DNA from: Henriciella sp.
GTDB lineage: Bacteria; Pseudomonadota; Alphaproteobacteria; Caulobacterales; Hyphomonadaceae
Length of the DNA stretch: 64,000 nucleotides
Direction of reading: 5' to 3'
Assembly (NCBI RefSeq): GCF_029936995.1
Contig: NZ_JAPYRE010000008.1
Coordinates: forward strand, 1 to 64,000
Part shown: in pieces, positions 1-64,000 of the stretch
How positions within the stretch are numbered: position 1 is the first letter of the stretch
Layout: each line of letters starts with the position of its first letter
Made by a program: the position numbers and the translations under genes
The notes under the pieces: generated by a model
Database searches by the model: none
What the model was told of the DNA's origin: nothing
The model's input: the letters and a program-made list of their open reading frames with translations, nothing else

Positions 1-356
<356 letters not shown>

Positions 357-478
357 TGCGAAACTTCGTGTGTGGTGGTGAACGTACCAGCATACAGGTT
401 TTCGGATCAAAACACCGACCTACCAAGTGGTAAGTTTAGTGATACATGTTGGTCTTTGCACCATTGCCCGTTTCCGCC

Positions 479-596
479 GACCCGGTGGTTATGGCAGGGG
501 TTCCACACCCGATCCCATTCCGAACTCGGTCGTTAAGTCCCCTAGCGCTGATGGTACTGCATCAACAGATGTGGGAGAGTAAGTCGCTGCCGGGTC
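479..596 (+). rRNA. rrf: 5S ribosomal RNA
   Basis: The stretch pairs its ends (GACCCGG near 479-485 with CCGGGTC near 590-596) and contains the conserved 5S core CCGATCCCATTCCGAACTCG and the later GTGGGAGAGTA. Length is about 118 nt, normal for 5S. It sits about 120 nt after the 23S end. Ends are approximate to a few bases. Confidence 0.93.
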
Positions 597-710
597 AGCC
601 GAAACGGGCCATGTTGCAAAACCAGAAAGCTTGCAGACAAAGTCTTTTCCTCACTTCTTCCGCCTCCGGGCGGGACGTGACCGGCCGTCAATTGCCGGTG
701 CACGACGCTG

Positions 711-741
711 TCCGGCCCCTTGCGGCCGGATTTGTGTTTTT
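711..741 (+). terminator. Hairpin with T-run between 5S and tRNA-fMet
   Basis: A 7-bp stem TCCGGCC/GGCCGGA (711-717 with 724-730) is followed by TTTGTGTTTTT. It looks like an intrinsic terminator or processing hairpin after 5S. The tRNA 38 nt downstream then needs readthrough or its own promoter. Confidence 0.6.
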
Positions 742-778
742 GGGCCGGTGATTTATAGGCTGGTCCGACAAAAGCTGA

Positions 779-855
<77 letters not shown>

Positions 856-858
856 TCA

Positions 859-898
859 AGCCCCTGATTTCCGAAAGGAAATTGGGGGCTTTTCTTTT
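859..898 (+). terminator. tRNA terminator copy on the element side
   Basis: A 14-bp stem (859-872 with 877-890, two G-T wobbles) closes a GAAA loop and is followed by TTTCTTTT. It shares CCCCTGATTTCC with the terminator after the second tRNA fragment at 7051-7088, so the element brings its own version of the tRNA terminator. Confidence 0.75.
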
Positions 899-912
899 GC
901 GCAAAATGTAGC

Positions 913-939
913 GCTTCGCCGTGTCAGACCAGTGTCAGA
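913..939 (+). repeat. 27-bp direct repeat, left copy
   Basis: The 27 bases are identical to 6842-6868. On the other strand the unit reads as two tandem TCTGACAC motifs separated by TGG. It lies just inside the left attachment site. Confidence 0.8.
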
Positions 940-955
940 ATATAAGCTGTGGAAA

Positions 956-1404
956 GCCGCGCCGCGCGCGCGCGAGTTTCGCGCACAGGGCAACGAAATG
1001 CAGCGAAGAAATGGAAAGGAAAAAGAGCGGTTGAGATCGACCGAGGGGAAGCCCTCACTTGGGCCGACCCGCTTTCCAGTGCGAATCCGTAGCGTGATCC
1101 GATCCTATGGGCGCGACGAGAAAAGGGAATGAGCGTCGGCGAGCTTCCTGCTCCCTGTTGCTGTCCTCTCGGTGAGGGACGGAGACTGTCAATGTTTTGA
1201 CGGTTCCCGGTTTCTGAGTGGGGCGAGTGGTGGAGTACGTGCCGAAACAGATATCCAGCCGGGGCCGGTTGGCCGCTGGCAGATTCCGTGAGTGGTTCCG
1301 GCTGCTTCCGATCCATTGCCACGGGGATGGGGGCGGGGGGAGGACAGTGAGCGGAGGGCGTCCATTTTTGGCGATAAACGAGACGCGCGCGCGCGCGGCG
1401 CGGC
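956..1404. repeat. 19-bp inverted repeat of alternating GC bracketing a non-coding stretch
   Basis: Positions 956-974 are the exact reverse complement of 1386-1404. Both arms are alternating CG tracts ending in CGGCGCGGC. The roughly 410 nt between them hold only low-plausibility open frames on both strands, with no recognisable protein. Together with the hairpin at 1506-1567, the whole 900-1635 region looks structural rather than coding. Confidence 0.6.
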
Positions 1405-1505
1405 CAGGTCACACTTCGCCCCGACTATGGTTATGGGGCGGGGCGCTCAGGCTCACCAAAGACAGTCAATCTTCGTCTCCACCATCACTCACCGAACCAA
1501 ACGCA

Positions 1506-1567
1506 GAAGATCAGGCCGTGCAAGGGCAAGCCTACCGGTCGAACGACCCTTGCACGGCCTGATCTTC
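1506..1567. repeat. Perfect 21-bp hairpin, possible replication origin element or terminator
   Basis: Positions 1506-1526 pair perfectly with 1547-1567 around a 20-nt loop (1527-1546) that contains ACCGGT. No T-run follows on either strand, which speaks against a standard intrinsic terminator. It lies about 70 nt beyond the 3' end of the last gene of the rep operon, in the non-coding end of the element, a plausible place for a nicking or replication origin structure. Confidence 0.65.
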
Positions 1568-1635
1568 CACGTTCAATTGGATCAGCAAGCGACGGCGGCT
1601 CCGAAGACAGTTCATTCGTCATCCGTAGCGGAGTG

Positions 1636-2076
1636 CTAATTTGAAGAGGGGAGCTTTTCGAGGAGAAAAGCAGGGCAGTCCCGGACCACAGCAATCATAG
1701 AAACGAGAGTGAGCAACTGGCCGAAGCCATCGGAGTCGGCAGGCAATGGAGCGTACCAAACTGGGTGACCTTCTTTATCAAATAGGTCGCCGCGAGCTTC
1801 CGCCTGTTGTATCGCCTGACTAAGCGTTTCTTTGAGAGCTTCCAGCCATCCGTTTGGAAGAGGCCGTCTTTTTTCTCGCACATCTTGAATGAACCCGAGT
1901 GCAGCCTCGCGATCCAATTCTCCGTCATCGAGTTCAAACTGTTCAATGCAATCATCTCCGTCGAATAGAATGTGGTCCAATACATAATCGTTGGAGATGT
2001 TGAAGGTGGTGACGGCCCACACGAACCCGCAGTGCTTTTTCACCTGCTTATCCATCTTATTTATGCGCTTAGACAT
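1636..2076 (-). CDS. Hypothetical protein downstream of the Rep-like gene
   Basis: This 146-residue protein is of no family I recognise. The chosen ATG (2076) has a good AAGGAG site a few bases upstream and overlaps the end of the Rep-like gene by 8 bp, so the two are probably translationally coupled. The open frame extends 42 codons upstream inside the rep gene, but that extension is almost certainly not used. The protein has a lysine-rich start, an acidic middle (LFDGDDCIEQFELDDGELD) and no membrane segment or signal peptide. A link to replication or copy control is suggested only by its position. Confidence 0.75.
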   Translation of the reverse strand: MSKRINKMDKQVKKHCGFVWAVTTFNISNDYVLDHILFDGDDCIEQFELDDGELDREAALGFIQDVREKRRPLPNGWLEALKETLSQAIQQAEARGDLFDKEGHPVWYAPLPADSDGFGQLLTLVSMIAVVRDCPAFLLEKLPSSN

Positions 2077-3244
2077 GCTCCGGCTCTCCTTTCGACAATA
2101 GGCCATATTTGCGGCCAGCTTTGGCCAGTTTCTTTTTGGTCTCGCTCTTGTTCTCTGAGTATGCATCGAGCACGCCAGCGAGTTGTCTCGCTGCAAAGTC
2201 ATCGAAATTCTCAGGCGATATGTTGCGTCTGGCGCCCATTGATATGACCGACCCGGCGATCTGAGCGCGGATCATGTCTTCCCAATGTGCCAATTCGATT
2301 TCTTGGATGTGCTCTTCCGGGATGTCAGTGGTTAGGCCGAATAAGTCGCCCTTTAGAGCATCATGAGCCGCGTTCCAGATGGGATGCAGCGGCCAACGTG
2401 ATCGGTTGTGATCGGTCGAAGAGGGCACGACGTACCGAACATCGCGGAGCATCCCGCGGAACATACGTTGAGCGGTGCCCTCGACCTGGGCCCATGTAGC
2501 TAACTTCCAATCGTCCTTTAGATGCTTCTTGCCTGCTCGAAGCTCGATCCGCCAAATGCGGCTTTGGTCTGCGACCGAGAAATCAATCTTCGGCTTACCT
2601 TCTTTCTCGCGCTTCCAATTGAAGACTTCGAACCAAATCTGATCACGCTTCGCCATGACTTCGGCGCGCTTGTCGTAGATTTGAAGCTGCCGACCTGGCA
2701 TTTTGCCGACGGTGATGGTCTCAACGCGATCCGTCCTGCCGGCTTCTAACCACTCCGTAGTGATGGCATGCTGGTTCCGTTTGAACCGATGGCCCATCAC
2801 GAAATTTGCGCTGACCGGCTCAAACTGTGGAGCGAGAAAGTCCATGGCGAAGTCCACTCGAGCAATGCTGACCTCATGCCATTGAACGGTAATGCCTAGA
2901 GCTTCCAACGTGGCGATCAGACGTTGCTTAGTCTCATTCCAGCCCCTCAAGGCAATTCGGATGGACGAGACGCGAACACGGATTCCCCATGCGTCTTTCT
3001 GGGTGGTCTTCTTCTTGAACCACCAATCTTCGCCGTATTGGCCGGTGTTGCCTCTATAAGCATAACCGCCGAGCATTCCTGACGCCGCCACATTGAACTT
3101 GATCCCATTGATTTCCAGAAGGGCAGGGACTTCGGTTTGAGCAGCGCTATTTTTTGCGTGTTCGAACTTGCTGGCCACTTTGGTAGGTAGTCCGGCCTTG
3201 AATGACACTTCCAGCTTGTCGAAACCTCGATGAATTAATTCCAC
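2069..3244 (-). CDS. Replication initiation factor-like protein (Rep_trans/RstA-like)
   Basis: This 391-residue protein starts at GTG, with TTGGAG about 6 nt upstream. Features seen are an aromatic and glycine-rich segment (GGYAYRGNTGQYGEDWWF), a central ARVDFAMDF strand and RQLQIYDKRAE. The last recalls the IYDK signature of the Rep_trans/phage replication-initiation families found in filamentous phages, small plasmids and integrative elements. Members nick one DNA strand to start rolling-circle replication. I cannot place a catalytic tyrosine with certainty; Tyr of IYDK is a candidate. In this element it would act on an origin probably in the palindromic region at 900-1600 downstream. Alternatives are a MobT-like relaxase or a non-replicative DNA-binding relative. 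Confidence 0.72.
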   Translation of the reverse strand: MELIHRGFDKLEVSFKAGLPTKVASKFEHAKNSAAQTEVPALLEINGIKFNVAASGMLGGYAYRGNTGQYGEDWWFKKKTTQKDAWGIRVRVSSIRIALRGWNETKQRLIATLEALGITVQWHEVSIARVDFAMDFLAPQFEPVSANFVMGHRFKRNQHAITTEWLEAGRTDRVETITVGKMPGRQLQIYDKRAEVMAKRDQIWFEVFNWKREKEGKPKIDFSVADQSRIWRIELRAGKKHLKDDWKLATWAQVEGTAQRMFRGMLRDVRYVVPSSTDHNRSRWPLHPIWNAAHDALKGDLFGLTTDIPEEHIQEIELAHWEDMIRAQIAGSVISMGARRNISPENFDDFAARQLAGVLDAYSENKSETKKKLAKAGRKYGLLSKGEPEHV

Positions 3245-3275
3245 CAGTCACTCCAATAGAAGAATGTATTTGTAG

Positions 3276-3300
3276 AGGGGCGTGTTACTAAGACGCCCCT
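3276..3300 (-). other. Hairpin between the Rep-like gene and the HTH gene
   Basis: An 8-bp stem AGGGGCGT/ACGCCCCT closes a 9-nt loop (3284-3292). There is no T-run, so it may be an attenuator or an operator rather than a strong terminator. Confidence 0.4.
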
Positions 3301-3356
3301 TGCGATGCTGCGCCCTCCGCAGGCTGCGGATCGGTGAGCTTTCTGATTGAGAGAAA

Positions 3357-3557
3357 TCAGTGTGCGCGGCATGGAGCCTCCTCCATGGAACGCAGCCATC
3401 TTTCGAGACTGGCTTTCGCGTATAGAACACGCGCACCGATCTTGATGCGGGGCGGTCCTTCGCCTTGAGCGAACCAGCGCGCCAAGGTCCTCTTATCGAC
3501 GCCGAGCAGCTGTGCCGCTTCGTCTCGATCTAGATATTGGTCTTCAAACACGGACAA
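3357..3557 (-). CDS. Excisionase/AlpA-like helix-turn-helix protein
   Basis: This 66-residue protein has the MerR-like winged helix-turn-helix layout of small excisionases (HTH_17 type). YLDRDEAAQLLGVDKRTLARW forms the helix-turn-helix, followed by GEGPPRIKIGARVLYAKASLERWL, the wing and recognition of a pGxRvLy motif. The start is TTG (3557), chosen because AGGAG lies 7 nt upstream; no ATG fits. It is the first gene of the minus-strand operon leading to rep. It probably acts as a recombination directionality factor for the integrase, or as activator of rep or int, as AlpA does. Motif-based assignment, moderately firm. Confidence 0.8.
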   Translation of the reverse strand: MSVFEDQYLDRDEAAQLLGVDKRTLARWFAQGEGPPRIKIGARVLYAKASLERWLRSMEEAPCRAH

Positions 3558-3956
3558 TTGCCGTCTCCTCTGTTGAGGCGGCTTGAGTCCAAATTGTCAG
3601 TATTGCTTGCCCGAGGCCGCCGATGAAAACGTACGAGCTGAAATGCTCGCGCCCCTTGGCAGGGACGGTTTACGGGTCCCAATTTCTTCGCCCGAAGGGC
3701 GCGTCGTACCGAGAACACCGCTCAGGTAGTGGATAAGCTACCCTCGACAGCCAATGCACACTTATGAAGTGATGCAGTACTAAGAGATGCGTAAATTTAG
3801 CTCCCAGTCAACTAGAAACCTATGCATTGAGCCTAATTGTCGTTCCGTGGCTTCGAGTGTCGGGTCTTGTCACGCAGAAATGCGAAGGGGCGGCCTGTAA
3901 AATATGGGCGAAAGCACTCACCTTAGAGAAACGGTGCAATCAGCAGAGCGAGCTAT
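3558..3956. other. Non-coding regulatory stretch of the element
   Basis: About 400 nt with no convincing gene. A 62-codon open frame on the minus strand (3530-3718) overlaps the HTH gene and has no recognisable features. The segment separates the divergent HTH gene and the small plus-strand gene, so it should hold their promoters and any repressor sites. I could not identify a specific operator. Confidence 0.5.
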
Positions 3957-4202
3957 ATGATGTCACACACACCTTTCATTGAAACAGATCGATTCAAAAC
4001 GATAGCCGAAAGGGTTGCACAAGAGCTTCAGCGCCAGCTCAAATCTGATTACGGGGATTGGGACGAACTACACTCAAAGCAATTCGGTATCGACATCAAT
4101 CCGGCCGTCGTCTCTACGCTGATAGACGAACTTCAATTATACTATGATGCCTACGTCGAGTGGCGCGACTACGCCGAAAACCTGAAGAAGCGACAGCGTT
4201 GA
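3957..4202 (+). CDS. Small hypothetical protein of the element
   Basis: An 81-residue, largely helical, acidic-to-neutral protein starting with two consecutive ATGs; either could be used, and the upstream site (AGAGCGAG) is weak. It has no signal peptide, membrane segment or known motif. The C-terminus is basic (KKRQR). It stands alone between the regulatory region and a strong hairpin. Its position between the replication and cargo parts of the element fits a regulator or accessory protein, but nothing in the sequence establishes this. Confidence 0.6.
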   Translation: MMSHTPFIETDRFKTIAERVAQELQRQLKSDYGDWDELHSKQFGIDINPAVVSTLIDELQLYYDAYVEWRDYAENLKKRQR

Positions 4203-4226
4203 GCCTACTAGTTTGTCTGCAATGCT

Positions 4227-4280
4227 CTGAGGGTTCCGTCCGCCGCACCGCTGTCGCGGACGGACGGACGAAGCCCTCAG
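4227..4280. terminator. Bidirectional hairpin between convergent genes
   Basis: CTGAGGG (4227-4233) pairs with CCCTCAG (4274-4280). The inner part continues with CCGTCCG pairing to the tandem CGGACGGACGGACG repeat. It lies exactly between the small plus-strand gene and the minus-strand MBL gene, and overlaps the stop codon of the latter. Confidence 0.6.
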
Positions 4281-5098
4281 ATCCTTGAGACGTCGTAAGT
4301 CCCTTGATTCATGATGAACTTCAGACTCCCGTCTCTTCGCGTAGTTAACACCCGCCGTTGATTAGATTCCCAGTTCACGATACCGCCTTGTGCGCGTTGG
4401 AAATACCAGCTGCTCGTTTCTTGGGTCTGATACCCTTTAGCTTTGTCCGAAATCACGATGAATCGCGGCTTGCAATAATTGAACACCTCTTCGCAGCAAC
4501 CGCTCTCCCTGCCGTGGTGCGAAGCAAAAAACACATCAATGCCAGCCAACGTTTCGCGAAAGTTCTGACTTCTTAGTAGCGCTCGCCATCCAGCTTGCTC
4601 AAGATCGCCTGTAAATAGAAAGTTCACTCCTGCAGCTCTGACAGACACTGCCATGCTGAGGTTGTTCTCATCATCGAACTCTACTGGCGAATTGGCGAAA
4701 GCCGTGAAATGACAGTCATTTAGTCCGATGTCGTTCGAGCTCCTGAGGCCGTTGTTCATCCAATTCTTTGCTGTTTGGACGAGAAAGCGGATCCCATTTC
4801 CCATACCATCTGCAGTTTTCAGTTTTTCGATAGCGGCGGGCGAGACCTGCATATTTCTGAAGAGAGTGGCGACATTTGTATTTCGAAAGAGATTCTCGAT
4901 TCCGCTGACGTGGTCTTCGTCGTAATTGGTAACGAAGAGAGCGGCCAGGTCGGTGATGCCCGCGAGTCGGCAGTATGAGCCTGGATACCAATTAGTGGAA
5001 CTATTGTGGCCGCAATCAATCATTGCGTGATTACCCATGCCGTCTGACAAAAGCGCGCAAGCGCCGTGTTCGACATTAAACACTCTTAGCTCTGGCAT
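4277..5098 (-). CDS. ComEC/Rec2-like metallo-beta-lactamase fold protein
   Basis: This 273-residue soluble MBL-fold protein starts at ATG, with a GAGGTGA ribosome site upstream. It shows the order of metal motifs expected of the ComEC-like branch. MIDCGH is the first strand-loop, then VTNYDEDHVSG (the variant of the HxHxDH motif in which only the distal Asp and His are kept), FLFTGDLE with the bridging Asp, and SHHGRESG with the later His pair. There are no membrane segments, unlike real ComEC, and no beta-CASP region. It is transcribed away from a membrane-protein gene 88 nt upstream. Phosphodiesterase or nuclease activity is plausible but inferred. Stand-alone proteins of this class often accompany defence or signalling genes. 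Confidence 0.8.
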   Translation of the reverse strand: MPELRVFNVEHGACALLSDGMGNHAMIDCGHNSSTNWYPGSYCRLAGITDLAALFVTNYDEDHVSGIENLFRNTNVATLFRNMQVSPAAIEKLKTADGMGNGIRFLVQTAKNWMNNGLRSSNDIGLNDCHFTAFANSPVEFDDENNLSMAVSVRAAGVNFLFTGDLEQAGWRALLRSQNFRETLAGIDVFFASHHGRESGCCEEVFNYCKPRFIVISDKAKGYQTQETSSWYFQRAQGGIVNWESNQRRVLTTRRDGSLKFIMNQGTYDVSRI

Positions 5099-5186
5099 TC
5101 GTTCTCACCTCTATGAAATTCTCATACCAGTGGATATTGGTATCGGATGATTGCTATGCAAGCTATGGTTGAGCGCGAGGATGACT

Positions 5187-5696
5187 ATGAATGAGTTTCT
5201 GAAGCAGATTTCGTCTTACAACTTATTCAACTACTTGTTTCCAGGAGCGATTTTCTGCCTGCTAGCCGATAATTTTTTCCACCACAAACTAATTTTAGAG
5301 GACCTCTTCGCGGCGTTTTTCTTTTACTATTTTATTGGTCTCGTAATCAGCCGAGTCGGGTCTGTATTGTTAGAACCCGTGCTGCGCGGTTTGGGATTTG
5401 TCCCAACCAATGATTACTCAGCTTTCGTTCAAACAAATACGGCCGATGAGAAGTTGGATGTCTTGTCTGAAGCTAATAACGTCTATCGGACAATGATCGC
5501 GCTACCTATATGCTTGGCCATCTATCAAGGCGGGTATGTCCTAGCGACCTCTCTGAGTATGCCTCTTTCTATTAGAGGCGCGTTTTTTCTCGTCGCGCTT
5601 CTACTCCTATTTTTGGCTTCGTATCGAAAGCAGAACGCCTATATCAGTAAGCGGATCGAGGCGCACAACTGTGTTAGTGGTACAAAAGATGGCTAG
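5187..5696 (+). CDS. Small multi-pass membrane protein, partner of the MBL protein
   Basis: This 169-residue protein starts at ATG 5187, preceded by GAGG; an upstream ATG at 5151 is less likely. Four hydrophobic segments are visible: the N-terminal NYLFPGAIFCLLAD; FFFYYFIGLVI; around MIALPICLAIYQGGYVLA; and GAFFLVALLLLFLASY. A soluble acidic stretch lies between the second and third, and a basic cytoplasmic tail follows. The family is not recognised. Its divergent arrangement with the MBL gene (88 nt shared promoter region), low GC and placement next to the integrase suggest a cargo pair. Its 3' end overlaps the integrase 3' end by 4 nt. Membrane effector or sensor roles are inference only. 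Confidence 0.78.
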   Translation: MNEFLKQISSYNLFNYLFPGAIFCLLADNFFHHKLILEDLFAAFFFYYFIGLVISRVGSVLLEPVLRGLGFVPTNDYSAFVQTNTADEKLDVLSEANNVYRTMIALPICLAIYQGGYVLATSLSMPLSIRGAFFLVALLLLFLASYRKQNAYISKRIEAHNCVSGTKDG

Positions 5697-6916
5697 TCGA
5701 TATCGACCGGTTGCCCTAGGGCGAAGTCAATTTGGGACACTGCATCGAACAATGCGCTATCAACTAGGTGAGCGTAACGCGCGGTAGTCTGCGTCTGCGA
5801 ATGTCCTAAAAGCGCTCCAATAATTGGCAATGATTGTCCTTTAGAAACCGCGACGCTTGCAAAGGTGTGCCTGAGGTCATGTAAGCGTACATCGAACAAC
5901 TCTGCAGCCTTAGTGACTGCAGCCCATGTCTTCTTTACGTCAGTGAGCGATTTTCCGGTCCCCCCTGGGAAGACATAGTTGGTCGTTGCCGTCTTTTTTC
6001 GAGCTCTCAGAATTTGCGATGCTGATGATGAAATTGGCGTGCGATGCAGCTTCCGCTGTTTGGTGGTCGCGGCGGGCTTAGTCCAGACCTTGAGCGAGTC
6101 ATCAAATTGGTCCCACTGCGCATTCAATGCTTCTCCCCGTCGACACCCTGTAAACAACATGAATTTGATTGCTTCAGCCGACGATCTTTGAGGATGCCGG
6201 TCGAGTGCTGTGATTAGTCGGGTAATCTCTGACGCCGTTAGATATCGTTCCCTCATCGATTCGACATTGCGTTCGATACCCGCCGCGGGATTACCTTTGA
6301 CCCACCCCCACTTGATAGCGAGATTGAAGTTTCGACGGAGGACTTCGATCACGCGGTTCGCACGGGTTGGCCGATCTTTCGTGATCTTACGATGTAGTGC
6401 CTCGCAATCATTAAAGGTAACGTCCGATACCTTCTTCTTACCCAGCGCAGGCAAGATGAGCTTTTCGAACATCGACTTTTGGTCTTTCCCACTGCGCTCT
6501 GCGAGCTTCGGCAGGTATTCCTTTTCGTATCGTATCCACATGTCTTCGACCGTGGGCGCTCTATGGTCGGCCTGTTTACGCTCTAGGGGATCAATGCCCT
6601 GGGCGACTTCCAGCTTGAATTGTTCGCATTGCTTTCGAGCGGCGAGGACTGTGAAAGTCGGGTGCTTGCCAATTGTGATGCGTCGCTCGCGACCTTTGAA
6701 AGAATAGTTCAGCACGAAGGCGATGCTGCCCTTTGCGGTGATCCTAACACCGAACCCGGTCAAGCGATCATCAAACAAGACTCGATTGCCATAGGCGGGC
6801 GGCTCCAAAGAGCGGACAAGCCGATCAGTGATACGGACGGTGCTTCGCCGTGTCAGACCAGTGTCAGAGCTTTCCGCTGTACGCGATGCAATCTGCTGAC
6901 TTTCCATGTCACTCAA
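5693..6916 (-). CDS. int: Tyrosine recombinase/integrase of the element
   Basis: A complete 407-residue phage-type integrase. The N-terminal DUF4102-like arm-binding domain includes GFGVRITAKGSIAFVLNY and RITIGKHP at about 54-86. The core-binding domain covers about 120-215. The catalytic domain has Arg259 in TGCRRGE, the HDLRH box (His346, Arg349), Gly371-His372 and the nucleophile Tyr381 in ARYAHL, so all catalytic residues are present. The first codon is TTG (6916), three codons before an ATG at 6907 which may be the real start. It reads inward from about 85 bp left of the right attachment repeat and should catalyse integration at tRNA-fMet. Confidence 0.95.
   Translation of the reverse strand: MSDMESQQIASRTAESSDTGLTRRSTVRITDRLVRSLEPPAYGNRVLFDDRLTGFGVRITAKGSIAFVLNYSFKGRERRITIGKHPTFTVLAARKQCEQFKLEVAQGIDPLERKQADHRAPTVEDMWIRYEKEYLPKLAERSGKDQKSMFEKLILPALGKKKVSDVTFNDCEALHRKITKDRPTRANRVIEVLRRNFNLAIKWGWVKGNPAAGIERNVESMRERYLTASEITRLITALDRHPQRSSAEAIKFMLFTGCRRGEALNAQWDQFDDSLKVWTKPAATTKQRKLHRTPISSSASQILRARKKTATTNYVFPGGTGKSLTDVKKTWAAVTKAAELFDVRLHDLRHTFASVAVSKGQSLPIIGALLGHSQTQTTARYAHLVDSALFDAVSQIDFALGQPVDID
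6842..6868 (+). repeat. 27-bp direct repeat, right copy inside the integrase 5' end
   Basis: This copy is identical to 913-939 and lies in codons for residues about 17-25 of the integrase. Two copies near the two ends of the element, each containing tandem TCTGACAC motifs, could be integrase arm-binding sites. A remnant of an earlier integration is the alternative. Confidence 0.75.
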
Positions 6917-7000
6917 TGTCCTGAATTATCTTAGAAATTACAGGGTAGTATGAGTTTTTCCGCTTAATAATCAACCCCTTGGGGTGAGGTCATTCTACTT

Positions 7001-7045
7001 CTCATAACCTGAAGGTCGGTGGTTCAAATCCACCTCCCGCACCCA
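7001..7045 (+). repeat. attachment-site repeat, right copy (attR; displaced tRNA 3' half)
   Basis: Identical to 811-855. No tRNA 5' half precedes it, so it is the 3' fragment left behind by integration and not a functional gene. The upstream sequence belongs to the integrase promoter side of the element. Confidence 0.93.
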
Positions 7046-7050
7046 ATTAG

Positions 7051-7088
7051 GCCCCTGATTTCCTTGCCGGAAATCAGGGGCTTTTTTT
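7051..7088 (+). terminator. Original tRNA-fMet terminator beyond the right attachment site
   Basis: A perfect 13-bp stem (7051-7063 with 7069-7081) closes a 5-nt loop and is followed by seven T. It matches the element's left-end terminator in its first arm, so the pre-integration locus probably read tRNA-fMet followed by this terminator. Confidence 0.8.
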
Positions 7089-7235
7089 GTTTTGAGGGTC
7101 AGGTTTCGCATAGGCGTCTGACCGGCGTAGTGGTGCATGGCGACGGTCATAAAGCGTATTGTCTTGTCCCAACGGGAACCTGAGACAACAGGTCCATTCA
7201 GACTAGTCTATGGCACTCATGTCCATTGACGTTAG

Positions 7236-8243
<1,008 letters not shown>

Positions 8244-8332
8244 ACCCTGAAGATATCGGTGCAGGCTGGCTAAGTGTGCTACCCTCTCCCAAAAGGTGAG
8301 CCCGGTTGACCGGCCAAAGAGGGAGAGCGCGC

Positions 8333-9529
8333 ATGGCTGTAAAGGCAGGAGACGCACAAACAGAAAACAGCACAGATCTGCTCGATCTGGCCGGACAGTA
8401 CGGGCCTGAGCTTGCGCGGCGGGCACAGGAAATTGAGAAGGCCCGTAAGCTGCCGCAGGATCTGGCTGAACGTTTGTCCGCCGATGGCTTTTACGCCATG
8501 TGCAACCCGCCAGAATATGGCGGACGCGGGGAAAGCCCGCTGACTTATGTGCGTGCTGTCGAGGCTCTGGCCCGTGCAGATGCGTCGGCGGGCTGGTGCA
8601 CATTCATCGCGACGACAGCCGCTTACGGCATGGCATTCAAAAAATCTGCTGCGGTGCAGACCCTGCTGAATGCGCCAGGCGTGATCACGGCGGGCATTTT
8701 TGCGCCGATGGGGCGCGCAGCGGCGCACGATCGCGCAGGCGTGAAGGGATACCGTATCAATGGACGCTGGGCATGGGGCTCTGGCTCGCAGAATGCCCAC
8801 TGGGTCAGCGCTGGTTGTTTCATCAGCGATGCTTCAGGCAAGATCATTCCTGACGATGATGGCAAACCACAGCATATCTCACCGATCCTTGCCGCCAGCG
8901 ATATAACGTTCATTGATACCTGGACGGTCTCCGGGTTGCAGGGCACTGGCTCGACAGACTTTCAGGTCACCGATGTCTTCGTTCCTGAAGAACGTTGTGT
9001 GCAAGGCTTTGGCAGCGCACGCGCCGACATGCCAATTTTCCGGTTTCCGGCTTTTGGCCTGCTGGGCGCAGGGATCGCGGCCGTTGCGCTAGGCACCGCG
9101 CGGGGCGCGCTTGATGACATTTATGACCTCGCGGTGGACAAGGTTCCGGCCGGGACCACCAGTGCGCTTGCGGCCAAATCCTCAACACACAGGGATATCG
9201 CGCGCGCCGAGGCTGCCGTGAGACAGGGCAGGGCCTTCTTCCTTGAAGCGGTTGAGGCCGCATGGGTCGCTGCCAAGGACGGTGATGTACCGATCGCACT
9301 GAAGCGCGATTTGCGGCTTGCAACAACGAGCGCCGTGGACGCCGCCAAAACCAGTGTTGATCTCGTCTATGAGCTGGCAGGCGGTACAGCGGTTTACAGG
9401 ACCTCGCCGATCCAGCGGCGCTTTCGCGATGTCCATGTCGCGACGCAGCACATGATGGTGAAACAGGCGACATACGAACTGGCCGGCCGTCTCTTCCTCG
9501 CGCAACCGACAGATACGTCCCAGCTCTAG
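8333..9529 (+). CDS. Acyl-CoA dehydrogenase-fold flavoprotein
   Basis: A 398-residue protein of the acyl-CoA dehydrogenase superfamily. The start at 8333 follows GGGAGAG closely; an ATG nine codons upstream (8306) is less likely. The layout is an N-terminal helical domain, a middle beta domain (YRINGRWAWGSGSQNAHW, WTVSGLQGTGSTDFQV) and a C-terminal helical bundle (VDLVYELAGGTAVYRTSPIQRRFRDVHV). The GTGSTD and ending pattern is like the flavin-dependent monooxygenase branch (HsaA/DszC-like) rather than classical dehydrogenases. Substrate not predictable. Confidence 0.88.
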   Translation: MAVKAGDAQTENSTDLLDLAGQYGPELARRAQEIEKARKLPQDLAERLSADGFYAMCNPPEYGGRGESPLTYVRAVEALARADASAGWCTFIATTAAYGMAFKKSAAVQTLLNAPGVITAGIFAPMGRAAAHDRAGVKGYRINGRWAWGSGSQNAHWVSAGCFISDASGKIIPDDDGKPQHISPILAASDITFIDTWTVSGLQGTGSTDFQVTDVFVPEERCVQGFGSARADMPIFRFPAFGLLGAGIAAVALGTARGALDDIYDLAVDKVPAGTTSALAAKSSTHRDIARAEAAVRQGRAFFLEAVEAAWVAAKDGDVPIALKRDLRLATTSAVDAAKTSVDLVYELAGGTAVYRTSPIQRRFRDVHVATQHMMVKQATYELAGRLFLAQPTDTSQL

Positions 9530-9603
9530 GCTCTCTCGCCGGAACCCTGCGCAGTTCCCCGGCATTGAACCTTGGTGATGTTGTTTTCAGACATGGCCAG
9601 ACG

Positions 9604-11145
9604 ATGAACCCGGACAGCCGAAGCGTGCGAACCTGGAAGGCTGTAACCGCCAATATGAATCCGCCTGTATTTATCGGAGCGGGCCTGGTGGTGATCGGCT
9701 TTTGTATATTCGGGGCAGGGTTCACCAATACCGCCGAGGCGCTCTTCCAGCAGGTGCAGACGAGCATCGCGCGTTATTTTGGCTGGTATTATGTGCTGCT
9801 GGTCACGGTTGTCCTGCTTTTCTCTTTCTGGCTGGGGTTTTCGCGGGTTGGGCAAATCCGTATCGGTGGTGCAGATGCCAGGCCCGAATTCCGCCGCACG
9901 AGCTGGCTTGCCATGCTCTTTACCGCGGGCATGGGGATCGGTCTTGTCTTCTGGTCGGTTGCCGAACCGCTCACGCACTTCGATGCACCGCGTCAGGCCG
10001 CTTCACAATCAGATGCCGCCATACGCGAAGCGATGCGACTCTCCTTCTTCCACTGGGGGCTACATGCGTGGGCACTTTACACCGTGCTTGCCCTGGCCAT
10101 CGCTTATTTCCATTTCAACCGTGGGCTTCCGCTTGCGCCGCGGTCCTTGCTCTATCCCTTCCTGGGAGAGCGGATACATGGCTGGACCGGCCATGTCATA
10201 GATATTCTCTGCACGGTCGGAACGCTGCTCGGTGTGGCGACATCGCTGGGCCTCGGCGCCCAGCAGATCAATGCCGGACTCGACAAGCTGGCGGGGCTCG
10301 CTTTGTCGACAGGGGTGCAGCTAAGCCTGATTGCCCTGATTACCCTGGTTGCCACGATTTCCGTGGCTGCGGGCGTGAATAAGGGTATCCGTCGGCTCAG
10401 CCGCCTTAACGCATTTCTGGCCATCGCGCTGACAGCCTTCGTCCTGTTTGCAGGTCCGGTTGTCTATCTGTTGCAGACCTTCGTGACAGCTCTTGGCGGG
10501 TATCTTCAGAGCCTTCCCTCAATGAGCCTTTATGTGAACCTGGATCCGGAAGACAACTGGCAGGCCGACTGGACCCTGTTCTACTGGGGCTGGTGGATAT
10601 CCTGGTCGCCCTTCGTGGCGATTTTCGTGGCGCGTGTGTCTCATGGGCGGACGGTTCGCGACTTCGTGTTTTCAGTCCTGTTCTTCCCCGCCTTGGTCAC
10701 ATTCCTCTGGCTGTCGATCTTTGGCGGCGCAGGACTGTTCATGGAGCACAGAGGAGAGGCGGCACTCCTGCCTGAAGTTGTCGAAACCCCGGCCATCGCC
10801 CTGCATGAATTGCTCGAGGGCTACCCATTCACGCTCATTGCCCAGACGGCGGCGACCCTGCTTATCACGATATTCTTCATCACCTCGTCGGACTCCGGCT
10901 CGCTGGTGGACGATATCGTTACATCTGGCGGACGCCTGCATCCGCCTAGGTGGCAGCGTATTTTCTGGGCGACATCCGAAGGGCTGGCCGCGATGACACT
11001 CCTTGTCGTGGGCGGGCTGCAAGCCATGCGGAATGCTTCGATATCCCTTGGGCTGCCGATGTCGTTTGTCCTGATCCTGGCTATGGCAAGCCTTGTGAGG
11101 TGCCTGCCACGGGACCCGCAGATCACGCGACCCACTGCCCTTTAA
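9604..11145 (+). CDS. BCCT-family (betaine/choline/carnitine) transporter
   Basis: About 513 residues with twelve hydrophobic segments. Family signatures seen are GMGIGLVFWSVAEPL on helix 3 (the GxGxG motif linked with sodium coupling in BetP), the long aromatic stretch WTLFYWGWWISWSPFV on helix 8, and ARVSHGRTVRDF and TSSDSGSL after it. It imports compatible solutes or other quaternary ammonium compounds, probably with sodium. The N-terminus is uncertain: an upstream TTG (9565) and a later ATG (9655) are possible. There is no long C-terminal osmosensing tail. Its last 4 nt overlap the convergent tamB gene. Confidence 0.92.
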   Translation: MNPDSRSVRTWKAVTANMNPPVFIGAGLVVIGFCIFGAGFTNTAEALFQQVQTSIARYFGWYYVLLVTVVLLFSFWLGFSRVGQIRIGGADARPEFRRTSWLAMLFTAGMGIGLVFWSVAEPLTHFDAPRQAASQSDAAIREAMRLSFFHWGLHAWALYTVLALAIAYFHFNRGLPLAPRSLLYPFLGERIHGWTGHVIDILCTVGTLLGVATSLGLGAQQINAGLDKLAGLALSTGVQLSLIALITLVATISVAAGVNKGIRRLSRLNAFLAIALTAFVLFAGPVVYLLQTFVTALGGYLQSLPSMSLYVNLDPEDNWQADWTLFYWGWWISWSPFVAIFVARVSHGRTVRDFVFSVLFFPALVTFLWLSIFGGAGLFMEHRGEAALLPEVVETPAIALHELLEGYPFTLIAQTAATLLITIFFITSSDSGSLVDDIVTSGGRLHPPRWQRIFWATSEGLAAMTLLVVGGLQAMRNASISLGLPMSFVLILAMASLVRCLPRDPQITRPTAL

Positions 11146-14100
11146 TCCGTCTCGTCCGGCAGAGGCGCAGTGTCGTCAGGAACGGCTGTATCGGAGGCAG
11201 TGCCGAAGGAGTCATCTTCCTCGTCTGCCTCCACATCGGGAAGCCCCGGATCGGCGTCTGGCTGGGCATCACGCAAACCGGTCTTCTCATTGGATTTCTT
11301 GCCGGAGATCCCGGGGAAGGCCCCATCGTCGAAATCCCGCTTCCACTGGACAGAAAGCTGTTGCCCCTGTTCAGCGTCGCCGGTGGCCGCTTCGACCTCG
11401 ATATTGTTGATAGGCTCCCACTCGATGGCAACGCCAGCGCTGCCGGAGGCCCCGGACCGGACTTCGAGATAGACATTTTCGGTCAGGTACTTGCCGCTTG
11501 TGACCTGGGTGCCACCATCTGCATCAGAACCAATATCAAATGTGTCGAGTCCAAGGGCTGTTTCGATCCCGCCAAGCAGGTTGAACCCGCCGCCACCGCC
11601 TGAGAGCTGTGCCAGTGCGGCTGCCAGGCGAGCAGCCTCAAGTCCGCTCAGCTGTGTTGGGGAGCGCCCGAAAAGAACGCGCGAAAGAACCTCGTCTTCC
11701 GGCAGTGCCGGCTCCGAAGTGAGGACGACTTCAGGGCTATTCAGCGTGCCCACTACGTTGAGGATTGCGAGGATGTCGTCTTTTGTTTCGTGCGTGGCTG
11801 ATACATCAAGGCGGGATTGCTCCATGTCAGGCACAAGCCGGACCGAGCTTTCAGCGAATTCGAAACGCTTGCCGATAAAGTCAAAACGCCCGCGAACGAT
11901 ACTGGCCTGGCCGATAATGACAGGCTTGCCGATCGAGCCGGTAATGTCGGCATCAAGGGCAAGTTCGGCGTTTACGCCTCGCCCGTCGAGATCGATCTGG
12001 CCTGGGGCATCCAGGGTGATGTCGAGGCGGGTTGCGGCTTCTTCCTCTTCAACCTCTTCCTCGTCTTCTTCTATGGGCTCTTCAAAAGATACGTCCAGCG
12101 TGGGTGGGCCGCCGCCGCCCTGGATATTTGCAAGATTGATCTGGCCTTCATCGACAGTGAGATTGCCTATGATCTCTAGCAGTTCGGGCTGCTGTCTGAC
12201 CTGCATGGCCCCGCTGATCGTGGCGCTTCCTTCACGCCTTTCAACGGCTACGAGGCTGTCGGCCTCGATCTCGACATTGCTTTGCGCAGAGCCATCAATG
12301 GCCATGGTGCCGTTGCCTGACAGGGTGCCACCTGAGCGCCCCACTGCGTTGAAACTCTGAAGGTTGACGGTGCCGCCACCCAGTCGTGCGTCAGCGTTGA
12401 TCTTGTGAAGGACCATGCCGAGTTCGCCATGTTCGAACTCACCTTCAGAATACAGGAAGGTGCCTTCAAAGCTCTCATTGAGCTGGGGCAGGCGGCCCGA
12501 CATATCGACATCAACAATACCCTTCAGGACCATTTGCGGAGGCACGAACAGCGCTGCGACGGCCTCGATCTGACCGTCGATTTCTGCCGAGAAGGGGATT
12601 TCTGCGCCCTCCTGAGGCTGGATAAAGGGCAGGTCAGTATATGTGTTGACCGGAACTTCTGTATCCAGTCTTGCCTCGAGCGCTTCATTGTCAAGGGCGC
12701 GAACCGTTAGGTCCAGTATGTCTGGCCTCAGGTCGCCATCTATGAAGAGGTCGACCGGGGCAAGGTCAGACCCGGGCCGGGCGATGGACTTCAGTTCCGC
12801 CTTCACAGGCCCCGCCAGACCGGTACCTGATTCCTGCAAGTCGACATTGATGTCCAGCGCGCCATCGAGACCCGGGCGGCCTGCCAGGACCAGGGCAGGC
12901 GCAATGGCCAGTCCCTGGCCGTTGACCTGTATCGAGGTTTGCCCGCGCGTGGTGATGGCGGGCTCCAGTGTGCCGCCGAGTGTGGCAAACCGGGCCGAGG
13001 CATCGAACCCGTCATCATGAGTCGTATAGCGGATAGGCTCCTGTGTGGTCAGGCCAAGGTCGCCGACCAGCAGGGAGAGCGAGGCTGTGAGATCAAGAGG
13101 CCCGCCACTGAGGCCAGTGATGTTACCATCCATGTCGAGGCCGGTTTCATAACTCAGTTCGTTGAGCTCGGTCCGCCCGTCCATGTCGATCACAAAGTTG
13201 ATGTTTTCCGGCGTACCATTGGCCCGGAGCACAAGAGCATCAGCACGGGTCGGTCCGAGCGTAAGCGTCTCCAGGGTTGCATCGAGGATGAGTGTTTCGC
13301 CATCAATGCTTGCATCGGCTTCAACGCCCTGAGCGGGGAGGCCATCAGGCAGGTTGCCGGCTACGGTCAGGTCACCGCGAATGGCACCGATCTCGCCGCC
13401 ATTGCCGCTGAGGCTCGCCTCGGCGATAAGGTCACCCCATTCGCCCTGGAAGGAATTGACCTGCCACTGGCTGCCATTGAGCGAAACATCCGTATCAACA
13501 GCCAGAGGGCCATTCGATGTACCTGCATCAAGATTGGCAACGGCATTCAGGGCCCCCTCTGCATAGCGCCCGTCTGCGGACAGGGAGACGTCACTGAACG
13601 TCATGCTGTCGCTTGATAAGGAGGGCGCGTTGATGGTCGTGTCGAAGTTGAGATCATCCAGCGCCCCGCTGACACGGGCGCGTCCATCCAGCCCTGAAAG
13701 GGCATACCCGCCGACACTCGCTTCGCCTGCACTCAGATCCGCATTGAGTGTGACCTGCTGGTCACTGGAAATCTGCCCCTGACCGGTCAGCAGCAATGAG
13801 CCGGATTGCGCCCGGAATGAATTGAGTTTGACAGCGCCGTCCCCGCGCAGGCGGCCATCCGTTGAGACAATGGCCGTCCCATCACTCCAGTCGCTGAGCG
13901 GGGCAGGTAGCTCGCCATAATTACGTGCAGTTGTATTCAAGCTGAAACGTGTGTCGCCGTTCGCGCCTCTATCCGCCTCGAACTGGCCATCAAGATTGAC
14001 CGGCCGGGCAAGTTGCGCCTTTGCGCCATCAAGCTGGAAACTACCGGAGAGGTTGGCGCTCAGGCTGGGCTGAAGGCGCACAGTGCCGGCTGCGTTTACA

Positions 14101-15500
14101 CGTCCGGCTTGCCCGCGAACGAGGCTCTGGCGCAAGGACAGCGTGCCGGAATCGAGCGCATATTCAGCATCAAGCTGTACCACCGGCTCTGAGCCGGCAA
14201 TGTCACCCGTCATGCCCGGAAGCTTCGCGCCGCGCCCTGTCAGGGTCGTGCGCACGGATGCAGTCGGGGCATCATACACAGCCACCAGCGGGCCGGCCAC
14301 GGCATCTGCACGGAATGAGGGCACATCCACACCGCTTGCCTCAACATCGCCATCGAAGCGCGCTGCGCCCTGGTCGTAAACGAGATTACCATCCAGAATG
14401 GCCTGCGAGACCGAGATATTGTCTGCATTTGCGTAGCGGGCAGGATTGTCGGCAACCAGACGAATATCGGCGCTGTAAGCTCCTGTCTCCTGCTGGCTGG
14501 CCTCGGCATCGAGCTGCAAACCGTCGGCATTGGCCGTCACTTCCAGCAGGCGTTGCTCGTCTTCATCGCTGAGAACACGGCCATTGATGGTGATTGTATC
14601 CCCCAGCGTGTCAGCGATAGAGGCGCTCAACGGGTGCAGGCCGGGATGGGCTTCAATCTCGAAGCCGAGGACATCATTTTCTGTATTCGCATTGACCTGC
14701 ACGACAGATTCTTCGCTGATCAGGACATTGGCGTCAGCCGCCCATTCTTCCAGCGTGCCGCCAGCTTCGAGCGTGGCTGAGAGGGACTGTCCCTCTTCAA
14801 GCTGTGCCAGGGAGGCGAACAGGCCGCCCGCCGGGCCGTCGAGATCCAGATTGCCACGTACACGCAGGTCTTCAGACCATGTCAGGTCAGCGCCGAGCCG
14901 GTCTCCTTCACCGTCGAGCGGAAGAACGGAGAGTTCGGTGCGCCCCCCATCCTGCCCGACGAGGCCCTGCGCATTGATTTCAAGACTGAGCGCACGCGGC
15001 AGCAGGCCCTCATCCGTGCGCAATTCACCGATACGCAGCCGGTCGAGCTTGCCCGCCCGGAGCGGCATGGAGCCGCCACTCTCGTCCTGTGGCGGCTTTT
15101 CACCTGCCGAGACAATGTTGGGCTGTCGCTGGACGTGGATAAGGTCTGCCTCGAATGCCTCGACCCAGATCGAGCGCTTGCGCAGGGCAAGCGGCTTCCA
15201 GTCCATCAGCACGTTTTCCGCCACGAGCCAGATGCCTTGATCGTCTGCCACGGTGAGACGTTCGATGCGGAACGTGCCGAGCAGGTCACCGTCCAGGCCC
15301 TCGACCTCGATCTCCTGGCCAGAAGGATCGGCAGCCTCGATACGTGTCTCAACGAAATTCCGGCCAATGCTGGATTGTGCCGCAAAGCGAAGCACCAGTA
15401 GCAGGACCAGGACGAGTCCCAGCAGCACGCCCAGCCCGATCAAACTCCATTTCAGGATCGGGCGGCGTTTCGTTCGGGGCTGTGCAGTTTGCTCACTCAT
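11142..15500 (-). CDS. tamB: Translocation and assembly module protein TamB
   Basis: A 1452-residue inner-membrane-anchored periplasmic protein. One N-terminal transmembrane helix (WSLIGLGVLLGLVLVLLLVL) is followed by over 1000 residues of repetitive beta-strand sequence typical of the AsmA/TamB bridge-like fold. The C-terminal DUF490/TamB domain is seen in RGRFDFIGKRFEF, VRLVPD and the closing YLTENVYLEV with IEWEPINNIEVE. An acidic run (EEPIEEDEEEVEEEEAA) precedes the last domain. With TamA it spans the envelope and helps outer-membrane protein insertion and/or lipid transport. The start codon touches the tamA stop (TAATG). The acidic and proline-rich tail after residue 1390 is longer than in E. 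coli. Confidence 0.95.
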   Translation of the reverse strand: MSEQTAQPRTKRRPILKWSLIGLGVLLGLVLVLLLVLRFAAQSSIGRNFVETRIEAADPSGQEIEVEGLDGDLLGTFRIERLTVADDQGIWLVAENVLMDWKPLALRKRSIWVEAFEADLIHVQRQPNIVSAGEKPPQDESGGSMPLRAGKLDRLRIGELRTDEGLLPRALSLEINAQGLVGQDGGRTELSVLPLDGEGDRLGADLTWSEDLRVRGNLDLDGPAGGLFASLAQLEEGQSLSATLEAGGTLEEWAADANVLISEESVVQVNANTENDVLGFEIEAHPGLHPLSASIADTLGDTITINGRVLSDEDEQRLLEVTANADGLQLDAEASQQETGAYSADIRLVADNPARYANADNISVSQAILDGNLVYDQGAARFDGDVEASGVDVPSFRADAVAGPLVAVYDAPTASVRTTLTGRGAKLPGMTGDIAGSEPVVQLDAEYALDSGTLSLRQSLVRGQAGRVNAAGTVRLQPSLSANLSGSFQLDGAKAQLARPVNLDGQFEADRGANGDTRFSLNTTARNYGELPAPLSDWSDGTAIVSTDGRLRGDGAVKLNSFRAQSGSLLLTGQGQISSDQQVTLNADLSAGEASVGGYALSGLDGRARVSGALDDLNFDTTINAPSLSSDSMTFSDVSLSADGRYAEGALNAVANLDAGTSNGPLAVDTDVSLNGSQWQVNSFQGEWGDLIAEASLSGNGGEIGAIRGDLTVAGNLPDGLPAQGVEADASIDGETLILDATLETLTLGPTRADALVLRANGTPENINFVIDMDGRTELNELSYETGLDMDGNITGLSGGPLDLTASLSLLVGDLGLTTQEPIRYTTHDDGFDASARFATLGGTLEPAITTRGQTSIQVNGQGLAIAPALVLAGRPGLDGALDINVDLQESGTGLAGPVKAELKSIARPGSDLAPVDLFIDGDLRPDILDLTVRALDNEALEARLDTEVPVNTYTDLPFIQPQEGAEIPFSAEIDGQIEAVAALFVPPQMVLKGIVDVDMSGRLPQLNESFEGTFLYSEGEFEHGELGMVLHKINADARLGGGTVNLQSFNAVGRSGGTLSGNGTMAIDGSAQSNVEIEADSLVAVERREGSATISGAMQVRQQPELLEIIGNLTVDEGQINLANIQGGGGPPTLDVSFEEPIEEDEEEVEEEEAATRLDITLDAPGQIDLDGRGVNAELALDADITGSIGKPVIIGQASIVRGRFDFIGKRFEFAESSVRLVPDMEQSRLDVSATHETKDDILAILNVVGTLNSPEVVLTSEPALPEDEVLSRVLFGRSPTQLSGLEAARLAAALAQLSGGGGGFNLLGGIETALGLDTFDIGSDADGGTQVTSGKYLTENVYLEVRSGASGSAGVAIEWEPINNIEVEAATGDAEQGQQLSVQWKRDFDDGAFPGISGKKSNEKTGLRDAQPDADPGLPDVEADEEDDSFGTASDTAVPDDTAPLPDETD

Positions 15501-17266
15501 TAAAAGGCCTGTCCAATGGATATGTAAATCTGGACGGGATCGTCAAAATCGGTTGGGTTCAGCGGCGTCGCGACGTCAAAGCGGATGGGCCCGGCTGGCG
15601 TTGTGTAGCGCACACCTATACCGGCACCATAGCGGGCATCCTGGAAGTTTGAGAACTCATCGGTCGATACGCTGCCCGCATCAAGGAAGGCGACAATGCC
15701 AATGTTCGGGCGGATCCTGTAGCGTCCCTCGATGGAGGCTTCGACAACGGATTTGCCGCCGAGTGGAGTACCGTCATCAGAACGCGGGCCGATAGCCTGG
15801 TAGGCATAACCACGCACACTGCCCCCACCGCCAGAATAGAAGCGGTCATCCACGGGCACGTTGGCGGCTTCTGTTCCGAGAACCGCCCCGGCTTTCAGGC
15901 GTCCGGCAAGAACGAAGCGGCGCTCTTCGTCAAATGGCACGTATCCGCTGATCTGGCCGACGGAACGGACATAAGGGTTGGCTTCATCCCCGAAAGCGTA
16001 GGTCGGCTCCACGCGTCCGTTGATGCGAAAGCCCTTTCGCGGATCGAGAAGACTGTCTGTCTTGTCGAGGCGGCCATCCGCAAAGACGGATACGATCTGG
16101 AGATCGCGCTCACCGAATTCATCCTCTTCCCGGCCAATCTCGGCGTTCACGCCATATGAATAGGTGAACTCCGGGCTCTTGATGACCTCGAAAGCGGCGC
16201 CCAGTGTGACGGCCTGGCGGTCATAGGCGTCAGTCGTCTCGTCAATCAGGCCGGCATTGAGGACAAGTCCGCGCCCGTAGCCGAATTCATTCGGGCGGCG
16301 CCATGTAACATCGAGGGAGCGCTCGAGTTCGGCCACAGTGAGTTCGGTCGTCAGCGTATCGCCCCGTCCGCTTAGGTTACGGCGGACAAACTCGGCATTA
16401 ACACCAAAGCCCTCCGCGGTTGAGTAACTTGCCCCCAGTCCGATTGTGTTTCGTTCGCGCTCGGTAAGCTTGACGACCACATCACGGATTTCGAGCCCGG
16501 AATCGGTCGTGCCGGAAGGTTCATCTGCCAGCGTTGCACGCGCCACACGGAACAGGCGCGTTTCGACAAGCCGTGAATTCAGGCTGGCCAGTGCGTCGGG
16601 CGTGTAGGTTTCGCCTGCCTCATAAGGGATCAGACGGCGCAGATAACTGGGCTTTGTGGCCGCGTTGTCTGTGGGAAAGACGGTTTCGCCAAATGCCACG
16701 CGTGGTCCGGCATGCACGCCATAACGGACCTGTATGGTTTCAGCATCGCGGTCACCAACTACGCGTTTGTCGTGTACTTCAGCGTAAGGGTACCCATCTT
16801 CGCGAAGGCGGCTCACGATCCAGCGTTCAGCGTCGATGACCTGTGAGGGAATGGCGGGCTGGCCCTGTTTAACGGGCAATTCGCTTCGGATTCTGGAAGC
16901 GGTATCTTCCACGGGAGGCGCACCGGTGAATGTGACCGCGACCCGGCCAAGTGCAAAGCGTGGTCCCGGATCGACCCGGAGGATAGCTTCCGGTGGCTCG
17001 GTATCTTCAATGCTCAGGTCGATTTCCGGGTCATAGTGACCGATACTATTAAGTGCCGCGCGCGCGCTCTTGGCTGCGCGGCGTCCCTGACGGCGGACTT
17101 CGAGCACGGTCTTGGCGTCTGCCTCATCAGGCATGGCGCCGCGGACCGTGTCTTCGGTTTCTTCCGTGACGTAATCACCCTTGAATTCAACACTGACGTC
17201 GCCCCAACCGGGCAAAGCGGTCATGACAGCCGCTGCAGCCAGAATGATTGTCTTACGTATCGTCAT
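15500..17266 (-). CDS. tamA: Outer-membrane Omp85-family protein TamA
   Basis: 588 residues. The start at 17266 is preferred because it begins a clean signal peptide (MTIRKTIILAAAAVMTALPG); the open frame extends 22 codons upstream without a signal. POTRA domains (about residues 25-250) are followed by a 16-stranded barrel. The conserved barrel features GGGGSVRGYAYQ (the RGY motif of loop 6) and a terminal strand ending in QAF with an aromatic last residue are present. It partners with TamB. The pair forms an operon with a 1-nt overlap. No strong ribosome site was seen. Confidence 0.95.
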   Translation of the reverse strand: MTIRKTIILAAAAVMTALPGWGDVSVEFKGDYVTEETEDTVRGAMPDEADAKTVLEVRRQGRRAAKSARAALNSIGHYDPEIDLSIEDTEPPEAILRVDPGPRFALGRVAVTFTGAPPVEDTASRIRSELPVKQGQPAIPSQVIDAERWIVSRLREDGYPYAEVHDKRVVGDRDAETIQVRYGVHAGPRVAFGETVFPTDNAATKPSYLRRLIPYEAGETYTPDALASLNSRLVETRLFRVARATLADEPSGTTDSGLEIRDVVVKLTERERNTIGLGASYSTAEGFGVNAEFVRRNLSGRGDTLTTELTVAELERSLDVTWRRPNEFGYGRGLVLNAGLIDETTDAYDRQAVTLGAAFEVIKSPEFTYSYGVNAEIGREEDEFGERDLQIVSVFADGRLDKTDSLLDPRKGFRINGRVEPTYAFGDEANPYVRSVGQISGYVPFDEERRFVLAGRLKAGAVLGTEAANVPVDDRFYSGGGGSVRGYAYQAIGPRSDDGTPLGGKSVVEASIEGRYRIRPNIGIVAFLDAGSVSTDEFSNFQDARYGAGIGVRYTTPAGPIRFDVATPLNPTDFDDPVQIYISIGQAF

Positions 17267-17470
17267 TGAACTCGAGCTGTGCTGACAGAGTACATAAAAG
17301 CTGACGCAAACCTGGTCAGCCAGTAGGCACAAACTCGCTCCTCTGCTTCACCCCTACATATAGAATATAATGCTGTTCTGGCCATTACGTTGCGTCCATG
17401 ATCTGCAGTCCGTATGTCGGCCAGGTATATCCAGCCGGCAGTATCGCATTGCCGGAAAGAGAGCTTTTAC
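17267..17470. promoter_or_regulatory. Divergent promoter region of tamA and the PPTase gene
   Basis: About 200 nt between divergent starts. It contains an AT-rich patch (ACATATAGAATATAATGC near 17355-17372) that could serve as a -10 region for the plus-strand gene. No operator was recognised. Confidence 0.4.
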
Positions 17471-18124
17471 GTGGGACAACGGCCTGGCATGTCACTCATA
17501 CCTGTCTGGACATATGCCGAAAATATTGCGGGCCCAGGGGCCTTTTCTCCCGCGGGGCCAGAAGAAGCTGCGCGTGTGGAAAAGCTTGCTGATCCAGCGC
17601 GACGGCAGGAAATCCTGCACGCGCGTCACCTGATGCGCACACTTCTGGCCGAGACATATGAGCGGCAAGAATCCAGTGTCGTTATTCACTCTTTTGACGA
17701 TGCGCCACCGCGCGCCGAAGGTTTTGAGGATATTGCCGTCTCATGGTCACGCTCCGGGCCGCACGCCCTTGCGGCATGTCTTCCGAATGGACGTCTCGGC
17801 GTGGACCTGGAGCGGATCAGGCCGGTGCGCTGGAAGGCCATGCTGGACATGATTGCAACGCCCCCGGAGCGGGCAGCGCTTGCGAGCATCAGTGAAGAAA
17901 AGACAGCACTTGTCGCGTTCTACCGTCTCTGGTGTGCAAAGGAGGCTTTGCTGAAATGGCGCGGAACAGGGCTGCGCGGCGGTGCGAAAACTGTATCAGT
18001 GCCGGAGGCTGTCATAACGGGCGACAAAGAAAAGGTGGTCGTGACCGAAGGCGGGATAGAGGTTCATCTTGAGACACTATGTCCAGACGAAGACCTCATC
18101 GCCGTAATGGCTTTCAGCGATTAA
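17471..18124 (+). CDS. pfaE: Sfp-type 4'-phosphopantetheinyl transferase (PfaE-like)
   Basis: About 217 residues. It shows both Sfp-family motifs, GVDLERIRP (metal-binding Asp and Glu) and FYRLWCAKEALLKWRGTGL (the W/KEA motif). The N-terminal IPVWTYAE fits the family start. GTG 17471 is chosen because GGAAAGAG lies 9 nt upstream; ATG 17489 and ATG 17414 are alternatives. It transfers phosphopantetheine from CoA to acyl carrier proteins. It lies head-to-tail opposite the lipid synthase operon and should activate the two ACP domains of the PfaA-type protein. Its 3' end overlaps the convergent acyltransferase gene by 11 nt. Confidence 0.92.
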   Translation: MGQRPGMSLIPVWTYAENIAGPGAFSPAGPEEAARVEKLADPARRQEILHARHLMRTLLAETYERQESSVVIHSFDDAPPRAEGFEDIAVSWSRSGPHALAACLPNGRLGVDLERIRPVRWKAMLDMIATPPERAALASISEEKTALVAFYRLWCAKEALLKWRGTGLRGGAKTVSVPEAVITGDKEKVVVTEGGIEVHLETLCPDEDLIAVMAFSD

Positions 18125-18698
18125 AGACAGACTTGAACATCCAGCCGGCCAGCGACTTGCCGCTGGTATGGCGTTCATCCTGCATGTCAAAGACCATTAG
18201 CGCAGTCATACCGAAGGCTTCTGTCTGAATGCCTTCCTTCATGATGTCGAAGCCCATCGAGCCGTAGAATTCCCGCATCGACGGCTCGGCGAGGATCGCG
18301 ATGTAGCGTTGTTTTTCCCACGCCACGTAATCGAGAACGGCGCGCATCACCGGGCCAAGCGTCTTGGAGCCGCGCCGTTCCGGTGCGGTCACGAGTTTGG
18401 AGACGATAACCGCTCCATTATCTGGATATGGCAGGGCTTCATGCAGCTGGAAGAGGGCATATCTGCCGGACATTTCAGTCTGGTTGACCGGGATAACCTG
18501 GGCGCTTGAGACTAGGTCTGCCCCGTCGAACAAGGCAAATGTGACACCCGCCCTGTCGGCTTCGTCAACCAGCAGGCGGGCTTGCGGATCTGCGCCGGGC
18601 AGCTGGAACTGTTTCTCAGCGCAATAGACGCGGTAACGCAGGTGCTGCACCAGTGGCAGGGTGCGCTCGTCGACAACGATCAGTTCTGCATTGGTCAT
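18114..18698 (-). CDS. GNAT-fold acyltransferase, FeeM/N-acyl amino acid synthase-like
   Basis: 194 residues. The opening LRYRVYCAEKQFQLPG, then LLVDEADRAGVTFALFDGADLVSSAQVIPV, resembles the autoinducer-synthase-like branch of the GNAT fold (FeeM, N-acyl amino acid synthases, distantly LuxI). There an N-terminal R-x-R-V-Y segment and an acidic D-x-x-D segment precede the acyl-ACP groove. VTAPERRGSKTLGPVMRAVLDYV is the cofactor or pantetheine-binding part. Its ATG overlaps the synthase stop codon in an ATGA, so translation is coupled. The inferred role is transfer of the finished acyl chain from the synthase ACP to an amine, giving an N-acyl product. An ordinary acetyl-CoA-dependent GNAT remains possible. 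Confidence 0.8.
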   Translation of the reverse strand: MTNAELIVVDERTLPLVQHLRYRVYCAEKQFQLPGADPQARLLVDEADRAGVTFALFDGADLVSSAQVIPVNQTEMSGRYALFQLHEALPYPDNGAVIVSKLVTAPERRGSKTLGPVMRAVLDYVAWEKQRYIAILAEPSMREFYGSMGFDIMKEGIQTEAFGMTALMVFDMQDERHTSGKSLAGWMFKSVFNR

Positions 18699-21600
18699 TG
18701 TTCTTCAAACCCGTCATCCGTAACGCACCAGGTGCGGCTGGCTGGATCGAAACTGAGGTCGTAACGTTGGCGTCCGCCCGGTCCGGTCACGAAGGGTGGA
18801 TCAAGCTGGACCTTTCCCGGATGGATTCCCCATTTACACGCGAAGTGTTCTTTTACGGCAACTGCCTTGACCAATGCGCTGCCCGTCAGGCCTTCACATC
18901 CCCAGGCTTCGGCGACGGTGCCAGGCAGCCAGTCACACGCGATGACATCGGCCGGGGACAGGCGGGTCAGCTTCCCGTCTGTCCGGCTCAGCGGGGCGGG
19001 GTGTGCATCGCTTTCGCCTTTCAAAAAAGCCTTTCTTTCCAGGGCGCCAAGCGTTGATAGCGGCCCCTTCGGATAGGCTTTCTCGATAAGGTCGAGCCGG
19101 GCCCAGAGATCGCTCCCGAGGAAAGCCTCGATCGTGACAGGCAGGTCGCCTGTGAGAAGGTCGCGCTGGCCGGGTACGCCCCGGATCGTGAGGTCGCCCG
19201 TTGCCGGTAGATCCGAACAGATCACAAGCCGCTCGATGCGGACAGGATAGATCGCGCAATCTTCCACACCATCAAACCACTCCTCCGGGGTCTCATGCGG
19301 GGGGCCGTGGACCAGTGCGTCGAGGATGACGGCATCGAAGGCGTCCCCCGGACAATCTGCAAGTGAGAGATCGACCGTCGCTTCGAACCCTTTGCTGTCG
19401 CGGCGTATCCCGGTGACGGGTCTGAGGCCCGGCCCATGGAAGAGATCGGCAGTTTCATACGGATCGGGAAGGGGCTTGCCATGATCACTGGGCTTCAGGC
19501 GCGATGCGGGCGCGCGTGTGCGTGTCGCGATCTGTCCGGAGGACAGAATGGTCCAGGGTGCATCCGGATCGCTTTCAGCCCGCCCGCGCAGGCGGGCCTT
19601 TCCATCCGGTGTGACACGGGTTTCCACACGCAGGCCATGATCGGGGACGCTGGCCCACTGGCGGGGAGAAAAGCCGGTCAATTCAATCGGATAACCGGAA
19701 AAATCCGCCGCGCGGGCCTGACGCAACAGCATCCCGGCCTGAGAAAGAAGTGGCAGGGCGGGCAGGGTATGGGTTGGCCGGTGCGCGCCCACCCAGGCCG
19801 GAATTTGCGGTCTCAAGGTGGTGTGAGAGCGGTGTAGCAGTGGTGTGGGAGCGGTACAGAATCTGATGCTCACTCCACGCATTTCATAGATACGCAGGCC
19901 ATCGACCCAGAGCGAGCCCGTCCCCCGGATGATCGTCGCTTCGTCCTGTTCCTCCACCCCGTCGATCTCGATGGTGGCGGTCACCTGTTTTGCGGTCGGG
20001 TTGACCTGGCCGCGATAGGTCCAGACGAGGTCTTCGCCGGGCTCAACCGGTTCCCAGTGTGGCTGCTCGAAACGCGCCGCCAGTCCCTTTAGGTCGCCAG
20101 CACGCGCGAGCAGCTGGACCAGCATGTCGAGGCCGAGCGATCCGGGCTGAACCGGATCCGAGAAGAAGTGGGCCCTGAAATACCAGGCATAGGGGTCGAC
20201 GAATTGCTGCGCGCGGATGCGGCCAAGCCCGGCTGCGCCGCCTTCAGGTTCGAACCGGTCGATCATGTCGAACAGGGCAAGACGGCCCGTCGAGACTGGC
20301 AGAACGGTTTCTGCCTCGCTTGGCGGATCGGCCGGGGCGTCGATGAAGGCGCGGGCTGCGTCGCTGGCTTTCAGTCCGGCTTGTGCGGCGAGCGAGGCCT
20401 TGGTGAAAAAGCCGAAGCTCGTCTCCAGTGTTACGACAGGGGTGCCGTCGGCAAGCGTGGCTTCAAGCTCGAAGAAGACAATCGTCATCGGGCCGACGCG
20501 TGAGGCGCGGGTCAACGTCGTGCGCGTGCGGATGGTGCCGTCTTCCGGCCATATCTGGCGGGCCGTCCTGCCAGCGCCGTCGAGATTGCGGAACCGGGTT
20601 TCGCCCGAGAGCGCAAAGCCGGAATAGGAAGCAAGCCAGCCGCAGGGCTGGAGGATCACTTCGGTCAGGACCGAGAAGGGCATGGTGCCGGTCCCGCCAT
20701 CGGTGAAATACCAGGCGTCAGGCGGGATGTCGTATTCGGCGATCGCCGTAAGCCCTGCCGCCTGCTGGCCGGATGGGCCTGTCACGGAAAGGACCCGGCT
20801 GACCATGTGATAGGGTGGCTGGGGGAGGCGCGGCACGGCGCCCCTGTGATCGAACGGGGCATACATCGAGCCGAAGGCGTTGCTCGGTGCGCCGGAACCG
20901 CACTCGATCATGGCGGCTTCATCGCCGCGCACATCGCCCTCGTCATTGACGTAATGCGGCACCGATTTCGCTTTCGCCATATGCGGCCACTGGCGGCGCA
21001 GGCGCACGCCAAAACGCGGACAATAGAAGACCTTCCGCCCGTCAGACCGTGCGAGAAGGCTTGCAAAGACGACAGGCTCCTCGCCGTCGATGATCTCGTC
21101 GATGAAGACTTCATAGGTCACGTCATGATCGGCGTCCGGGGTAACCTGTCCGCGGCAGTAGAAGGTTGCCGCCTCTCCCGGTGCGGGCTCGAAGACATGG
21201 CTGTCGCGCTCGATTGTGAAGCCAAGTGCTGCGGCGGTGAACTCCAGCGTCTGGACAGCCGCCTCGGCCATCAGCGTGCCGGGCATGCAGGGGTCTTCGT
21301 GGAAATGCCCGTCATAGAACCACGCATCCTTCGGCACATGCTGGCATGCCTTCAGATAGCCCCGGCCCCAGGGCCCGCCTTGTGGCTCAAAAGTCTCGAC
21401 ATCGTCGAAGAGGGCGAGGCGTCCGGCTGGCAGGCGTGCCGGCCTTGTATGCGGGGCGGCACGTTCGAAGCCTGCGCCGAAACAGCGATAGGTGTCCCCG
21501 GCCCGGAAGGCGGCGACGTCCGCACTCGTGAAGGCGGTTTTTTGTGAAGGCGTGGTCCTGTCGAGTCTCGGTTCGGCTGTTGGCGCGCCATCCTTTTCCG

Positions 21601-24600
21601 CGTCCCAGAGCACACCCTTGGAGTTGGCCAGTTCCTCATCGGTGAAGAAACCAGCCTGCCCGTTGCGCACTGACAGGATCAGCCGGTCATCGGCGTAGCA
21701 GTCATACTCGAAGAAGAACATGCGCACGCCGGAAAGCTCGGCATGGCCCTTGATGGAGATCTGGAAGCGCACTGTCTCGCCGATGCGTGGCAGGCCGGTC
21801 TCGTGGAAGGTCAGCTCGCAGCCGAGCAGGCGGTAGACGCGATCCGAACAGTTCAGCATGTCCGCGCCCATCCATGAGATAAGCGCGAGGTCGGCCTGTC
21901 CGGCCTCGATCAGCGGGCCGGGGCGCAAGCGGCCATCGCTGACGGCCCAGAGGTCTTGCGTGACATCGGTCTCGGTCCAGATCGTGCCCTTGCCCTGTAC
22001 CAGCGCCTCGGCGTCGATCCCGGCAATGCGGTCGCAGAGCAGCATGGGCGGGCGCGGCATGCGTACCTGACGGACATATTTGTCCTGAGCGGTAAAGGCC
22101 TCGCCGAAGACTTCGGAAATGTTTCCGGCAGCCGCGTGTTCGATCTGCTGGCGGGTGAAATTCGGGCCAACAGGCTCACGCCAGAAGAGCGGTGTGACGC
22201 CTTTTATTGTTGCGGGAGCAGGCGCGGGTTTTCGAGCCGCAGGACGAGGAGTCGGGCGTGTCGCTGGCCGTTCGAGAACGGCCGTCTCAATGGCAGGGCC
22301 GGGCGGTTTCCAGCTGATGCCGGGCGCAAGCGGGAGTTTGCGGCCTCTCGGAGGTTTTGACGCAGGCGGTGTGAAGGGCTTCAGCCCCGGCCTGCGCGGC
22401 GGTGTCAAAGTGCGCCGGGCGAGAGGAGACGGCAGGCGCGGCGGCGGCTTGTGCGCCGGGAAAGTGATCTCGCCGGGGCCAGTCCTTCGGAAGGGGATGG
22501 TGTTGGCGCGTGTGGCCTCAAGCCGGGCCTTCACTCTCTCCATCTTCACGTCATGCCCGGTTGCGAAGACAGCTGCGGCCAGCGTGGCAATGTCGAATAG
22601 TGCGGGCTGGCCGAAACGGTCTGTGGCAAGGGCCGTCACCTCATCGCCCAGCGTTTCCCGGATGGCCCCGGTCAGCGTATCGCGCGGGCCAATCTCGATG
22701 AAGGTGCGCACGCCGTCCTTGTGGGCCCGCATCAGCGTCTTCGGGAAGTTCACTTCCGCCACCGCCTGCCCGGTCAGCATACGCGCGACCGTCTTTCTGT
22801 CCGGGCGGTATGGGCCGTTCACGGCATTGGCATAGAAGCGCACGCCTTTGGGCGCTTTCGTCTTGCGGGTGTGCAGGCGGCGCCATGTCTTCTCATAGGG
22901 ATCCATCATCGGCGTATGGACGACAAGATCGTGCGGGACACGGATGGCCGATCCGCCGAGGCGCTTCAGCACGCGCTGGCAGGCTCTAGCATCGCCTGCG
23001 ATGACACCGTCTGTCGGGCTGTAGAGAATGGTAAGGTCGCAGCGTGGCTCATCCTTCATGGCGCTACGGATTGCGGACTCACTGGCCTGTACGCGCCATG
23101 TTTCCCAGCTTACAGGGGCATTGTCTTTCCATGCGGCCTGTGCGGTTTTGAAGTCACCGGCGAGGTCATCAGTGTACATGCCGCTCTCGCCGATCGTGCC
23201 CATCAGGCCGTCTGCGTCGGTCCAAGCGCCGAAGGCGATCAGGGAATTGGTCTCGCCGGATGAGAGCCCCATCGCGACGGCGGGCTTGAGGCCGAGTATG
23301 TCGGTCAGCAGCATGTGCTGGGCCTGCGAAATCAGGGTCGTGGCGCGCAGCTGGTCATAGGCGGCGGCAAGGTCACCGGCTAGCAGGCGGGCGACCTCCG
23401 GGGCCGCCGGGAACTTCGCAGCGAGTTTCGGGCCAAGCTCTGGGAAGGCGGCAAACAGGCCCTGGCCCATGCCGGAATAGGCTGCCGCTGCCCCTGTAAA
23501 AACGAAAGCGAGCTCGCCGGCAGGCTTGCCCTTGCCGTAATGCAGGCCCTCGCCTTGTGGAACTGCACCGGAGACAAGTGCTGCGATGGCCTCGGCCCGG
23601 CGTGCGGCCAGCGTGGTCTCATCGGTTGCGATGATGGCAAGGCGGTGCTTGCCAGTGCAGGCCTGCTGGCCCTTGCGAAGCGCATCAAGCAGGGCCGAGC
23701 GTGTGGAGGCGGCGTAGGTTTCAAGATGCGGGGCCGGGCGCAGCAGATCCGGGGCCGGGTGCGGCCTCGCCTTCAGCTTCACCCTGCCGCCAGAAACGGT
23801 GATGGTGCGGGCCTTGCGTGTGAAGACCGGCGTGATCCCGGCTGTCTCAAGCGCCATGCCGCGAGAAGCAAGTTCGGTCTCGACCGCCAGCCGGGCCAGC
23901 CCGCCTGCGGCATGGGAGACCCCGTAGAGGCGTTCGAGCAGGGTTTCGTCCGGGAGGCTGCCGGTCAGTTTCAGGGACTTGAGTGTGACGGGGGGGGTCG
24001 CATCTTTGGCCCGTTTAAGGATGAAGGCCGCAGCGGCATCTCCGCCGGGTGTGCCTGTGGCGGTTTCGTGGACAGGGTCGGCTGAGAGGTCTGCGGACGC
24101 GACGATGGCCGCATCGATCTCGCCAGCTTCCAGCGCTCGCATGGCGAGTTCCAGCGCGCGCAGGCCGGATGCCTCTTCTTCCATTACGGCAAAGCCCTGG
24201 GCACGCCAGTCACCACGCACATTGAGCCGGTTGGCCGAGACGTTGGGCATTGCGCCCAGCACGTCACCGGGTTTCAGCGGTGGAGAGATATTATTGCGGA
24301 GAGCATCGGTTTCAGCCACCTCCGGGGAGAGGCCGAGCCGTTCGGCGATCCGGGCGCGCAGCATCCAGCGGGCAGCCTCTGGCGCGCAGGCAAAGCCGGT
24401 GAAGACGCTGACGCGGGCACCGTCTTCAAGTGGGAAACGCGCAAGCGCTTCATCGACGGCATCATAGAGGGCGAGCTGCTGGCCCTGGGCTGAGGCGAGC
24501 TCGCTCGGCGGTGTACGCAGCGGCTTCGGGCTGGCGGCGGTCTCCTGCATCGGGCCGCGTGCGGTTTTGGGGGGGCGCGAGAGGCGTTGCAGGACGGCAG

Positions 24601-25957
24601 CGACACCCCGGTCCGGGCCGAGTGAGAGGCCGGTCGCGCAGATGGCGGCTTGTGGTCTGGACCTGCTTTGCTTGCGGGCCTTGGGGCGCTTTCCGTTATC
24701 GGCGGCGAGGATGAGGTGGGCGTTGTTGCCGCCAAAGCCGAAATTGCTGACCGCCGCGATGCGGGGGCGGTCTTCCGGCCACGGGCTCTTGCGGGCGGGG
24801 GTGAGGTTTACGCCGTCGAAGCCTTCAAGCGCCTCCCCCTCCAGCCGTGTCGGCGGGATGATGCCTTCATTCAACGCAAAGCTCATCTTGATCAGGCTGG
24901 CGATGCCGGCAGCCGTGATGAGATGGCCGAGATTGCCCTTGAGCGAGCCGATGGGCAGGGGGCTCTTGCCGGTGAAGTGCGCGGCTGTCGCCAGTAGCTC
25001 CACCCGGTCGCCTGTAGCGGTGCCGGTGGCGTGGGCTTCCAGCAGGCCGATGTCGCAGGCCGGGTCGAGGCCGGAGACCTTCCAGGCGGCGGCCATGGCT
25101 TCGGCCTGTCCGCCTTCGTCCGGCGCGAGCAGGGATTTACGGCGTCCGTCATTGGAAAGCCCGATGCCCCGGATGACGCCGTGGACGGTGTCGTCTTCGG
25201 TGCAGTCTGCAAGCCGCTTCAGAACGAGGGCTGCTGCGCCCTCTGCCGGGACGAGCCCGTCGGCCCCTTGCACGAAGGGGCGGGATTGCCCGGTGGGGCT
25301 GAGTGCGTTGAGGGCGGAAAAGCCCTGGTGCAGGATGAGATTGTCCGCACCATTGACGGCGGCGGCGATGGCGACATCCAGCGAGCCGTCCTGAAGCCGG
25401 TCGCAGGCTAGCTTCACGGCATAAAGCGAAGAGGCGCAGGCGGCATCGAGGGCAAAGGCAGGGCCTCTTGCTTTCAGGGCCTGGGCGAGCAGGCGGGCCG
25501 GGCCGCCTGTATTGAAGCGATTGGCGGGGTCTATCGTGGAAGCGCCCGATTGCCACACGTCGCTCGCATAATCGCAGAGCGCGCGGCTCGGATAGCCGAG
25601 ATTGCCGGTAATGACGCCGAGCTTCCGGGCTTTCACTTTAGGGGCGCCAGCCTCAAGCCAGGCGGCGCGGCCTGCATGGAGCAGCCACTGGAAAAGCGGA
25701 TCGAGGCGGGCTGCATCGATATCGCCGAGCTTATGGGCGGACGGATCGAAGACATCCTCAAAATCTGTGACGAAGCCGCCACGATAGCCCATCTGCGCCT
25801 GTTCGGTATCGGTGACGCCCCATTTGCCTTGCGGGGCAGAGGCAAGAAGGTCGCGATCTTCCAGTATAGCCTGCCAGAGGGCAGCCGGGCTCAGCGCGCC
25901 GGGCAGGACGCAGCCGCGTCCGATAATGGCAATCGGTTCGAAACGCGGCTTACCCAT
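18695..25957 (-). CDS. Multidomain lipid synthase subunit, PfaB/PfaC-like (KS-CLF-AT-DH-DH and C-terminal extension)
   Basis: 2420 residues. The order read from the N-terminus starts with a ketosynthase (about 1-430) that has Cys174 in DAACASS, EAHATGTATGD and GHLITAAG. Next comes a degenerate KS or chain-length factor (about 440-760) without the Cys motif, then an acyltransferase (about 830-1130) with Ser899 in GLSSGE. Two double-hotdog FabA-like dehydratases follow. In the first (about 1280-1630) the second half is intact, with His1551 in GHFHEDPCMPGT. In the second (about 1660-2010) the active half carries His1930 in AHFFSDPVQPGS. A C-terminal 400 residues resemble a PKS dehydratase fold with a possible PPTase-like remnant. 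In classical pfa clusters these are the separate PfaB and PfaC proteins. It overlaps the KR gene by 8 nt and the acyltransferase by 4 nt. Confidence 0.9.
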   Translation of the reverse strand: MGKPRFEPIAIIGRGCVLPGALSPAALWQAILEDRDLLASAPQGKWGVTDTEQAQMGYRGGFVTDFEDVFDPSAHKLGDIDAARLDPLFQWLLHAGRAAWLEAGAPKVKARKLGVITGNLGYPSRALCDYASDVWQSGASTIDPANRFNTGGPARLLAQALKARGPAFALDAACASSLYAVKLACDRLQDGSLDVAIAAAVNGADNLILHQGFSALNALSPTGQSRPFVQGADGLVPAEGAAALVLKRLADCTEDDTVHGVIRGIGLSNDGRRKSLLAPDEGGQAEAMAAAWKVSGLDPACDIGLLEAHATGTATGDRVELLATAAHFTGKSPLPIGSLKGNLGHLITAAGIASLIKMSFALNEGIIPPTRLEGEALEGFDGVNLTPARKSPWPEDRPRIAAVSNFGFGGNNAHLILAADNGKRPKARKQSRSRPQAAICATGLSLGPDRGVAAVLQRLSRPPKTARGPMQETAASPKPLRTPPSELASAQGQQLALYDAVDEALARFPLEDGARVSVFTGFACAPEAARWMLRARIAERLGLSPEVAETDALRNNISPPLKPGDVLGAMPNVSANRLNVRGDWRAQGFAVMEEEASGLRALELAMRALEAGEIDAAIVASADLSADPVHETATGTPGGDAAAAFILKRAKDATPPVTLKSLKLTGSLPDETLLERLYGVSHAAGGLARLAVETELASRGMALETAGITPVFTRKARTITVSGGRVKLKARPHPAPDLLRPAPHLETYAASTRSALLDALRKGQQACTGKHRLAIIATDETTLAARRAEAIAALVSGAVPQGEGLHYGKGKPAGELAFVFTGAAAAYSGMGQGLFAAFPELGPKLAAKFPAAPEVARLLAGDLAAAYDQLRATTLISQAQHMLLTDILGLKPAVAMGLSSGETNSLIAFGAWTDADGLMGTIGESGMYTDDLAGDFKTAQAAWKDNAPVSWETWRVQASESAIRSAMKDEPRCDLTILYSPTDGVIAGDARACQRVLKRLGGSAIRVPHDLVVHTPMMDPYEKTWRRLHTRKTKAPKGVRFYANAVNGPYRPDRKTVARMLTGQAVAEVNFPKTLMRAHKDGVRTFIEIGPRDTLTGAIRETLGDEVTALATDRFGQPALFDIATLAAAVFATGHDVKMERVKARLEATRANTIPFRRTGPGEITFPAHKPPPRLPSPLARRTLTPPRRPGLKPFTPPASKPPRGRKLPLAPGISWKPPGPAIETAVLERPATRPTPRPAARKPAPAPATIKGVTPLFWREPVGPNFTRQQIEHAAAGNISEVFGEAFTAQDKYVRQVRMPRPPMLLCDRIAGIDAEALVQGKGTIWTETDVTQDLWAVSDGRLRPGPLIEAGQADLALISWMGADMLNCSDRVYRLLGCELTFHETGLPRIGETVRFQISIKGHAELSGVRMFFFEYDCYADDRLILSVRNGQAGFFTDEELANSKGVLWDAEKDGAPTAEPRLDRTTPSQKTAFTSADVAAFRAGDTYRCFGAGFERAAPHTRPARLPAGRLALFDDVETFEPQGGPWGRGYLKACQHVPKDAWFYDGHFHEDPCMPGTLMAEAAVQTLEFTAAALGFTIERDSHVFEPAPGEAATFYCRGQVTPDADHDVTYEVFIDEIIDGEEPVVFASLLARSDGRKVFYCPRFGVRLRRQWPHMAKAKSVPHYVNDEGDVRGDEAAMIECGSGAPSNAFGSMYAPFDHRGAVPRLPQPPYHMVSRVLSVTGPSGQQAAGLTAIAEYDIPPDAWYFTDGGTGTMPFSVLTEVILQPCGWLASYSGFALSGETRFRNLDGAGRTARQIWPEDGTIRTRTTLTRASRVGPMTIVFFELEATLADGTPVVTLETSFGFFTKASLAAQAGLKASDAARAFIDAPADPPSEAETVLPVSTGRLALFDMIDRFEPEGGAAGLGRIRAQQFVDPYAWYFRAHFFSDPVQPGSLGLDMLVQLLARAGDLKGLAARFEQPHWEPVEPGEDLVWTYRGQVNPTAKQVTATIEIDGVEEQDEATIIRGTGSLWVDGLRIYEMRGVSIRFCTAPTPLLHRSHTTLRPQIPAWVGAHRPTHTLPALPLLSQAGMLLRQARAADFSGYPIELTGFSPRQWASVPDHGLRVETRVTPDGKARLRGRAESDPDAPWTILSSGQIATRTRAPASRLKPSDHGKPLPDPYETADLFHGPGLRPVTGIRRDSKGFEATVDLSLADCPGDAFDAVILDALVHGPPHETPEEWFDGVEDCAIYPVRIERLVICSDLPATGDLTIRGVPGQRDLLTGDLPVTIEAFLGSDLWARLDLIEKAYPKGPLSTLGALERKAFLKGESDAHPAPLSRTDGKLTRLSPADVIACDWLPGTVAEAWGCEGLTGSALVKAVAVKEHFACKWGIHPGKVQLDPPFVTGPGGRQRYDLSFDPASRTWCVTDDGFEEQ

Positions 25958-27362
25958 GCGCGATCTCCGACCCGATCACGAGTTCGGCCGGACAGGCGCT
26001 TCCCGCCAGCACGGCATCGGCAAACAGGCGTGCGCCTGCATCACGCGGGATAAGCGAGACACCCATCTCCGCGAACTTCGCCTTCAGGCTGTCTGTCACC
26101 ATGCCGCCATCCCACGGTCCCCAGCCGAGCGAGGTGATCGCAGCCTGCGGATTAGTGGCTTTCAGCCAGTGGGCCATGCGGTTCAGGATCTCGTTGGCCA
26201 TGGCATAATCGGCCTGGCCAGTATTGCCGTAGCGTGCAGCAACCGAAGAGAAAAAGACCACTGTTTTCAATGTGCTTATGTCCAGCTCCGAGAGCAGGGC
26301 TTCAAGGCCGGAGATTTTCGGTGCGAAGACGGTCTCGACCTGTGCGCGGGTCTTCTCTCGGATCAGCTTGTCAGCAAGCACGCCCGCGCCGTGGACTAGG
26401 CCGGTAACGCGGCCGAGGTCACGGTGAACATGGGCAAGCGCTTCCCTGAGGGCCGCCGGATCGGCAATGTCTGTCGGAATGTAGAGGGCCTTGCCGCCGG
26501 CCTGTTCGATGGCGGCCAGCGTCTTTCGGATTTCGGCGCCTGAAAGCAGGGCGCGTACTTCCCTGTTGAGCGCGGCAGGCGCAATCTTATCGCCATTGGC
26601 CTTTGCACGCATGGCCAGCGCGCCGCGCAGGGCCTTTTCGTCTTCCGTTGGCTCCAGGTCATCCGGCCACTGGGTTATGGCGGACCGTCCAAGCAGGGCG
26701 AAGCGGGCCTGCGTGCGCCGCGCCAGTTCTATGATGCAGTCAGCGGTCACGCCGCGCGCACCGCCCGTGACCAGGAAGACATCCTGCGGCCCGGCCTGGC
26801 CGGGCTGGGCGGCGGGCAGCCGGTAAGGTGTATCCCCCGGAACGACGCGGCCCCTGCCGGAAAGCCCGGCACACAGGGCTGCGCCACCGCTTAGCAGTTC
26901 TTCGACAAGGCGGTCGCTTGCCGCTTTTGCCCCAAGGTCTGCAATGTCGATATCAATCGCGCGGATAAGGGCTTTCGGAAACTCGTGGGTGGCTGTTCGG
27001 GCAAGCCCGGTGAGGCCGCCGCGCCAGGCGCGATCATCGCCCGGCTGGAAGCGCCCGCCTGTATCCTGCAAAATGATGACGGAGCCGCCCTCGGCCTCAA
27101 GGCGGCGTGCTTGTGCCGACAGGGCTTCCAGCGCGCCTGCATGGGCGTCGAGCGCCGTACCTGTCAGACCGTGGGCAAGGATAAGGCCGTCAGCGTTGCC
27201 AGACGGTGTGGCCACCTGGCGGAGCCTGAACCCGGCGCTGGAAAGGGCAGGAACAAGCACGTCTGCCAGCGCTGCATCGCCGCCGACATATTCGATCAGC
27301 CCCGCTTCGCGCAGGCCCGGTGTTACGCGGCCCACAGGCTGTTGTGATGTATAGCTGACCAT
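25950..27362 (-). CDS. Ketoreductase of the lipid synthase (probably fused to the PfaA-type protein by -1 frameshift)
   Basis: 470 residues. A structural N-terminal half precedes an NADPH-binding Rossmann fold with VTGGARGVTADC, LLGRSAI and VHGAGVLADKL. The catalytic segment is FFSSVAARYGNTGQADYAMANE (Ser, Tyr, Asn) and is complete. In known PfaA proteins the KR lies at the C-terminus of the same polypeptide after the ACP repeats. Here a separate frame opens at ATG 27362 with no ribosome site upstream. The open frame extends back without a stop to the PfaA ACP end, in the -1 frame. It either is made as a fusion or starts poorly by itself. It reduces 3-ketoacyl-ACP intermediates. Confidence 0.88.
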   Translation of the reverse strand: MVSYTSQQPVGRVTPGLREAGLIEYVGGDAALADVLVPALSSAGFRLRQVATPSGNADGLILAHGLTGTALDAHAGALEALSAQARRLEAEGGSVIILQDTGGRFQPGDDRAWRGGLTGLARTATHEFPKALIRAIDIDIADLGAKAASDRLVEELLSGGAALCAGLSGRGRVVPGDTPYRLPAAQPGQAGPQDVFLVTGGARGVTADCIIELARRTQARFALLGRSAITQWPDDLEPTEDEKALRGALAMRAKANGDKIAPAALNREVRALLSGAEIRKTLAAIEQAGGKALYIPTDIADPAALREALAHVHRDLGRVTGLVHGAGVLADKLIREKTRAQVETVFAPKISGLEALLSELDISTLKTVVFFSSVAARYGNTGQADYAMANEILNRMAHWLKATNPQAAITSLGWGPWDGGMVTDSLKAKFAEMGVSLIPRDAGARLFADAVLAGSACPAELVIGSEIAHG

Positions 27363-27412
27363 GCGCAGCGAGAGCGTATCCGGCTGGGCGGCTGGCGATG
27401 GTGCGGGGCGGC

Positions 27413-27452
27413 GGGCGCGTTCAGGCGCCGGCGCGCCCCCTAGCCAAAAAAA
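27413..27452 (-). promoter_or_regulatory. Candidate programmed -1 frameshift site at the PfaA/KR junction
   Basis: On the minus strand the codons read GAT TTT TTT GGC TAG. The heptamer T TTT TTT (27452-27446) fits the X XXY YYZ form in the zero frame. Seven bases later a 7-bp GC stem GGGCGCG/CGCGCCC (27438-27432 with 27419-27413) closes a 12-nt loop. A -1 slip avoids the TAG and leads through 28 sense codons, rich in Pro and Ala, in frame into the KR ATG at 27362. A sequencing error in the seven-base run or a true mutation would look the same. Confidence 0.55.
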
Positions 27453-30400
27453 TCGGCGATCTTCCGGATCGAGCGCAATTCTGCAATCTGCTCTGGTTCG
27501 ACTTCCGGCAGGTTGGGCATCTGCTCACGCAGGGCAGACAGGATTTCCACCTGCTTGATGGAGTCGACACCGAGTTCGCCTTCAAGGTCCATGTCGTCTT
27601 CCAGCATGTCGGCCGGATAGCCTGTCTTGTCGGCAATCAGGCTGCGGACGAGTTCGGCCATGTTGCATGTGGCGGCAGGGGCGGGTGCAGGGGCTGGCGC
27701 CTGTGTCGCCGCCATTGCGGGGGCATGGGCCGTACCATTGGTCATACCGTTCGTGCCGGAAGCAGCGGCAGCACCATTCCGGGCCGGTGCAGGCTGGGCC
27801 GCGGCGGTTGCCGCCGGGGCGAGGAAATCCGCGATTTTCCGGATCGAACGCAATTCTGCAATCTGTTCGGGCTCGATCTCGGGCAGATCAGGCATCTGCT
27901 CGCGCAGGGCTGAGAGGATCTCGACCTGCTTGATGGAGTCGACGCCTAGCTCGCCCTCAAGATCCATGTCGGGCTCCAGCATATCCTGCGGGTAGCCGGT
28001 CTTCTCGGCCACAAGCGACGCCACAAGGCCGCTGAAATCCTGTCCCGCCGGAGGCTGTGCAGGCACCGGGGCTGGAGCAGCCGGAGCAACGGGCTGGGCG
28101 GCAGGGGCTAGAGCCGGGGCAGAAGCGACAGGCGGTTGTGGCTGAGGGGCGGCCTGCTGGACCGGAGCAGCTTGCGGTGCTGGCTGGGATGGGGGTGTTG
28201 GGGCCTGTGTCTGTGTCTGGGGTGCAGGATTAATGGCCGGGGCCGGCGGCGGCGCGATGTGGCGGCGTGTGGTGTTCTGGTCGATCATCTGTCCAGCACC
28301 CGCAGATCCCAGCACATTCGCTGACGCCTGGAGATAGTTCGCGTGGGCGACACGCAGGGCCTCGATATAGTCGGCATGGGCCGCTGTCATATTGGCGTGA
28401 ATGCGTTCGGCGGCGTCGCTGGCGGGGCGGTCATCATACTGGGACACGGGCGGTACTCCTGGCGGGGTCTGGGAAGGTTGCGGGGCGGCCTCTGGCTGGG
28501 CCGCTGACAATGGCTTGGGATCTGTGACGGACGGCGGGCTGGCCGCGGGTTCGGGATTGGGCGGCGGCAGGCCGGCTGCCCCGCCTTCAGGCGGATAGGG
28601 CTTGCGGTAGTTCGCGCCAGTGAGGTCGATCGTGTGCTTTGAGCGCGGTTTGCGCGGAGCGGGCGCGGGCATGTTGGCGAACAGCGCCTCGAAATCGACC
28701 GGATGACCGAGGACAGCGAGCTTGCCGAGCCCGGCGAGGAAAGCGGCAAGGCCGTTGCCCTTCCTGTCATCAAGCGAGACGGCCTCTGCCCGGCCGGGAA
28801 GGATCTGGCCGACAAGTGTGGTGAGCACTGTGCCGGGACCAGCCTCGACAAAGGTGGTAACGCCATCCGCGTGCATCGCTTCGACGATGGCGCGGAAGCG
28901 GACCGGGCTTTCGATCTGTGTGGCGAGCAGGTCGCGTTGTGCCTTGTAGGCGAGCGGATAGCGTTTTGCCGAGACATTGGCATAGACCGGGAAGCGGGCT
29001 TTCGAAAACTCTGTCTTCTCAAGGGCCTTGCGGAATGGACCGACTGCACCTGCCACGATGGGTGAATGAAACGCAGAGGCGACGGGCAGGCGCCGGGCCT
29101 TGATACCTGTCGCCTCTATCGCCACTCGTGCGGATTCTATTGCTGCGACAGGGCCTGAGAGGACCGTCTGTGTCGGCGCGTTATCATTGGCGATGACAAC
29201 ATCCGGGTGGCTTTCAAGCAGGGTGGCAAGGTCTTCGGCAGCGGCCTGCGTGGCGAGCATTGCGCCTTCATTCGAGGCGGCGGCCTTTGCCATAAGTTTC
29301 GCGCGTTTGTGCGCGGTGCTCAGTGCGTCTTTCGAACTCAAGCTGCCTGCAGATTGCAAGGCCATGATTTCCCCGAAGCTGTGGCCGGCGGCCATGTCCG
29401 GGGTGACGCCAGCCTTGTCCAGCACGCCAAGCGTTGCCAGCGTGGCGGCAGCAAGCGCGGGCTGGGCGTTTTCCATCGCCGTCAACGTATCGGCTTGCGC
29501 CTTGGCTTCCTCCTCGGTGTAGGCAGAGGGCGGAAAGGCGAGATTGTGCAGCGCCTGCGGCCCGGTCTTCTTGTGACTGGCCGCAAGGTCCCAGGCGGCC
29601 AGTGCTTCTGGGAACGCAAGCGCAAGATCGCGTCCCATCCCGACATACTGGCTGCCCTGACCCGGCATCAGGAAGGCCAGCTTGCCCGGTTTTGCGGGCG
29701 TGAGCGCGATGCTGGTGCCTTTGGGGAGAGGTGCGGTTTCGGCCTGGCCCGCACGGATGAGTACCGTAATTTTCGCTGCCTTGGTGGCAAAGTCCCCTGT
29801 GTCGGTTGCCACAATCGCGGCGCGGCAGGGGGCGTCCGGCTCGAAGTCCGCATGGCTCTCGCTGGCAGTGATGGCGAGGTCTTCCTCGTGTACCATGCGC
29901 TGGGCGTAAGCCTCTATGGCTTTGGCCAGGGCTTCGCTGTCGCGTGCAGACATCATGACCAGTTCCGCCGGAAGGGCGCGTTCGGGCATGACTGCTGCGG
30001 GCCCGTCATATTCCTCCAGCGTAATATGGAAGTTCGAGCCGCCGAACCCGAATGAACTGACCGAGGCCCGGCGCCTGTGGTCTGATTTGCGCACCCAGGG
30101 GCGCAGTTCCCGGTTGGGATAGAAAGGCGATCCGGCGAGTGCCGGGGCAGGCGCATCGACCTTGAGGGTCGGCGGGTAGGCCTTGCGGCTGAGCGCCATC
30201 GCTGTCTTGATGAGGCTGGCCGCACCGGCGGCTGCCTTGGTGTGGCCGATCTGCGATTTGACCGAACCAATGGCGCACCAGGGCTCCTCCACCGGCTCTC
30301 CGTCAGGCGCGAAGACGAGCTTCAGCCCCCCAATCTCGGCGGCATCGCCGGCCTTGGTGCCGGTGCCGTGCGCTTCGACAAGCTCCACAGTCCGGGGGTC

Positions 30401-31402
30401 GTACCCAGCCTGATCGTAAGCGCGTTTCAGGGCGCGTGCCTGGCCGGTCGGCAGGGGCGCGTAGATCGCCGTGGCGCGTCCGTCAGAGCCAGCCCCAAGC
30501 CCCTTGATGACAGCGTGGATACGGTTGCGGTCTCGCTCGGCATCGGCAAGGCGGCGCAGGGCGAGTATGCCGATGCCCTCGCCGAGCATCGTGCCATCGG
30601 CCCTGTCAGAAAAAGGCCGGCAGTCCTCGCTCATGGAAAGGGCCGGGGTTTTCGAGAAGCACATATACATCAGGATGTCGTTCAGCGCGTCCGAACCGCC
30701 AGCGAGCACCATGTCGCTGTCGCCTGAGTTCAGCTCATGCAGGGCGACCTGTATCGCCGAGAGCGACGAGGCGCAGGCCGCATCCGTGACATAGTTGCTG
30801 CCGCCAAGGTCCATCCGATTGGCGATGCGCCCGGCGACAACATTGCCGAGCAGGCCGGGGAAGGTGCTCTCTTTCCATTCAGAGAAGTTTGAAGAGATAC
30901 GGTCAGCGATTTCCTGGACCTGGGCTTCAGGGAGGCCAGCCTCCCGCAAGCCTTTCACCCATGACGGGCGTTGCAGACGGCCTGACATATGGCCGACCAG
31001 TTCGGTCGCCGACGCGACGCCGAGGACGCAGCTGGTTCGCTCGCGGCTGATCGTGCCATTGCTCGCGGCTTCGGCCTCGTCGAGCGCTTGCTGGGCCACG
31101 ATGAGGGCAAGTAGCTGGGCGGTGTCGGTCGCCTCGATCTGGTTGGGCGGGATGCCAAAGTCGAGCGGGTCGAAGCCCTGCGGCGAGAGAAAGCCCCCGC
31201 GCCGGCCATAGGTCTTGTCACGGGCGCGCGGATCGGCGTCGTAATAATCCTCGATCAGCCAGTGGGTCGGCGGAACAGGGCCGAGCGTATCGACACCCTC
31301 GGCAATGTCGCGCCAGTAGCCAGCCGTGTCGCCGCGGCCGGGGAAAATGGCGCCGAGGCCGACAATGGCGATATCTGCCGGTTGATTTTTGCTGCTGCTC
31401 AT
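27440..31402 (-). CDS. pfaA: Multidomain lipid synthase subunit, PfaA-like (KS-AT-ACP-ACP)
   Basis: 1320 residues. The ketosynthase (about 8-470) has Cys210 in DAACASS, EAHGTGTKAGD and GHTKAAAG. The acyltransferase (about 590-900) has FLMPGQGSQYVGMG and Ser675 in GHSFGE. A Pro/Gln/Ala-rich linker is followed by two acyl carrier domains, each with LGVDSIK for the phosphopantetheine serine, almost identical to each other, at about 1130-1205 and 1250-1320. Known PUFA synthases carry four to nine ACPs and a KR after them; here only two ACPs precede a TAG. The start follows GAGGGG, 26 nt after the PfaD-type gene. It performs chain extension with malonyl units. Confidence 0.93.
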   Translation of the reverse strand: MSSSKNQPADIAIVGLGAIFPGRGDTAGYWRDIAEGVDTLGPVPPTHWLIEDYYDADPRARDKTYGRRGGFLSPQGFDPLDFGIPPNQIEATDTAQLLALIVAQQALDEAEAASNGTISRERTSCVLGVASATELVGHMSGRLQRPSWVKGLREAGLPEAQVQEIADRISSNFSEWKESTFPGLLGNVVAGRIANRMDLGGSNYVTDAACASSLSAIQVALHELNSGDSDMVLAGGSDALNDILMYMCFSKTPALSMSEDCRPFSDRADGTMLGEGIGILALRRLADAERDRNRIHAVIKGLGAGSDGRATAIYAPLPTGQARALKRAYDQAGYDPRTVELVEAHGTGTKAGDAAEIGGLKLVFAPDGEPVEEPWCAIGSVKSQIGHTKAAAGAASLIKTAMALSRKAYPPTLKVDAPAPALAGSPFYPNRELRPWVRKSDHRRRASVSSFGFGGSNFHITLEEYDGPAAVMPERALPAELVMMSARDSEALAKAIEAYAQRMVHEEDLAITASESHADFEPDAPCRAAIVATDTGDFATKAAKITVLIRAGQAETAPLPKGTSIALTPAKPGKLAFLMPGQGSQYVGMGRDLALAFPEALAAWDLAASHKKTGPQALHNLAFPPSAYTEEEAKAQADTLTAMENAQPALAAATLATLGVLDKAGVTPDMAAGHSFGEIMALQSAGSLSSKDALSTAHKRAKLMAKAAASNEGAMLATQAAAEDLATLLESHPDVVIANDNAPTQTVLSGPVAAIESARVAIEATGIKARRLPVASAFHSPIVAGAVGPFRKALEKTEFSKARFPVYANVSAKRYPLAYKAQRDLLATQIESPVRFRAIVEAMHADGVTTFVEAGPGTVLTTLVGQILPGRAEAVSLDDRKGNGLAAFLAGLGKLAVLGHPVDFEALFANMPAPAPRKPRSKHTIDLTGANYRKPYPPEGGAAGLPPPNPEPAASPPSVTDPKPLSAAQPEAAPQPSQTPPGVPPVSQYDDRPASDAAERIHANMTAAHADYIEALRVAHANYLQASANVLGSAGAGQMIDQNTTRRHIAPPPAPAINPAPQTQTQAPTPPSQPAPQAAPVQQAAPQPQPPVASAPALAPAAQPVAPAAPAPVPAQPPAGQDFSGLVASLVAEKTGYPQDMLEPDMDLEGELGVDSIKQVEILSALREQMPDLPEIEPEQIAELRSIRKIADFLAPAATAAAQPAPARNGAAAASGTNGMTNGTAHAPAMAATQAPAPAPAPAATCNMAELVRSLIADKTGYPADMLEDDMDLEGELGVDSIKQVEILSALREQMPNLPEVEPEQIAELRSIRKIADFFG

Positions 31403-31428
31403 TCTGATCAGCCCCTCAACTGATATAC

Positions 31429-32844
31429 TTATTCAAATAGGCCGGGCGTATAGACAAAGGATGACGATGGGATGTCATGACCGCTGGCCCGCATGGCCTG
31501 CATACGGGTGATATGGGCGGCGCCGTCGAGCAGGTTCCAGGCAATCTGCTTGACTGTCCGGTTCTCAAGTGCCTCGAGCGGAGAGCCTTTCACCCATTCA
31601 TTGAAAGCGCCCATGGCCGGGCCGCACCAGATCTGGAAATCGCGGGTGCGGGCGGCCTCGCCCTCGCGGGCCCATTGTGCCCCGAAGAAGAGATAGCGCC
31701 GGAAGACGAGCGCCATCTGGCGGCGTGCGTCGCCTGCGGCGCGCTCGAGTTCCGCCGGGTTGGTGCGCTGCATGTAGTTCTCGGTCTTGCTCCAGGCTTC
31801 TGCGTAGGTCTCGCCAAGAGCTGTCTCGATGAATTTCTGTTCGTCAGGTGAGCAGTCCTTGAAACCTGTGCGAGACTGGTAGATGGCCCACATACGGTTG
31901 CCGCGCATGGCAAACAGTGTACCGCGTTTGAGCACCTGCACCTGCACGCCCTGTTCGAACATGTCGGCCGCAGGGGTCATGGCGATGTCGGCCGGACCGG
32001 CACCGGCCAGCAATTTGCGGCCTTCCAGTGACAGCCCGGACTCGATAGCGGCCTGATTGACTGAGCCTGTGAGGATGTAGGCGGCCCCCATCTGGTAGGC
32101 GGCAGCCGCCGCCCAGGGTGTGCCGATCCCGCCGGCGAGACCAATCCTGATAAGATCGGGCGAGAGGCCATGTGCTGAGCAGATTTCTGCGCGGGTCTGC
32201 GCCAGTGAGGAAAACAGCGGCCCGGCGGGGCGGTTGTCCGTGTGACCGCCACTATCGGACTCGGCTGTGATGTCGCCAGCGACTGGTACAAGGCGGGCCA
32301 GCTCTGCCTGTTCAGGTGTGATGTCACCAGCTGCGACCAGCTCCTGAAGAAGCTTTTGCGGAGCGGGGGCCATGAAATGGCGGGCGACCTCTGCGCGGGA
32401 AACCTTTGCGACGACATGCGTGGTTCGCATGATCTCACCATCAGGGCCACGTGAGAGGCCACGGGCGCTGTAACGCACGATCTCTTTTGAGAGCGCCATG
32501 AAGGCTGAAGCCGACACACGCGCGACGCCGCGATCCAGGAAAAGGTCTACGACTGCACGTTCATAACCGGGCTGTTGTGGTGAATGGATAAGATTGGCGC
32601 CCCAGGCCGGAGCATCCTTGCCGAGGCCGGCCTCGATCTCATCAAGGCCCTCGGCGATCGTTTCTGGGCGCAGGCCGGCGCTGCCATAGAAGCCCATCAG
32701 CCCGGCCCTGACGGCCGCGATGACCATGCTGGGCGTTGCAATGCCGCGGGCCATTTCACCAACGACATAGGCAAACCGGCTGCCGTGCTGGCGTGTGAAA
32801 CTGCGGTCGCCGAGCCACTCGGGATGGATGTCAGCCGGGCTCAT
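31429..32844 (-). CDS. pfaD: PfaD-type enoyl reductase of the lipid synthase
   Basis: About 471 residues from ATG 32844; a GTG at 32934 would add 30 residues of low complexity. It is a TIM-barrel FMN protein of the 2-nitropropane dioxygenase superfamily. It has the PfaD signatures MGFYGSAGL near the N-terminus, the long ITAESDSGGHTDNRP loop, GLAGGIGTPWAAAAAYQMGA and the C-terminal helical part with AQWAREGEAARTRDFQIWCGP. In PUFA synthases it reduces the trans-2-enoyl-ACP intermediate. Being first in the operon is unusual, since pfaD normally comes last. Confidence 0.93.
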   Translation of the reverse strand: MSPADIHPEWLGDRSFTRQHGSRFAYVVGEMARGIATPSMVIAAVRAGLMGFYGSAGLRPETIAEGLDEIEAGLGKDAPAWGANLIHSPQQPGYERAVVDLFLDRGVARVSASAFMALSKEIVRYSARGLSRGPDGEIMRTTHVVAKVSRAEVARHFMAPAPQKLLQELVAAGDITPEQAELARLVPVAGDITAESDSGGHTDNRPAGPLFSSLAQTRAEICSAHGLSPDLIRIGLAGGIGTPWAAAAAYQMGAAYILTGSVNQAAIESGLSLEGRKLLAGAGPADIAMTPAADMFEQGVQVQVLKRGTLFAMRGNRMWAIYQSRTGFKDCSPDEQKFIETALGETYAEAWSKTENYMQRTNPAELERAAGDARRQMALVFRRYLFFGAQWAREGEAARTRDFQIWCGPAMGAFNEWVKGSPLEALENRTVKQIAWNLLDGAAHITRMQAMRASGHDIPSSSFVYTPGLFE

Positions 32845-33128
32845 CGTGGAACTTGGGGAAGGTAATGATGTCCGGTTTTCAACCTTCGAGGTTGAAGCGG
32901 ATTTGTCCGAGTGGAGCCATGGTGAATTCAACACAGCGCTTCATTCCCCCTCTGGTTGCAAATGTAACCGTGAATCGCGCTATGCTGCAATGCAGGATCG
33001 ACGCCAGAGGGGGCATTTTCTCCAAGGCTGTGTCTTTCTTGTGTGGGCTTCCCAGTAAAATGCTCAATACTGTTGCAACTGCAAGGAATTTGCCCTGCGT
33101 GCGAAAGCCCTGTCATGGCGGGGCTGGC
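32845..33128. promoter_or_regulatory. Intergenic region upstream of the lipid synthase operon
   Basis: About 280 nt between the PEPC-like gene end and the PfaD-type gene, both on the minus strand. A 6-bp GGGGCT/AGCCCC hairpin overlaps the PEPC stop codon but lacks a T-run. Moderately AT-rich sequence at 33040-33090 should contain the operon promoter. No specific operator was recognised. Confidence 0.4.
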
Positions 33129-35978
33129 CTAGCCCCAGGCACCGTAGACATGACAATTTGCAACCGAAATCCGCCGTATCAGTTCGCCTGCCAGGCGAAG
33201 GGGATGGAGAATTTCATGATGGAGCTTGTCATAGCCAGCCGCACTCGACTGGCTCGCCTCGAAGCCCCGTTCTGAAACACCGGAAATGATATCCGTTTCG
33301 TTCCGGGACGCCGGGAAGATCGTCTCCAGCATTTCGACGGCCTCACCGATCCTCAAATTCAGGATCAGGCCGATGATTTCTTCCAGGCTGATATCGTGAC
33401 GGGCCGAAAGGTTGCGCATGCGCCCGACAAGGCTGAGCGCATACATCATGACGGCCTGACGGGTGGCGTGCAGCACATGGGGCTCAAGCCGGGACTCGTG
33501 GCGTGTCTCCACGCTGGGAGCATCATCAAGCGCAGCGAGCAGGTTGTCGAACTTCATGAGGTCGAGAGCCAGAATATCGGCAATGCGGTTCAGGCTGGTC
33601 GTTGTCCGGTAGTCACCGAGCACCCCGGCGATGCGTTGCATGGCATCCTCGCTATGCACATCCCCGTGCTTTGCCAGCGCCAGCCAGACTTGCGGGTCGT
33701 AGACACTGGCATAGCCGCGCAGCACAGGCAGGCTGGTCAGCATCCTGGCTTTCGTGGCGAGCATGACAAGCGCATGCATACGCGGAGATGTGTTGATGAG
33801 ATCCTTCAGGCGTCCAGCTTCGCGCTGCATTGAGGAACCGATGCCACAGGCGGAATTGAGCGGCACGCCGAGCTGCTGGAGCATCGCATTATGCGAGATG
33901 GCGCGGATGGCCGAAGGCCCGGCCATGCTGCCGGCCCGTTTGACCGGACGCGACCCGGCCTTGACCAGGAAACCTGCCGTGAAGCCGCCGAGGAGCTGGG
34001 CATAGTCGCCCTCCACAAAGAGGGTTTCATGCCAGTTCCTGAGCGTACGGTAAGCGTCCCAGACAAAATCCGTGCGGACATAGAAAGGGTCATCATACGA
34101 GGGACTGGTTGGTGACAGGACATGCTCACAAAAGGCGGCATAGCTGGCTTCGGACAGGTCTGGCGTTGCGAAGTGCATGAAGCCGTCGCCGCCCTGGAAG
34201 CTCACTTCGTGCATGGGGTGCAGGCCGCGTCCGACAAGCTCACTACGTGTCCAGCGGGTGAGCAGGTGGTCGAAACGCTGTTCGAAACTGCCCGGATAGG
34301 CACCCCGGCCCATCGACTCGCCATGCGTGTTGAAGAAGAGAAGGCCAGTGCCGGGCAATTTCTCACCAAGCGCGCGTCCGATCAGACTATGAATGCGCTC
34401 GATCGCCATGTTGCCGGCAATTTGCCCGATAAAGCGCCCGGAATCGGAAAAACCGAGCTGGATCGAGAGATAGCCGCGCTGTTTCACATAATCGATGAAG
34501 GCGGGCTCCTCGAGCAGGCGTTCGACGAACCGTCCGCCGGTCTCAAGGGCCTCGGGTGTCTCGAAGAGGGGCGAGATATCGAGTGCATGATCAACGCCAT
34601 ACTGGCGGGCGAGATGCAGTGCACCCATTACAGTGGCCGGGTTTTCGCTCTCCGCAATCAGGAAGCGGATCGGCGAGCCGGCATCAATATGTTTGAGAAT
34701 CTGGGCGCACATCATGAACTGGCGGCGCGCGGTCGACTGCTCGATGAACAGGTCGGCGAAGTTTACATCGCGCACCTTGTTGCTCGCGGCCATTTCGGAA
34801 AGCTGGCTGAGCGCCAGGCGGCCGAAATCCTCGTCCTCTGTTTCCAGGCCGAGGTCCCGGGAGAGCACACTGCGCACCTGGGCGGCGTTGACCCGCAGGT
34901 GGATGCGTGCCGTGCCGAGTTGTAGCGCCTCGATTTCGGCCCGCAGGACCTGTAGCGCGGCAGCTGTATTGTCCGGGGTCGCCTCGTCCTCGATGAGGCC
35001 TGTGAGGGGGGCGATTATTTCCGCACTGTCGGTTATCCGGTCGGTGGTGTCTTCCGTGAGGAAATTGGCTGCGCGCACCAGCGTATCCGGATCGAGCAGG
35101 TCTCCCTCAAACAGGGTTGCAGCTTCAGTCGTGAAAGCCCGCGCCTTTGCGAGACGGTCAATCAGGGCATCCAGCTTGCCGCCAGCATCGATGCCGGAAA
35201 GCCGGTCTTCGTAATAGGCGAGCTGGGCCTGCTTTTCGCGGAGCCTGAGCGCGATGGACTGTGACCAGTGAATATCGGTGCGTCCATCAAGATCGTAGCC
35301 GACCCAGCTGGCGATTGTGGGCAGGACGGGCGCGAAGCTGCGCCAGGTGTCGGGAAAACGTGCCCGGGCGATCTCGGTGACCAGCCCGGCATAATGACGG
35401 GCGGCATCGCGGGCATTTGCAATCGCCTGTTGGGCTTCTTCATGCTCACTGGCCAGCGTTATTTGTTCCGGCCAGTCCTCATTCGAGGCATAGGCTTCGG
35501 TCTTCAGGCGGGCAAGCGTGGTGTCGTCATTGGTCGAGACATGCGCGGCGAAAGCCTCCCGGAGCGTACGCGAGAGTGCGAAGGTGGGGTGAGCGGTGAA
35601 GACGATGCCGCCATGCGCGGTGCCTGCCGCCCTGGTGAAGGCCTCGCGCCCTTCATCAGCGGCGGCTTCCAGCCGGGCTCGGACCTGCGACCACGGATCT
35701 CCAGCGCCGACGGCCTCGTGCTGCTCGCGGAAACGTCCGGCGCGTTCACAGAGGAGATCGAAGTGGATGGTATCGACAAGGCCGGTCAGCTCTTTCAGCG
35801 TGTGACGCCCGCTGTCGAGATCCTGGAACAGGTTGAGCGCCAGGGAGAAGACGGAATTGGTCAGCGGGTCGGTCTCGATCTTTGACGCGTCGGCACGCAG
35901 GCGATCCAGCAGTGTGTCCCGGTCGATCGGAAGGGCTGTCGTCTTGCCTGCTGTCTGGCCGGTCTTTGGGTCTGTCAT
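33129..35978 (-). CDS. Divergent phosphoenolpyruvate carboxylase homologue
   Basis: 949 residues from ATG 35978, which follows CGGAG; the open frame runs 64 codons further upstream without plausible content. The overall PEPC layout is recognisable. VFTAHPTFALSRT keeps the catalytic His, but the usual TAHPTE-x-x-RRT is altered. GFSDSGRFIGQIAGN takes the place of GYSDSxKDAG, and THGESMGRGAYPG replaces the HGRGGSxGRGG loop. The terminal RNTG signature is missing. The enzyme family converts PEP and bicarbonate to oxaloacetate. With so many catalytic-loop changes, activity is uncertain, although the copy is intact and long. It is separate from the lipid synthase operon by about 280 nt. Confidence 0.8.
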   Translation of the reverse strand: MTDPKTGQTAGKTTALPIDRDTLLDRLRADASKIETDPLTNSVFSLALNLFQDLDSGRHTLKELTGLVDTIHFDLLCERAGRFREQHEAVGAGDPWSQVRARLEAAADEGREAFTRAAGTAHGGIVFTAHPTFALSRTLREAFAAHVSTNDDTTLARLKTEAYASNEDWPEQITLASEHEEAQQAIANARDAARHYAGLVTEIARARFPDTWRSFAPVLPTIASWVGYDLDGRTDIHWSQSIALRLREKQAQLAYYEDRLSGIDAGGKLDALIDRLAKARAFTTEAATLFEGDLLDPDTLVRAANFLTEDTTDRITDSAEIIAPLTGLIEDEATPDNTAAALQVLRAEIEALQLGTARIHLRVNAAQVRSVLSRDLGLETEDEDFGRLALSQLSEMAASNKVRDVNFADLFIEQSTARRQFMMCAQILKHIDAGSPIRFLIAESENPATVMGALHLARQYGVDHALDISPLFETPEALETGGRFVERLLEEPAFIDYVKQRGYLSIQLGFSDSGRFIGQIAGNMAIERIHSLIGRALGEKLPGTGLLFFNTHGESMGRGAYPGSFEQRFDHLLTRWTRSELVGRGLHPMHEVSFQGGDGFMHFATPDLSEASYAAFCEHVLSPTSPSYDDPFYVRTDFVWDAYRTLRNWHETLFVEGDYAQLLGGFTAGFLVKAGSRPVKRAGSMAGPSAIRAISHNAMLQQLGVPLNSACGIGSSMQREAGRLKDLINTSPRMHALVMLATKARMLTSLPVLRGYASVYDPQVWLALAKHGDVHSEDAMQRIAGVLGDYRTTTSLNRIADILALDLMKFDNLLAALDDAPSVETRHESRLEPHVLHATRQAVMMYALSLVGRMRNLSARHDISLEEIIGLILNLRIGEAVEMLETIFPASRNETDIISGVSERGFEASQSSAAGYDKLHHEILHPLRLAGELIRRISVANCHVYGAWG

Positions 35979-36218
35979 CCTGGCTCCGTGGTCTTGTCGA
36001 GGGTACGGCACCTGCCGCGGGGATAACCAGAACTGGAACTCTCGAAGCGCTGAAGTCAAGCCAAGCGCGCGCATAGCTGGGATGTGGCATGTGAGCGCCG
36101 GACATTTTGGCGGGGTCTGGACCGATTGACGCTGTGTCAGCATGGCGTCCGGAGAAAATTCATGGCTCAATAATGAAAACGCGCCCGTGAGAGGCGTAGA
36201 TCATGGGAGGATGAAGCG

Positions 36219-36860
36219 ATGCCAAGGCTGAAACAGGTTGCCCGCAAGGATGCCGATCCCTTCGCGCAGAAACTTTATGACGTCCTTTTCGGGGACCGCG
36301 ACCCTGTTGCCGAGCCAGGCACTGCGACAGGCACGCCGGGCAACTGGTGGACGGTCTTCGCGCTGGTGCCGGACGCGTTCAAGCACACGACGGAAGGCTT
36401 TCAATTCTACCGTTCGAAGAACCGCAAGATTGACCCGAAGCTGCGCGAACTCGGCCAGATCAGGGCCGGCTGGGCGCGTGGTTCGCAATTCGTGTTTTCA
36501 CAGCATTGCAAGGCAAGCCGGGATGTGGGCTTGAGCGAGGCACAGATCGAGGCGATCCCGCACTGGCAGGTAGCTGATTGCTGGTCGAAGTTGGAACGGG
36601 CGGTGCTTGCCTACACAGACTGCCTCGTCCTTCAGGGCGGGCGCGTGCCCGACGGGATTTTCGATGCCCTCAAGGCTGAACTTTCGGACGAAGAGATTCT
36701 CGAGCTGACCTATGTGACGGCGACTTATGATATGCATGCCACGATGAGCCGGGCGCTCAGGCTCGAATATGACGATGTCGACGAGCGCATCGTCGAGGTT
36801 GCCCCGCCGGAGGGCTCGAGCGCCGATGTCATGAGCATGGTCGACGAAAAGAAAAAGTAA
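36219..36860 (+). CDS. Carboxymuconolactone decarboxylase/AhpD-like protein
   Basis: 213 residues with GGGAGG 8 nt before the ATG. The helical CMD fold is indicated by RELGQIRAGWARGSQFVFSQHCKASRDVGLSE. It carries one cysteine and histidine in the QHC position where AhpD has CxxC and His. LELTYVTATYDMHATMSRAL lies near the end. The single Cys suggests a CMD-like lyase or reductase without the thiol pair. It is followed after 19 nt by a VOC gene, a likely two-gene operon. Confidence 0.82.
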   Translation: MPRLKQVARKDADPFAQKLYDVLFGDRDPVAEPGTATGTPGNWWTVFALVPDAFKHTTEGFQFYRSKNRKIDPKLRELGQIRAGWARGSQFVFSQHCKASRDVGLSEAQIEAIPHWQVADCWSKLERAVLAYTDCLVLQGGRVPDGIFDALKAELSDEEILELTYVTATYDMHATMSRALRLEYDDVDERIVEVAPPEGSSADVMSMVDEKKK

Positions 36861-36879
36861 GGACGGGAGGAGTAAGGAA

Positions 36880-37416
36880 ATGGGCTATCATCACCTCGCG
36901 CTGGCCGCGCGTGACATGAAGAAGATCCACGCTTTCTATGAAGGCATACTCGGCTTTAATCTCGTAAAGGTCGAGGTCGGCCCGTCGCCGGGCGGTGGCT
37001 GGGCGAAGCATTTTTTCTACCGCATGGAGGACGACTCGAAGTTCATCGCCTTCTGGGAGATGCACGACATACCCGGTACGGAAAATTTCGAGACCAACCT
37101 CTCCAAGGCGGCCGGTGTGCCGGACCACATCAACCATATCTCGTTTGACGTGAAGGATATGGACGACCTCGAACGGCGCCGGAAACAGTGGCTCGATGCC
37201 GGGCTGGAAGTGATGGAGATCGACCATAACTGGTGTTATTCGATCTATACCAAGGACCCGAACGACAACCTTGTCGAGTTCTGTGCCACCACGGGCAGTT
37301 TCACCGAGGAAGACCGGAAGGCGGCGCTCGCAGAGCTTGAGACGAGCGAGCCGAATTTTTCCAAGCCGCCCGCGAGTGTAAAGGTCCACAAACCTGAAAC
37401 GACGGCCGATGCCTGA
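36880..37416 (+). CDS. VOC (glyoxalase/dioxygenase) superfamily protein
   Basis: 178 residues; GGGAGGAG lies 9 nt before the ATG. Two beta-alpha-beta-beta-beta modules are visible. Candidate metal ligands are His4/His5 in GYHHLALAARDM, His in PDHINHISFDV and Glu in DNLVEFCA. These metal-dependent enzymes include glyoxalases, extradiol dioxygenases and epimerases. Substrate cannot be told from sequence. It is operonic with the CMD-like gene and convergent with the LysR gene. Confidence 0.87.
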   Translation: MGYHHLALAARDMKKIHAFYEGILGFNLVKVEVGPSPGGGWAKHFFYRMEDDSKFIAFWEMHDIPGTENFETNLSKAAGVPDHINHISFDVKDMDDLERRRKQWLDAGLEVMEIDHNWCYSIYTKDPNDNLVEFCATTGSFTEEDRKAALAELETSEPNFSKPPASVKVHKPETTADA

Positions 37417-37424
37417 TTGAGGAG

Positions 37425-38294
37425 CTAGGGCAACTCGCGCAGGAGGCCGGAGAGATAGTCTGACAGGAGCCGGTTACGGGTCAGCCCGGCAACATCTTCA
37501 TGCACGGCGAGCCAGAAGGTCCGCGTGACACGGATGTCATTGGTGAGCAGGCTGACCAGCCCATCCATCTTGCGCGCCAGGAAGGCGGGCAGGATTCCAA
37601 GCCCGGCACCGGCAGCCACCATCTCCGCCTGGGCGAGAATGCTGGGGCTGCAGAGCTGCGGCGTCAGGCCGGGCAGGACTTCGTCATAATAGCGAAGCTG
37701 CGAAGAATAGATGAGGTCGTCCACATAGCCGATCAGGGGATGCGCGCTGAGGTCTTCACGGCTCTGGATCGGGGCGGATGTCTCAAGATATGAGGCCGCT
37801 GCGTAGAGGTTGAGGGTGTAGTCGCTGAGCTTGCGGATACGCAGGCGCCCGGCTGTCGGCCGTGTCAGCAGGATCGACATGTCAGCCTGGCGTTTGGGGA
37901 CGCTGACAAAGCCGGACAGGGCGATCAGGTCTATGTCGATGCGCGGATGGGCCTGGCGGAAATCCTTCAGCGCCGGGGCGATGATGGCGGTGCCGAGGCC
38001 CTCGGTGGCACCAAGTCTTATCCGCCCTGCCGCGCTTTGCTCGGTTTCGCTGGCGGCCATGACATCGAGCGAGACCGATTCCATCGCTTCGACCCTTGCG
38101 GCCAGCCGCTCACCGGCAGGTGTGAGCGAGTGGCCCCGGCGGGTGCGCTCGAACAGGGTGAGGCCAAGCTCCTGTTCGAGCTTCTTGATGCGGCGGCTGA
38201 TTGTTGTGGCATCCATATGCAGGTGGGAGGCGGCCTCCTCCAGCTTGGGGCGGCGGCTCACATCGAGAAACACACGGAGATCGTCCCAGTTCAT
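37425..38294 (-). CDS. LysR-type transcriptional regulator
   Basis: 289 residues. The N-terminal winged helix-turn-helix is WDDLRVFLDVSRRPKLEEAASHLHMDATTISRRIKKLEQELGLTLFER, with a LysR substrate-binding domain after residue 90. It is divergent from mmsA with about 110 nt between the starts, so control of the valine-degradation genes is likely. It may also bind its own promoter. Effector unknown. Confidence 0.93.
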   Translation of the reverse strand: MNWDDLRVFLDVSRRPKLEEAASHLHMDATTISRRIKKLEQELGLTLFERTRRGHSLTPAGERLAARVEAMESVSLDVMAASETEQSAAGRIRLGATEGLGTAIIAPALKDFRQAHPRIDIDLIALSGFVSVPKRQADMSILLTRPTAGRLRIRKLSDYTLNLYAAASYLETSAPIQSREDLSAHPLIGYVDDLIYSSQLRYYDEVLPGLTPQLCSPSILAQAEMVAAGAGLGILPAFLARKMDGLVSLLTNDIRVTRTFWLAVHEDVAGLTRNRLLSDYLSGLLRELP

Positions 38295-38403
38295 CAGGCC
38301 TATTAACCTGCATTCATGCAGGTGTCAGCTGCGGTATTTGGGGTTTAACAGCAAATATTCAGCCTCTAGGGTTCACTCAGACACATGAAGGAGGATCGCG
38401 ACC

Positions 38404-39900
38404 GTGCGCGCAGTAAATCATTTCATTTCCGGCAAGAGCGTCGAGGGCCAGTCTGGCCGTTTCGGCGATATCTACAATCCGAATACCGGCGAGGTGCAGG
38501 CAAAGGTCTCTCTCGCGTCCGATGCGGAAGTCGACAAGGCGGTCGAGGCGGCAAAAGCGGCGCTTCCGGGCTGGATGGCGACCAACCCGCAGCGCCGGGC
38601 GCGCATCCTGTTCAAATTCAAGGACCTGCTGGAGCAGAATATCGACGAGCTCGCCGAGCTCTTGTCCTCCGAACACGGCAAGGTGGTTGCGGACTCCAAG
38701 GGCGACGTCCAGCGCGGCATCGACGTGGTCGAGTTCGCCTGTGGTATCCCGCACCTCCAGAAGGGCGAGTACACTGAAGGCGCCGGGCCGGGCATCGACG
38801 TCTATTCCATGCGCCAGCCTCTGGGTGTCTGTGCGGGCATTACACCGTTCAACTTCCCGGCCATGATCCCGTGCTGGATGTTCGCCGTGGCGATCGCCTG
38901 CGGCAACACTTTCGTGCTCAAACCCTCCGAGAAAGACCCGTCCGTGCCGGTGCGCCTTGCGGAACTGTTCATGGAAGCTGGTGCGCCGGAGGGTGTGCTG
39001 AACGTGGTGCATGGGGACAAGCAGGCCGTCGATGCCGTGCTCAAGCATCCCGATATCCAGGCCGTGAGCTTTGTCGGCTCATCGGATATTGCGCAGTATG
39101 TCTATTCCACTGGCACTGCGCACGGCAAGCGCGTGCAGGCCATGGGCGGAGCGAAGAACCACGGCATCATCATGCCGGACTGCAACATGGAGCAGGCGGT
39201 CAAGGACATTGTCGGCGCAGCCTATGGCTCGGCCGGCGAGCGTTGCATGGCGCTTCCGGTGGCCGTGACCGTCGGCAAGGATACAGGTGACGAGTTCGTC
39301 GAGCGCATGATGGAAGCTGCGCAGAACCTCAAGGTCGGCATCTCGACTGACAAGGACGCGCATTATGGCCCGGTCGTCTCGGCGGCGCACAAGGCCAAGG
39401 TCGAGGACTATATCAAGATGGGCGTCGATGAAGGCGCGGACCTGAAGCTCGATGGCCGGGGCCACACGCTGCAGGGCCATGAGAATGGCTTCTTCGTCGG
39501 CCCGAGCCTGTTCGATCATGTGAAGCCGGAGATGAAGACCTACAAGGAAGAGATCTTCGGGCCGGTCCTGCAGGTTGTCCGCGCCGAGACGCTGGAAGAG
39601 GCTGCCGCCCTGCCATCCAACCACCAGTACGGCAATGGCGTTGCGATCTTCACCTCCAACGGCCGCGCCGCGCGTGAGTTCGCCGCCCAGGTCAATGTCG
39701 GCATGGTGGGCATCAATGTGCCAATCCCGGTGCCGGTCTCCTATCACACATTCGGTGGCTGGAAGCGCTCGGCCTTTGGCGACACCAACCAGCACGGGCC
39801 GGAAGGTGTGAAGTTCTGGACCAAGATCAAGACGGTCACACAGCGGTGGCCGGAAGGTGATATCGGCGATCAGGCCTTCGTCATCCCGACGATGCAGTAG
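38404..39900 (+). CDS. mmsA: Methylmalonate-semialdehyde dehydrogenase (CoA-acylating)
   Basis: 498 residues from a GTG start with GAAGGAGG 8-10 nt upstream. The aldehyde dehydrogenase fold is plain: NFPAMIPCWMFAVAIACGNTF, the catalytic Cys in SAGERCMALPVAV, and PTGWK-like GGWKRSAFGD. PFNFPAMIPCWM is typical of the MmsA branch. It converts (S)-methylmalonate semialdehyde to propionyl-CoA in valine catabolism. It leads an operon with the hydratase/hydrolase and mmsB. Confidence 0.95.
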   Translation: MRAVNHFISGKSVEGQSGRFGDIYNPNTGEVQAKVSLASDAEVDKAVEAAKAALPGWMATNPQRRARILFKFKDLLEQNIDELAELLSSEHGKVVADSKGDVQRGIDVVEFACGIPHLQKGEYTEGAGPGIDVYSMRQPLGVCAGITPFNFPAMIPCWMFAVAIACGNTFVLKPSEKDPSVPVRLAELFMEAGAPEGVLNVVHGDKQAVDAVLKHPDIQAVSFVGSSDIAQYVYSTGTAHGKRVQAMGGAKNHGIIMPDCNMEQAVKDIVGAAYGSAGERCMALPVAVTVGKDTGDEFVERMMEAAQNLKVGISTDKDAHYGPVVSAAHKAKVEDYIKMGVDEGADLKLDGRGHTLQGHENGFFVGPSLFDHVKPEMKTYKEEIFGPVLQVVRAETLEEAAALPSNHQYGNGVAIFTSNGRAAREFAAQVNVGMVGINVPIPVPVSYHTFGGWKRSAFGDTNQHGPEGVKFWTKIKTVTQRWPEGDIGDQAFVIPTMQ

Positions 39901-39910
39901 GAGCGTCTGA

Positions 39911-40942
39911 ATGGCTGATAAATCCGTAATCGCACGCAAGCAGGGCAAGGCCGGACGGCTGACGCTGAACCGGCCCAAGGCCCTGCATTCGCTGAACGCC
40001 GAAATGGTCGCACTGATGAGCGATGCGCTCATTGACTGGCGCGATGACCCTGACGTTGACCTTGTCGTTATCGATCACGCTGAAGGCACGCGCGGCTTCT
40101 GTGCCGGGGGTGATGTGCGGATGCTGGCGGAGTCCGGGGCCAAAGGGGGGGAAGAGGCGTGTGCTTTCTTCGCCGCCGAGTACCGGCTGAACACGTTGCT
40201 GGAAGAGTATGAAAAGCCGGTTGTTGCCATTCAGGATGGTGTCACGATGGGCGGCGGCGTCGGTATCTCCGTGCACGGAGATTTCCGTATCGCCACACCG
40301 AACACGATGTTCGCCATGCCGGAATCCGGCATTGGCCTGTTTCCCGATGTCGGCGGTGGCTGGTTCCTGCCACGCCTGCCAGGCGCACTGGGCATGTGGC
40401 TGGCGCTTACAGGCGCGCGGCTGAAGGGTGAGGACGTTCTGGCGGTCGGCGTTTCGACGCATTTTGCCGAAAATCCGGAAGGACTTGCAGATGAGCTCTG
40501 CGAGAAAGGGGTGTCCGCGCTCGATCCGCTCAAGACGAATGCGGAGCCCTCTTTCACCGAGCACATCCCCGAGATCGATGCCTGTTTCGCCAAGGAGAGT
40601 GTCGAGGCAATCGTGACTTGCCTGGAAGATGGCAGCGACTGGGCAAAAGGACAGGCGGAAACGCTCAAGTCCAAGTCGCCGCTCACGCTCAAGATCGCGC
40701 ACCGTCAGCTGCACGAAGGGGCCAAATGCAAGGACTTCCGCGAGAATATGCGTATGGAATACCGTATCGCGTCGCGGCTCGTCCTGACCAAGAGCTTCCA
40801 TGAAGGTGTGCGGGCCGTGCTCATCGACAAGGACAATGAGCCGAACTGGCAGCCGCCGAACCTTGAATCGGTCAGCCCGCAGATGCTCGACACCTTCTTC
40901 GAGCCGCTAGGCGCGGGCGAGCTTACTTTTATCGAGAAATAG
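39911..40942 (+). CDS. 3-hydroxyisobutyryl-CoA hydrolase/enoyl-CoA hydratase family protein
   Basis: 343 residues in the crotonase fold. The oxyanion segments are GFCAGGDVRMLAE and TMGGGVGISVHGDFRIAT, and the active-site glutamate is in FAMPESGIGLFPDVGGGW, a pattern characteristic of HIBCH. The length (343) also fits the hydrolase rather than the about 260-residue hydratases. It releases 3-hydroxyisobutyrate from its CoA ester in the valine pathway. Ten nt after mmsA. Confidence 0.92.
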   Translation: MADKSVIARKQGKAGRLTLNRPKALHSLNAEMVALMSDALIDWRDDPDVDLVVIDHAEGTRGFCAGGDVRMLAESGAKGGEEACAFFAAEYRLNTLLEEYEKPVVAIQDGVTMGGGVGISVHGDFRIATPNTMFAMPESGIGLFPDVGGGWFLPRLPGALGMWLALTGARLKGEDVLAVGVSTHFAENPEGLADELCEKGVSALDPLKTNAEPSFTEHIPEIDACFAKESVEAIVTCLEDGSDWAKGQAETLKSKSPLTLKIAHRQLHEGAKCKDFRENMRMEYRIASRLVLTKSFHEGVRAVLIDKDNEPNWQPPNLESVSPQMLDTFFEPLGAGELTFIEK

Positions 40943-40986
40943 AAAAGGCGATGGCCTGATGAGAGCCATCAGCAGGGAGACAGATC

Positions 40987-41877
40987 ATGAGCAGACTTGC
41001 ATTCATCGGCCTTGGAAACATGGGTTCGGGCATGTGCGCCAACCTGGTGAAGGCCGGCCATGAGGTACATGCTTTCGACCTGAACCCGGATGCTGTGAAA
41101 CAGGCAGTTGCAGCCGGGGCGACAGCAGCGGAGTCGATTGCCGCTGCGGTGAAGGGGGCTGAGGTTGTCGTGACCATGCTGCCGGCGGGCAAGCATGTCG
41201 ACCAGGTCTATTTCGGCGAGAATGGCGTTGCGGCCAATGCCGGGCCGGGCACGACCTTCCTCGACTGTTCGACCATTGCTGTTGAGGAATCGCGTGAGGC
41301 CGCGAAGAAGGCGGCCGATGCGGGCTTTTCCTATATGGATGCGCCCGTGTCCGGGGGCGTCGCGGCAGCCGAGGGCGGTACACTCACCTTCATGGTTGGC
41401 GGGCCGAAGGAAGGCTATGAGAAGGCAAAACCCGTACTCGACGCGATGGCCAAGAATGTCTTCCATGCCGGCGATGCCGGGAATGGGCAGGTCGCCAAGA
41501 TCGCGAACAACATGCTGCTCGGCATCTCGATGATCGGGACTTGCGAGGCGTTCAACCTGGCTGAAAAGCTGGGGCTCGATGCGCAGACCTTTTTCGATAT
41601 TTCCTCGACTGCCTCGGGCCAGTGCTGGTCGATGACGAGCTATTGCCCGGCGCCCGGCCCGGTTCCGGCGGCACCGTCGAACAGGGACTACAAGCCGGGC
41701 TTTGCGGTTGCCATGATGCTGAAGGACCTGAAGCTCGCGCTCGCTTCGGCTGAAGGGGCCGGGGCTGACACGCCACTTGGCGAGCACGCGCAGGATATCT
41801 ATGCAAAACTCGACGAAGACGGTCATGCGGGGCTCGACTTCTCCGGCGTGATGAAGCGTATCCGCGGCGAGATCTAG
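40987..41877 (+). CDS. mmsB: 3-hydroxyisobutyrate dehydrogenase
   Basis: 296 residues. The N-terminal Rossmann fold has FIGLGNMGSGMCANLVKAGH. The family signature DAPVSGGVAAAEGGTLTFMVGG is at about 120-141, with the catalytic Lys in GNGQVAKIANNMLL (about 171). It oxidises 3-hydroxyisobutyrate to methylmalonate semialdehyde with NAD+, so it works just before MmsA. AGGGAG precedes the ATG. Confidence 0.95.
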   Translation: MSRLAFIGLGNMGSGMCANLVKAGHEVHAFDLNPDAVKQAVAAGATAAESIAAAVKGAEVVVTMLPAGKHVDQVYFGENGVAANAGPGTTFLDCSTIAVEESREAAKKAADAGFSYMDAPVSGGVAAAEGGTLTFMVGGPKEGYEKAKPVLDAMAKNVFHAGDAGNGQVAKIANNMLLGISMIGTCEAFNLAEKLGLDAQTFFDISSTASGQCWSMTSYCPAPGPVPAAPSNRDYKPGFAVAMMLKDLKLALASAEGAGADTPLGEHAQDIYAKLDEDGHAGLDFSGVMKRIRGEI

Positions 41878-41881
41878 ACGC

Positions 41882-42754
41882 GTGACAGGTCTGCACGGTG
41901 GTATCGATGCAGGTGGCACCAGCTTCAAGTGCGGTGTTGCGGATGCCGCGGGCAGGCTGGTCGCGACGCGGCGTGTTCCCGTCAGTCTGCCAGAGGAGAC
42001 GCTGGAGGGCTGCACCGCCTTTTTCCGCGAACAGGGGCCGCTCCAGAGTCTCGGGATTGCCAGCTTTGGCCCGGTTGATATCGACCCGGCCTCGCCCGGC
42101 TATGGCACGATACTGAAAACCCCCAAACCCGGCTGGACCGGGACGAACCTGCGGACGGCCTTTGGTGAGCAACTGGGGCTCTCGGTTCATCTGGACACGG
42201 ACGTAAATGGCGCGCTTCGTTCAGAAATGTCTCTCGGCGCCGGCAAGGGCGCTGCGTCGGCTGCCTATGTCACGATCGGCACAGGTATCGGTGCAGGACT
42301 CTTTGCGGGCGGTGAGATTGTCGCCCGTCCGTTGCATCCCGAATTCGGGCATGTGCCGGTGCGCCGTCATCCTGATGATGTATCCTTCAGGAGTAACTGC
42401 CCGTTTCATGAGGATTGTCTCGAGGGGCTGGCCTCGGCGGCTGCGGTGGCCCTGCGTCATGGCGATCCGGCCATGCTGGCAGAAGACCATCCCGGCTGGG
42501 AGGTCGAGGCTGACTATCTCGCACAGGCCTGCCGCATATTGAGCCTTACAGCCCGGCTGGAGCGGATCATCCTTGGTGGCGGCCTCATACAGGCGGGGCA
42601 TCTGGTGACGCGGGTGCGAGACGCCTATGCCCGCCAGATGGGCGGGTATCTGGATGAGACACCCGCCGATGTGACGCGATTGATCGTCCCTGCCGGGCTC
42701 GGACAGGATGCCGGTCTTCTCGGCGCGATCCTGCTGGGTATGAGGGCGCGTTAG
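41882..42754 (+). CDS. ROK-family sugar kinase (fructokinase-like)
   Basis: 290 residues from a GTG start 4 nt after the mmsB stop. The phosphate loop is GGIDAGGTSFKCGV. The ROK core is YVTIGTGIGAGLFAGGEI, with the zinc site His-x-Glu-x2-His (HPEFGH) plus Cys in NCPFHEDCLEG. The first part of the zinc region and the PEFGH-VPVRRHPDD spacing are like bacterial fructokinases. It phosphorylates a hexose with ATP. Its link with valine degradation is only positional. The 3' end overlaps the convergent DUF4198 gene by 4 nt. Confidence 0.88.
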   Translation: MTGLHGGIDAGGTSFKCGVADAAGRLVATRRVPVSLPEETLEGCTAFFREQGPLQSLGIASFGPVDIDPASPGYGTILKTPKPGWTGTNLRTAFGEQLGLSVHLDTDVNGALRSEMSLGAGKGAASAAYVTIGTGIGAGLFAGGEIVARPLHPEFGHVPVRRHPDDVSFRSNCPFHEDCLEGLASAAAVALRHGDPAMLAEDHPGWEVEADYLAQACRILSLTARLERIILGGGLIQAGHLVTRVRDAYARQMGGYLDETPADVTRLIVPAGLGQDAGLLGAILLGMRAR

Positions 42755-43569
42755 TTTCCAGTCTCTGCTGCGCCAGGGATTTCGAATGTCAGCGTCGTCG
42801 TATAGCTGCGCACATCGGTTTCGGCACCATCAGGTGCCTCGGCGATATGACGGGCCAGAAGAACATAAACGCCGGGCGTGAGCGCGGGCAAAGCGGCTTT
42901 GCCATTCTCACCGGATGACAAGGCCAGACCGTCTTCTCCGGAGGCATAATGGCCGTACGCGTCAATCAGCATGATTTCATCGCTTGAGAGGGGCTCACCG
43001 TCAAAACTGAAAGAGGCGGTGAGAGGGTGCCCGCTTTCGAGGGGGGCTTCGCCATCCCCGAGCATCAGCGACAGCCGGCCACTCGTGGCTAGCATCGCCG
43101 GGCGCTCAGCAGTGCCCACCATGACAAAGCTTTCCGAGACAGTCGCCGTTTGTGATGTCAGGATCTCCGCATCATCGGGGAGGCTGTCAGGTGTTTCACC
43201 ATCCGGGCCAAGGCGTACATACTCGCCGGCGCTGAGAGCGACCTTGCCTGTCCGGCCAAGACGCTCGCCGGTGGTCAGCCTGTAGAGGCCCGGCGTGCCG
43301 GGTGTGCCTTCCAGAATAGTTACGGCCTTGAATGTTTCGACCGTTTCAAAACTGGCAGCTTCACCATCCGGACCGGTCATCGCGAAGCTATCGGAAACGA
43401 GCGCAATCTCCGGGGCCGGGAAAGCGTCACTGAATGAAGCGAACGCGGTGATGGTGGCATCCTCCTCGGCAGTGAAAGTGTTTGGCAGGAGAAAGCCGGC
43501 GTGGGCGAAGGCGGGCGCTGCCGAAAGTACAGCCGACGCACCGCCAAGAATAATATACCTGAGGCCCAT
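42751..43569 (-). CDS. DUF4198-family periplasmic protein
   Basis: 272 residues. The signal peptide ends in APAFAHAG, followed by mature HAGFLLPNTF and an Ig-like beta sandwich ending in a fibronectin-like segment (GKAALPALTPGVYVLLARHI). These are features of the DUF4198/NikM-like group often found with TonB-dependent receptors. The stop of the upstream DUF6607 gene and the start here overlap by 1 nt. It may bind a metal or ligand in the periplasm; function unknown. Confidence 0.8.
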   Translation of the reverse strand: MGLRYIILGGASAVLSAAPAFAHAGFLLPNTFTAEEDATITAFASFSDAFPAPEIALVSDSFAMTGPDGEAASFETVETFKAVTILEGTPGTPGLYRLTTGERLGRTGKVALSAGEYVRLGPDGETPDSLPDDAEILTSQTATVSESFVMVGTAERPAMLATSGRLSLMLGDGEAPLESGHPLTASFSFDGEPLSSDEIMLIDAYGHYASGEDGLALSSGENGKAALPALTPGVYVLLARHIAEAPDGAETDVRSYTTTLTFEIPGAAETGN

Positions 43570-44630
43570 CAGTTCGCACTCGCCAGTGTTGTGGTCGGGC
43601 GCAGACGGGTGGCGAGTTCACCGATCTCCGGCGTGACATATTCCTGGATCAGTGCACGGGCTTCCTCGCTGGCGGTTTCGAGGGGTTTCGTGCCGTCCCG
43701 AACCTCGTTGGCGAGGTCGAGTAGCGGGCCGTAAAGGTCGCCTGTCTCGCCCTTGATCGTGATAGCGAAGTGGTCATTCTCGGTTGCAATCGTGTTCCAT
43801 TCCTCCCGGACTGCGGCCCAGAAGGTCTTGGTGGCGTCCCAGTAATCCGTCGCGATCCCGACATCGAAATCACTGCTCGCCTTGTAGGTGTTCACACCGA
43901 TTTCATGGACCAGTGCCTGCGGGGCTTCGCCTGTCAGGATGAGCTTGGAGTTATCCTGTTCATGCACCCAGCCAAAAGGGGTAATGACATGGCGGTTCAT
44001 GGCATCGACGGCGTGATAGTCATCGCGGGTCGTCATGTCCCGGCGGGGCAGGGGGCGCCATTCATGTGGCGGAGTCCATTCAGCGACGCCATTGTCATAG
44101 CTCCAGTCGCCAACCGCGCCATACCGCGGAGAATCATCGACCTGGTAGACGGTTTGCGACCACGCACCGTCGCTCTCGTCGGGGGCAACATCGCGCATCT
44201 CCCAGGCATTGCCGCCAATAAAGACCATTACTTCTTCGGGTTCATACTGCCAGTCCTGGCGCCAGTGCTTGACCGGGAATTTCTCGTCACCGCCCACGAC
44301 GAGGATGTGTTGCAGGCTGATGAAGTCTCCACGGTCCTCGATAACGCGAACAACTTCATGCGCGCCGGACAGCTTCGGCTCTTTTAGCTCGTAGCCCTTA
44401 AGGAGGGGCACGGTCTCGGTGAAATCGAAGGTGACCTTGTAGTCGCCCGCCATTGCGAGGATGGCCTGGCGGTCCTGTTCGAACTGGCTATCCATCTCGG
44501 CTGAAACGGCGCTGGCAGGCGCACGCAGCTTGGTGCCGGCACTGGATGCGCTGGTGGCTGTACAGGCTGTCATGAGCGCAATGGCGGCCGTCGCGGCCAG
44601 TGTTGCTGCATTGATGCGTGCGGTAAGCAT
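43569..44630 (-). CDS. DUF6607-family lipoprotein, probable haem/iron module component
   Basis: 353 residues. A lipoprotein signal is present, with the lipobox LMTAC at Cys23. The rest is soluble beta-rich sequence with conserved-looking WEMRDVAPDESDGAWSQTVYQVDDSPRYG and DNGVAEWTPPHEWRPLPRRD. It is divergent from a TonB receptor that shares the Fur-box-like promoter region. Such lipoproteins are known as partners of haem/iron receptors but have no proven role. Confidence 0.78.
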   Translation of the reverse strand: MLTARINAATLAATAAIALMTACTATSASSAGTKLRAPASAVSAEMDSQFEQDRQAILAMAGDYKVTFDFTETVPLLKGYELKEPKLSGAHEVVRVIEDRGDFISLQHILVVGGDEKFPVKHWRQDWQYEPEEVMVFIGGNAWEMRDVAPDESDGAWSQTVYQVDDSPRYGAVGDWSYDNGVAEWTPPHEWRPLPRRDMTTRDDYHAVDAMNRHVITPFGWVHEQDNSKLILTGEAPQALVHEIGVNTYKASSDFDVGIATDYWDATKTFWAAVREEWNTIATENDHFAITIKGETGDLYGPLLDLANEVRDGTKPLETASEEARALIQEYVTPEIGELATRLRPTTTLASAN

Positions 44631-44686
44631 ATTGGTTCCCCTTGAGTTTTCTGCCCCGTCTGGAGTGGATCACGAAAGACACTAAT

Positions 44687-44705
44687 GAATATGAGAATCA
44701 CTTGC
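44687..44705. promoter_or_regulatory. Fur-box-like site in the divergent DUF6607/TonB receptor promoter
   Basis: The 19-mer GAATATGAGAATCACTTGC matches the E. coli Fur consensus at 13 of 19 positions by my own count. It sits 88 nt from the lipoprotein start and 71-90 nt before the receptor start. Repression by iron is inferred. Confidence 0.5.
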
Positions 44706-44775
44706 AATCTCAAAAGCCATCTGCCACAAGCCCTGAATTGCGAATGAGTATCAAAAGCATTTAGGGGTAAAAATC

Positions 44776-46956
44776 ATGCGTACCAAGTCTCGCGCGGGCT
44801 CGTTGGGAAGCTCCGGCCTGAGAAGCGCCTTGTTCATATCTGTACTGACGGCGATTGGCGCCGGGCCGGTATTCGGACAAGCGGTTTCAAAAGGGGCACA
44901 GGAAGAGCCGGAGCTGCGTGCGGAGACGATCACTGTTTATGGTACGAGTAACCCGATCCCGGTCTTCGACTATCCAGGCCAGGTGTCTGTTATTGACCGT
45001 GACGAGATTGACCGGCTGGCTCCATCGGCCATTTCGGACATGTTGCGCGATGTGCCTGGCCTCGAGTTCAGTGGTGGCCCGCGGCGCACTGGCGAGACGC
45101 CAAGCCTGCGGGGGCTTTCCGGCCAGAATGTCCTGATCCTGCTGGATGGGGCGCGGCAGAGTTTTGCGTCCGCCCATGATGGCCGCTTTTTCACGGATCC
45201 AAGCCTTATCGGCAAGGCAGAAGTCGTGAAAGGACCGGCGTCGGCGCTTTACGGGTCAGGCGCGGTGGGGGGCGTACTGGCTTTCGAGACGGTGGACGCC
45301 GCCGATCTTCTGGACGACGGCCAGAGCTGGGGTGTGCGCCTGCGCGGGGGATATCAGAGCGTGAACGAGGAGAGCTTCGGAACGGTCACTGCATTCACCA
45401 GGCAGGGAAAGTTTGACGGGCTCGCCAGTTTCAGCCTGCGCCAGTCCGGCGATATCGAACTGGGATCCGGAGCAACGCTGCCATCTGATGACGATATCCA
45501 GACGGGGCTCCTGAAAGGCAGTTACGAGATCACCGATGCTCTGTCTGTGGAAGGGTCATGGCAACGTTTCGAGAATACCGCAATCGAGCCGAACAATGGT
45601 CAGGGGACAGCTGGTACAGGGGATTCTGTACTGGACCGGGATGTGGAGAAGGAGATCACAACAGATGCCTTCCGTGCGCAGGTTAATTTCAATCCGGTCT
45701 CAAACAAACTGATTGATGCATCGCTTACGGGATATCAGACGACAACCGAAGTCGATGAATATGACCAGACCATCCCGCGCACGACGATCCGCGAGATCGA
45801 GACGACAGGTGTCAGCGCGCGCAATGCGGCTCGCTTCAACGCGGCCGGGATGCAGCACACGATTACAGTTGGCGGAGACTGGTACAGAGACGAACAGACG
45901 GGGATCGATACAGAGACAGCCGATGGCACGCGTGGGGGCGTCCCGAATGGCAAGTCAGAATTTACCGGCGTTTTCGCACAGCTTGAATCCAGCCTTGAGA
46001 CTACGGCGGGCGACTTCCTTTTCATTCCGGGCATACGTTACGACAAATTCGAGAACAGGTCGGCGCTCAGTCCGGATGAAAATTCCGATGAAGCCGTATC
46101 GCCGCGATTTGCGGCGAGTTATGCGCCGATGGAGTGGTTGCGTATATTTGGCAGCTACTCCGAAGGTTTTCGCGCGCCTTCGATCAATGAACTGTATCTC
46201 GATGGTACGCACTTCGAGGTGCCGCATCCCATCCTGTTCAATCCGGGCATGGGCAGCTTCGTCTTTGTAACGAACGAATTCGTGCCGAATCCCGATCTGG
46301 TGCCGGAAGAGACCGAGACGGTTGAACTGGGTGCAGGCGTGGATTTCGATAATGTCTTTGCCAGCCGGGACCGGCTTCAGGCCAAGGTCAGCTATTATGA
46401 GAGCGAAGTGGAGAATATGATCAACCTCTCGGTTGACTTCGCCTACGATCCGACATGTTTCGCGCCGCCTTTCTTCCCGTGTACTGCGGGCACATCGGAG
46501 TCGGCAAATATCGACAGTGCGGAGATCGAGGGCTGGGAAGGTGAGCTGCGTTATGATTCCGACCGCTTCTTCATGCGGGCCAGCTATTCCTCGATCGATG
46601 GGCGCAACGCCGTGACGGGCAGTGATATCGGATCGCTGACGCCAGACCGGGTGGCGGTGAATTTCGGGCTCAAGGTGCCGGAGTGGAACGCCCGGTTCGG
46701 CTCGCGCATCCAGCACGCGTCGGACTTCTCGCGCCGCGAGGCAGATGGCGGGGGCGGCTTCACCACCGTCGAACAACGCGACAGCTATGCCGTGCTCGAC
46801 CTTTATGCGAGCTGGGCGCCTGAGTTCGCCAGGGGGCTGAGCTTCAATGCCGGTGTCGATAACGTGTTCGACGAGGATTATGAGCGCATCTTCCAGGGCG
46901 TCTCCGAACCTGGCCGGAACTACAAGATCGCAGCCACCTGGCAGTTCGGTGGCTAG
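44776..46956 (+). CDS. TonB-dependent outer-membrane receptor, haem/haemoglobin type
   Basis: 726 residues. After a signal peptide (to about 35) comes a plug domain with SAISDMLRDVPGLEFSGGPRRTGE, SLRGLSGQNVLILLDGAR and KGPASALYGSGAVGGVL. A 22-strand barrel follows, with a terminal aromatic strand (KIAATWQF). FRAPSINELYLDGTHFEVPH is the region typical of haem receptors (FRAP/NPNL-like: FVPNPDLVPEETE follows). It is divergent from the DUF6607/DUF4198 genes. It imports haem or another iron source through TonB energy. An extracellular loop carries two Cys (DPTCFAPPFFPC). Confidence 0.9.
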   Translation: MRTKSRAGSLGSSGLRSALFISVLTAIGAGPVFGQAVSKGAQEEPELRAETITVYGTSNPIPVFDYPGQVSVIDRDEIDRLAPSAISDMLRDVPGLEFSGGPRRTGETPSLRGLSGQNVLILLDGARQSFASAHDGRFFTDPSLIGKAEVVKGPASALYGSGAVGGVLAFETVDAADLLDDGQSWGVRLRGGYQSVNEESFGTVTAFTRQGKFDGLASFSLRQSGDIELGSGATLPSDDDIQTGLLKGSYEITDALSVEGSWQRFENTAIEPNNGQGTAGTGDSVLDRDVEKEITTDAFRAQVNFNPVSNKLIDASLTGYQTTTEVDEYDQTIPRTTIREIETTGVSARNAARFNAAGMQHTITVGGDWYRDEQTGIDTETADGTRGGVPNGKSEFTGVFAQLESSLETTAGDFLFIPGIRYDKFENRSALSPDENSDEAVSPRFAASYAPMEWLRIFGSYSEGFRAPSINELYLDGTHFEVPHPILFNPGMGSFVFVTNEFVPNPDLVPEETETVELGAGVDFDNVFASRDRLQAKVSYYESEVENMINLSVDFAYDPTCFAPPFFPCTAGTSESANIDSAEIEGWEGELRYDSDRFFMRASYSSIDGRNAVTGSDIGSLTPDRVAVNFGLKVPEWNARFGSRIQHASDFSRREADGGGGFTTVEQRDSYAVLDLYASWAPEFARGLSFNAGVDNVFDEDYERIFQGVSEPGRNYKIAATWQFGG

Positions 46957-47012
46957 TGTGGTGCTCTATTCAACGGCGCGAACTCACCTTCCGAATTATG
47001 GTTTCGGCGGAA

Positions 47013-47960
47013 TTACTCTGCGGTGATGATGACGGTCACTTCGTCGGAGTAGCGTCCTGCAACTGAATTGCCGGGATTACCTGCGATGATGAATTCAAGA
47101 CGGTGCTGGGAAACCGTGTTTCCCGTCAGGTCTGGGGCATTGCTCGCTATCTCGTCCATAACGACGGCCTTGCCATCGAGTTCAACATCATAGGCAATAC
47201 TCATATCGGCATGTTCGTGAATGAGGTTGCCGCCGTTGAGCGAACGCAGTCTGACTTCGTAGCCGACATTCGCGCTTACGGAGAAATCCACGTTTTCGCG
47301 TCGACCCTTTCGCAAGGATCCGAAGTCGAGATCGCGGCGATTGCTGCTGGCGCCAGGATCCGAGCCGAATGAAGCGCTGATACGTGGTTGGACTTCCGCA
47401 CTCACCTCCAGGCGTTGCTCGTCTACGAATTCAAGCATGCCGTCGCTGTCATCGTAGAGTGCGATCTTGAGAAAACCGCGATAGAGCCCGGCCGCTACAT
47501 CCTGACCTGGAGGAATGATCAGTTCGACCTGCTGGCGGGCGCCTTGTCGCCCGCCTTGTGTTCGGCCGGACAGTTCCACGCGTTCTGCGCTTCCATCCGT
47601 CTGGCTGCCAAGTGCGCGTACATCGAAATCAAGTGCCTGGTTGCCGGATATGAGCTGACCTTTGCCACCATCGGGTTCGACGACAAGGACGTAACGGCAG
47701 CCGCTGTTGTCACTGAGGATGTCGATTGAGGCGCGTTCGGCATGAAGCGTCTTGCTTCGGCTATCATAGCCACGGCTATAGGGGCCACGGTAATTGATAA
47801 AGCCATTGCTGGAGATAGCGAGCTTGCACGGCTGATTTACCGAACCGTTCTCCAGCAGACTGGGCCCCTGGGCGTCTGCGCGGCCTTGGGCAGACGGAGT
47901 TGTTGCTAGCAAGGCAAGCACGGCTGTCACGAGAACCGTAGAACGATTAGAGTGTAGCAT
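47013..47960 (-). CDS. Fimbrial tip/minor subunit-like protein of the chaperone-usher operon
   Basis: About 315 residues from ATG 47960, which has GGGAG 8 nt upstream and starts a clear signal peptide (MLHSNRSTVLVTAVLALLATTPSAQG). The ORF extends upstream into usher coding sequence, but that part is not needed. There are two Ig-like/spore-coat-U type beta domains: the first with NQPCKLAISS and SGCRYVLV, and the second ending in VAGRYSDEVTVIITAE. It overlaps the usher end by 14 nt. Probably the tip adhesin or a minor subunit secreted by the usher. Confidence 0.82.
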   Translation of the reverse strand: MLHSNRSTVLVTAVLALLATTPSAQGRADAQGPSLLENGSVNQPCKLAISSNGFINYRGPYSRGYDSRSKTLHAERASIDILSDNSGCRYVLVVEPDGGKGQLISGNQALDFDVRALGSQTDGSAERVELSGRTQGGRQGARQQVELIIPPGQDVAAGLYRGFLKIALYDDSDGMLEFVDEQRLEVSAEVQPRISASFGSDPGASSNRRDLDFGSLRKGRRENVDFSVSANVGYEVRLRSLNGGNLIHEHADMSIAYDVELDGKAVVMDEIASNAPDLTGNTVSQHRLEFIIAGNPGNSVAGRYSDEVTVIITAE

Positions 47961-50631
47961 CGGCAGTCTCCCATCTGTCCTGGTTGGCGGCCACCTGGCC
48001 GGGGCCGGTCGGATTTTCCGGTAGTAGCTGTATCGGGGTCTCAAGGCGCAGAATGCCGACATCACCTTCGGGAACTGTAAACCGGGCAATCATTCCGGCT
48101 GGTGAGTCAAACTCGATACGGATGTGTTCGCCATGCTTCAGTCCATCGACATAGAGCCGTCCTCCGGCATTGGTGAAGATCGGCTTGCGTTCACCGTCTT
48201 CGTTAATAGCGTAGCCGGCTGCATATTCGACTGGCGTGCCTGTGGTGTCGACGAGCACGGATGTAATCGCAACGTTCCTGTCATCGCCGAGTTCGACGAC
48301 ATATCCGCCTCGATAGCTGGGTTTGAAATGGATTGCCTGTCCCCCGAGTGAGACACCTGCAGGCGCATCGGGGGCATCAATCTCGATCGTACGGACGTAG
48401 TAGGCGTTCAGATCGGGTACGACGGCCGGGCCAAACATTGAGGAGTGGGCGGCATATTTCCGATCTGTCGTGAATATGGACCCTTGCGGGTCGGCCGCGA
48501 GCTCGAAGTCTCCAGCTTCCTTATTGGCAGCAAAGATGGCGAAGCTATCGTAAACGGGTCTGGACAAGGCAAAATGTCCATCGGCAAACACCAGGGCAGT
48601 CCCCAGGGACACATCGGTGATGTTCTCTGATCCAAATGAGCTGTTCAGTTCCGATCCGGCAACGCTCTGTTGGATACGGCCCTCGAAGCGATTGCCTGTA
48701 TAGGAAAGCTCGCCTTCAATTTCGTCGATACCGGACTGGCGTTGATAGCCCGCCCGCCATCCCAGCGAGCCGACGCCGCGTTCGCGGCGATTAGTGTAAG
48801 AGGCGCGGGTGGCGCTGTCGCGCGTATCGTGGCCGAATTGGGCAAACCCCTTATCGAGACGGAGAGTGAAGTTGATACCTGCAGAAAGCTCGGTTTCATC
48901 GCCACGATCTTCGTGCCGAACATTAGCGCCGAGCGTGCCGTAGCGCGTGCGCCAGTTCAGGCTTGCCCCGAGAGAGGTAGAGGTCGTCTCGGCCCGGCCA
49001 TAGCGCTCTGTCCATCCTGCGAACAATTGCAGGCGAAGGTTATCGCTGAGGTTTGCGGAGCCGCGTGCAGCCAGATCATATTTGAAGTTCGCCTGTCCTC
49101 GGCCCAGCGCTTTGTACTGTTCGTCAGCATAGCTTGCGAGAAGATCAAAACGGGCGTTGCGGTCCGAATCCGTGCCGCTCCACTGGTACTGGCCGGTTAT
49201 GGCTGTGCCGCTTTCGCCATCTGCAGAGCTGTAATGAGCGAGTACCCCGAACGTCCCCAAACGATTGGTATAGAACCCTTCACCGCCAATATTCGTAACG
49301 TCACTATCGGCCTGAAGGCTGACACCGGCGGTGAGTTGGTCGGTCCAGCCTTTCCGGTAAAAGCCGCTTATCGCGACGTTATCGAAGTCATACTCGCGTT
49401 CGCCGCCAACGATATCACTTGTCGGTCCTATGCTCAGGGCGAAGTCGGTGACTCCCTTCTTGAGCAGATTGAAATCGTAGAATGCGGAGAAGATCACCCG
49501 ATCTGTTTCACCACTGTCGTATTCGATCTCGAGGACAACATCATTACCCGCTGCGCTCTGCAGCGGCAGATCTGTCAGGCTGTAACGTCCTGGCGACAGC
49601 CGGATTTCACGTTGGAACTGACCATTGATATAAATCGAAACTGATGCAGGGCGTTGTAGCTCAAACTGCTGGGAGGGATTTGTGCGGAATTCTTCGTAGG
49701 GTTTGAGGCCGAAATTTCGAAACCCGGCAATACCGAGCAGTTTCGGGTTGCCCTGCAGACCGGTGGAAGGAGCGTGAATATCGCCAGCCTGGACGCGAAC
49801 CATGCGGTCAACGAAATCCTTGGTCAGTCGCGTATCGTTCCGCACCAGACTTTCGTTCGCGATGTCATTATACCTGATACCGGTTTCAAGTACGAAACCA
49901 TCGTGGTTGACCACCGCCTCAACGTTGGTCTCGCTTGCGTAGAGTCCCTTCTCGAGAAACTCGCTGTCATGGACGTACGAAGTCCCAGCCGCGACATTCA
50001 CGATGGCGCTCGTTGTAGCCTGCTCCGCAATCTTCAGTCCGATAGAGGGATCGCGGCGCGGCTGCAGAGCGATCGGGACCACCGAGCGAATTTCCAGTGG
50101 TACGTCGATAATGAGGATCAGAACCGTATGGTCGAACTGGGCCGGTATCCCGAAAGACGTGAGCTCTCCTGTGCTGATCTGATCCTTTCCTTCGGCAAAG
50201 GCCTGTAGCTCGCTCTGCTTTTCTTCTATCAGGAAAGGCATCAGCAGGGGCAGAAAGCCCTCTGTATCGATCAGGGTCTCGCCGCGCTTAAGGCTGCGTG
50301 TCATGACAACATCGCCCTGATTTAGCCCCGAAATGATTACCGGATACGGCAGGGCAACCTCCGCTTGGGAAGTGCGCCCGAACATAGCGGCATAGATCTC
50401 GTCAATGTTGGCGTCTTTGCTAACCTTCTGGGAGCGGTCGCTATCGTTTGTGCCTGGCGCTTCCGGTGCAGCAGTTGCGGTAGGAGCTATGGGGCCGAGA
50501 TTGTAGACCAGAAAGCTGGTTGTAAGGAGCCACCGGCCAAGCGAACCGGGCTTGCGCGGTGCATAAGGATGGCTGCGCCTGACGGCAGACTGCCTGAACG
50601 GTGTGCGGGATGCGCCGGCCACTTTCTGCAC
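47947..50631 (-). CDS. Outer-membrane fimbrial usher
   Basis: About 890 residues. The open frame reaches 50643 (TTG), but AGGAGG there lies inside the frame, so initiation at GTG 50631 or 50622 is more likely. An N-terminal hydrophobic signal-like stretch comes first. The usher barrel shows PASVSIYINGQFQREIRLSPGRYSLTDLP and ydfnllkkGVTDFALSIG. A PapC-like plug and C-terminal domains (GGYVVELGDDRNVAITSVLVDTTGTPV, GGRLYVDGLKHGEHIRIEF) follow. It is the assembly pore for fimbriae. The chaperone gene overlaps its start. It is of the alternate or archaic usher branch rather than classical P pili, inferred from low resemblance. Confidence 0.9.
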   Translation of the reverse strand: MQKVAGASRTPFRQSAVRRSHPYAPRKPGSLGRWLLTTSFLVYNLGPIAPTATAAPEAPGTNDSDRSQKVSKDANIDEIYAAMFGRTSQAEVALPYPVIISGLNQGDVVMTRSLKRGETLIDTEGFLPLLMPFLIEEKQSELQAFAEGKDQISTGELTSFGIPAQFDHTVLILIIDVPLEIRSVVPIALQPRRDPSIGLKIAEQATTSAIVNVAAGTSYVHDSEFLEKGLYASETNVEAVVNHDGFVLETGIRYNDIANESLVRNDTRLTKDFVDRMVRVQAGDIHAPSTGLQGNPKLLGIAGFRNFGLKPYEEFRTNPSQQFELQRPASVSIYINGQFQREIRLSPGRYSLTDLPLQSAAGNDVVLEIEYDSGETDRVIFSAFYDFNLLKKGVTDFALSIGPTSDIVGGEREYDFDNVAISGFYRKGWTDQLTAGVSLQADSDVTNIGGEGFYTNRLGTFGVLAHYSSADGESGTAITGQYQWSGTDSDRNARFDLLASYADEQYKALGRGQANFKYDLAARGSANLSDNLRLQLFAGWTERYGRAETTSTSLGASLNWRTRYGTLGANVRHEDRGDETELSAGINFTLRLDKGFAQFGHDTRDSATRASYTNRRERGVGSLGWRAGYQRQSGIDEIEGELSYTGNRFEGRIQQSVAGSELNSSFGSENITDVSLGTALVFADGHFALSRPVYDSFAIFAANKEAGDFELAADPQGSIFTTDRKYAAHSSMFGPAVVPDLNAYYVRTIEIDAPDAPAGVSLGGQAIHFKPSYRGGYVVELGDDRNVAITSVLVDTTGTPVEYAAGYAINEDGERKPIFTNAGGRLYVDGLKHGEHIRIEFDSPAGMIARFTVPEGDVGILRLETPIQLLPENPTGPGQVAANQDRWETADATL

Positions 50632-50639
50632 CAGCCTCC

Positions 50640-51392
50640 TCAAAATTGCAGGTACCGAGTTTCCATCGATACGTTTACGGGGCCGACTGGAAGGCTCTCA
50701 GGCCAGGGCACATCAATTATGGCCTGTGTGCCAGCAATCAGGTTACGGTTCTGAAGCGGGGCAACATCTTCACCGGACAGTTCCACCTCTCGTCCGCCGG
50801 CACTGACCATCAAGGACGGGTTTTCCAGGATGGCACGGCGTTGGCCGGAACTTTTGAGCGTCATGCGCAGAACCTGCGATCCGTCTTCAGCTGTCGCAGC
50901 TTCACTGGCGATGACTTCCGCATGCGGCGCGCCTTCTTCGGGCACAATGTACAGGGCGGCTTCGTAGCGCAGGCCCATCTTTACGTCGGTTACATAGGTC
51001 TGCCCGGTATCTTCGCGGGCATAGGGGATCGGAAGCTGTGATACGATAAGTCGATACGCCAGCTCGACTTCAGGGCTCGGGTTGCCGATCCACTGTACGC
51101 GGATGGACTGGCTCTGGCCGGCTGGTAGCACGAGCTGCGGCGGCGTCACGACAAAATTGTCATACTCCGGCCGACGTACTTCCTTTCCCGTATCGTCGGC
51201 TGAGCGCTGATACATCTCGAGTTGAAGTGCGACAGGTTGGGACTGGGTATTGGTAACGATAAATGTTCGCGCACTGCCTGGCCCGTTCGGTGAGAACTGG
51301 GCAACAATGGGAGAAAATTCATAGGCGGTCGCAGCTGGCGGAAACGCCAGAAGCACGATTAGCGCCAGAATGAAACCGATACGGTAGAACAT
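50640..51392 (-). CDS. Periplasmic fimbrial chaperone (PapD-like)
   Basis: 250 residues from ATG 51392 (GTG just upstream at 51395 is possible). A signal peptide precedes a PapD N-terminal Ig domain: SPIVAQFSPNGPGSARTFIVTNTQSQPVALQLEMYQR, then VVTPPQLVLPAGQSQSIRVQWIG (the conserved P/LPAGQ-S strand with donor residues). The C-terminal domain ends in VNVSMETRYLQF. It folds subunits by donor strand complementation and delivers them to the usher. It starts after a strong hairpin following the subunit gene. Confidence 0.93.
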   Translation of the reverse strand: MFYRIGFILALIVLLAFPPAATAYEFSPIVAQFSPNGPGSARTFIVTNTQSQPVALQLEMYQRSADDTGKEVRRPEYDNFVVTPPQLVLPAGQSQSIRVQWIGNPSPEVELAYRLIVSQLPIPYAREDTGQTYVTDVKMGLRYEAALYIVPEEGAPHAEVIASEAATAEDGSQVLRMTLKSSGQRRAILENPSLMVSAGGREVELSGEDVAPLQNRNLIAGTQAIIDVPWPESLPVGPVNVSMETRYLQF

Positions 51393-51424
51393 CACAAACT
51401 CTCACGGGCGTCTTGGAGAAGGAA

Positions 51425-51464
51425 CAGCCAAGCGGTGATTTCGAAGTCGCTCACCGCTTGGCTG
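51425..51464 (-). terminator. 14-bp hairpin between subunit and chaperone genes
   Basis: Positions 51425-51438 pair perfectly with 51451-51464 around a 12-nt loop; no T-run follows on the minus strand. Strong stem-loops in this place in fimbrial operons usually stabilise the subunit message or cut down expression of chaperone and usher. Confidence 0.65.
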
Positions 51465-51481
51465 TGAAAGGAGCCTGCGTC

Positions 51482-52000
51482 TTACAGGATAGCGGTGAGT
51501 GTGAGCGTCAGCTCATCCTCGTAGGTTCCGGCAACGGCGTACTCGTTGAGCGAGTCAAACGAGAGATCCATGTTGCCTGTACGAATGCCACCGTTCGTGA
51601 GAATGTTTTCCCAGTTCGGGCTGCTGGCGATAACCGCTGCGGTAGCCTGCATGGAAGCTGAGTTGACGGTGCCGCCACCAAGGCCGTTCTGGTCGAAGCC
51701 GAAGTGCTCGATATCATAATCGATCACGACTGCGCCGCCGCTTTCATCGTGACGCATGCCACCATACAGCGACTGAAGCGTAACTTCGTATGGCGAGTTA
51801 CAGGAGTAAGCGATGGCCAGGGAGCCCTGGTTGCCGGTTTCCAGCATGTCGACATCGAAGCTGGCTGAGCCTTCCGGAACCAGTTCGCAGTTGCTGTCGA
51901 CTTCACCACTGAGGTCGATGACCAGAGACTCAGAGTCCTGGGCGTAAGCTGCACCACCGAAGAGAGCGACGGCAGCAAGGGCTGTAAAAGTGCGTTTCAT
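51482..52000 (-). CDS. Fimbrial major-subunit-like protein
   Basis: 172 residues from ATG 52000, with GGAAAG about 10 nt upstream. The signal peptide MKRTFTALAAVALFGGAAYAQ comes first. A spore-coat-U or fimbrillin-like beta domain has CELVPEGSASFDVDML, the second Cys in SCNSPYEVTLQSLYGG, and a terminal alternating beta strand (EDELTLTLTAIL). It is the first gene of the operon, the expected place of the major pilin. Function follows from the operon. Confidence 0.82.
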   Translation of the reverse strand: MKRTFTALAAVALFGGAAYAQDSESLVIDLSGEVDSNCELVPEGSASFDVDMLETGNQGSLAIAYSCNSPYEVTLQSLYGGMRHDESGGAVVIDYDIEHFGFDQNGLGGGTVNSASMQATAAVIASSPNWENILTNGGIRTGNMDLSFDSLNEYAVAGTYEDELTLTLTAIL

Positions 52001-52758
52001 TGTGCTATCTTTCCAAAGTCGGAGTTTTGTTGCTGCAAAACTCCGGTGTTCTGCACTGCCACTATTGGCAAAGCAGTTGGTCCCGCGCATGCGGGAGGGT
52101 TGGCGTTTCCGCCATGGTGGACTGTGGCGCTTTATGTGCTGCAGTCCCTACACCCAGCTTTTTCACTTCGGGAAAAAACTGGGCGATTCGAAATTTTCAG
52201 ATTTTTTTGAGATCTAGACGTATCAAGACTTTCTTTGAAGTCCGGTCTCTAATCCTCCTGTCCCACAAGCTATTAATTGCGTCCCATTCCATGCGTTTAT
52301 GCATGACCCTTTCAAAGGGCAACTTTGCCGAGCGAATTGGGTGAACCAAGGCGGCACAGCAACGTTAACCTCTTGTTAAGATATGGCCATAATTTCTCAA
52401 TGAGATCAAGTTAATTAATAGAATTTAATAGTTTTGACCAAGATAATCGTGACGATTTAAAGACTTCAGCTCCGTGTGCGGTTTGTCACAGAGATATGCG
52501 AAACCGGGACGTCGTAAGCTGAGTTCTGTAATAAATCTTACAGTCATGAGGGTAAATGAAATTCGCCTTAGTCTGATGGGCTCGTTTGACAACCCTGCCG
52601 ATGATCCCTGAAAAAAATTTTCAGAAAAGTTCCGGATTTCGGGCTAGCTAAAGCCGAATTTTTCTTTCTAGAGGCGGTTATTGCTCCATATCCCTAAAAG
52701 CGAAGAACGGCGTAGAAGAACGGCGTAAGAGACCGGATCGCTTAGAGCGGTTATCAAC
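52001..52758. promoter_or_regulatory. Long AT-rich intergenic region upstream of the fimbrial operon
   Basis: About 750 nt without a convincing gene, AT-rich compared with its surroundings. It contains CTGAAAA-AAA-TTTTCAG (52608-52624), a small T-rich hairpin that may be a terminator, and a tandem 13-bp repeat GAAGAACGGCGTA (52702-52714 and 52715-52727). A long leader or a regulated promoter for the fimbriae is likely. No invertible element or recombinase is seen. Confidence 0.45.
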
Positions 52759-54048
52759 TCAGGCCGCCGCGCGGATCGCATCGTCACGGTATTTGAAGCC
52801 CGCCAGTACCAGCAGGATGATGCTGGCCGCATTGAAGCCGAGGATGACCTTCAGGGCTGAAGCCAGCGGCGCCGCATGGCCTGCGGCTAGGAACATGTCG
52901 CTGACGGTTCCAGCAATCACGGGCCCTCCGCCAATGCCGATCAGCGTCAGGCTGAACAGGGTGAAGGCAGCAGCAACCGAGCGCATACGGACCTTCACCA
53001 GCTCCTGTGTCGCGGTGTAGGCGATCGAGGCATAGATCAGGCCGACAAAACTCGGCACGAGGTTCCAGACATAGGCCATCTCCACACTGCGTGCGCTCAG
53101 CATCATCCACGCGAAGGGCAGGGCGACCGCGCTGCAGGCCGCGATCATCCAGGGGCGCCAGCGCAGATCATTGGCCGACAACTTGTCACACACGGCACCG
53201 AGGATCATGGCGCCTGCGCCGCCGACACCCCCGATCAGGAGGCCGAGCGGCAAAGAGACCTCTGAGACGGTGACGTCGAAGGTGCGCTGGAGATAACTGG
53301 AGGTGAAAGCCACGAAGGCGTTGGCGGAAATACAGATCATCAGGCAGCCAAGAAGCAGCAGTATGTAGGACTGCTGGGACAGCATGAACTTCAGTGTCTC
53401 GGTGAATTTGGGCGCATCTTCATCCTCCGTCGTCTCGCGTGCATCCGCGAAGCCCCGTACGGGTTCGGGGACGGTGAAGCGAACGACAAGCGCGAGCAGG
53501 AGCCCCGGTATCCCGGCGGCGAAGAAGGCCGCGCGCCAGCCGAACTGGTCATAGACGAAGGCGCCCAGAATGTAGCCGATCATGATGCCGAAACCGATGC
53601 CGGTCGTGTAGACGCCCAGTGCGAAAGCACGCTGCTGAGGCGGGTAGAGGTCGGCGATCATGCTGGTCGCAGGCGGGGTGCCGCCGGCTTCGCCAACGCC
53701 GACACCGATGCGGGCGAGAAGCAGGTGCCAGAAATTCTGCGCAAACCCGGTCAGCGCCGTCATGCCCGACCAGACCGTCAGGGCGAGGGAAATGATGTTT
53801 CGCCGGTTGCCGCGGTCGGCCCACATCGCCACGGGAATGCCGAGTGTGGCATAGAAGGCGGCGAAGGCGAGCCCGGTGAGCCAGCCAATCTGTTTGTCCG
53901 ATAGCCCGAACTCGGCTTTCACCGGTTCGATGACGGTAATCAGGATCTGCCGGTCAACATGGTTGAAGGTGTAGACGAGCGTCAGGACGATCAGCACCCA
54001 GGTGCGGTTGATCGCAGGCTTGGGTGTTGTAGCGGTTGGTATGGTCAT
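52759..54048 (-). CDS. MFS transporter (spinster-like)
   Basis: 429 residues, twelve hydrophobic segments. The N-terminal VYTFNHVDRQILITVIEPVKAEFGLSDKQIGWLTGLAFAAFY and the loop MWADRGNRRNIISLALTVWSG are MFS signature A. GVGVGEAGGTPPATSMIADLYPPQQRAFALG is the spinster-like middle region. It probably moves an organic solute in a pathway with the hydrolase, five nt upstream in the same operon. Confidence 0.92.
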   Translation of the reverse strand: MTIPTATTPKPAINRTWVLIVLTLVYTFNHVDRQILITVIEPVKAEFGLSDKQIGWLTGLAFAAFYATLGIPVAMWADRGNRRNIISLALTVWSGMTALTGFAQNFWHLLLARIGVGVGEAGGTPPATSMIADLYPPQQRAFALGVYTTGIGFGIMIGYILGAFVYDQFGWRAAFFAAGIPGLLLALVVRFTVPEPVRGFADARETTEDEDAPKFTETLKFMLSQQSYILLLLGCLMICISANAFVAFTSSYLQRTFDVTVSEVSLPLGLLIGGVGGAGAMILGAVCDKLSANDLRWRPWMIAACSAVALPFAWMMLSARSVEMAYVWNLVPSFVGLIYASIAYTATQELVKVRMRSVAAAFTLFSLTLIGIGGGPVIAGTVSDMFLAAGHAAPLASALKVILGFNAASIILLVLAGFKYRDDAIRAAA

Positions 54049-54053
54049 TCAGG

Positions 54054-54917
54054 TCATGCGCCCAGGTGTTTGAGGAAATCGGAAATGGCGGAAACGGCTT
54101 CGGGCTCGTCGAGCAGGGGGGCGTGGCCGACATCGGGCACAGTAACGAGCCGGGCATCGGGATGGCGCGTGACCATCTCGTTCGCCGTTTCTGGCGACAG
54201 GATGTCTGACATCTCGCCGCGGATCAGCAGAAGCGGGACGGCATAGGCTGCTTCGAACATCTTCCACATCTGCGCGCGGGTCTCTGGATCCGGTTTGACC
54301 TCACCGACCGTGCGCGTGATTTCAGGGTCATAGTCGAGAATGACGCGTCCATCCTCGCGCTCGCGATAGGTGCGTTTGGCAAATGCCATCCAGTCCGCGC
54401 CGGTGAGTTTCGGGAAGATGTCACCCTGTACGCGCGCGACCGTGTCTGCAGCAGCCTGCCAGCTCGGCTCGGGCGCGACGGTGTTTGCATAGCCAGCGAT
54501 CCGGTCGAGCCCGACCTGCTCCACTACCGGGCCGATGTCATTCATGACGATGCCGCGGATCCGCTGTGGAACTGTGGTGGCCATGACCATGGACATCAGT
54601 CCGCCCATGGAGGTGCCGATAAGGGCCACTTTGTCGAGCTTCAGATGGTCCAGCAGGGCGATCATGTCGCTTGCATATGTTGCTGGTGTGTAAGTGGCGG
54701 GCTCTTTTGCCCGCCCGGACTGGCCACGCCCGCGCACATCGACAGCAATAAACCGGCAGAGCCCGTCCAGCTCGGCGATCATCGGCTCGAAATCCTTATG
54801 ATTGCGCGTCAGCCCGTGCATGCAGAGCGCGGCCAGCGGGGCATCCTCCGGGCCATAACTCCGGGCATAGAGGTCGAGCCCGTCCGCCGAGCGATAGCGG
54901 ATATCCTTGCCTGTCAT
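54054..54917 (-). CDS. Alpha/beta hydrolase
   Basis: 287 residues. LCMHGLTRNHKDFEPM is the oxyanion hole. The nucleophile elbow is GTSMGG (Ser near 100). The Asp and His of the triad lie in the C-terminal part, with His in PDVGHAPLLDEP. The soluble protein has no signal. It is the first gene of the operon with the MFS gene. Its promoter region holds a TTCAACA-N2-TGTTGAA site, so it is likely under the TetR regulator. Substrate likely an ester or lactone. Confidence 0.92.
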   Translation of the reverse strand: MTGKDIRYRSADGLDLYARSYGPEDAPLAALCMHGLTRNHKDFEPMIAELDGLCRFIAVDVRGRGQSGRAKEPATYTPATYASDMIALLDHLKLDKVALIGTSMGGLMSMVMATTVPQRIRGIVMNDIGPVVEQVGLDRIAGYANTVAPEPSWQAAADTVARVQGDIFPKLTGADWMAFAKRTYREREDGRVILDYDPEITRTVGEVKPDPETRAQMWKMFEAAYAVPLLLIRGEMSDILSPETANEMVTRHPDARLVTVPDVGHAPLLDEPEAVSAISDFLKHLGA

Positions 54918-54952
54918 TTTTCCTCCCTTGGCATTGTCTCTTGCAATGCTTA

Positions 54953-54968
54953 TTCAACAGTTGTTGAA
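54953..54968. promoter_or_regulatory. TetR-type operator between the hydrolase and tetR genes
   Basis: The 16-mer TTCAACA-GT-TGTTGAA is a perfect 7-2-7 palindrome. The same palindrome occurs twice before the TonB receptor on the other side of the tetR gene. It lies 36 nt upstream of the hydrolase start, between the divergent genes. Confidence 0.75.
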
Positions 54969-55076
54969 ACATACTGAAATCAGGCACAAGCACAAGCCGG
55001 GAAGCAGGCCATTTGGTCATTTTGGCGAGACGCCTAGATAATAGTGATGCCCCTGGCGGGCGCGTGGAGAAAAGAA

Positions 55077-55724
55077 ATGGCGAATGCCGACACCAAAGTC
55101 TCACGCAAGGATGCAATCCTTGATGCCGCCGAAGCCCTGTTCGCCGAACACGGCTATGACGGCGTGACGCTACGTGCCATTGCGGCAAGGGCCGGCGTCG
55201 ATGTGGCGCTGGCAAACTATCATTTTGGCCGCAAGCATGAGCTGTTCGAACAGACGTTCCAGCGCCGCGCCGAAATCCTCAACACATGGCGACTTGAAGC
55301 GCTTGAGGCCTGCCGCCGCGAGGCTGCACCTGCCGCACCCAGTGTGCGCGACATCATAGACGCCTACCTGCGCCCGCTTATGACTGGCCCGCATCTGAAA
55401 GAGCCGGGCTGGCGCAACTATTATGGCATGGTCGCTTACGTGAACAGCTCCGTGACATGGGGCGGCCAGCTGATGACACGCTCATATGATCCCGCGATCG
55501 GGAGCTTTATCGACGCTCTCAAGGAAGCCCTTCCGGAGGCTGGCGATGAAGCGATCTACTGGGGCTATCATTGCCTGTCCGGTGCGCTGACGCTGGCCTT
55601 TGCCCAGACCGGTCGCCTCGACCATCTCTCGCATGGCAAGGTGTGCTCGACCGACCTTGAGGGGGGGTACCTCCAGATGGTCGACTTCATCACCGCCGGA
55701 TTCGAGCGGATCGGTCGGCCCTAG
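55077..55724 (+). CDS. TetR-family transcriptional regulator
   Basis: 215 residues from ATG 55077, chosen for GGAG 7-8 nt upstream; ATG 55044 is also open. The N-terminal HTH is ILDAAEALFAEHGYDGVTLRAIAARAGVDVALANYHFGRKHELFE. The C-terminal ligand domain is helical (PTSVRDIIDAYLRPLM-like, AIYWGYHCLSGALTLAF). It divides two regulated units: the hydrolase/MFS operon to its left and the TonB receptor to its right. It probably binds the shared 7-2-7 operators and is released by a small effector. Confidence 0.93.
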   Translation: MANADTKVSRKDAILDAAEALFAEHGYDGVTLRAIAARAGVDVALANYHFGRKHELFEQTFQRRAEILNTWRLEALEACRREAAPAAPSVRDIIDAYLRPLMTGPHLKEPGWRNYYGMVAYVNSSVTWGGQLMTRSYDPAIGSFIDALKEALPEAGDEAIYWGYHCLSGALTLAFAQTGRLDHLSHGKVCSTDLEGGYLQMVDFITAGFERIGRP

Positions 55725-55737
55725 AAACGCCTGCATA

Positions 55738-55770
55738 AAGAAAAGGCGGCGCCTCTTGCGAAGCGCCGCC
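55738..55770 (-). terminator. Intrinsic terminator of the TonB receptor gene
   Basis: An 8-bp stem GGCGGCGC/GCGCCGCC (55745-55752 with 55763-55770) is followed on the minus strand by TTTTCTTT. It lies between the convergent tetR and receptor stops, 31 nt from the receptor stop. Confidence 0.8.
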
Positions 55771-55800
55771 AGTTGTGAATGGGCAGGGAGTGACCCGTTC

Positions 55801-58155
55801 CTAGTACTTGTAGTCGATGCCGAAGGTGACCGTGCGCGGATCGCCATAGAAGGCGGTCAGCGTGCCCTCGAGGCCGAGCGTCGGCGTGAAGGTGCCATCC
55901 TGGTTGACGGTCACGAAGTTATAGCCGGCCACGATGTATTCCTCGTCGGTGAGGTTTTTGCCATTCAGGCTGAAGCCCCAGCGCCCGTCGGCGGTTTCCC
56001 AGCGGATGCTGGCGTCCCAGAGGGTGAAGGCCTCCTGGTCGAGGAACGGGTTCGGGCTTTCGAACTGGCTGGATTCACCACGGTAGGAGAGTTGCGTGTT
56101 CAGCAGCAGGTTGCCGCCCTTGAAAGGAGTGTCGTAGGACAGGCGCCCATTGGCCGTCCAGTCCGGCGTGTTCTGAATCACCCGTTCGTCGGCGACATTG
56201 TTGCCGAAGGCGTCGATGAACTCGTCATACTCGGCATCGAGATAGCCAAGCGACCAGCCGAGGTTCAGAAGGTCGCCATCACGCGCCATGTCTTCCGCAA
56301 TGGTGGCCGTGCCCTCGAACTCGACGCCCGAGATGGTCGCTGCACCCGCATTCGTGGTGACGCCCGTGAAGGTGTCGTTGACGCCGTCGCCATCGGTATC
56401 GACGCCGATCGAGCCGGGCACCTGGACATCCTTGTAGTCGGAATAGAACGCCGCGATCGAGTAGTTCAGGCGGCCGCCCAGCTGGCTGGCCTTGTAGCCG
56501 ATTTCATAGGAGTCGACCTCTTCCGGATCGAACTGCATGAACTGGTAAATCTCAGCGTCTGAGACCGTGCCGTCCTGGTCGAGGTCCGGTGCGGCCGTCG
56601 TCTGGCCGCGCGGATCGAAGGAGCCTCCCTTGAAGCCCTGTGAGTAGGTCGCATAGACGTTGGAGTCCGGCGTCACATTATAGCTCAGCGAGACGCGCGG
56701 GCTGAAATCGTCGAACGTGGCTTCGCCCTGGAAGTCGGAGGTCACGGCAATCGGCGTGGCATTGCCACCGAAGAACTCGGAGAAGCCGCCGACATAGGTG
56801 CGCCGCAGGACCGTTGAGGTCCGTGTGTCCTCGGTATAGCGGCCACCGAGCGAGACGGAAAACCTGTCGGTGACGTCATAGGTGAAATCGCCGAAGATTG
56901 ACCAGGTCTCGGTGCCGACATCGCCAAAGGTCTGCGCGTTAAGGCCCGGCAGGCCAAGCACGTCGCCGGTGGTCGCCAGTAGCACGTCAAAGACAGTCGA
57001 GGCATTGGCGTCGAGATAATAAAGCCCGATCAGGCCATTCAGGCGGTCACCCGAATAGAGTAGCTGGAGCTCTTCGGAAAACTGGTCGTTCTTGTAGATG
57101 GCAGGCACGTCCAGATCGGCTTCCGGCAGGGAGTCGAAGTCGATCGGGGAGGTGCTTTCATCTTCGCGGTAGGCGAGAATGTTCTTCAGCGTCCAGTTAT
57201 CAGTCAGCTCGGCTTCGGCGACGATAGAACCGCCATAGGCTTCCACTTCTTGCGGGACGACGTCGAGCCCGGCGCGGGTATCGAAGACATCGCCAAGAAC
57301 GGGATAATCGAAGGGTGGGAACTGGTCGGGGATCAGGCGGTGACCCTGGCGGGCATTCGACTTGTCGAGCGAGTAGTCGGCCGCCGCCCGGATCTGGAAT
57401 GTGTCGGTGACATCGTACTCTGCAGAGACGCGCGCACCGAACAGCTTCTTGTTGTAGTTTTCTTCGCCCGTGAACAGGTTGTCGCCATAGCCATCACGGT
57501 TGAAGCTCGCCACGGATGCGCCAACGCGGAAATCTTCCGTGACCGGAAGGGAGGTCGTCACGACCGCGTCGAACCGGTTATAGCTGCCGGCTTTCAGGTT
57601 GACTTCATAGGTTGGATCATCGGAGAGGCCGCGCGTGACGTACTTGATCGCGCCGCCAATCGTGTTGCGGCCATAAAGCGTGCCCTGCGGGCCGCGCAGA
57701 ACCTCGACACGCTCAACATCATAAATGTCGAGAACGGCGCCTTGCGGACGGTTGAGATAGACATCATCGACATAGACGCCGACACCGGCTTCGAAGCCTG
57801 CGACCGGGTCCTGCTGGCCGACACCGCGGATGAAGGCGGTGAGCGTGGTGTTGGTTCCGCGTGAAACCTCAAGCGTGACGTTCGGTGAGATCTTGGAGAT
57901 TTCAGTAATATCAGCGACGCCGAGGTCGCCGAGAAGGTCACCATCAAAGGCGGAAACCGACAGCGGCACATCAACCAGGTTCTGCTCGCGCCGCTGTGCG
58001 GTCACCGTGACGGCCTGAAAGCGACGCTGGGTTTCCGGCGTGCCGTCTGCCTCGGTGGCTTCGCTGGCGGTGTCCTGTGCAAGGGCCGGCATCACAGGTG
58101 TCAGCGCCGTTGCGCACAGGGCAGCTGCCATGAGCTTTGATGTATGTGTCCGCAT
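55801..58155 (-). CDS. TonB-dependent receptor regulated with the hydrolase and MFS genes
   Basis: 784 residues. The signal peptide ends in ALAQ. The TonB box-like start is followed by a plug with VTVTAQRREQNLVDVPLSVSAF, TAFIRGVGQQDP and EVLRGPQGTLYGRNTIGGAIKYVTR. The barrel ends with FGIDYKY. The long extracellular regions (PDLDQDGTVSDAEIYQFM and similar) are rich in Asp and Thr, as in sphingomonad-like receptors for plant or aromatic compounds. Together with the MFS carrier and the hydrolase it may form an uptake-and-cleave unit under the TetR regulator. Confidence 0.92.
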   Translation of the reverse strand: MRTHTSKLMAAALCATALTPVMPALAQDTASEATEADGTPETQRRFQAVTVTAQRREQNLVDVPLSVSAFDGDLLGDLGVADITEISKISPNVTLEVSRGTNTTLTAFIRGVGQQDPVAGFEAGVGVYVDDVYLNRPQGAVLDIYDVERVEVLRGPQGTLYGRNTIGGAIKYVTRGLSDDPTYEVNLKAGSYNRFDAVVTTSLPVTEDFRVGASVASFNRDGYGDNLFTGEENYNKKLFGARVSAEYDVTDTFQIRAAADYSLDKSNARQGHRLIPDQFPPFDYPVLGDVFDTRAGLDVVPQEVEAYGGSIVAEAELTDNWTLKNILAYREDESTSPIDFDSLPEADLDVPAIYKNDQFSEELQLLYSGDRLNGLIGLYYLDANASTVFDVLLATTGDVLGLPGLNAQTFGDVGTETWSIFGDFTYDVTDRFSVSLGGRYTEDTRTSTVLRRTYVGGFSEFFGGNATPIAVTSDFQGEATFDDFSPRVSLSYNVTPDSNVYATYSQGFKGGSFDPRGQTTAAPDLDQDGTVSDAEIYQFMQFDPEEVDSYEIGYKASQLGGRLNYSIAAFYSDYKDVQVPGSIGVDTDGDGVNDTFTGVTTNAGAATISGVEFEGTATIAEDMARDGDLLNLGWSLGYLDAEYDEFIDAFGNNVADERVIQNTPDWTANGRLSYDTPFKGGNLLLNTQLSYRGESSQFESPNPFLDQEAFTLWDASIRWETADGRWGFSLNGKNLTDEEYIVAGYNFVTVNQDGTFTPTLGLEGTLTAFYGDPRTVTFGIDYKY

Positions 58156-58196
58156 TGTCTTTCTCCTCCCAGGGGCAGTTGGTGCCCTCTATCACG

Positions 58197-58228
58197 TTCA
58201 ACATGTGTTGAGTTCAACAGATGTTGAA
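58197..58228. promoter_or_regulatory. Two adjacent TetR-type operators before the TonB receptor gene
   Basis: TTCAACA-TG-TGTTGAG (58197-58212, one mismatch) and TTCAACA-GA-TGTTGAA (58213-58228, perfect) are directly adjacent, 16 bp apart centre to centre. They match the operator at 54953-54968. They lie 42-73 nt upstream of the receptor start. Confidence 0.75.
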
Positions 58229-58490
58229 TACGCATTTCCGGTAGACGGAGTCAATCGCGCGCGGAACGGGAATCGTGGCGTTTGGGCAACATTTCGCCTA
58301 ATTCAAAGCGGGCAGGCGGTACGATCTTGCGTGCCAGCCGCTTTGACTGCGGCAAGATCATGCGTCCTGAGTTGGAAATTCTACGCCCTTGAGCCTGCGG
58401 GCGGGGCAGAAAGCTGCAATCAGCCCGGGGCAAACACGGTCGAGGGTTTCCGGTGCCCTATGGTGCCAGACGTGTGACCTTATAGTGCGG
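58229..58490. other. Intergenic stretch between the TonB receptor and receiver genes
   Basis: No gene is supported here; a short open frame on the minus strand has no features. It may hold further upstream control sequence for the TonB receptor. Confidence 0.4.
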
Positions 58491-58874
58491 CTATCCTGCC
58501 TGAAGTTGCAGGCCAGGTTCGTCATTGGCCATCAGTCTTCTCAATGACTCAAGCAGGGCCCCGGACGGAACAGGCTTTCTAAGCAGCGAGACCCCTGCAA
58601 ATTCTGCCGGCTGGTGTCTCATGTTTCCACTGACGAAGGCAAACGGAAGGCCGCGTCTTGAAAGTTCACCCGCAATTGGCAGGGAATTTTCCTTGTGAAG
58701 CTTATAGTCGAGCAAGGCTGCCGACACATCTTCCTGTTCAATCACTGCAAGCGCACCGGCGACCGAACTGACCGGTCCTATGGTTTCGAAACCGGCGGAT
58801 TCCAGTTGGTGCTTGAACTGAAGTCCCATCAGGAGTTCATCTTCAACGATAAGGATGCGGAAACCGTGGGCCAT
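58491..58874 (-). CDS. Receiver-only response regulator
   Basis: 127 residues from ATG 58874; an upstream extension to 58949 is not needed. The CheY-like fold has ILIVEDELLMG with the acidic pair, the phospho-Asp in ALLDYKLHKENSLP, FVSGN in the Thr/Ser position, and KPVPSGALLESL with the conserved Lys. No output domain. It is divergent from the Crp/Fnr-like gene with about 90 nt between. Its kinase is not in the window. It resembles the single-domain receivers linked with HWE kinases of alphaproteobacteria. Confidence 0.88.
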   Translation of the reverse strand: MAHGFRILIVEDELLMGLQFKHQLESAGFETIGPVSSVAGALAVIEQEDVSAALLDYKLHKENSLPIAGELSRRGLPFAFVSGNMRHQPAEFAGVSLLRKPVPSGALLESLRRLMANDEPGLQLQAG

Positions 58875-58967
58875 GATTATATCCAGACAGATCGTACCAT
58901 AAGTCCTTTGACTGCGGCCTTTACGGCAGGGATGCACTAACAAATACAAACAAGTTAGGAATTGGCA

Positions 58968-59648
58968 GTGGAGCGTTTTGTCTTTAACTTCGGGTTGCCT
59001 TCCCTGATGACGCTACTCACGGAACGCGAGGCTGCCAGGCTGGGTGAGATTTCGGGGTCTGCTGTTTACCGCGATAACGAGCTGATTTTTGCGCGTGGCG
59101 ACCATACGGGTGGGATGTGCTGGATTGAGAGCGGTGCGGTAAGGCTTGGCCGGCATGATCCTGAAGGACATTTTCTCTGCCTGCTTGAGCTCGATGCGGG
59201 GCAGCATTTTGGAGACTTTGTAAGCCTCAATGCGAAGACGAGGGTGTATGAGTCGTATGCGATTGGCCGAACGGTCCTGCGCGAAACGCCGACAGGGGCG
59301 CTGAAAGCCCTGCTCGATGAAGAGCCCGGCATTGTCAGGGCGCTTCTGAGGGTCTCTACGGGCCGGCTCAGCCTGCTGATGGAGCTTTATGACGATGTCA
59401 GGCGCCTGCCGGCGACTGCGCGGCTGGCCAAGGTCATCCTGTATAACACACAGGCGGATGAGCGTGAGGAACTGGTCGCTTGTACGCAAAGTGACCTGGC
59501 CTCCATTCTGGGGCTTTCGGAGCTTTCGGTGAGCAAGGCGCTCAATCAGCTACAGGCGCGCGGGGCCATCGAGACCGGATACAGACAGGTATCGGTTCGC
59601 TCGCGCAGCACGCTGACCCGAATTGCTTTCGGGGATACGCCTGCCTGA
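58968..59648 (+). CDS. Crp/Fnr-family transcriptional regulator
   Basis: 226 residues from GTG 58968, chosen since TTAGGA is 7 nt upstream. The cyclic-nucleotide-binding type beta roll covers about 15-120 (YRDNELIFARGDHTGGMCWIESGAVRLG). A long dimer helix follows, then a winged HTH with VACTQSDLASILGLSELSVSKALNQLQARGAIET. No Cys cluster as in Fnr. It sits directly upstream of the second TonB receptor operon; control of it is possible but not shown. Effector unknown. Confidence 0.9.
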   Translation: MERFVFNFGLPSLMTLLTEREAARLGEISGSAVYRDNELIFARGDHTGGMCWIESGAVRLGRHDPEGHFLCLLELDAGQHFGDFVSLNAKTRVYESYAIGRTVLRETPTGALKALLDEEPGIVRALLRVSTGRLSLLMELYDDVRRLPATARLAKVILYNTQADEREELVACTQSDLASILGLSELSVSKALNQLQARGAIETGYRQVSVRSRSTLTRIAFGDTPA

Positions 59649-59819
59649 GACAGCGCAGTCCTTTGCCATGACGTCAATGATGAAGTTGGCTCCGCGCGGC
59701 GAGCAATAACAGGCAGGAAAGCATTTCGCTCGCAACTAAGAATGAATTGCAGTTGCATTATATCGAGGTAGTTGATAATCGGCCCGCTCAATCGGGAACA
59801 CAAAACGAGGATTATTCCA

Positions 59820-61859
59820 TTGACGAGGGGATTATTGTGCGGCGTTGCGGCAGCAGCGATGGCAGGGGGCGTGTCTCACGCTCAGGATGAAGCCAGCAAA
59901 CAGCGTATCGAAGAGACCATCATTGTCGTAGGCGAAACGACGAACGTCCTGATCGATGATGAGCAGATCGAAAAGACACAGGCCAATGACCTGGCGGACA
60001 TCTTCCGTCAGACACCCTCTGTTTCTGTCGGGGGCTCGGTCGGTATTGCCCAGAAAGTCTATGTTCGCGGGCTTGAGGACACACTGCTCAATGTGACGGT
60101 GGACGGTGCTCCGCAGACCGGCACCCTGTTTCACCATATCGGCCGCGTTCACATCGAACCGGAGCTTCTCGAGCGTGTCGAGCTTCAGGCTGGCGCGGGT
60201 GAGGCGACAGCAGGTTTCGGGGCTGTCGGCGGGGCGATCCGTTTCAGGACAAAGAGCGCGAGCGACCTGCTCAAGCCTGATGAGCGGTTTGGCGCCATGG
60301 TGCGGGCAGGCTGGTTCAGCAATGATGGCTACAAGGGCAGTGCAACCGCCTATGGCAAGCTCTCGGACAACTGGGACCTCCTGGGCTCTCTGGTCTATGT
60401 TGACCGTGAGAACATGGAAGATGGCGACGGCAACACGCTCTATGGCACGGCGGCCGAACAGCTACTCGGTTTCGTGAAACTCTCAGGCGAGATCGCACCA
60501 GACCATTTTGTTTCCCTGAGCTATGAGAACCGCGACGAGGAAGGCGAGTTTGGCGCACGTCCGAACTGGCCGACCCTCGAAAGCGATACGCTGTTTCCTG
60601 CTGAAGCGACACGGGAGACCGTGGTTGCAAACTATCGCAATGAACTTGGCGATTTCATCAATGTGGATGCGACCGCTTACTTCACCTCATCGGAATTCGA
60701 GCAGGACCGGTTTGACCGCTGGGGCCGTTATGGGGGCGATCTCGAGACCTACGGCTTCGATCTTCGAAACACGTCGCGCTTCGGGGAACATGAGCTGATT
60801 TACGGGGTCGAGCACCGCAACGATACGGTCAGCAGCCAGTACCTGGCGCCTGATGATGTCTGGCAGGCCTGGGCCTGGGACCCGGCCATCGGCCAGTTCG
60901 AAGAGGAAGGAAATCTCTGGGCAGGTTATCTTCAGGGACATTTCCAGGTGACAGACAAGCTTCTGCTGAGTGCTGGCGGGCGCTATGATTCCTATGAGCT
61001 CGAACTCGTCACCTATAACGAGGAGACCTCCAGCGACGGGTTCAGCGGCAACATCGGCTTGCGCTACGATTTCACGCCGGAGCTTGCCGTTACAGTCGGG
61101 CATGCCCAGGCCTTCCGCGGCAAGGAAGTCGGGGATTCCTTCACTCTCGAGAAGCGGCCCGGCCGTCTGCGTCTTGATCCCGGCCTTGATCCGGAGCGGG
61201 TCGACAATACCGAGGCGGGCCTTGTCTATGACAATGGGCGGCTCAGGGCAGGCGCGTCTGTTTTCTCGATGACGATTGATGATGTCATCCTTGACCAGAT
61301 TGGCGGCGGTGCCGCGCCACAGGACTCCATCTATTATGAGAATGTCGGCGAGTTCGAGACCCAGGGCGTCGAATTGCGCGCCGGATATAGCTGGGACCGG
61401 TTCAGCGCCGATCTTTTCTATACCACCTACGATTCCGAACTGAACGGACGCGACGTGGAAGGCTATGAAGAGATTGGCCTTGCGAACGCTTCCGGTGACC
61501 AGTGGAACCTCAACCTCGCCTGGACCCCGACCCACACATTCGATCTTGGCCTGAATGTGCGCAAGGTCGAGGATCTCAACGATATCACCGTCCTCTACCG
61601 GGCGCTTGAGATCGGCTGGACCGACAGGCTCTACACTGTCGACAAGCCGGGCTACACCGTGGCGGACATCTATGCGACCTGGCGGCCGGAGAACGTGCCG
61701 GGCCTGCGCCTCAACATTGGCGTGCAGAACCTGTTCGACGAACAGTACCGCGATCATTCCAGCGTGGCAGACTATAACGACATCCCCGGCTGGGGTGGCG
61801 TTGCCGGGCTCTATGAAGCGGGCCGTGATATCCGCGTATCGGTCGGCTACGACTTCTGA
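59820..61859 (+). CDS. TonB-dependent receptor of an iron-uptake operon
   Basis: About 679 residues. The start is TTG 59820, which has CGAGGA 9 nt upstream and opens directly into a signal peptide (LLCGVAAAAMAGGVSHAQ); an upstream TTG (59772) is not favoured. The plug has NDLADIFRQTPSVSVGGSV and KVYVRGLEDTLLNVTVDGAPQTG, then ELQAGAGEATAGFGAVGGAIRF. The barrel ends in RVSVGYDF. It overlaps the PepSY gene by TGATG, a combination seen with siderophore or haem receptors. An AT-rich stretch with an imperfect inverted repeat (AATGAATTGCAGTTGCATT, 59741-59759) precedes the gene. Confidence 0.9.
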   Translation: MTRGLLCGVAAAAMAGGVSHAQDEASKQRIEETIIVVGETTNVLIDDEQIEKTQANDLADIFRQTPSVSVGGSVGIAQKVYVRGLEDTLLNVTVDGAPQTGTLFHHIGRVHIEPELLERVELQAGAGEATAGFGAVGGAIRFRTKSASDLLKPDERFGAMVRAGWFSNDGYKGSATAYGKLSDNWDLLGSLVYVDRENMEDGDGNTLYGTAAEQLLGFVKLSGEIAPDHFVSLSYENRDEEGEFGARPNWPTLESDTLFPAEATRETVVANYRNELGDFINVDATAYFTSSEFEQDRFDRWGRYGGDLETYGFDLRNTSRFGEHELIYGVEHRNDTVSSQYLAPDDVWQAWAWDPAIGQFEEEGNLWAGYLQGHFQVTDKLLLSAGGRYDSYELELVTYNEETSSDGFSGNIGLRYDFTPELAVTVGHAQAFRGKEVGDSFTLEKRPGRLRLDPGLDPERVDNTEAGLVYDNGRLRAGASVFSMTIDDVILDQIGGGAAPQDSIYYENVGEFETQGVELRAGYSWDRFSADLFYTTYDSELNGRDVEGYEEIGLANASGDQWNLNLAWTPTHTFDLGLNVRKVEDLNDITVLYRALEIGWTDRLYTVDKPGYTVADIYATWRPENVPGLRLNIGVQNLFDEQYRDHSSVADYNDIPGWGGVAGLYEAGRDIRVSVGYDF

Positions 61860-63025
61860 TGGCGCAGGTCGGTCAGACCGCGATGAAGCGGCCGGGCTTT
61901 CGTGTCCGGCCGCTACTTGTGTTCTGGCACCGCTGGTTCGGGATTTTCGCCACACTCTGGCTGGCATTAATGGGCATCACCGGCTCGGCGGTCGTGTATT
62001 ACGGGGAGCTGGACACCTGGCTCAATCCTGATCTGCGGCAGGTCGAAGTGCCAGACGCATCGCGTATGCCGGCGGCAGCGTGGCTGGACTCCGCACAGCA
62101 GGCCTATCCGGAACGTTATGTCCGCTTCATCGACCTGCCGGACGCGGCTGGCAAAAGTGTGCGGATATCAATGCCCGCACGGGCTGGCGGAGCACCGTCG
62201 ATCGAGGTCTATGTCGACCCGTATTCCGCTGAAGTGCTCGGCCACCGTGAGCATGATGTTGTCAGCCTGCATCCACGCTACCTGATGAACTTTCTCTATG
62301 AGCTGCACCTCGACCTGCATCTCGGCCCGCTGATGGTCTGGTTTCTCGGGCTGGTCTCGCTGCTCTGGATTATCGACCATTTTGCAGCAGCGTACCTCTC
62401 GTTTCCGAAACTGAAGAAATGGATGGCAAGTTTTCGTGTCCGGTTCAGACAGGGCGGACACAAGACGACATTCGATCTGCATAGGGCAGGTGCGCTCTGG
62501 GTCTGGCCCGTCACGCTCGCGCTGGCGGTCTCCGGGGTCTACTTCAACTGGTATGAAGGCTTTGTGCGCACGGTTGATGCCGTCTCGCCGGTTACGCCAC
62601 GCGCCATATTCACGCTCGAAGAGGTGGAGCAGCCGGTCTTCGATCCTGCGATCAGTTTCCCCGAAGCCTTCGACATTGCTGGGCAGGGCGCAGGCGATCC
62701 GGAATTTGACATGGCGAGCTATAATCCGCGCACGGCTGCGTACGAATTACGGGCCTATGACCCACGCGATATTGACGGCTATGGCCGCCGGATGATCGTG
62801 ATTGGCGGGGAAGACGGCAGCCTCATCAGTGACCGTCACAGCACGGAGGGGTCAGCTGGGGATGTCTTCCTCGCATGGCAATATCCCCTGCACTCCGGCA
62901 AGGCCTTCGGTGCGGTGGGCCGGGCGATCATCTTCGTTTCCGGTATCCTGCTCAGTATCGTCTGCATTACCGGCATCATGATCTGGGCGCGAAAACGGGC
63001 CGCCCGCAGAAAACGGCGCAGCTGA
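61859..63025 (+). CDS. PepSY-associated inner-membrane protein
   Basis: 388 residues. The PepSY_TM family layout is an N-terminal membrane segment (WFGIFATLWLALMGITGSAVVYYGELDTWLNP), a periplasmic PepSY part (YVDPYSAEVLGHREHD) and a second helix (HLDLHLGPLMVWFLGLVSLLWIIDHF). Further come HRAGALWVWPVTLALAVSGVYFNWY and the last helix GRAIIFVSGILLSIVCITGIMIWARKRAARRKRR. Histidines in HLGP and HRAG sites could bind haem. Such proteins are believed to reduce imported iron complexes in the periplasm. Coupled to the receptor by 1 nt overlap. Confidence 0.9.
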   Translation: MAQVGQTAMKRPGFRVRPLLVFWHRWFGIFATLWLALMGITGSAVVYYGELDTWLNPDLRQVEVPDASRMPAAAWLDSAQQAYPERYVRFIDLPDAAGKSVRISMPARAGGAPSIEVYVDPYSAEVLGHREHDVVSLHPRYLMNFLYELHLDLHLGPLMVWFLGLVSLLWIIDHFAAAYLSFPKLKKWMASFRVRFRQGGHKTTFDLHRAGALWVWPVTLALAVSGVYFNWYEGFVRTVDAVSPVTPRAIFTLEEVEQPVFDPAISFPEAFDIAGQGAGDPEFDMASYNPRTAAYELRAYDPRDIDGYGRRMIVIGGEDGSLISDRHSTEGSAGDVFLAWQYPLHSGKAFGAVGRAIIFVSGILLSIVCITGIMIWARKRAARRKRRS

Positions 63026-63053
63026 ATTCGTTTTCTGCGAATTCAGCTGCGCC
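63015..63053. terminator. Bidirectional 16-bp hairpin between convergent genes
   Basis: Positions 63015-63030 pair perfectly with 63038-63053 around a 7-nt loop. It spans the PepSY stop codon. No long T-run, but its position between convergent genes points to termination or message protection. Confidence 0.65.
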
Positions 63054-63060
63054 ATGGTGG

Positions 63061-64000
63061 TTATGCCGGCGTATCTCCGCATGTCCCCGGCGCTGGCGTA
63101 TGCTTGAGGCCGCGACCTGCAAGTGAGCTTGTAAGCTGTCCACTGTCTACAACCAGTGTCCCGTTCACGAACACATAGGACACTCCAACCGAGGGCTGTT
63201 CGGGGGCGACATAAGTGGCGCGGGGCGCAAAGGTGTCCGGATCGAAAATTGCGATATCGGCATAGTAGCCCGGTTTGATATAACCCCGTTCCTGAACTCC
63301 GAAGGTCTCTGCGGTCAGTCCGGAACTGCGATGGACAAACTCCGGCATCGAAATTGTTTCTTTCTCCTGGACATAGGTCGCATACTTGTTGGCGAAGCTT
63401 GCATACTTGCGGGGGTGGCCGTTGCTGGCGTCTGAAGAGGTGACAACCCATGGCTGCTGCATGAAACGTTCGACGTCTTCATCGCTCTGATTGAACGAGG
63501 CGAGCCTTGAGCCGCCGGCCTTGAGTATGCGTACCGCTGCATCGACAGGGTCCATCTCCCATTCTGCCGAGAGGTCGGCGATTGTCTTGCCGATCCATTC
63601 CTCACGTGTGTTGCTGGAAAGAAGCAGGCTGTCTGGGCCGCCGCGGCGGCGCATGTTCTCACGCATGGCTTCACGAATTTTCGGGGCATCGTCAGCGTCC
63701 GTGAGGCGTGCAAGCATGGCCTCTTCGCCACCCACCTGTGCCCAGCGTGGCAGAAGCGAGGAGGACACGCTCGTTCCGGATGCGGTCCACGGGTACTGGT
63801 CGGCTGTCACGACGAGCCCTTCATCATGAGCATTCTCGATCAGGGAAATAACGTCCTTGCTCTGGCCGTGAACATCGACACCCAGAGCCTTGATATGAGC
63901 TATATGTGCCGGCAGTTCAGCTGTGCGGGCAACCTCAAGGACTTCTTCCACGCCTCCCAGAAGGCCAATCGTGTAGGAAGACTCGTCCCGGATATGGGTG
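63061..64000 (-). CDS. N-acyl-D-amino-acid deacylase-type amidohydrolase (partial, 5' end outside the window)
   Basis: The C-terminal 313 residues are present; the frame stays open to the window edge (THIRDESSYTIG... leads into the known part). Family features are HIAHIKALGVDVHGQSKDVI (metal-ligand His), DQYPWTASGTS, and the conserved SSDASNGHPRKYASFANKYATYV. The late beta-sandwich return is IKPGYYADIAIFDPDTFAPRATY. These enzymes hydrolyse N-acyl-D-amino acids or related amides with zinc. A signal peptide cannot be judged without the start. Confidence 0.9.
   Translation of the reverse strand, partial: THIRDESSYTIGLLGGVEEVLEVARTAELPAHIAHIKALGVDVHGQSKDVISLIENAHDEGLVVTADQYPWTASGTSVSSSLLPRWAQVGGEEAMLARLTDADDAPKIREAMRENMRRRGGPDSLLLSSNTREEWIGKTIADLSAEWEMDPVDAAVRILKAGGSRLASFNQSDEDVERFMQQPWVVTSSDASNGHPRKYASFANKYATYVQEKETISMPEFVHRSSGLTAETFGVQERGYIKPGYYADIAIFDPDTFAPRATYVAPEQPSVGVSYVFVNGTLVVDSGQLTSSLAGRGLKHTPAPGTCGDTPA

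Follow-up and report, generated by a model that had tools for sequence, protein, structure and literature searches.

The last gene of a PUFA-synthase-type operon in Henriciella sp. encodes a GNAT protein that, by its sequence profile, is a divergent branch of the FeeM family, and it occupies the position that an AGPAT acyltransferase domain holds in related synthases. The operon lies in a stretch of 64,000 nucleotides, here called the window; Henriciella are marine bacteria, and the operon resembles those that build omega-3-type fatty acids. We consider, with modest confidence, that the GNAT is an acyl-ACP-dependent N-acyltransferase and the terminal off-loading enzyme of this iterative synthase. 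As it is related to makers of fatty-acid amides, the operon may yield a fatty amide and not a free fatty acid.

In the proposed route, PfaD, PfaA1, the ketoreductase (KR) and PfaBC would assemble a chain, long and probably polyunsaturated, on the pair of ACPs in PfaA, which the neighbouring phosphopantetheinyl transferase (PPTase) would activate. The GNAT, probably coupled in translation to PfaBC and made in step with it through the overlapping start codon, would dock on an ACP, take the finished acyl thioester and transfer the chain to a small acceptor at its amino group, so that an N-acyl amide results. In this way the enzyme would fill the place of the AGPAT domain. Somewhat more tentatively, a FeeM-type enzyme may have taken over from the terminal lysophospholipid acyltransferase in one PUFA-synthase lineage, leading to polyunsaturated N-acyl amides in bacteria. 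If true, off-loading would be exchangeable at the C-terminal end of PfaBC, where the occupant (AGPAT, GNAT or none) would set the lipid class.

The GNAT gene and its operon

The gene (18114-18698, minus strand) begins with ATG and encodes 194 residues (P0001). Its start codon and the TGA stop of the megasynthase gene share an ATGA (18695-18698, minus strand), and it is the last of five genes of a pfa-type operon; these readings of the earlier note are all borne out by the sequence, as is the N-terminal motif that it described, with L-R-Y-R-V-Y at residues 20-25 and the D-x-x-D as D45-E-A-D48. The other four genes, also on the minus strand, encode a PfaD-type enoyl reductase whose true start possibly lies further in (31429-32934; TIGR02814, 531.3 bits against a cut-off of 449.25), PfaA1 with the order KS-AT-ACP-ACP and two PP-binding stretches (27440-31402; TIGR02813, 986.5 bits, the cut-off of 1010.1 applying to the unsplit protein), a split-off, PfaA2-like KR (25950-27362; 306 bits for the KR region of TIGR02813; PF08659) and a PfaBC-type megasynthase of 2420 residues (18695-25957). 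The latter has the order KS-CLF-AT-DH2-DH3-DH4; Pfam and NCBIfam profiles give its KS, CLF-like KS, AT and FabA-like dehydratases, with the AT region below the cut-off in both Pfam and pfaB_fam and the KS cysteine and AT serine identified by eye. The genes are co-directional, with gaps that are short or replaced by overlaps, KR and PfaBC overlapping by 8 bp. A convergent gene for an Sfp-type PPTase, in the role of PfaE (17414-18124, plus strand; PF01648), overlaps the 3' end of the GNAT gene by 11 bp in the window, and a PPTase gene adjoins the GNAT gene in the 13 relatives read. The gene set of a PUFA-type secondary lipid synthase is complete: PfaD above its cut-off, tandem ACPs, KS-AT, KR, CLF, FabA-like DH and PPTase. 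The start of the GNAT gene overlaps the end of PfaBC in every relative with the junction read (9/9 loci and 8/8, two sets that share genomes).

A PEPC-like gene upstream was considered as a member of the cluster and ruled out because it is present in 27 of the 29 genomes of the genus. It encodes a divergent PEP carboxylase-like protein (33129-36170), in which the best PF00311 stretch covers only residues 485-624. On the other side, some relatives carry an extra ORF between PPTase and TamA (L096:14667-15275), ECF sigma factor-like by eye; in the window this interval is too short to hold one.

The C-terminal slot of PfaBC

The megasynthase ends in a PKS-type dehydratase tail, DH4 (approximately residues 2035-2420; 18698-19855, minus strand), with no AGPAT behind it. 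The AF2 model of the last 390 residues (pLDDT 91.3) has the PKS-type dehydratase fold, and the titles of all 50 Foldseek matches listed name a PKS dehydratase or PKS protein; the Pfam PS-DH profile gave 15.9 bits, under its cut-off of 23.7. We compared this tail across 80 named pfa-like loci, the best 80 of 143, 71 of them extending 1 kb or more beyond PfaBC. A homologous DH4 tail is present in 45 of them, including eight from Henriciella, and in 20 of these 45 (20 of the 37 outside Henriciella) an NHxxxxE motif follows in an extension of 299-376 amino acids of the same protein. All four extensions tested with Pfam are PF01553 (PlsC/AGPAT-like) acyltransferases, and in one locus (L123) a separate PF01553 gene lies 227 bp behind PfaBC. 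The DH4-AGPAT arrangement has been published for myxobacteria, where, in the available text, the AGPAT is presumed to acylate 1-acylglycerol-3-phosphate (PMC6731297).

Henriciella PfaBC keeps DH4 and lacks AGPAT, and the GNAT gene stands in the AGPAT position, an arrangement consistent with replacement of the terminal acyltransferase. The slot can also be empty, since 17 DH4 loci outside Henriciella have neither a fused AGPAT motif nor a GNAT, although four of the 17 end at a contig end. The core tree was built by a quick method with SH-aLRT support from 77 of the 80 loci plus the window (78 rows), excluding three loci with fewer than 700 shared-core residues. In it the clusters with GNAT and DH4 are set apart from all others by a branch whose support is 100, and a single change is needed for this combination; their sister is a group of 30 Hyphomonas-type clusters, in which DH4, AGPAT and GNAT are all lacking, and other alphaproteobacterial DH4 clusters, two of them with AGPAT, fall outside. 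The natural reading would be that the terminal enzyme was exchanged in Henriciella and that DH4 was lost in the Hyphomonas type. By eye, no gene that follows the four Hyphomonas-type clusters inspected (L102, L104, L107 and L108) resembles a terminal acyltransferase.

The survey also placed DH4 with a fused PlsC-like stretch beyond the myxobacteria, in Paenibacillus, Acidobacteriota, Gemmatimonadota and Rhodospirillaceae (the motif being seen in 20 loci and Pfam-tested in four); such loci include L106, L115, L145, L147, L148, L151, L152, L160, L168 and L169. Other genes can begin at the PfaBC stop, such as one for an MMPL transporter in Streptomyces candidus (L158:13615-15879) and one for an FAD amine-oxidase-like protein (L074:19181-19990, genome G524). 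Two clusters labelled as Acidobacteria MAGs (L118 and L127) nest inside Hyphomonas and are probably mis-binned contigs.

Family placement and structure of the GNAT

The protein scores 33.2 bits by hmmscan against the FeeM family (PF21926, cut-off 27), and the profile matches nine of ten orthologues at E<=0.01, although genome-wide searches with PF21926 missed the gene in its own genome. The OlsB-type profile PF13444 gave 22.0 bits, under its cut-off of 22.4, Acetyltransf_9 scored just under its own, and the LuxI profile PF00765 gave no match at E<=0.1. For family HMMs and hhalign we used 18 of 29 FeeM loci (leaving out the weaker matches L228-L237 and the short L227), 9/9 LuxI, 24/25 OlsB-type (one was short) and 21/25 Acetyltransf_1 (two were short and two had no strand listed). 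The HMM of the 18 FeeM proteins, all from other genomes, beats those of the other three families on all ten orthologues; for P0001 the score is 14.1 bits for FeeM against 8.7, 4.3 and 3.1 for the other three. With hhalign, where the query alignment is shallow and FeeM leads LuxI and OlsB only slightly, FeeM reached 86.6% (158 columns), LuxI 81.0% (136) and the OlsB type 78.0% (118), against 25.3% for Acetyltransf_1 (59 columns, in the C-terminal half). These comparisons group the GNAT with the acyl-ACP-using FeeM/LuxI/OlsB families, FeeM first and narrowly, and not with ordinary acetyltransferases.

Single residues refine this placement. R21, D45 and D48, common to FeeM, LuxI and OlsB, are kept in 10/10, 9/10 and 10/10 orthologues. 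The Glu and Arg conserved in 9/9 LuxI proteins are I/V98 and Q67 in all ten GNAT orthologues, so the protein is not a LuxI in the strict sense; of the FeeM/LuxI-like assignment made in the earlier note, the FeeM part is supported and the LuxI part is not, and the family profile points to a divergent branch of FeeM that is not an AHL synthase. Many residues conserved in the aminolipid N-acyltransferases OlsB and GlsB (PF13444) also differ, although the Arg and D-x-x-D signature is shared. Three Arg conserved in FeeM (17/18, 17/18 and 18/18 proteins) are replaced in the GNAT by Q67, K101 and S147, and the substrate is therefore not predictable.

Loss of these three Arg, together with the AGPAT position, would suit an enzyme that does the job of AGPAT itself, with a hydroxyl acceptor (glycerolipid, glycolipid or sugar) instead of an amine. 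We regard this as unlikely, because the families closest by profile form amide bonds, as the accessible part of the literature describes them (PMC11631085).

The AlphaFold model of the GNAT, from a nine-row alignment, is of moderate quality (pLDDT 79.6, pTM 0.77) and has the GNAT fold. Among the 50 Foldseek matches listed, FeeM chains rank 4, 12, 21, 27 and 40 and the AHL synthases RpaI, BjaI and LasI fall at ranks 6-24, whereas ranks 1-3 are acetyl-CoA GNATs, led by SACOL1063 and glyphosate acetyltransferase; TM-scores in the search are about 0.5. The structural comparison with FeeM and LuxI folds that the earlier note suggested thus recovers both groups, but behind acetyl-CoA enzymes; the fold alone is indecisive, and it is the sequence profiles that point to the acyl-ACP group. 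No solved structure matched significantly by sequence (best E 0.13 and 0.15). The head of the structure list and the near match to Acetyltransf_9 would agree with a GNAT that uses acetyl-CoA or a short acyl group to modify a protein, for example an ACP of the synthase or a regulator, with no role in release. This seems rather unlikely to us, as the Acetyltransf_1 alignment is confined to the C-terminal half and the protein bears the signature of the acyl-ACP group, Arg with D-x-x-D.

Distribution across genomes and pfa-like loci

The GNAT gene is present in 14 of the 29 genomes of the genus (the window and 13 relatives), always directly behind PfaBC, so the linkage to pfa genes seen in the earlier note is kept in every genus genome that bears the gene. 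PfaD scores above its cut-off in 14 of the 29; 13 genomes have both genes and 14 neither, one (G153) has the GNAT and, at the edge of a contig, a fragment of PfaD, and one (G156, locus L111) has PfaD without GNAT in a cluster of the Hyphomonas type. The linkage represents one clade and one event, and thus the genomes are not independent. Co-occurrence of GNAT and PfaD is confounded by phylogeny, because another window protein (P0006) splits along the same line, with 66-77% identity in the 13 other GNAT genomes against 50-56% in the 13 of 14 PfaD-less genomes that have a match. A clean empty site in Henriciella without pfa genes was not found in the eight regions examined.

Beyond the genus, 12 of 150 genomes in a sample of the order gave a match, ten of them Henriciella; within 19.5 kb around the other two matches there is no operon protein besides the FeeM-like match itself. 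In a sample of 385 genomes of the class the profile found the window's own genome and four others. Two of these, G240 and G524, were read over 20 kb; in both the FeeM-like protein is about 390 amino acids long, being extended at its C-terminal end, and pfa genes are absent from the stretch read. G524 does carry a pfa cluster on another short contig. Two such proteins (L075:14626-15792 and L076:9840-11021) belong to another alphaproteobacterial family, and their C-terminal part is cyclic-nucleotide-binding-like by eye. The nine other class-sample genomes with PfaD show no GNAT adjoining it in the stretches read. When the ORFs of at least 100 amino acids in the 80 pfa-like loci were searched with a FeeM HMM built without Henriciella, exactly the eight Henriciella GNATs were found at E<=0.01; their genomes are already among the 14 bearers and add no evidence. 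The gene is absent from all 72 other loci surveyed, 63 of which have at least 1 kb behind PfaBC, and the adjacent homologue that the earlier note proposed to look for in other pfa-like clusters was met in no surveyed locus outside Henriciella.

Linkage of FeeM-type synthases to exosortase systems has reportedly been published. The 14 GNAT genomes yielded no exosortase at E<=1e-5, and the two matches in the genus sit in genomes without GNAT. The window's own genome has no member of PF00765 or PF13444 at E<=1e-10, so no other obvious amide-forming enzyme of those two families competes with the GNAT.

An N-acyltransferase could also be fed by ordinary FAS II acyl-ACP, its place in the operon reflecting shared regulation only, and N-acyl amino acids are indeed thought, in the available text of one paper, to derive from acyl-ACP of primary metabolism (PMC12479983). 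We hold this to be improbable in view of the overlap of the gene with PfaBC and its absence from the 14 PfaD-less genomes of the genus, though those look like a separate clade. In some polyketide synthases GNAT-like domains load starter units. A GNAT fold beside an iterative PKS-like synthase might suggest such chain initiation on an ACP here, which is very improbable given the 3'-end position in the AGPAT slot, the match to the FeeM profile and the lack of such a gene in the other pfa loci surveyed.

Comparison with known systems

FeeM resembles the off-loading candidate in the profile match above the cut-off, in the GNAT fold and in the signature of R21 with D45 and D48; the Henriciella protein differs from it in having Gln, Lys and Ser at three Arg positions, in its tie to a PUFA-type synthase and in the absence of a detected exosortase from the GNAT genomes. 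The cluster itself is closest in layout to two published types and to its sister clade. Type D pfa of Psychroflexus torquis likewise has a split pfaA1 (KS-AT-ACPn) and pfaA2 (KR) and a fused pfaBC (KS-CLF-AT-DH2), but five ACPs where Henriciella has two, and Henriciella adds DH4 and GNAT, as far as the accessible part of that paper describes the cluster (PMC3098273). Minicystis rosea Pfa3, in the portion available, carries a PKS-like DH4 after its FabA-like DH2 and DH3, as in Henriciella, which lacks its AGPAT domain and has a separate GNAT gene next (PMC6731297). The Hyphomonas-type clusters share the gene order of the synthase, unlike the Henriciella clusters in having no DH4, AGPAT or GNAT.

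The operon is thus made of known parts in a new combination, and what is new here is the equivalence of the GNAT to the AGPAT slot, DH4-AGPAT itself being described in the accessible text on myxobacteria (PMC6731297). In the open literature, among the matches listed (titles and beginnings of abstracts, with subscription papers mostly outside), we found no pfa cluster described with a FeeM or GNAT gene for release. A PUFA synthase was joined there to the term N-acyl only in the zeamine paper, in whose available part the amide to a PUFA-like chain is proposed to be the work of a free-standing condensation domain (PMC3547906); the main text of a 2026 survey of PUFA-synthase hybrids, as far as available, contains neither 'GNAT' nor 'N-acyl' (PMC13291983).

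Release from PUFA synthases is debated, and PfaB homologues are described, in the accessible part of one source, as hydrolases or as terminal acyltransferases (PMC12895367); by analogy, the late acyltransferase could perhaps be the AT of PfaBC itself. A discrete candidate release gene, in a slot that is filled otherwise or empty in relatives, makes the question of release testable. If the product is an amide, the operon would provide a way for bacteria to make polyunsaturated N-acyl lipids and could serve as a component in engineered pathways.

Selection and descent of the GNAT gene

The GNAT is under purifying selection, with dN/dS of 0.04-0.20 (36 pairs from nine genomes), synonymous sites being near saturation in many pairs. 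Its mean identity to the window copy in eight relatives is 72.6%, close to that of the megasynthase (72.8%), whereas that of the PPTase is 42.7%. Taken together, the dN/dS values and this similar conservation show that the gene is not a chance ORF. GNAT distances correlate with those of PfaBC (r 0.91) and equally with those of the flanking TamA/TamB (0.93), which reflects vertical descent and is not evidence of function. The most divergent orthologue (L021:15443-16030, genome G145) is approximately 61-62% identical and has changes at Y25, E28, K29 and D45, which are otherwise conserved; this copy may be degenerating or may use a different substrate.
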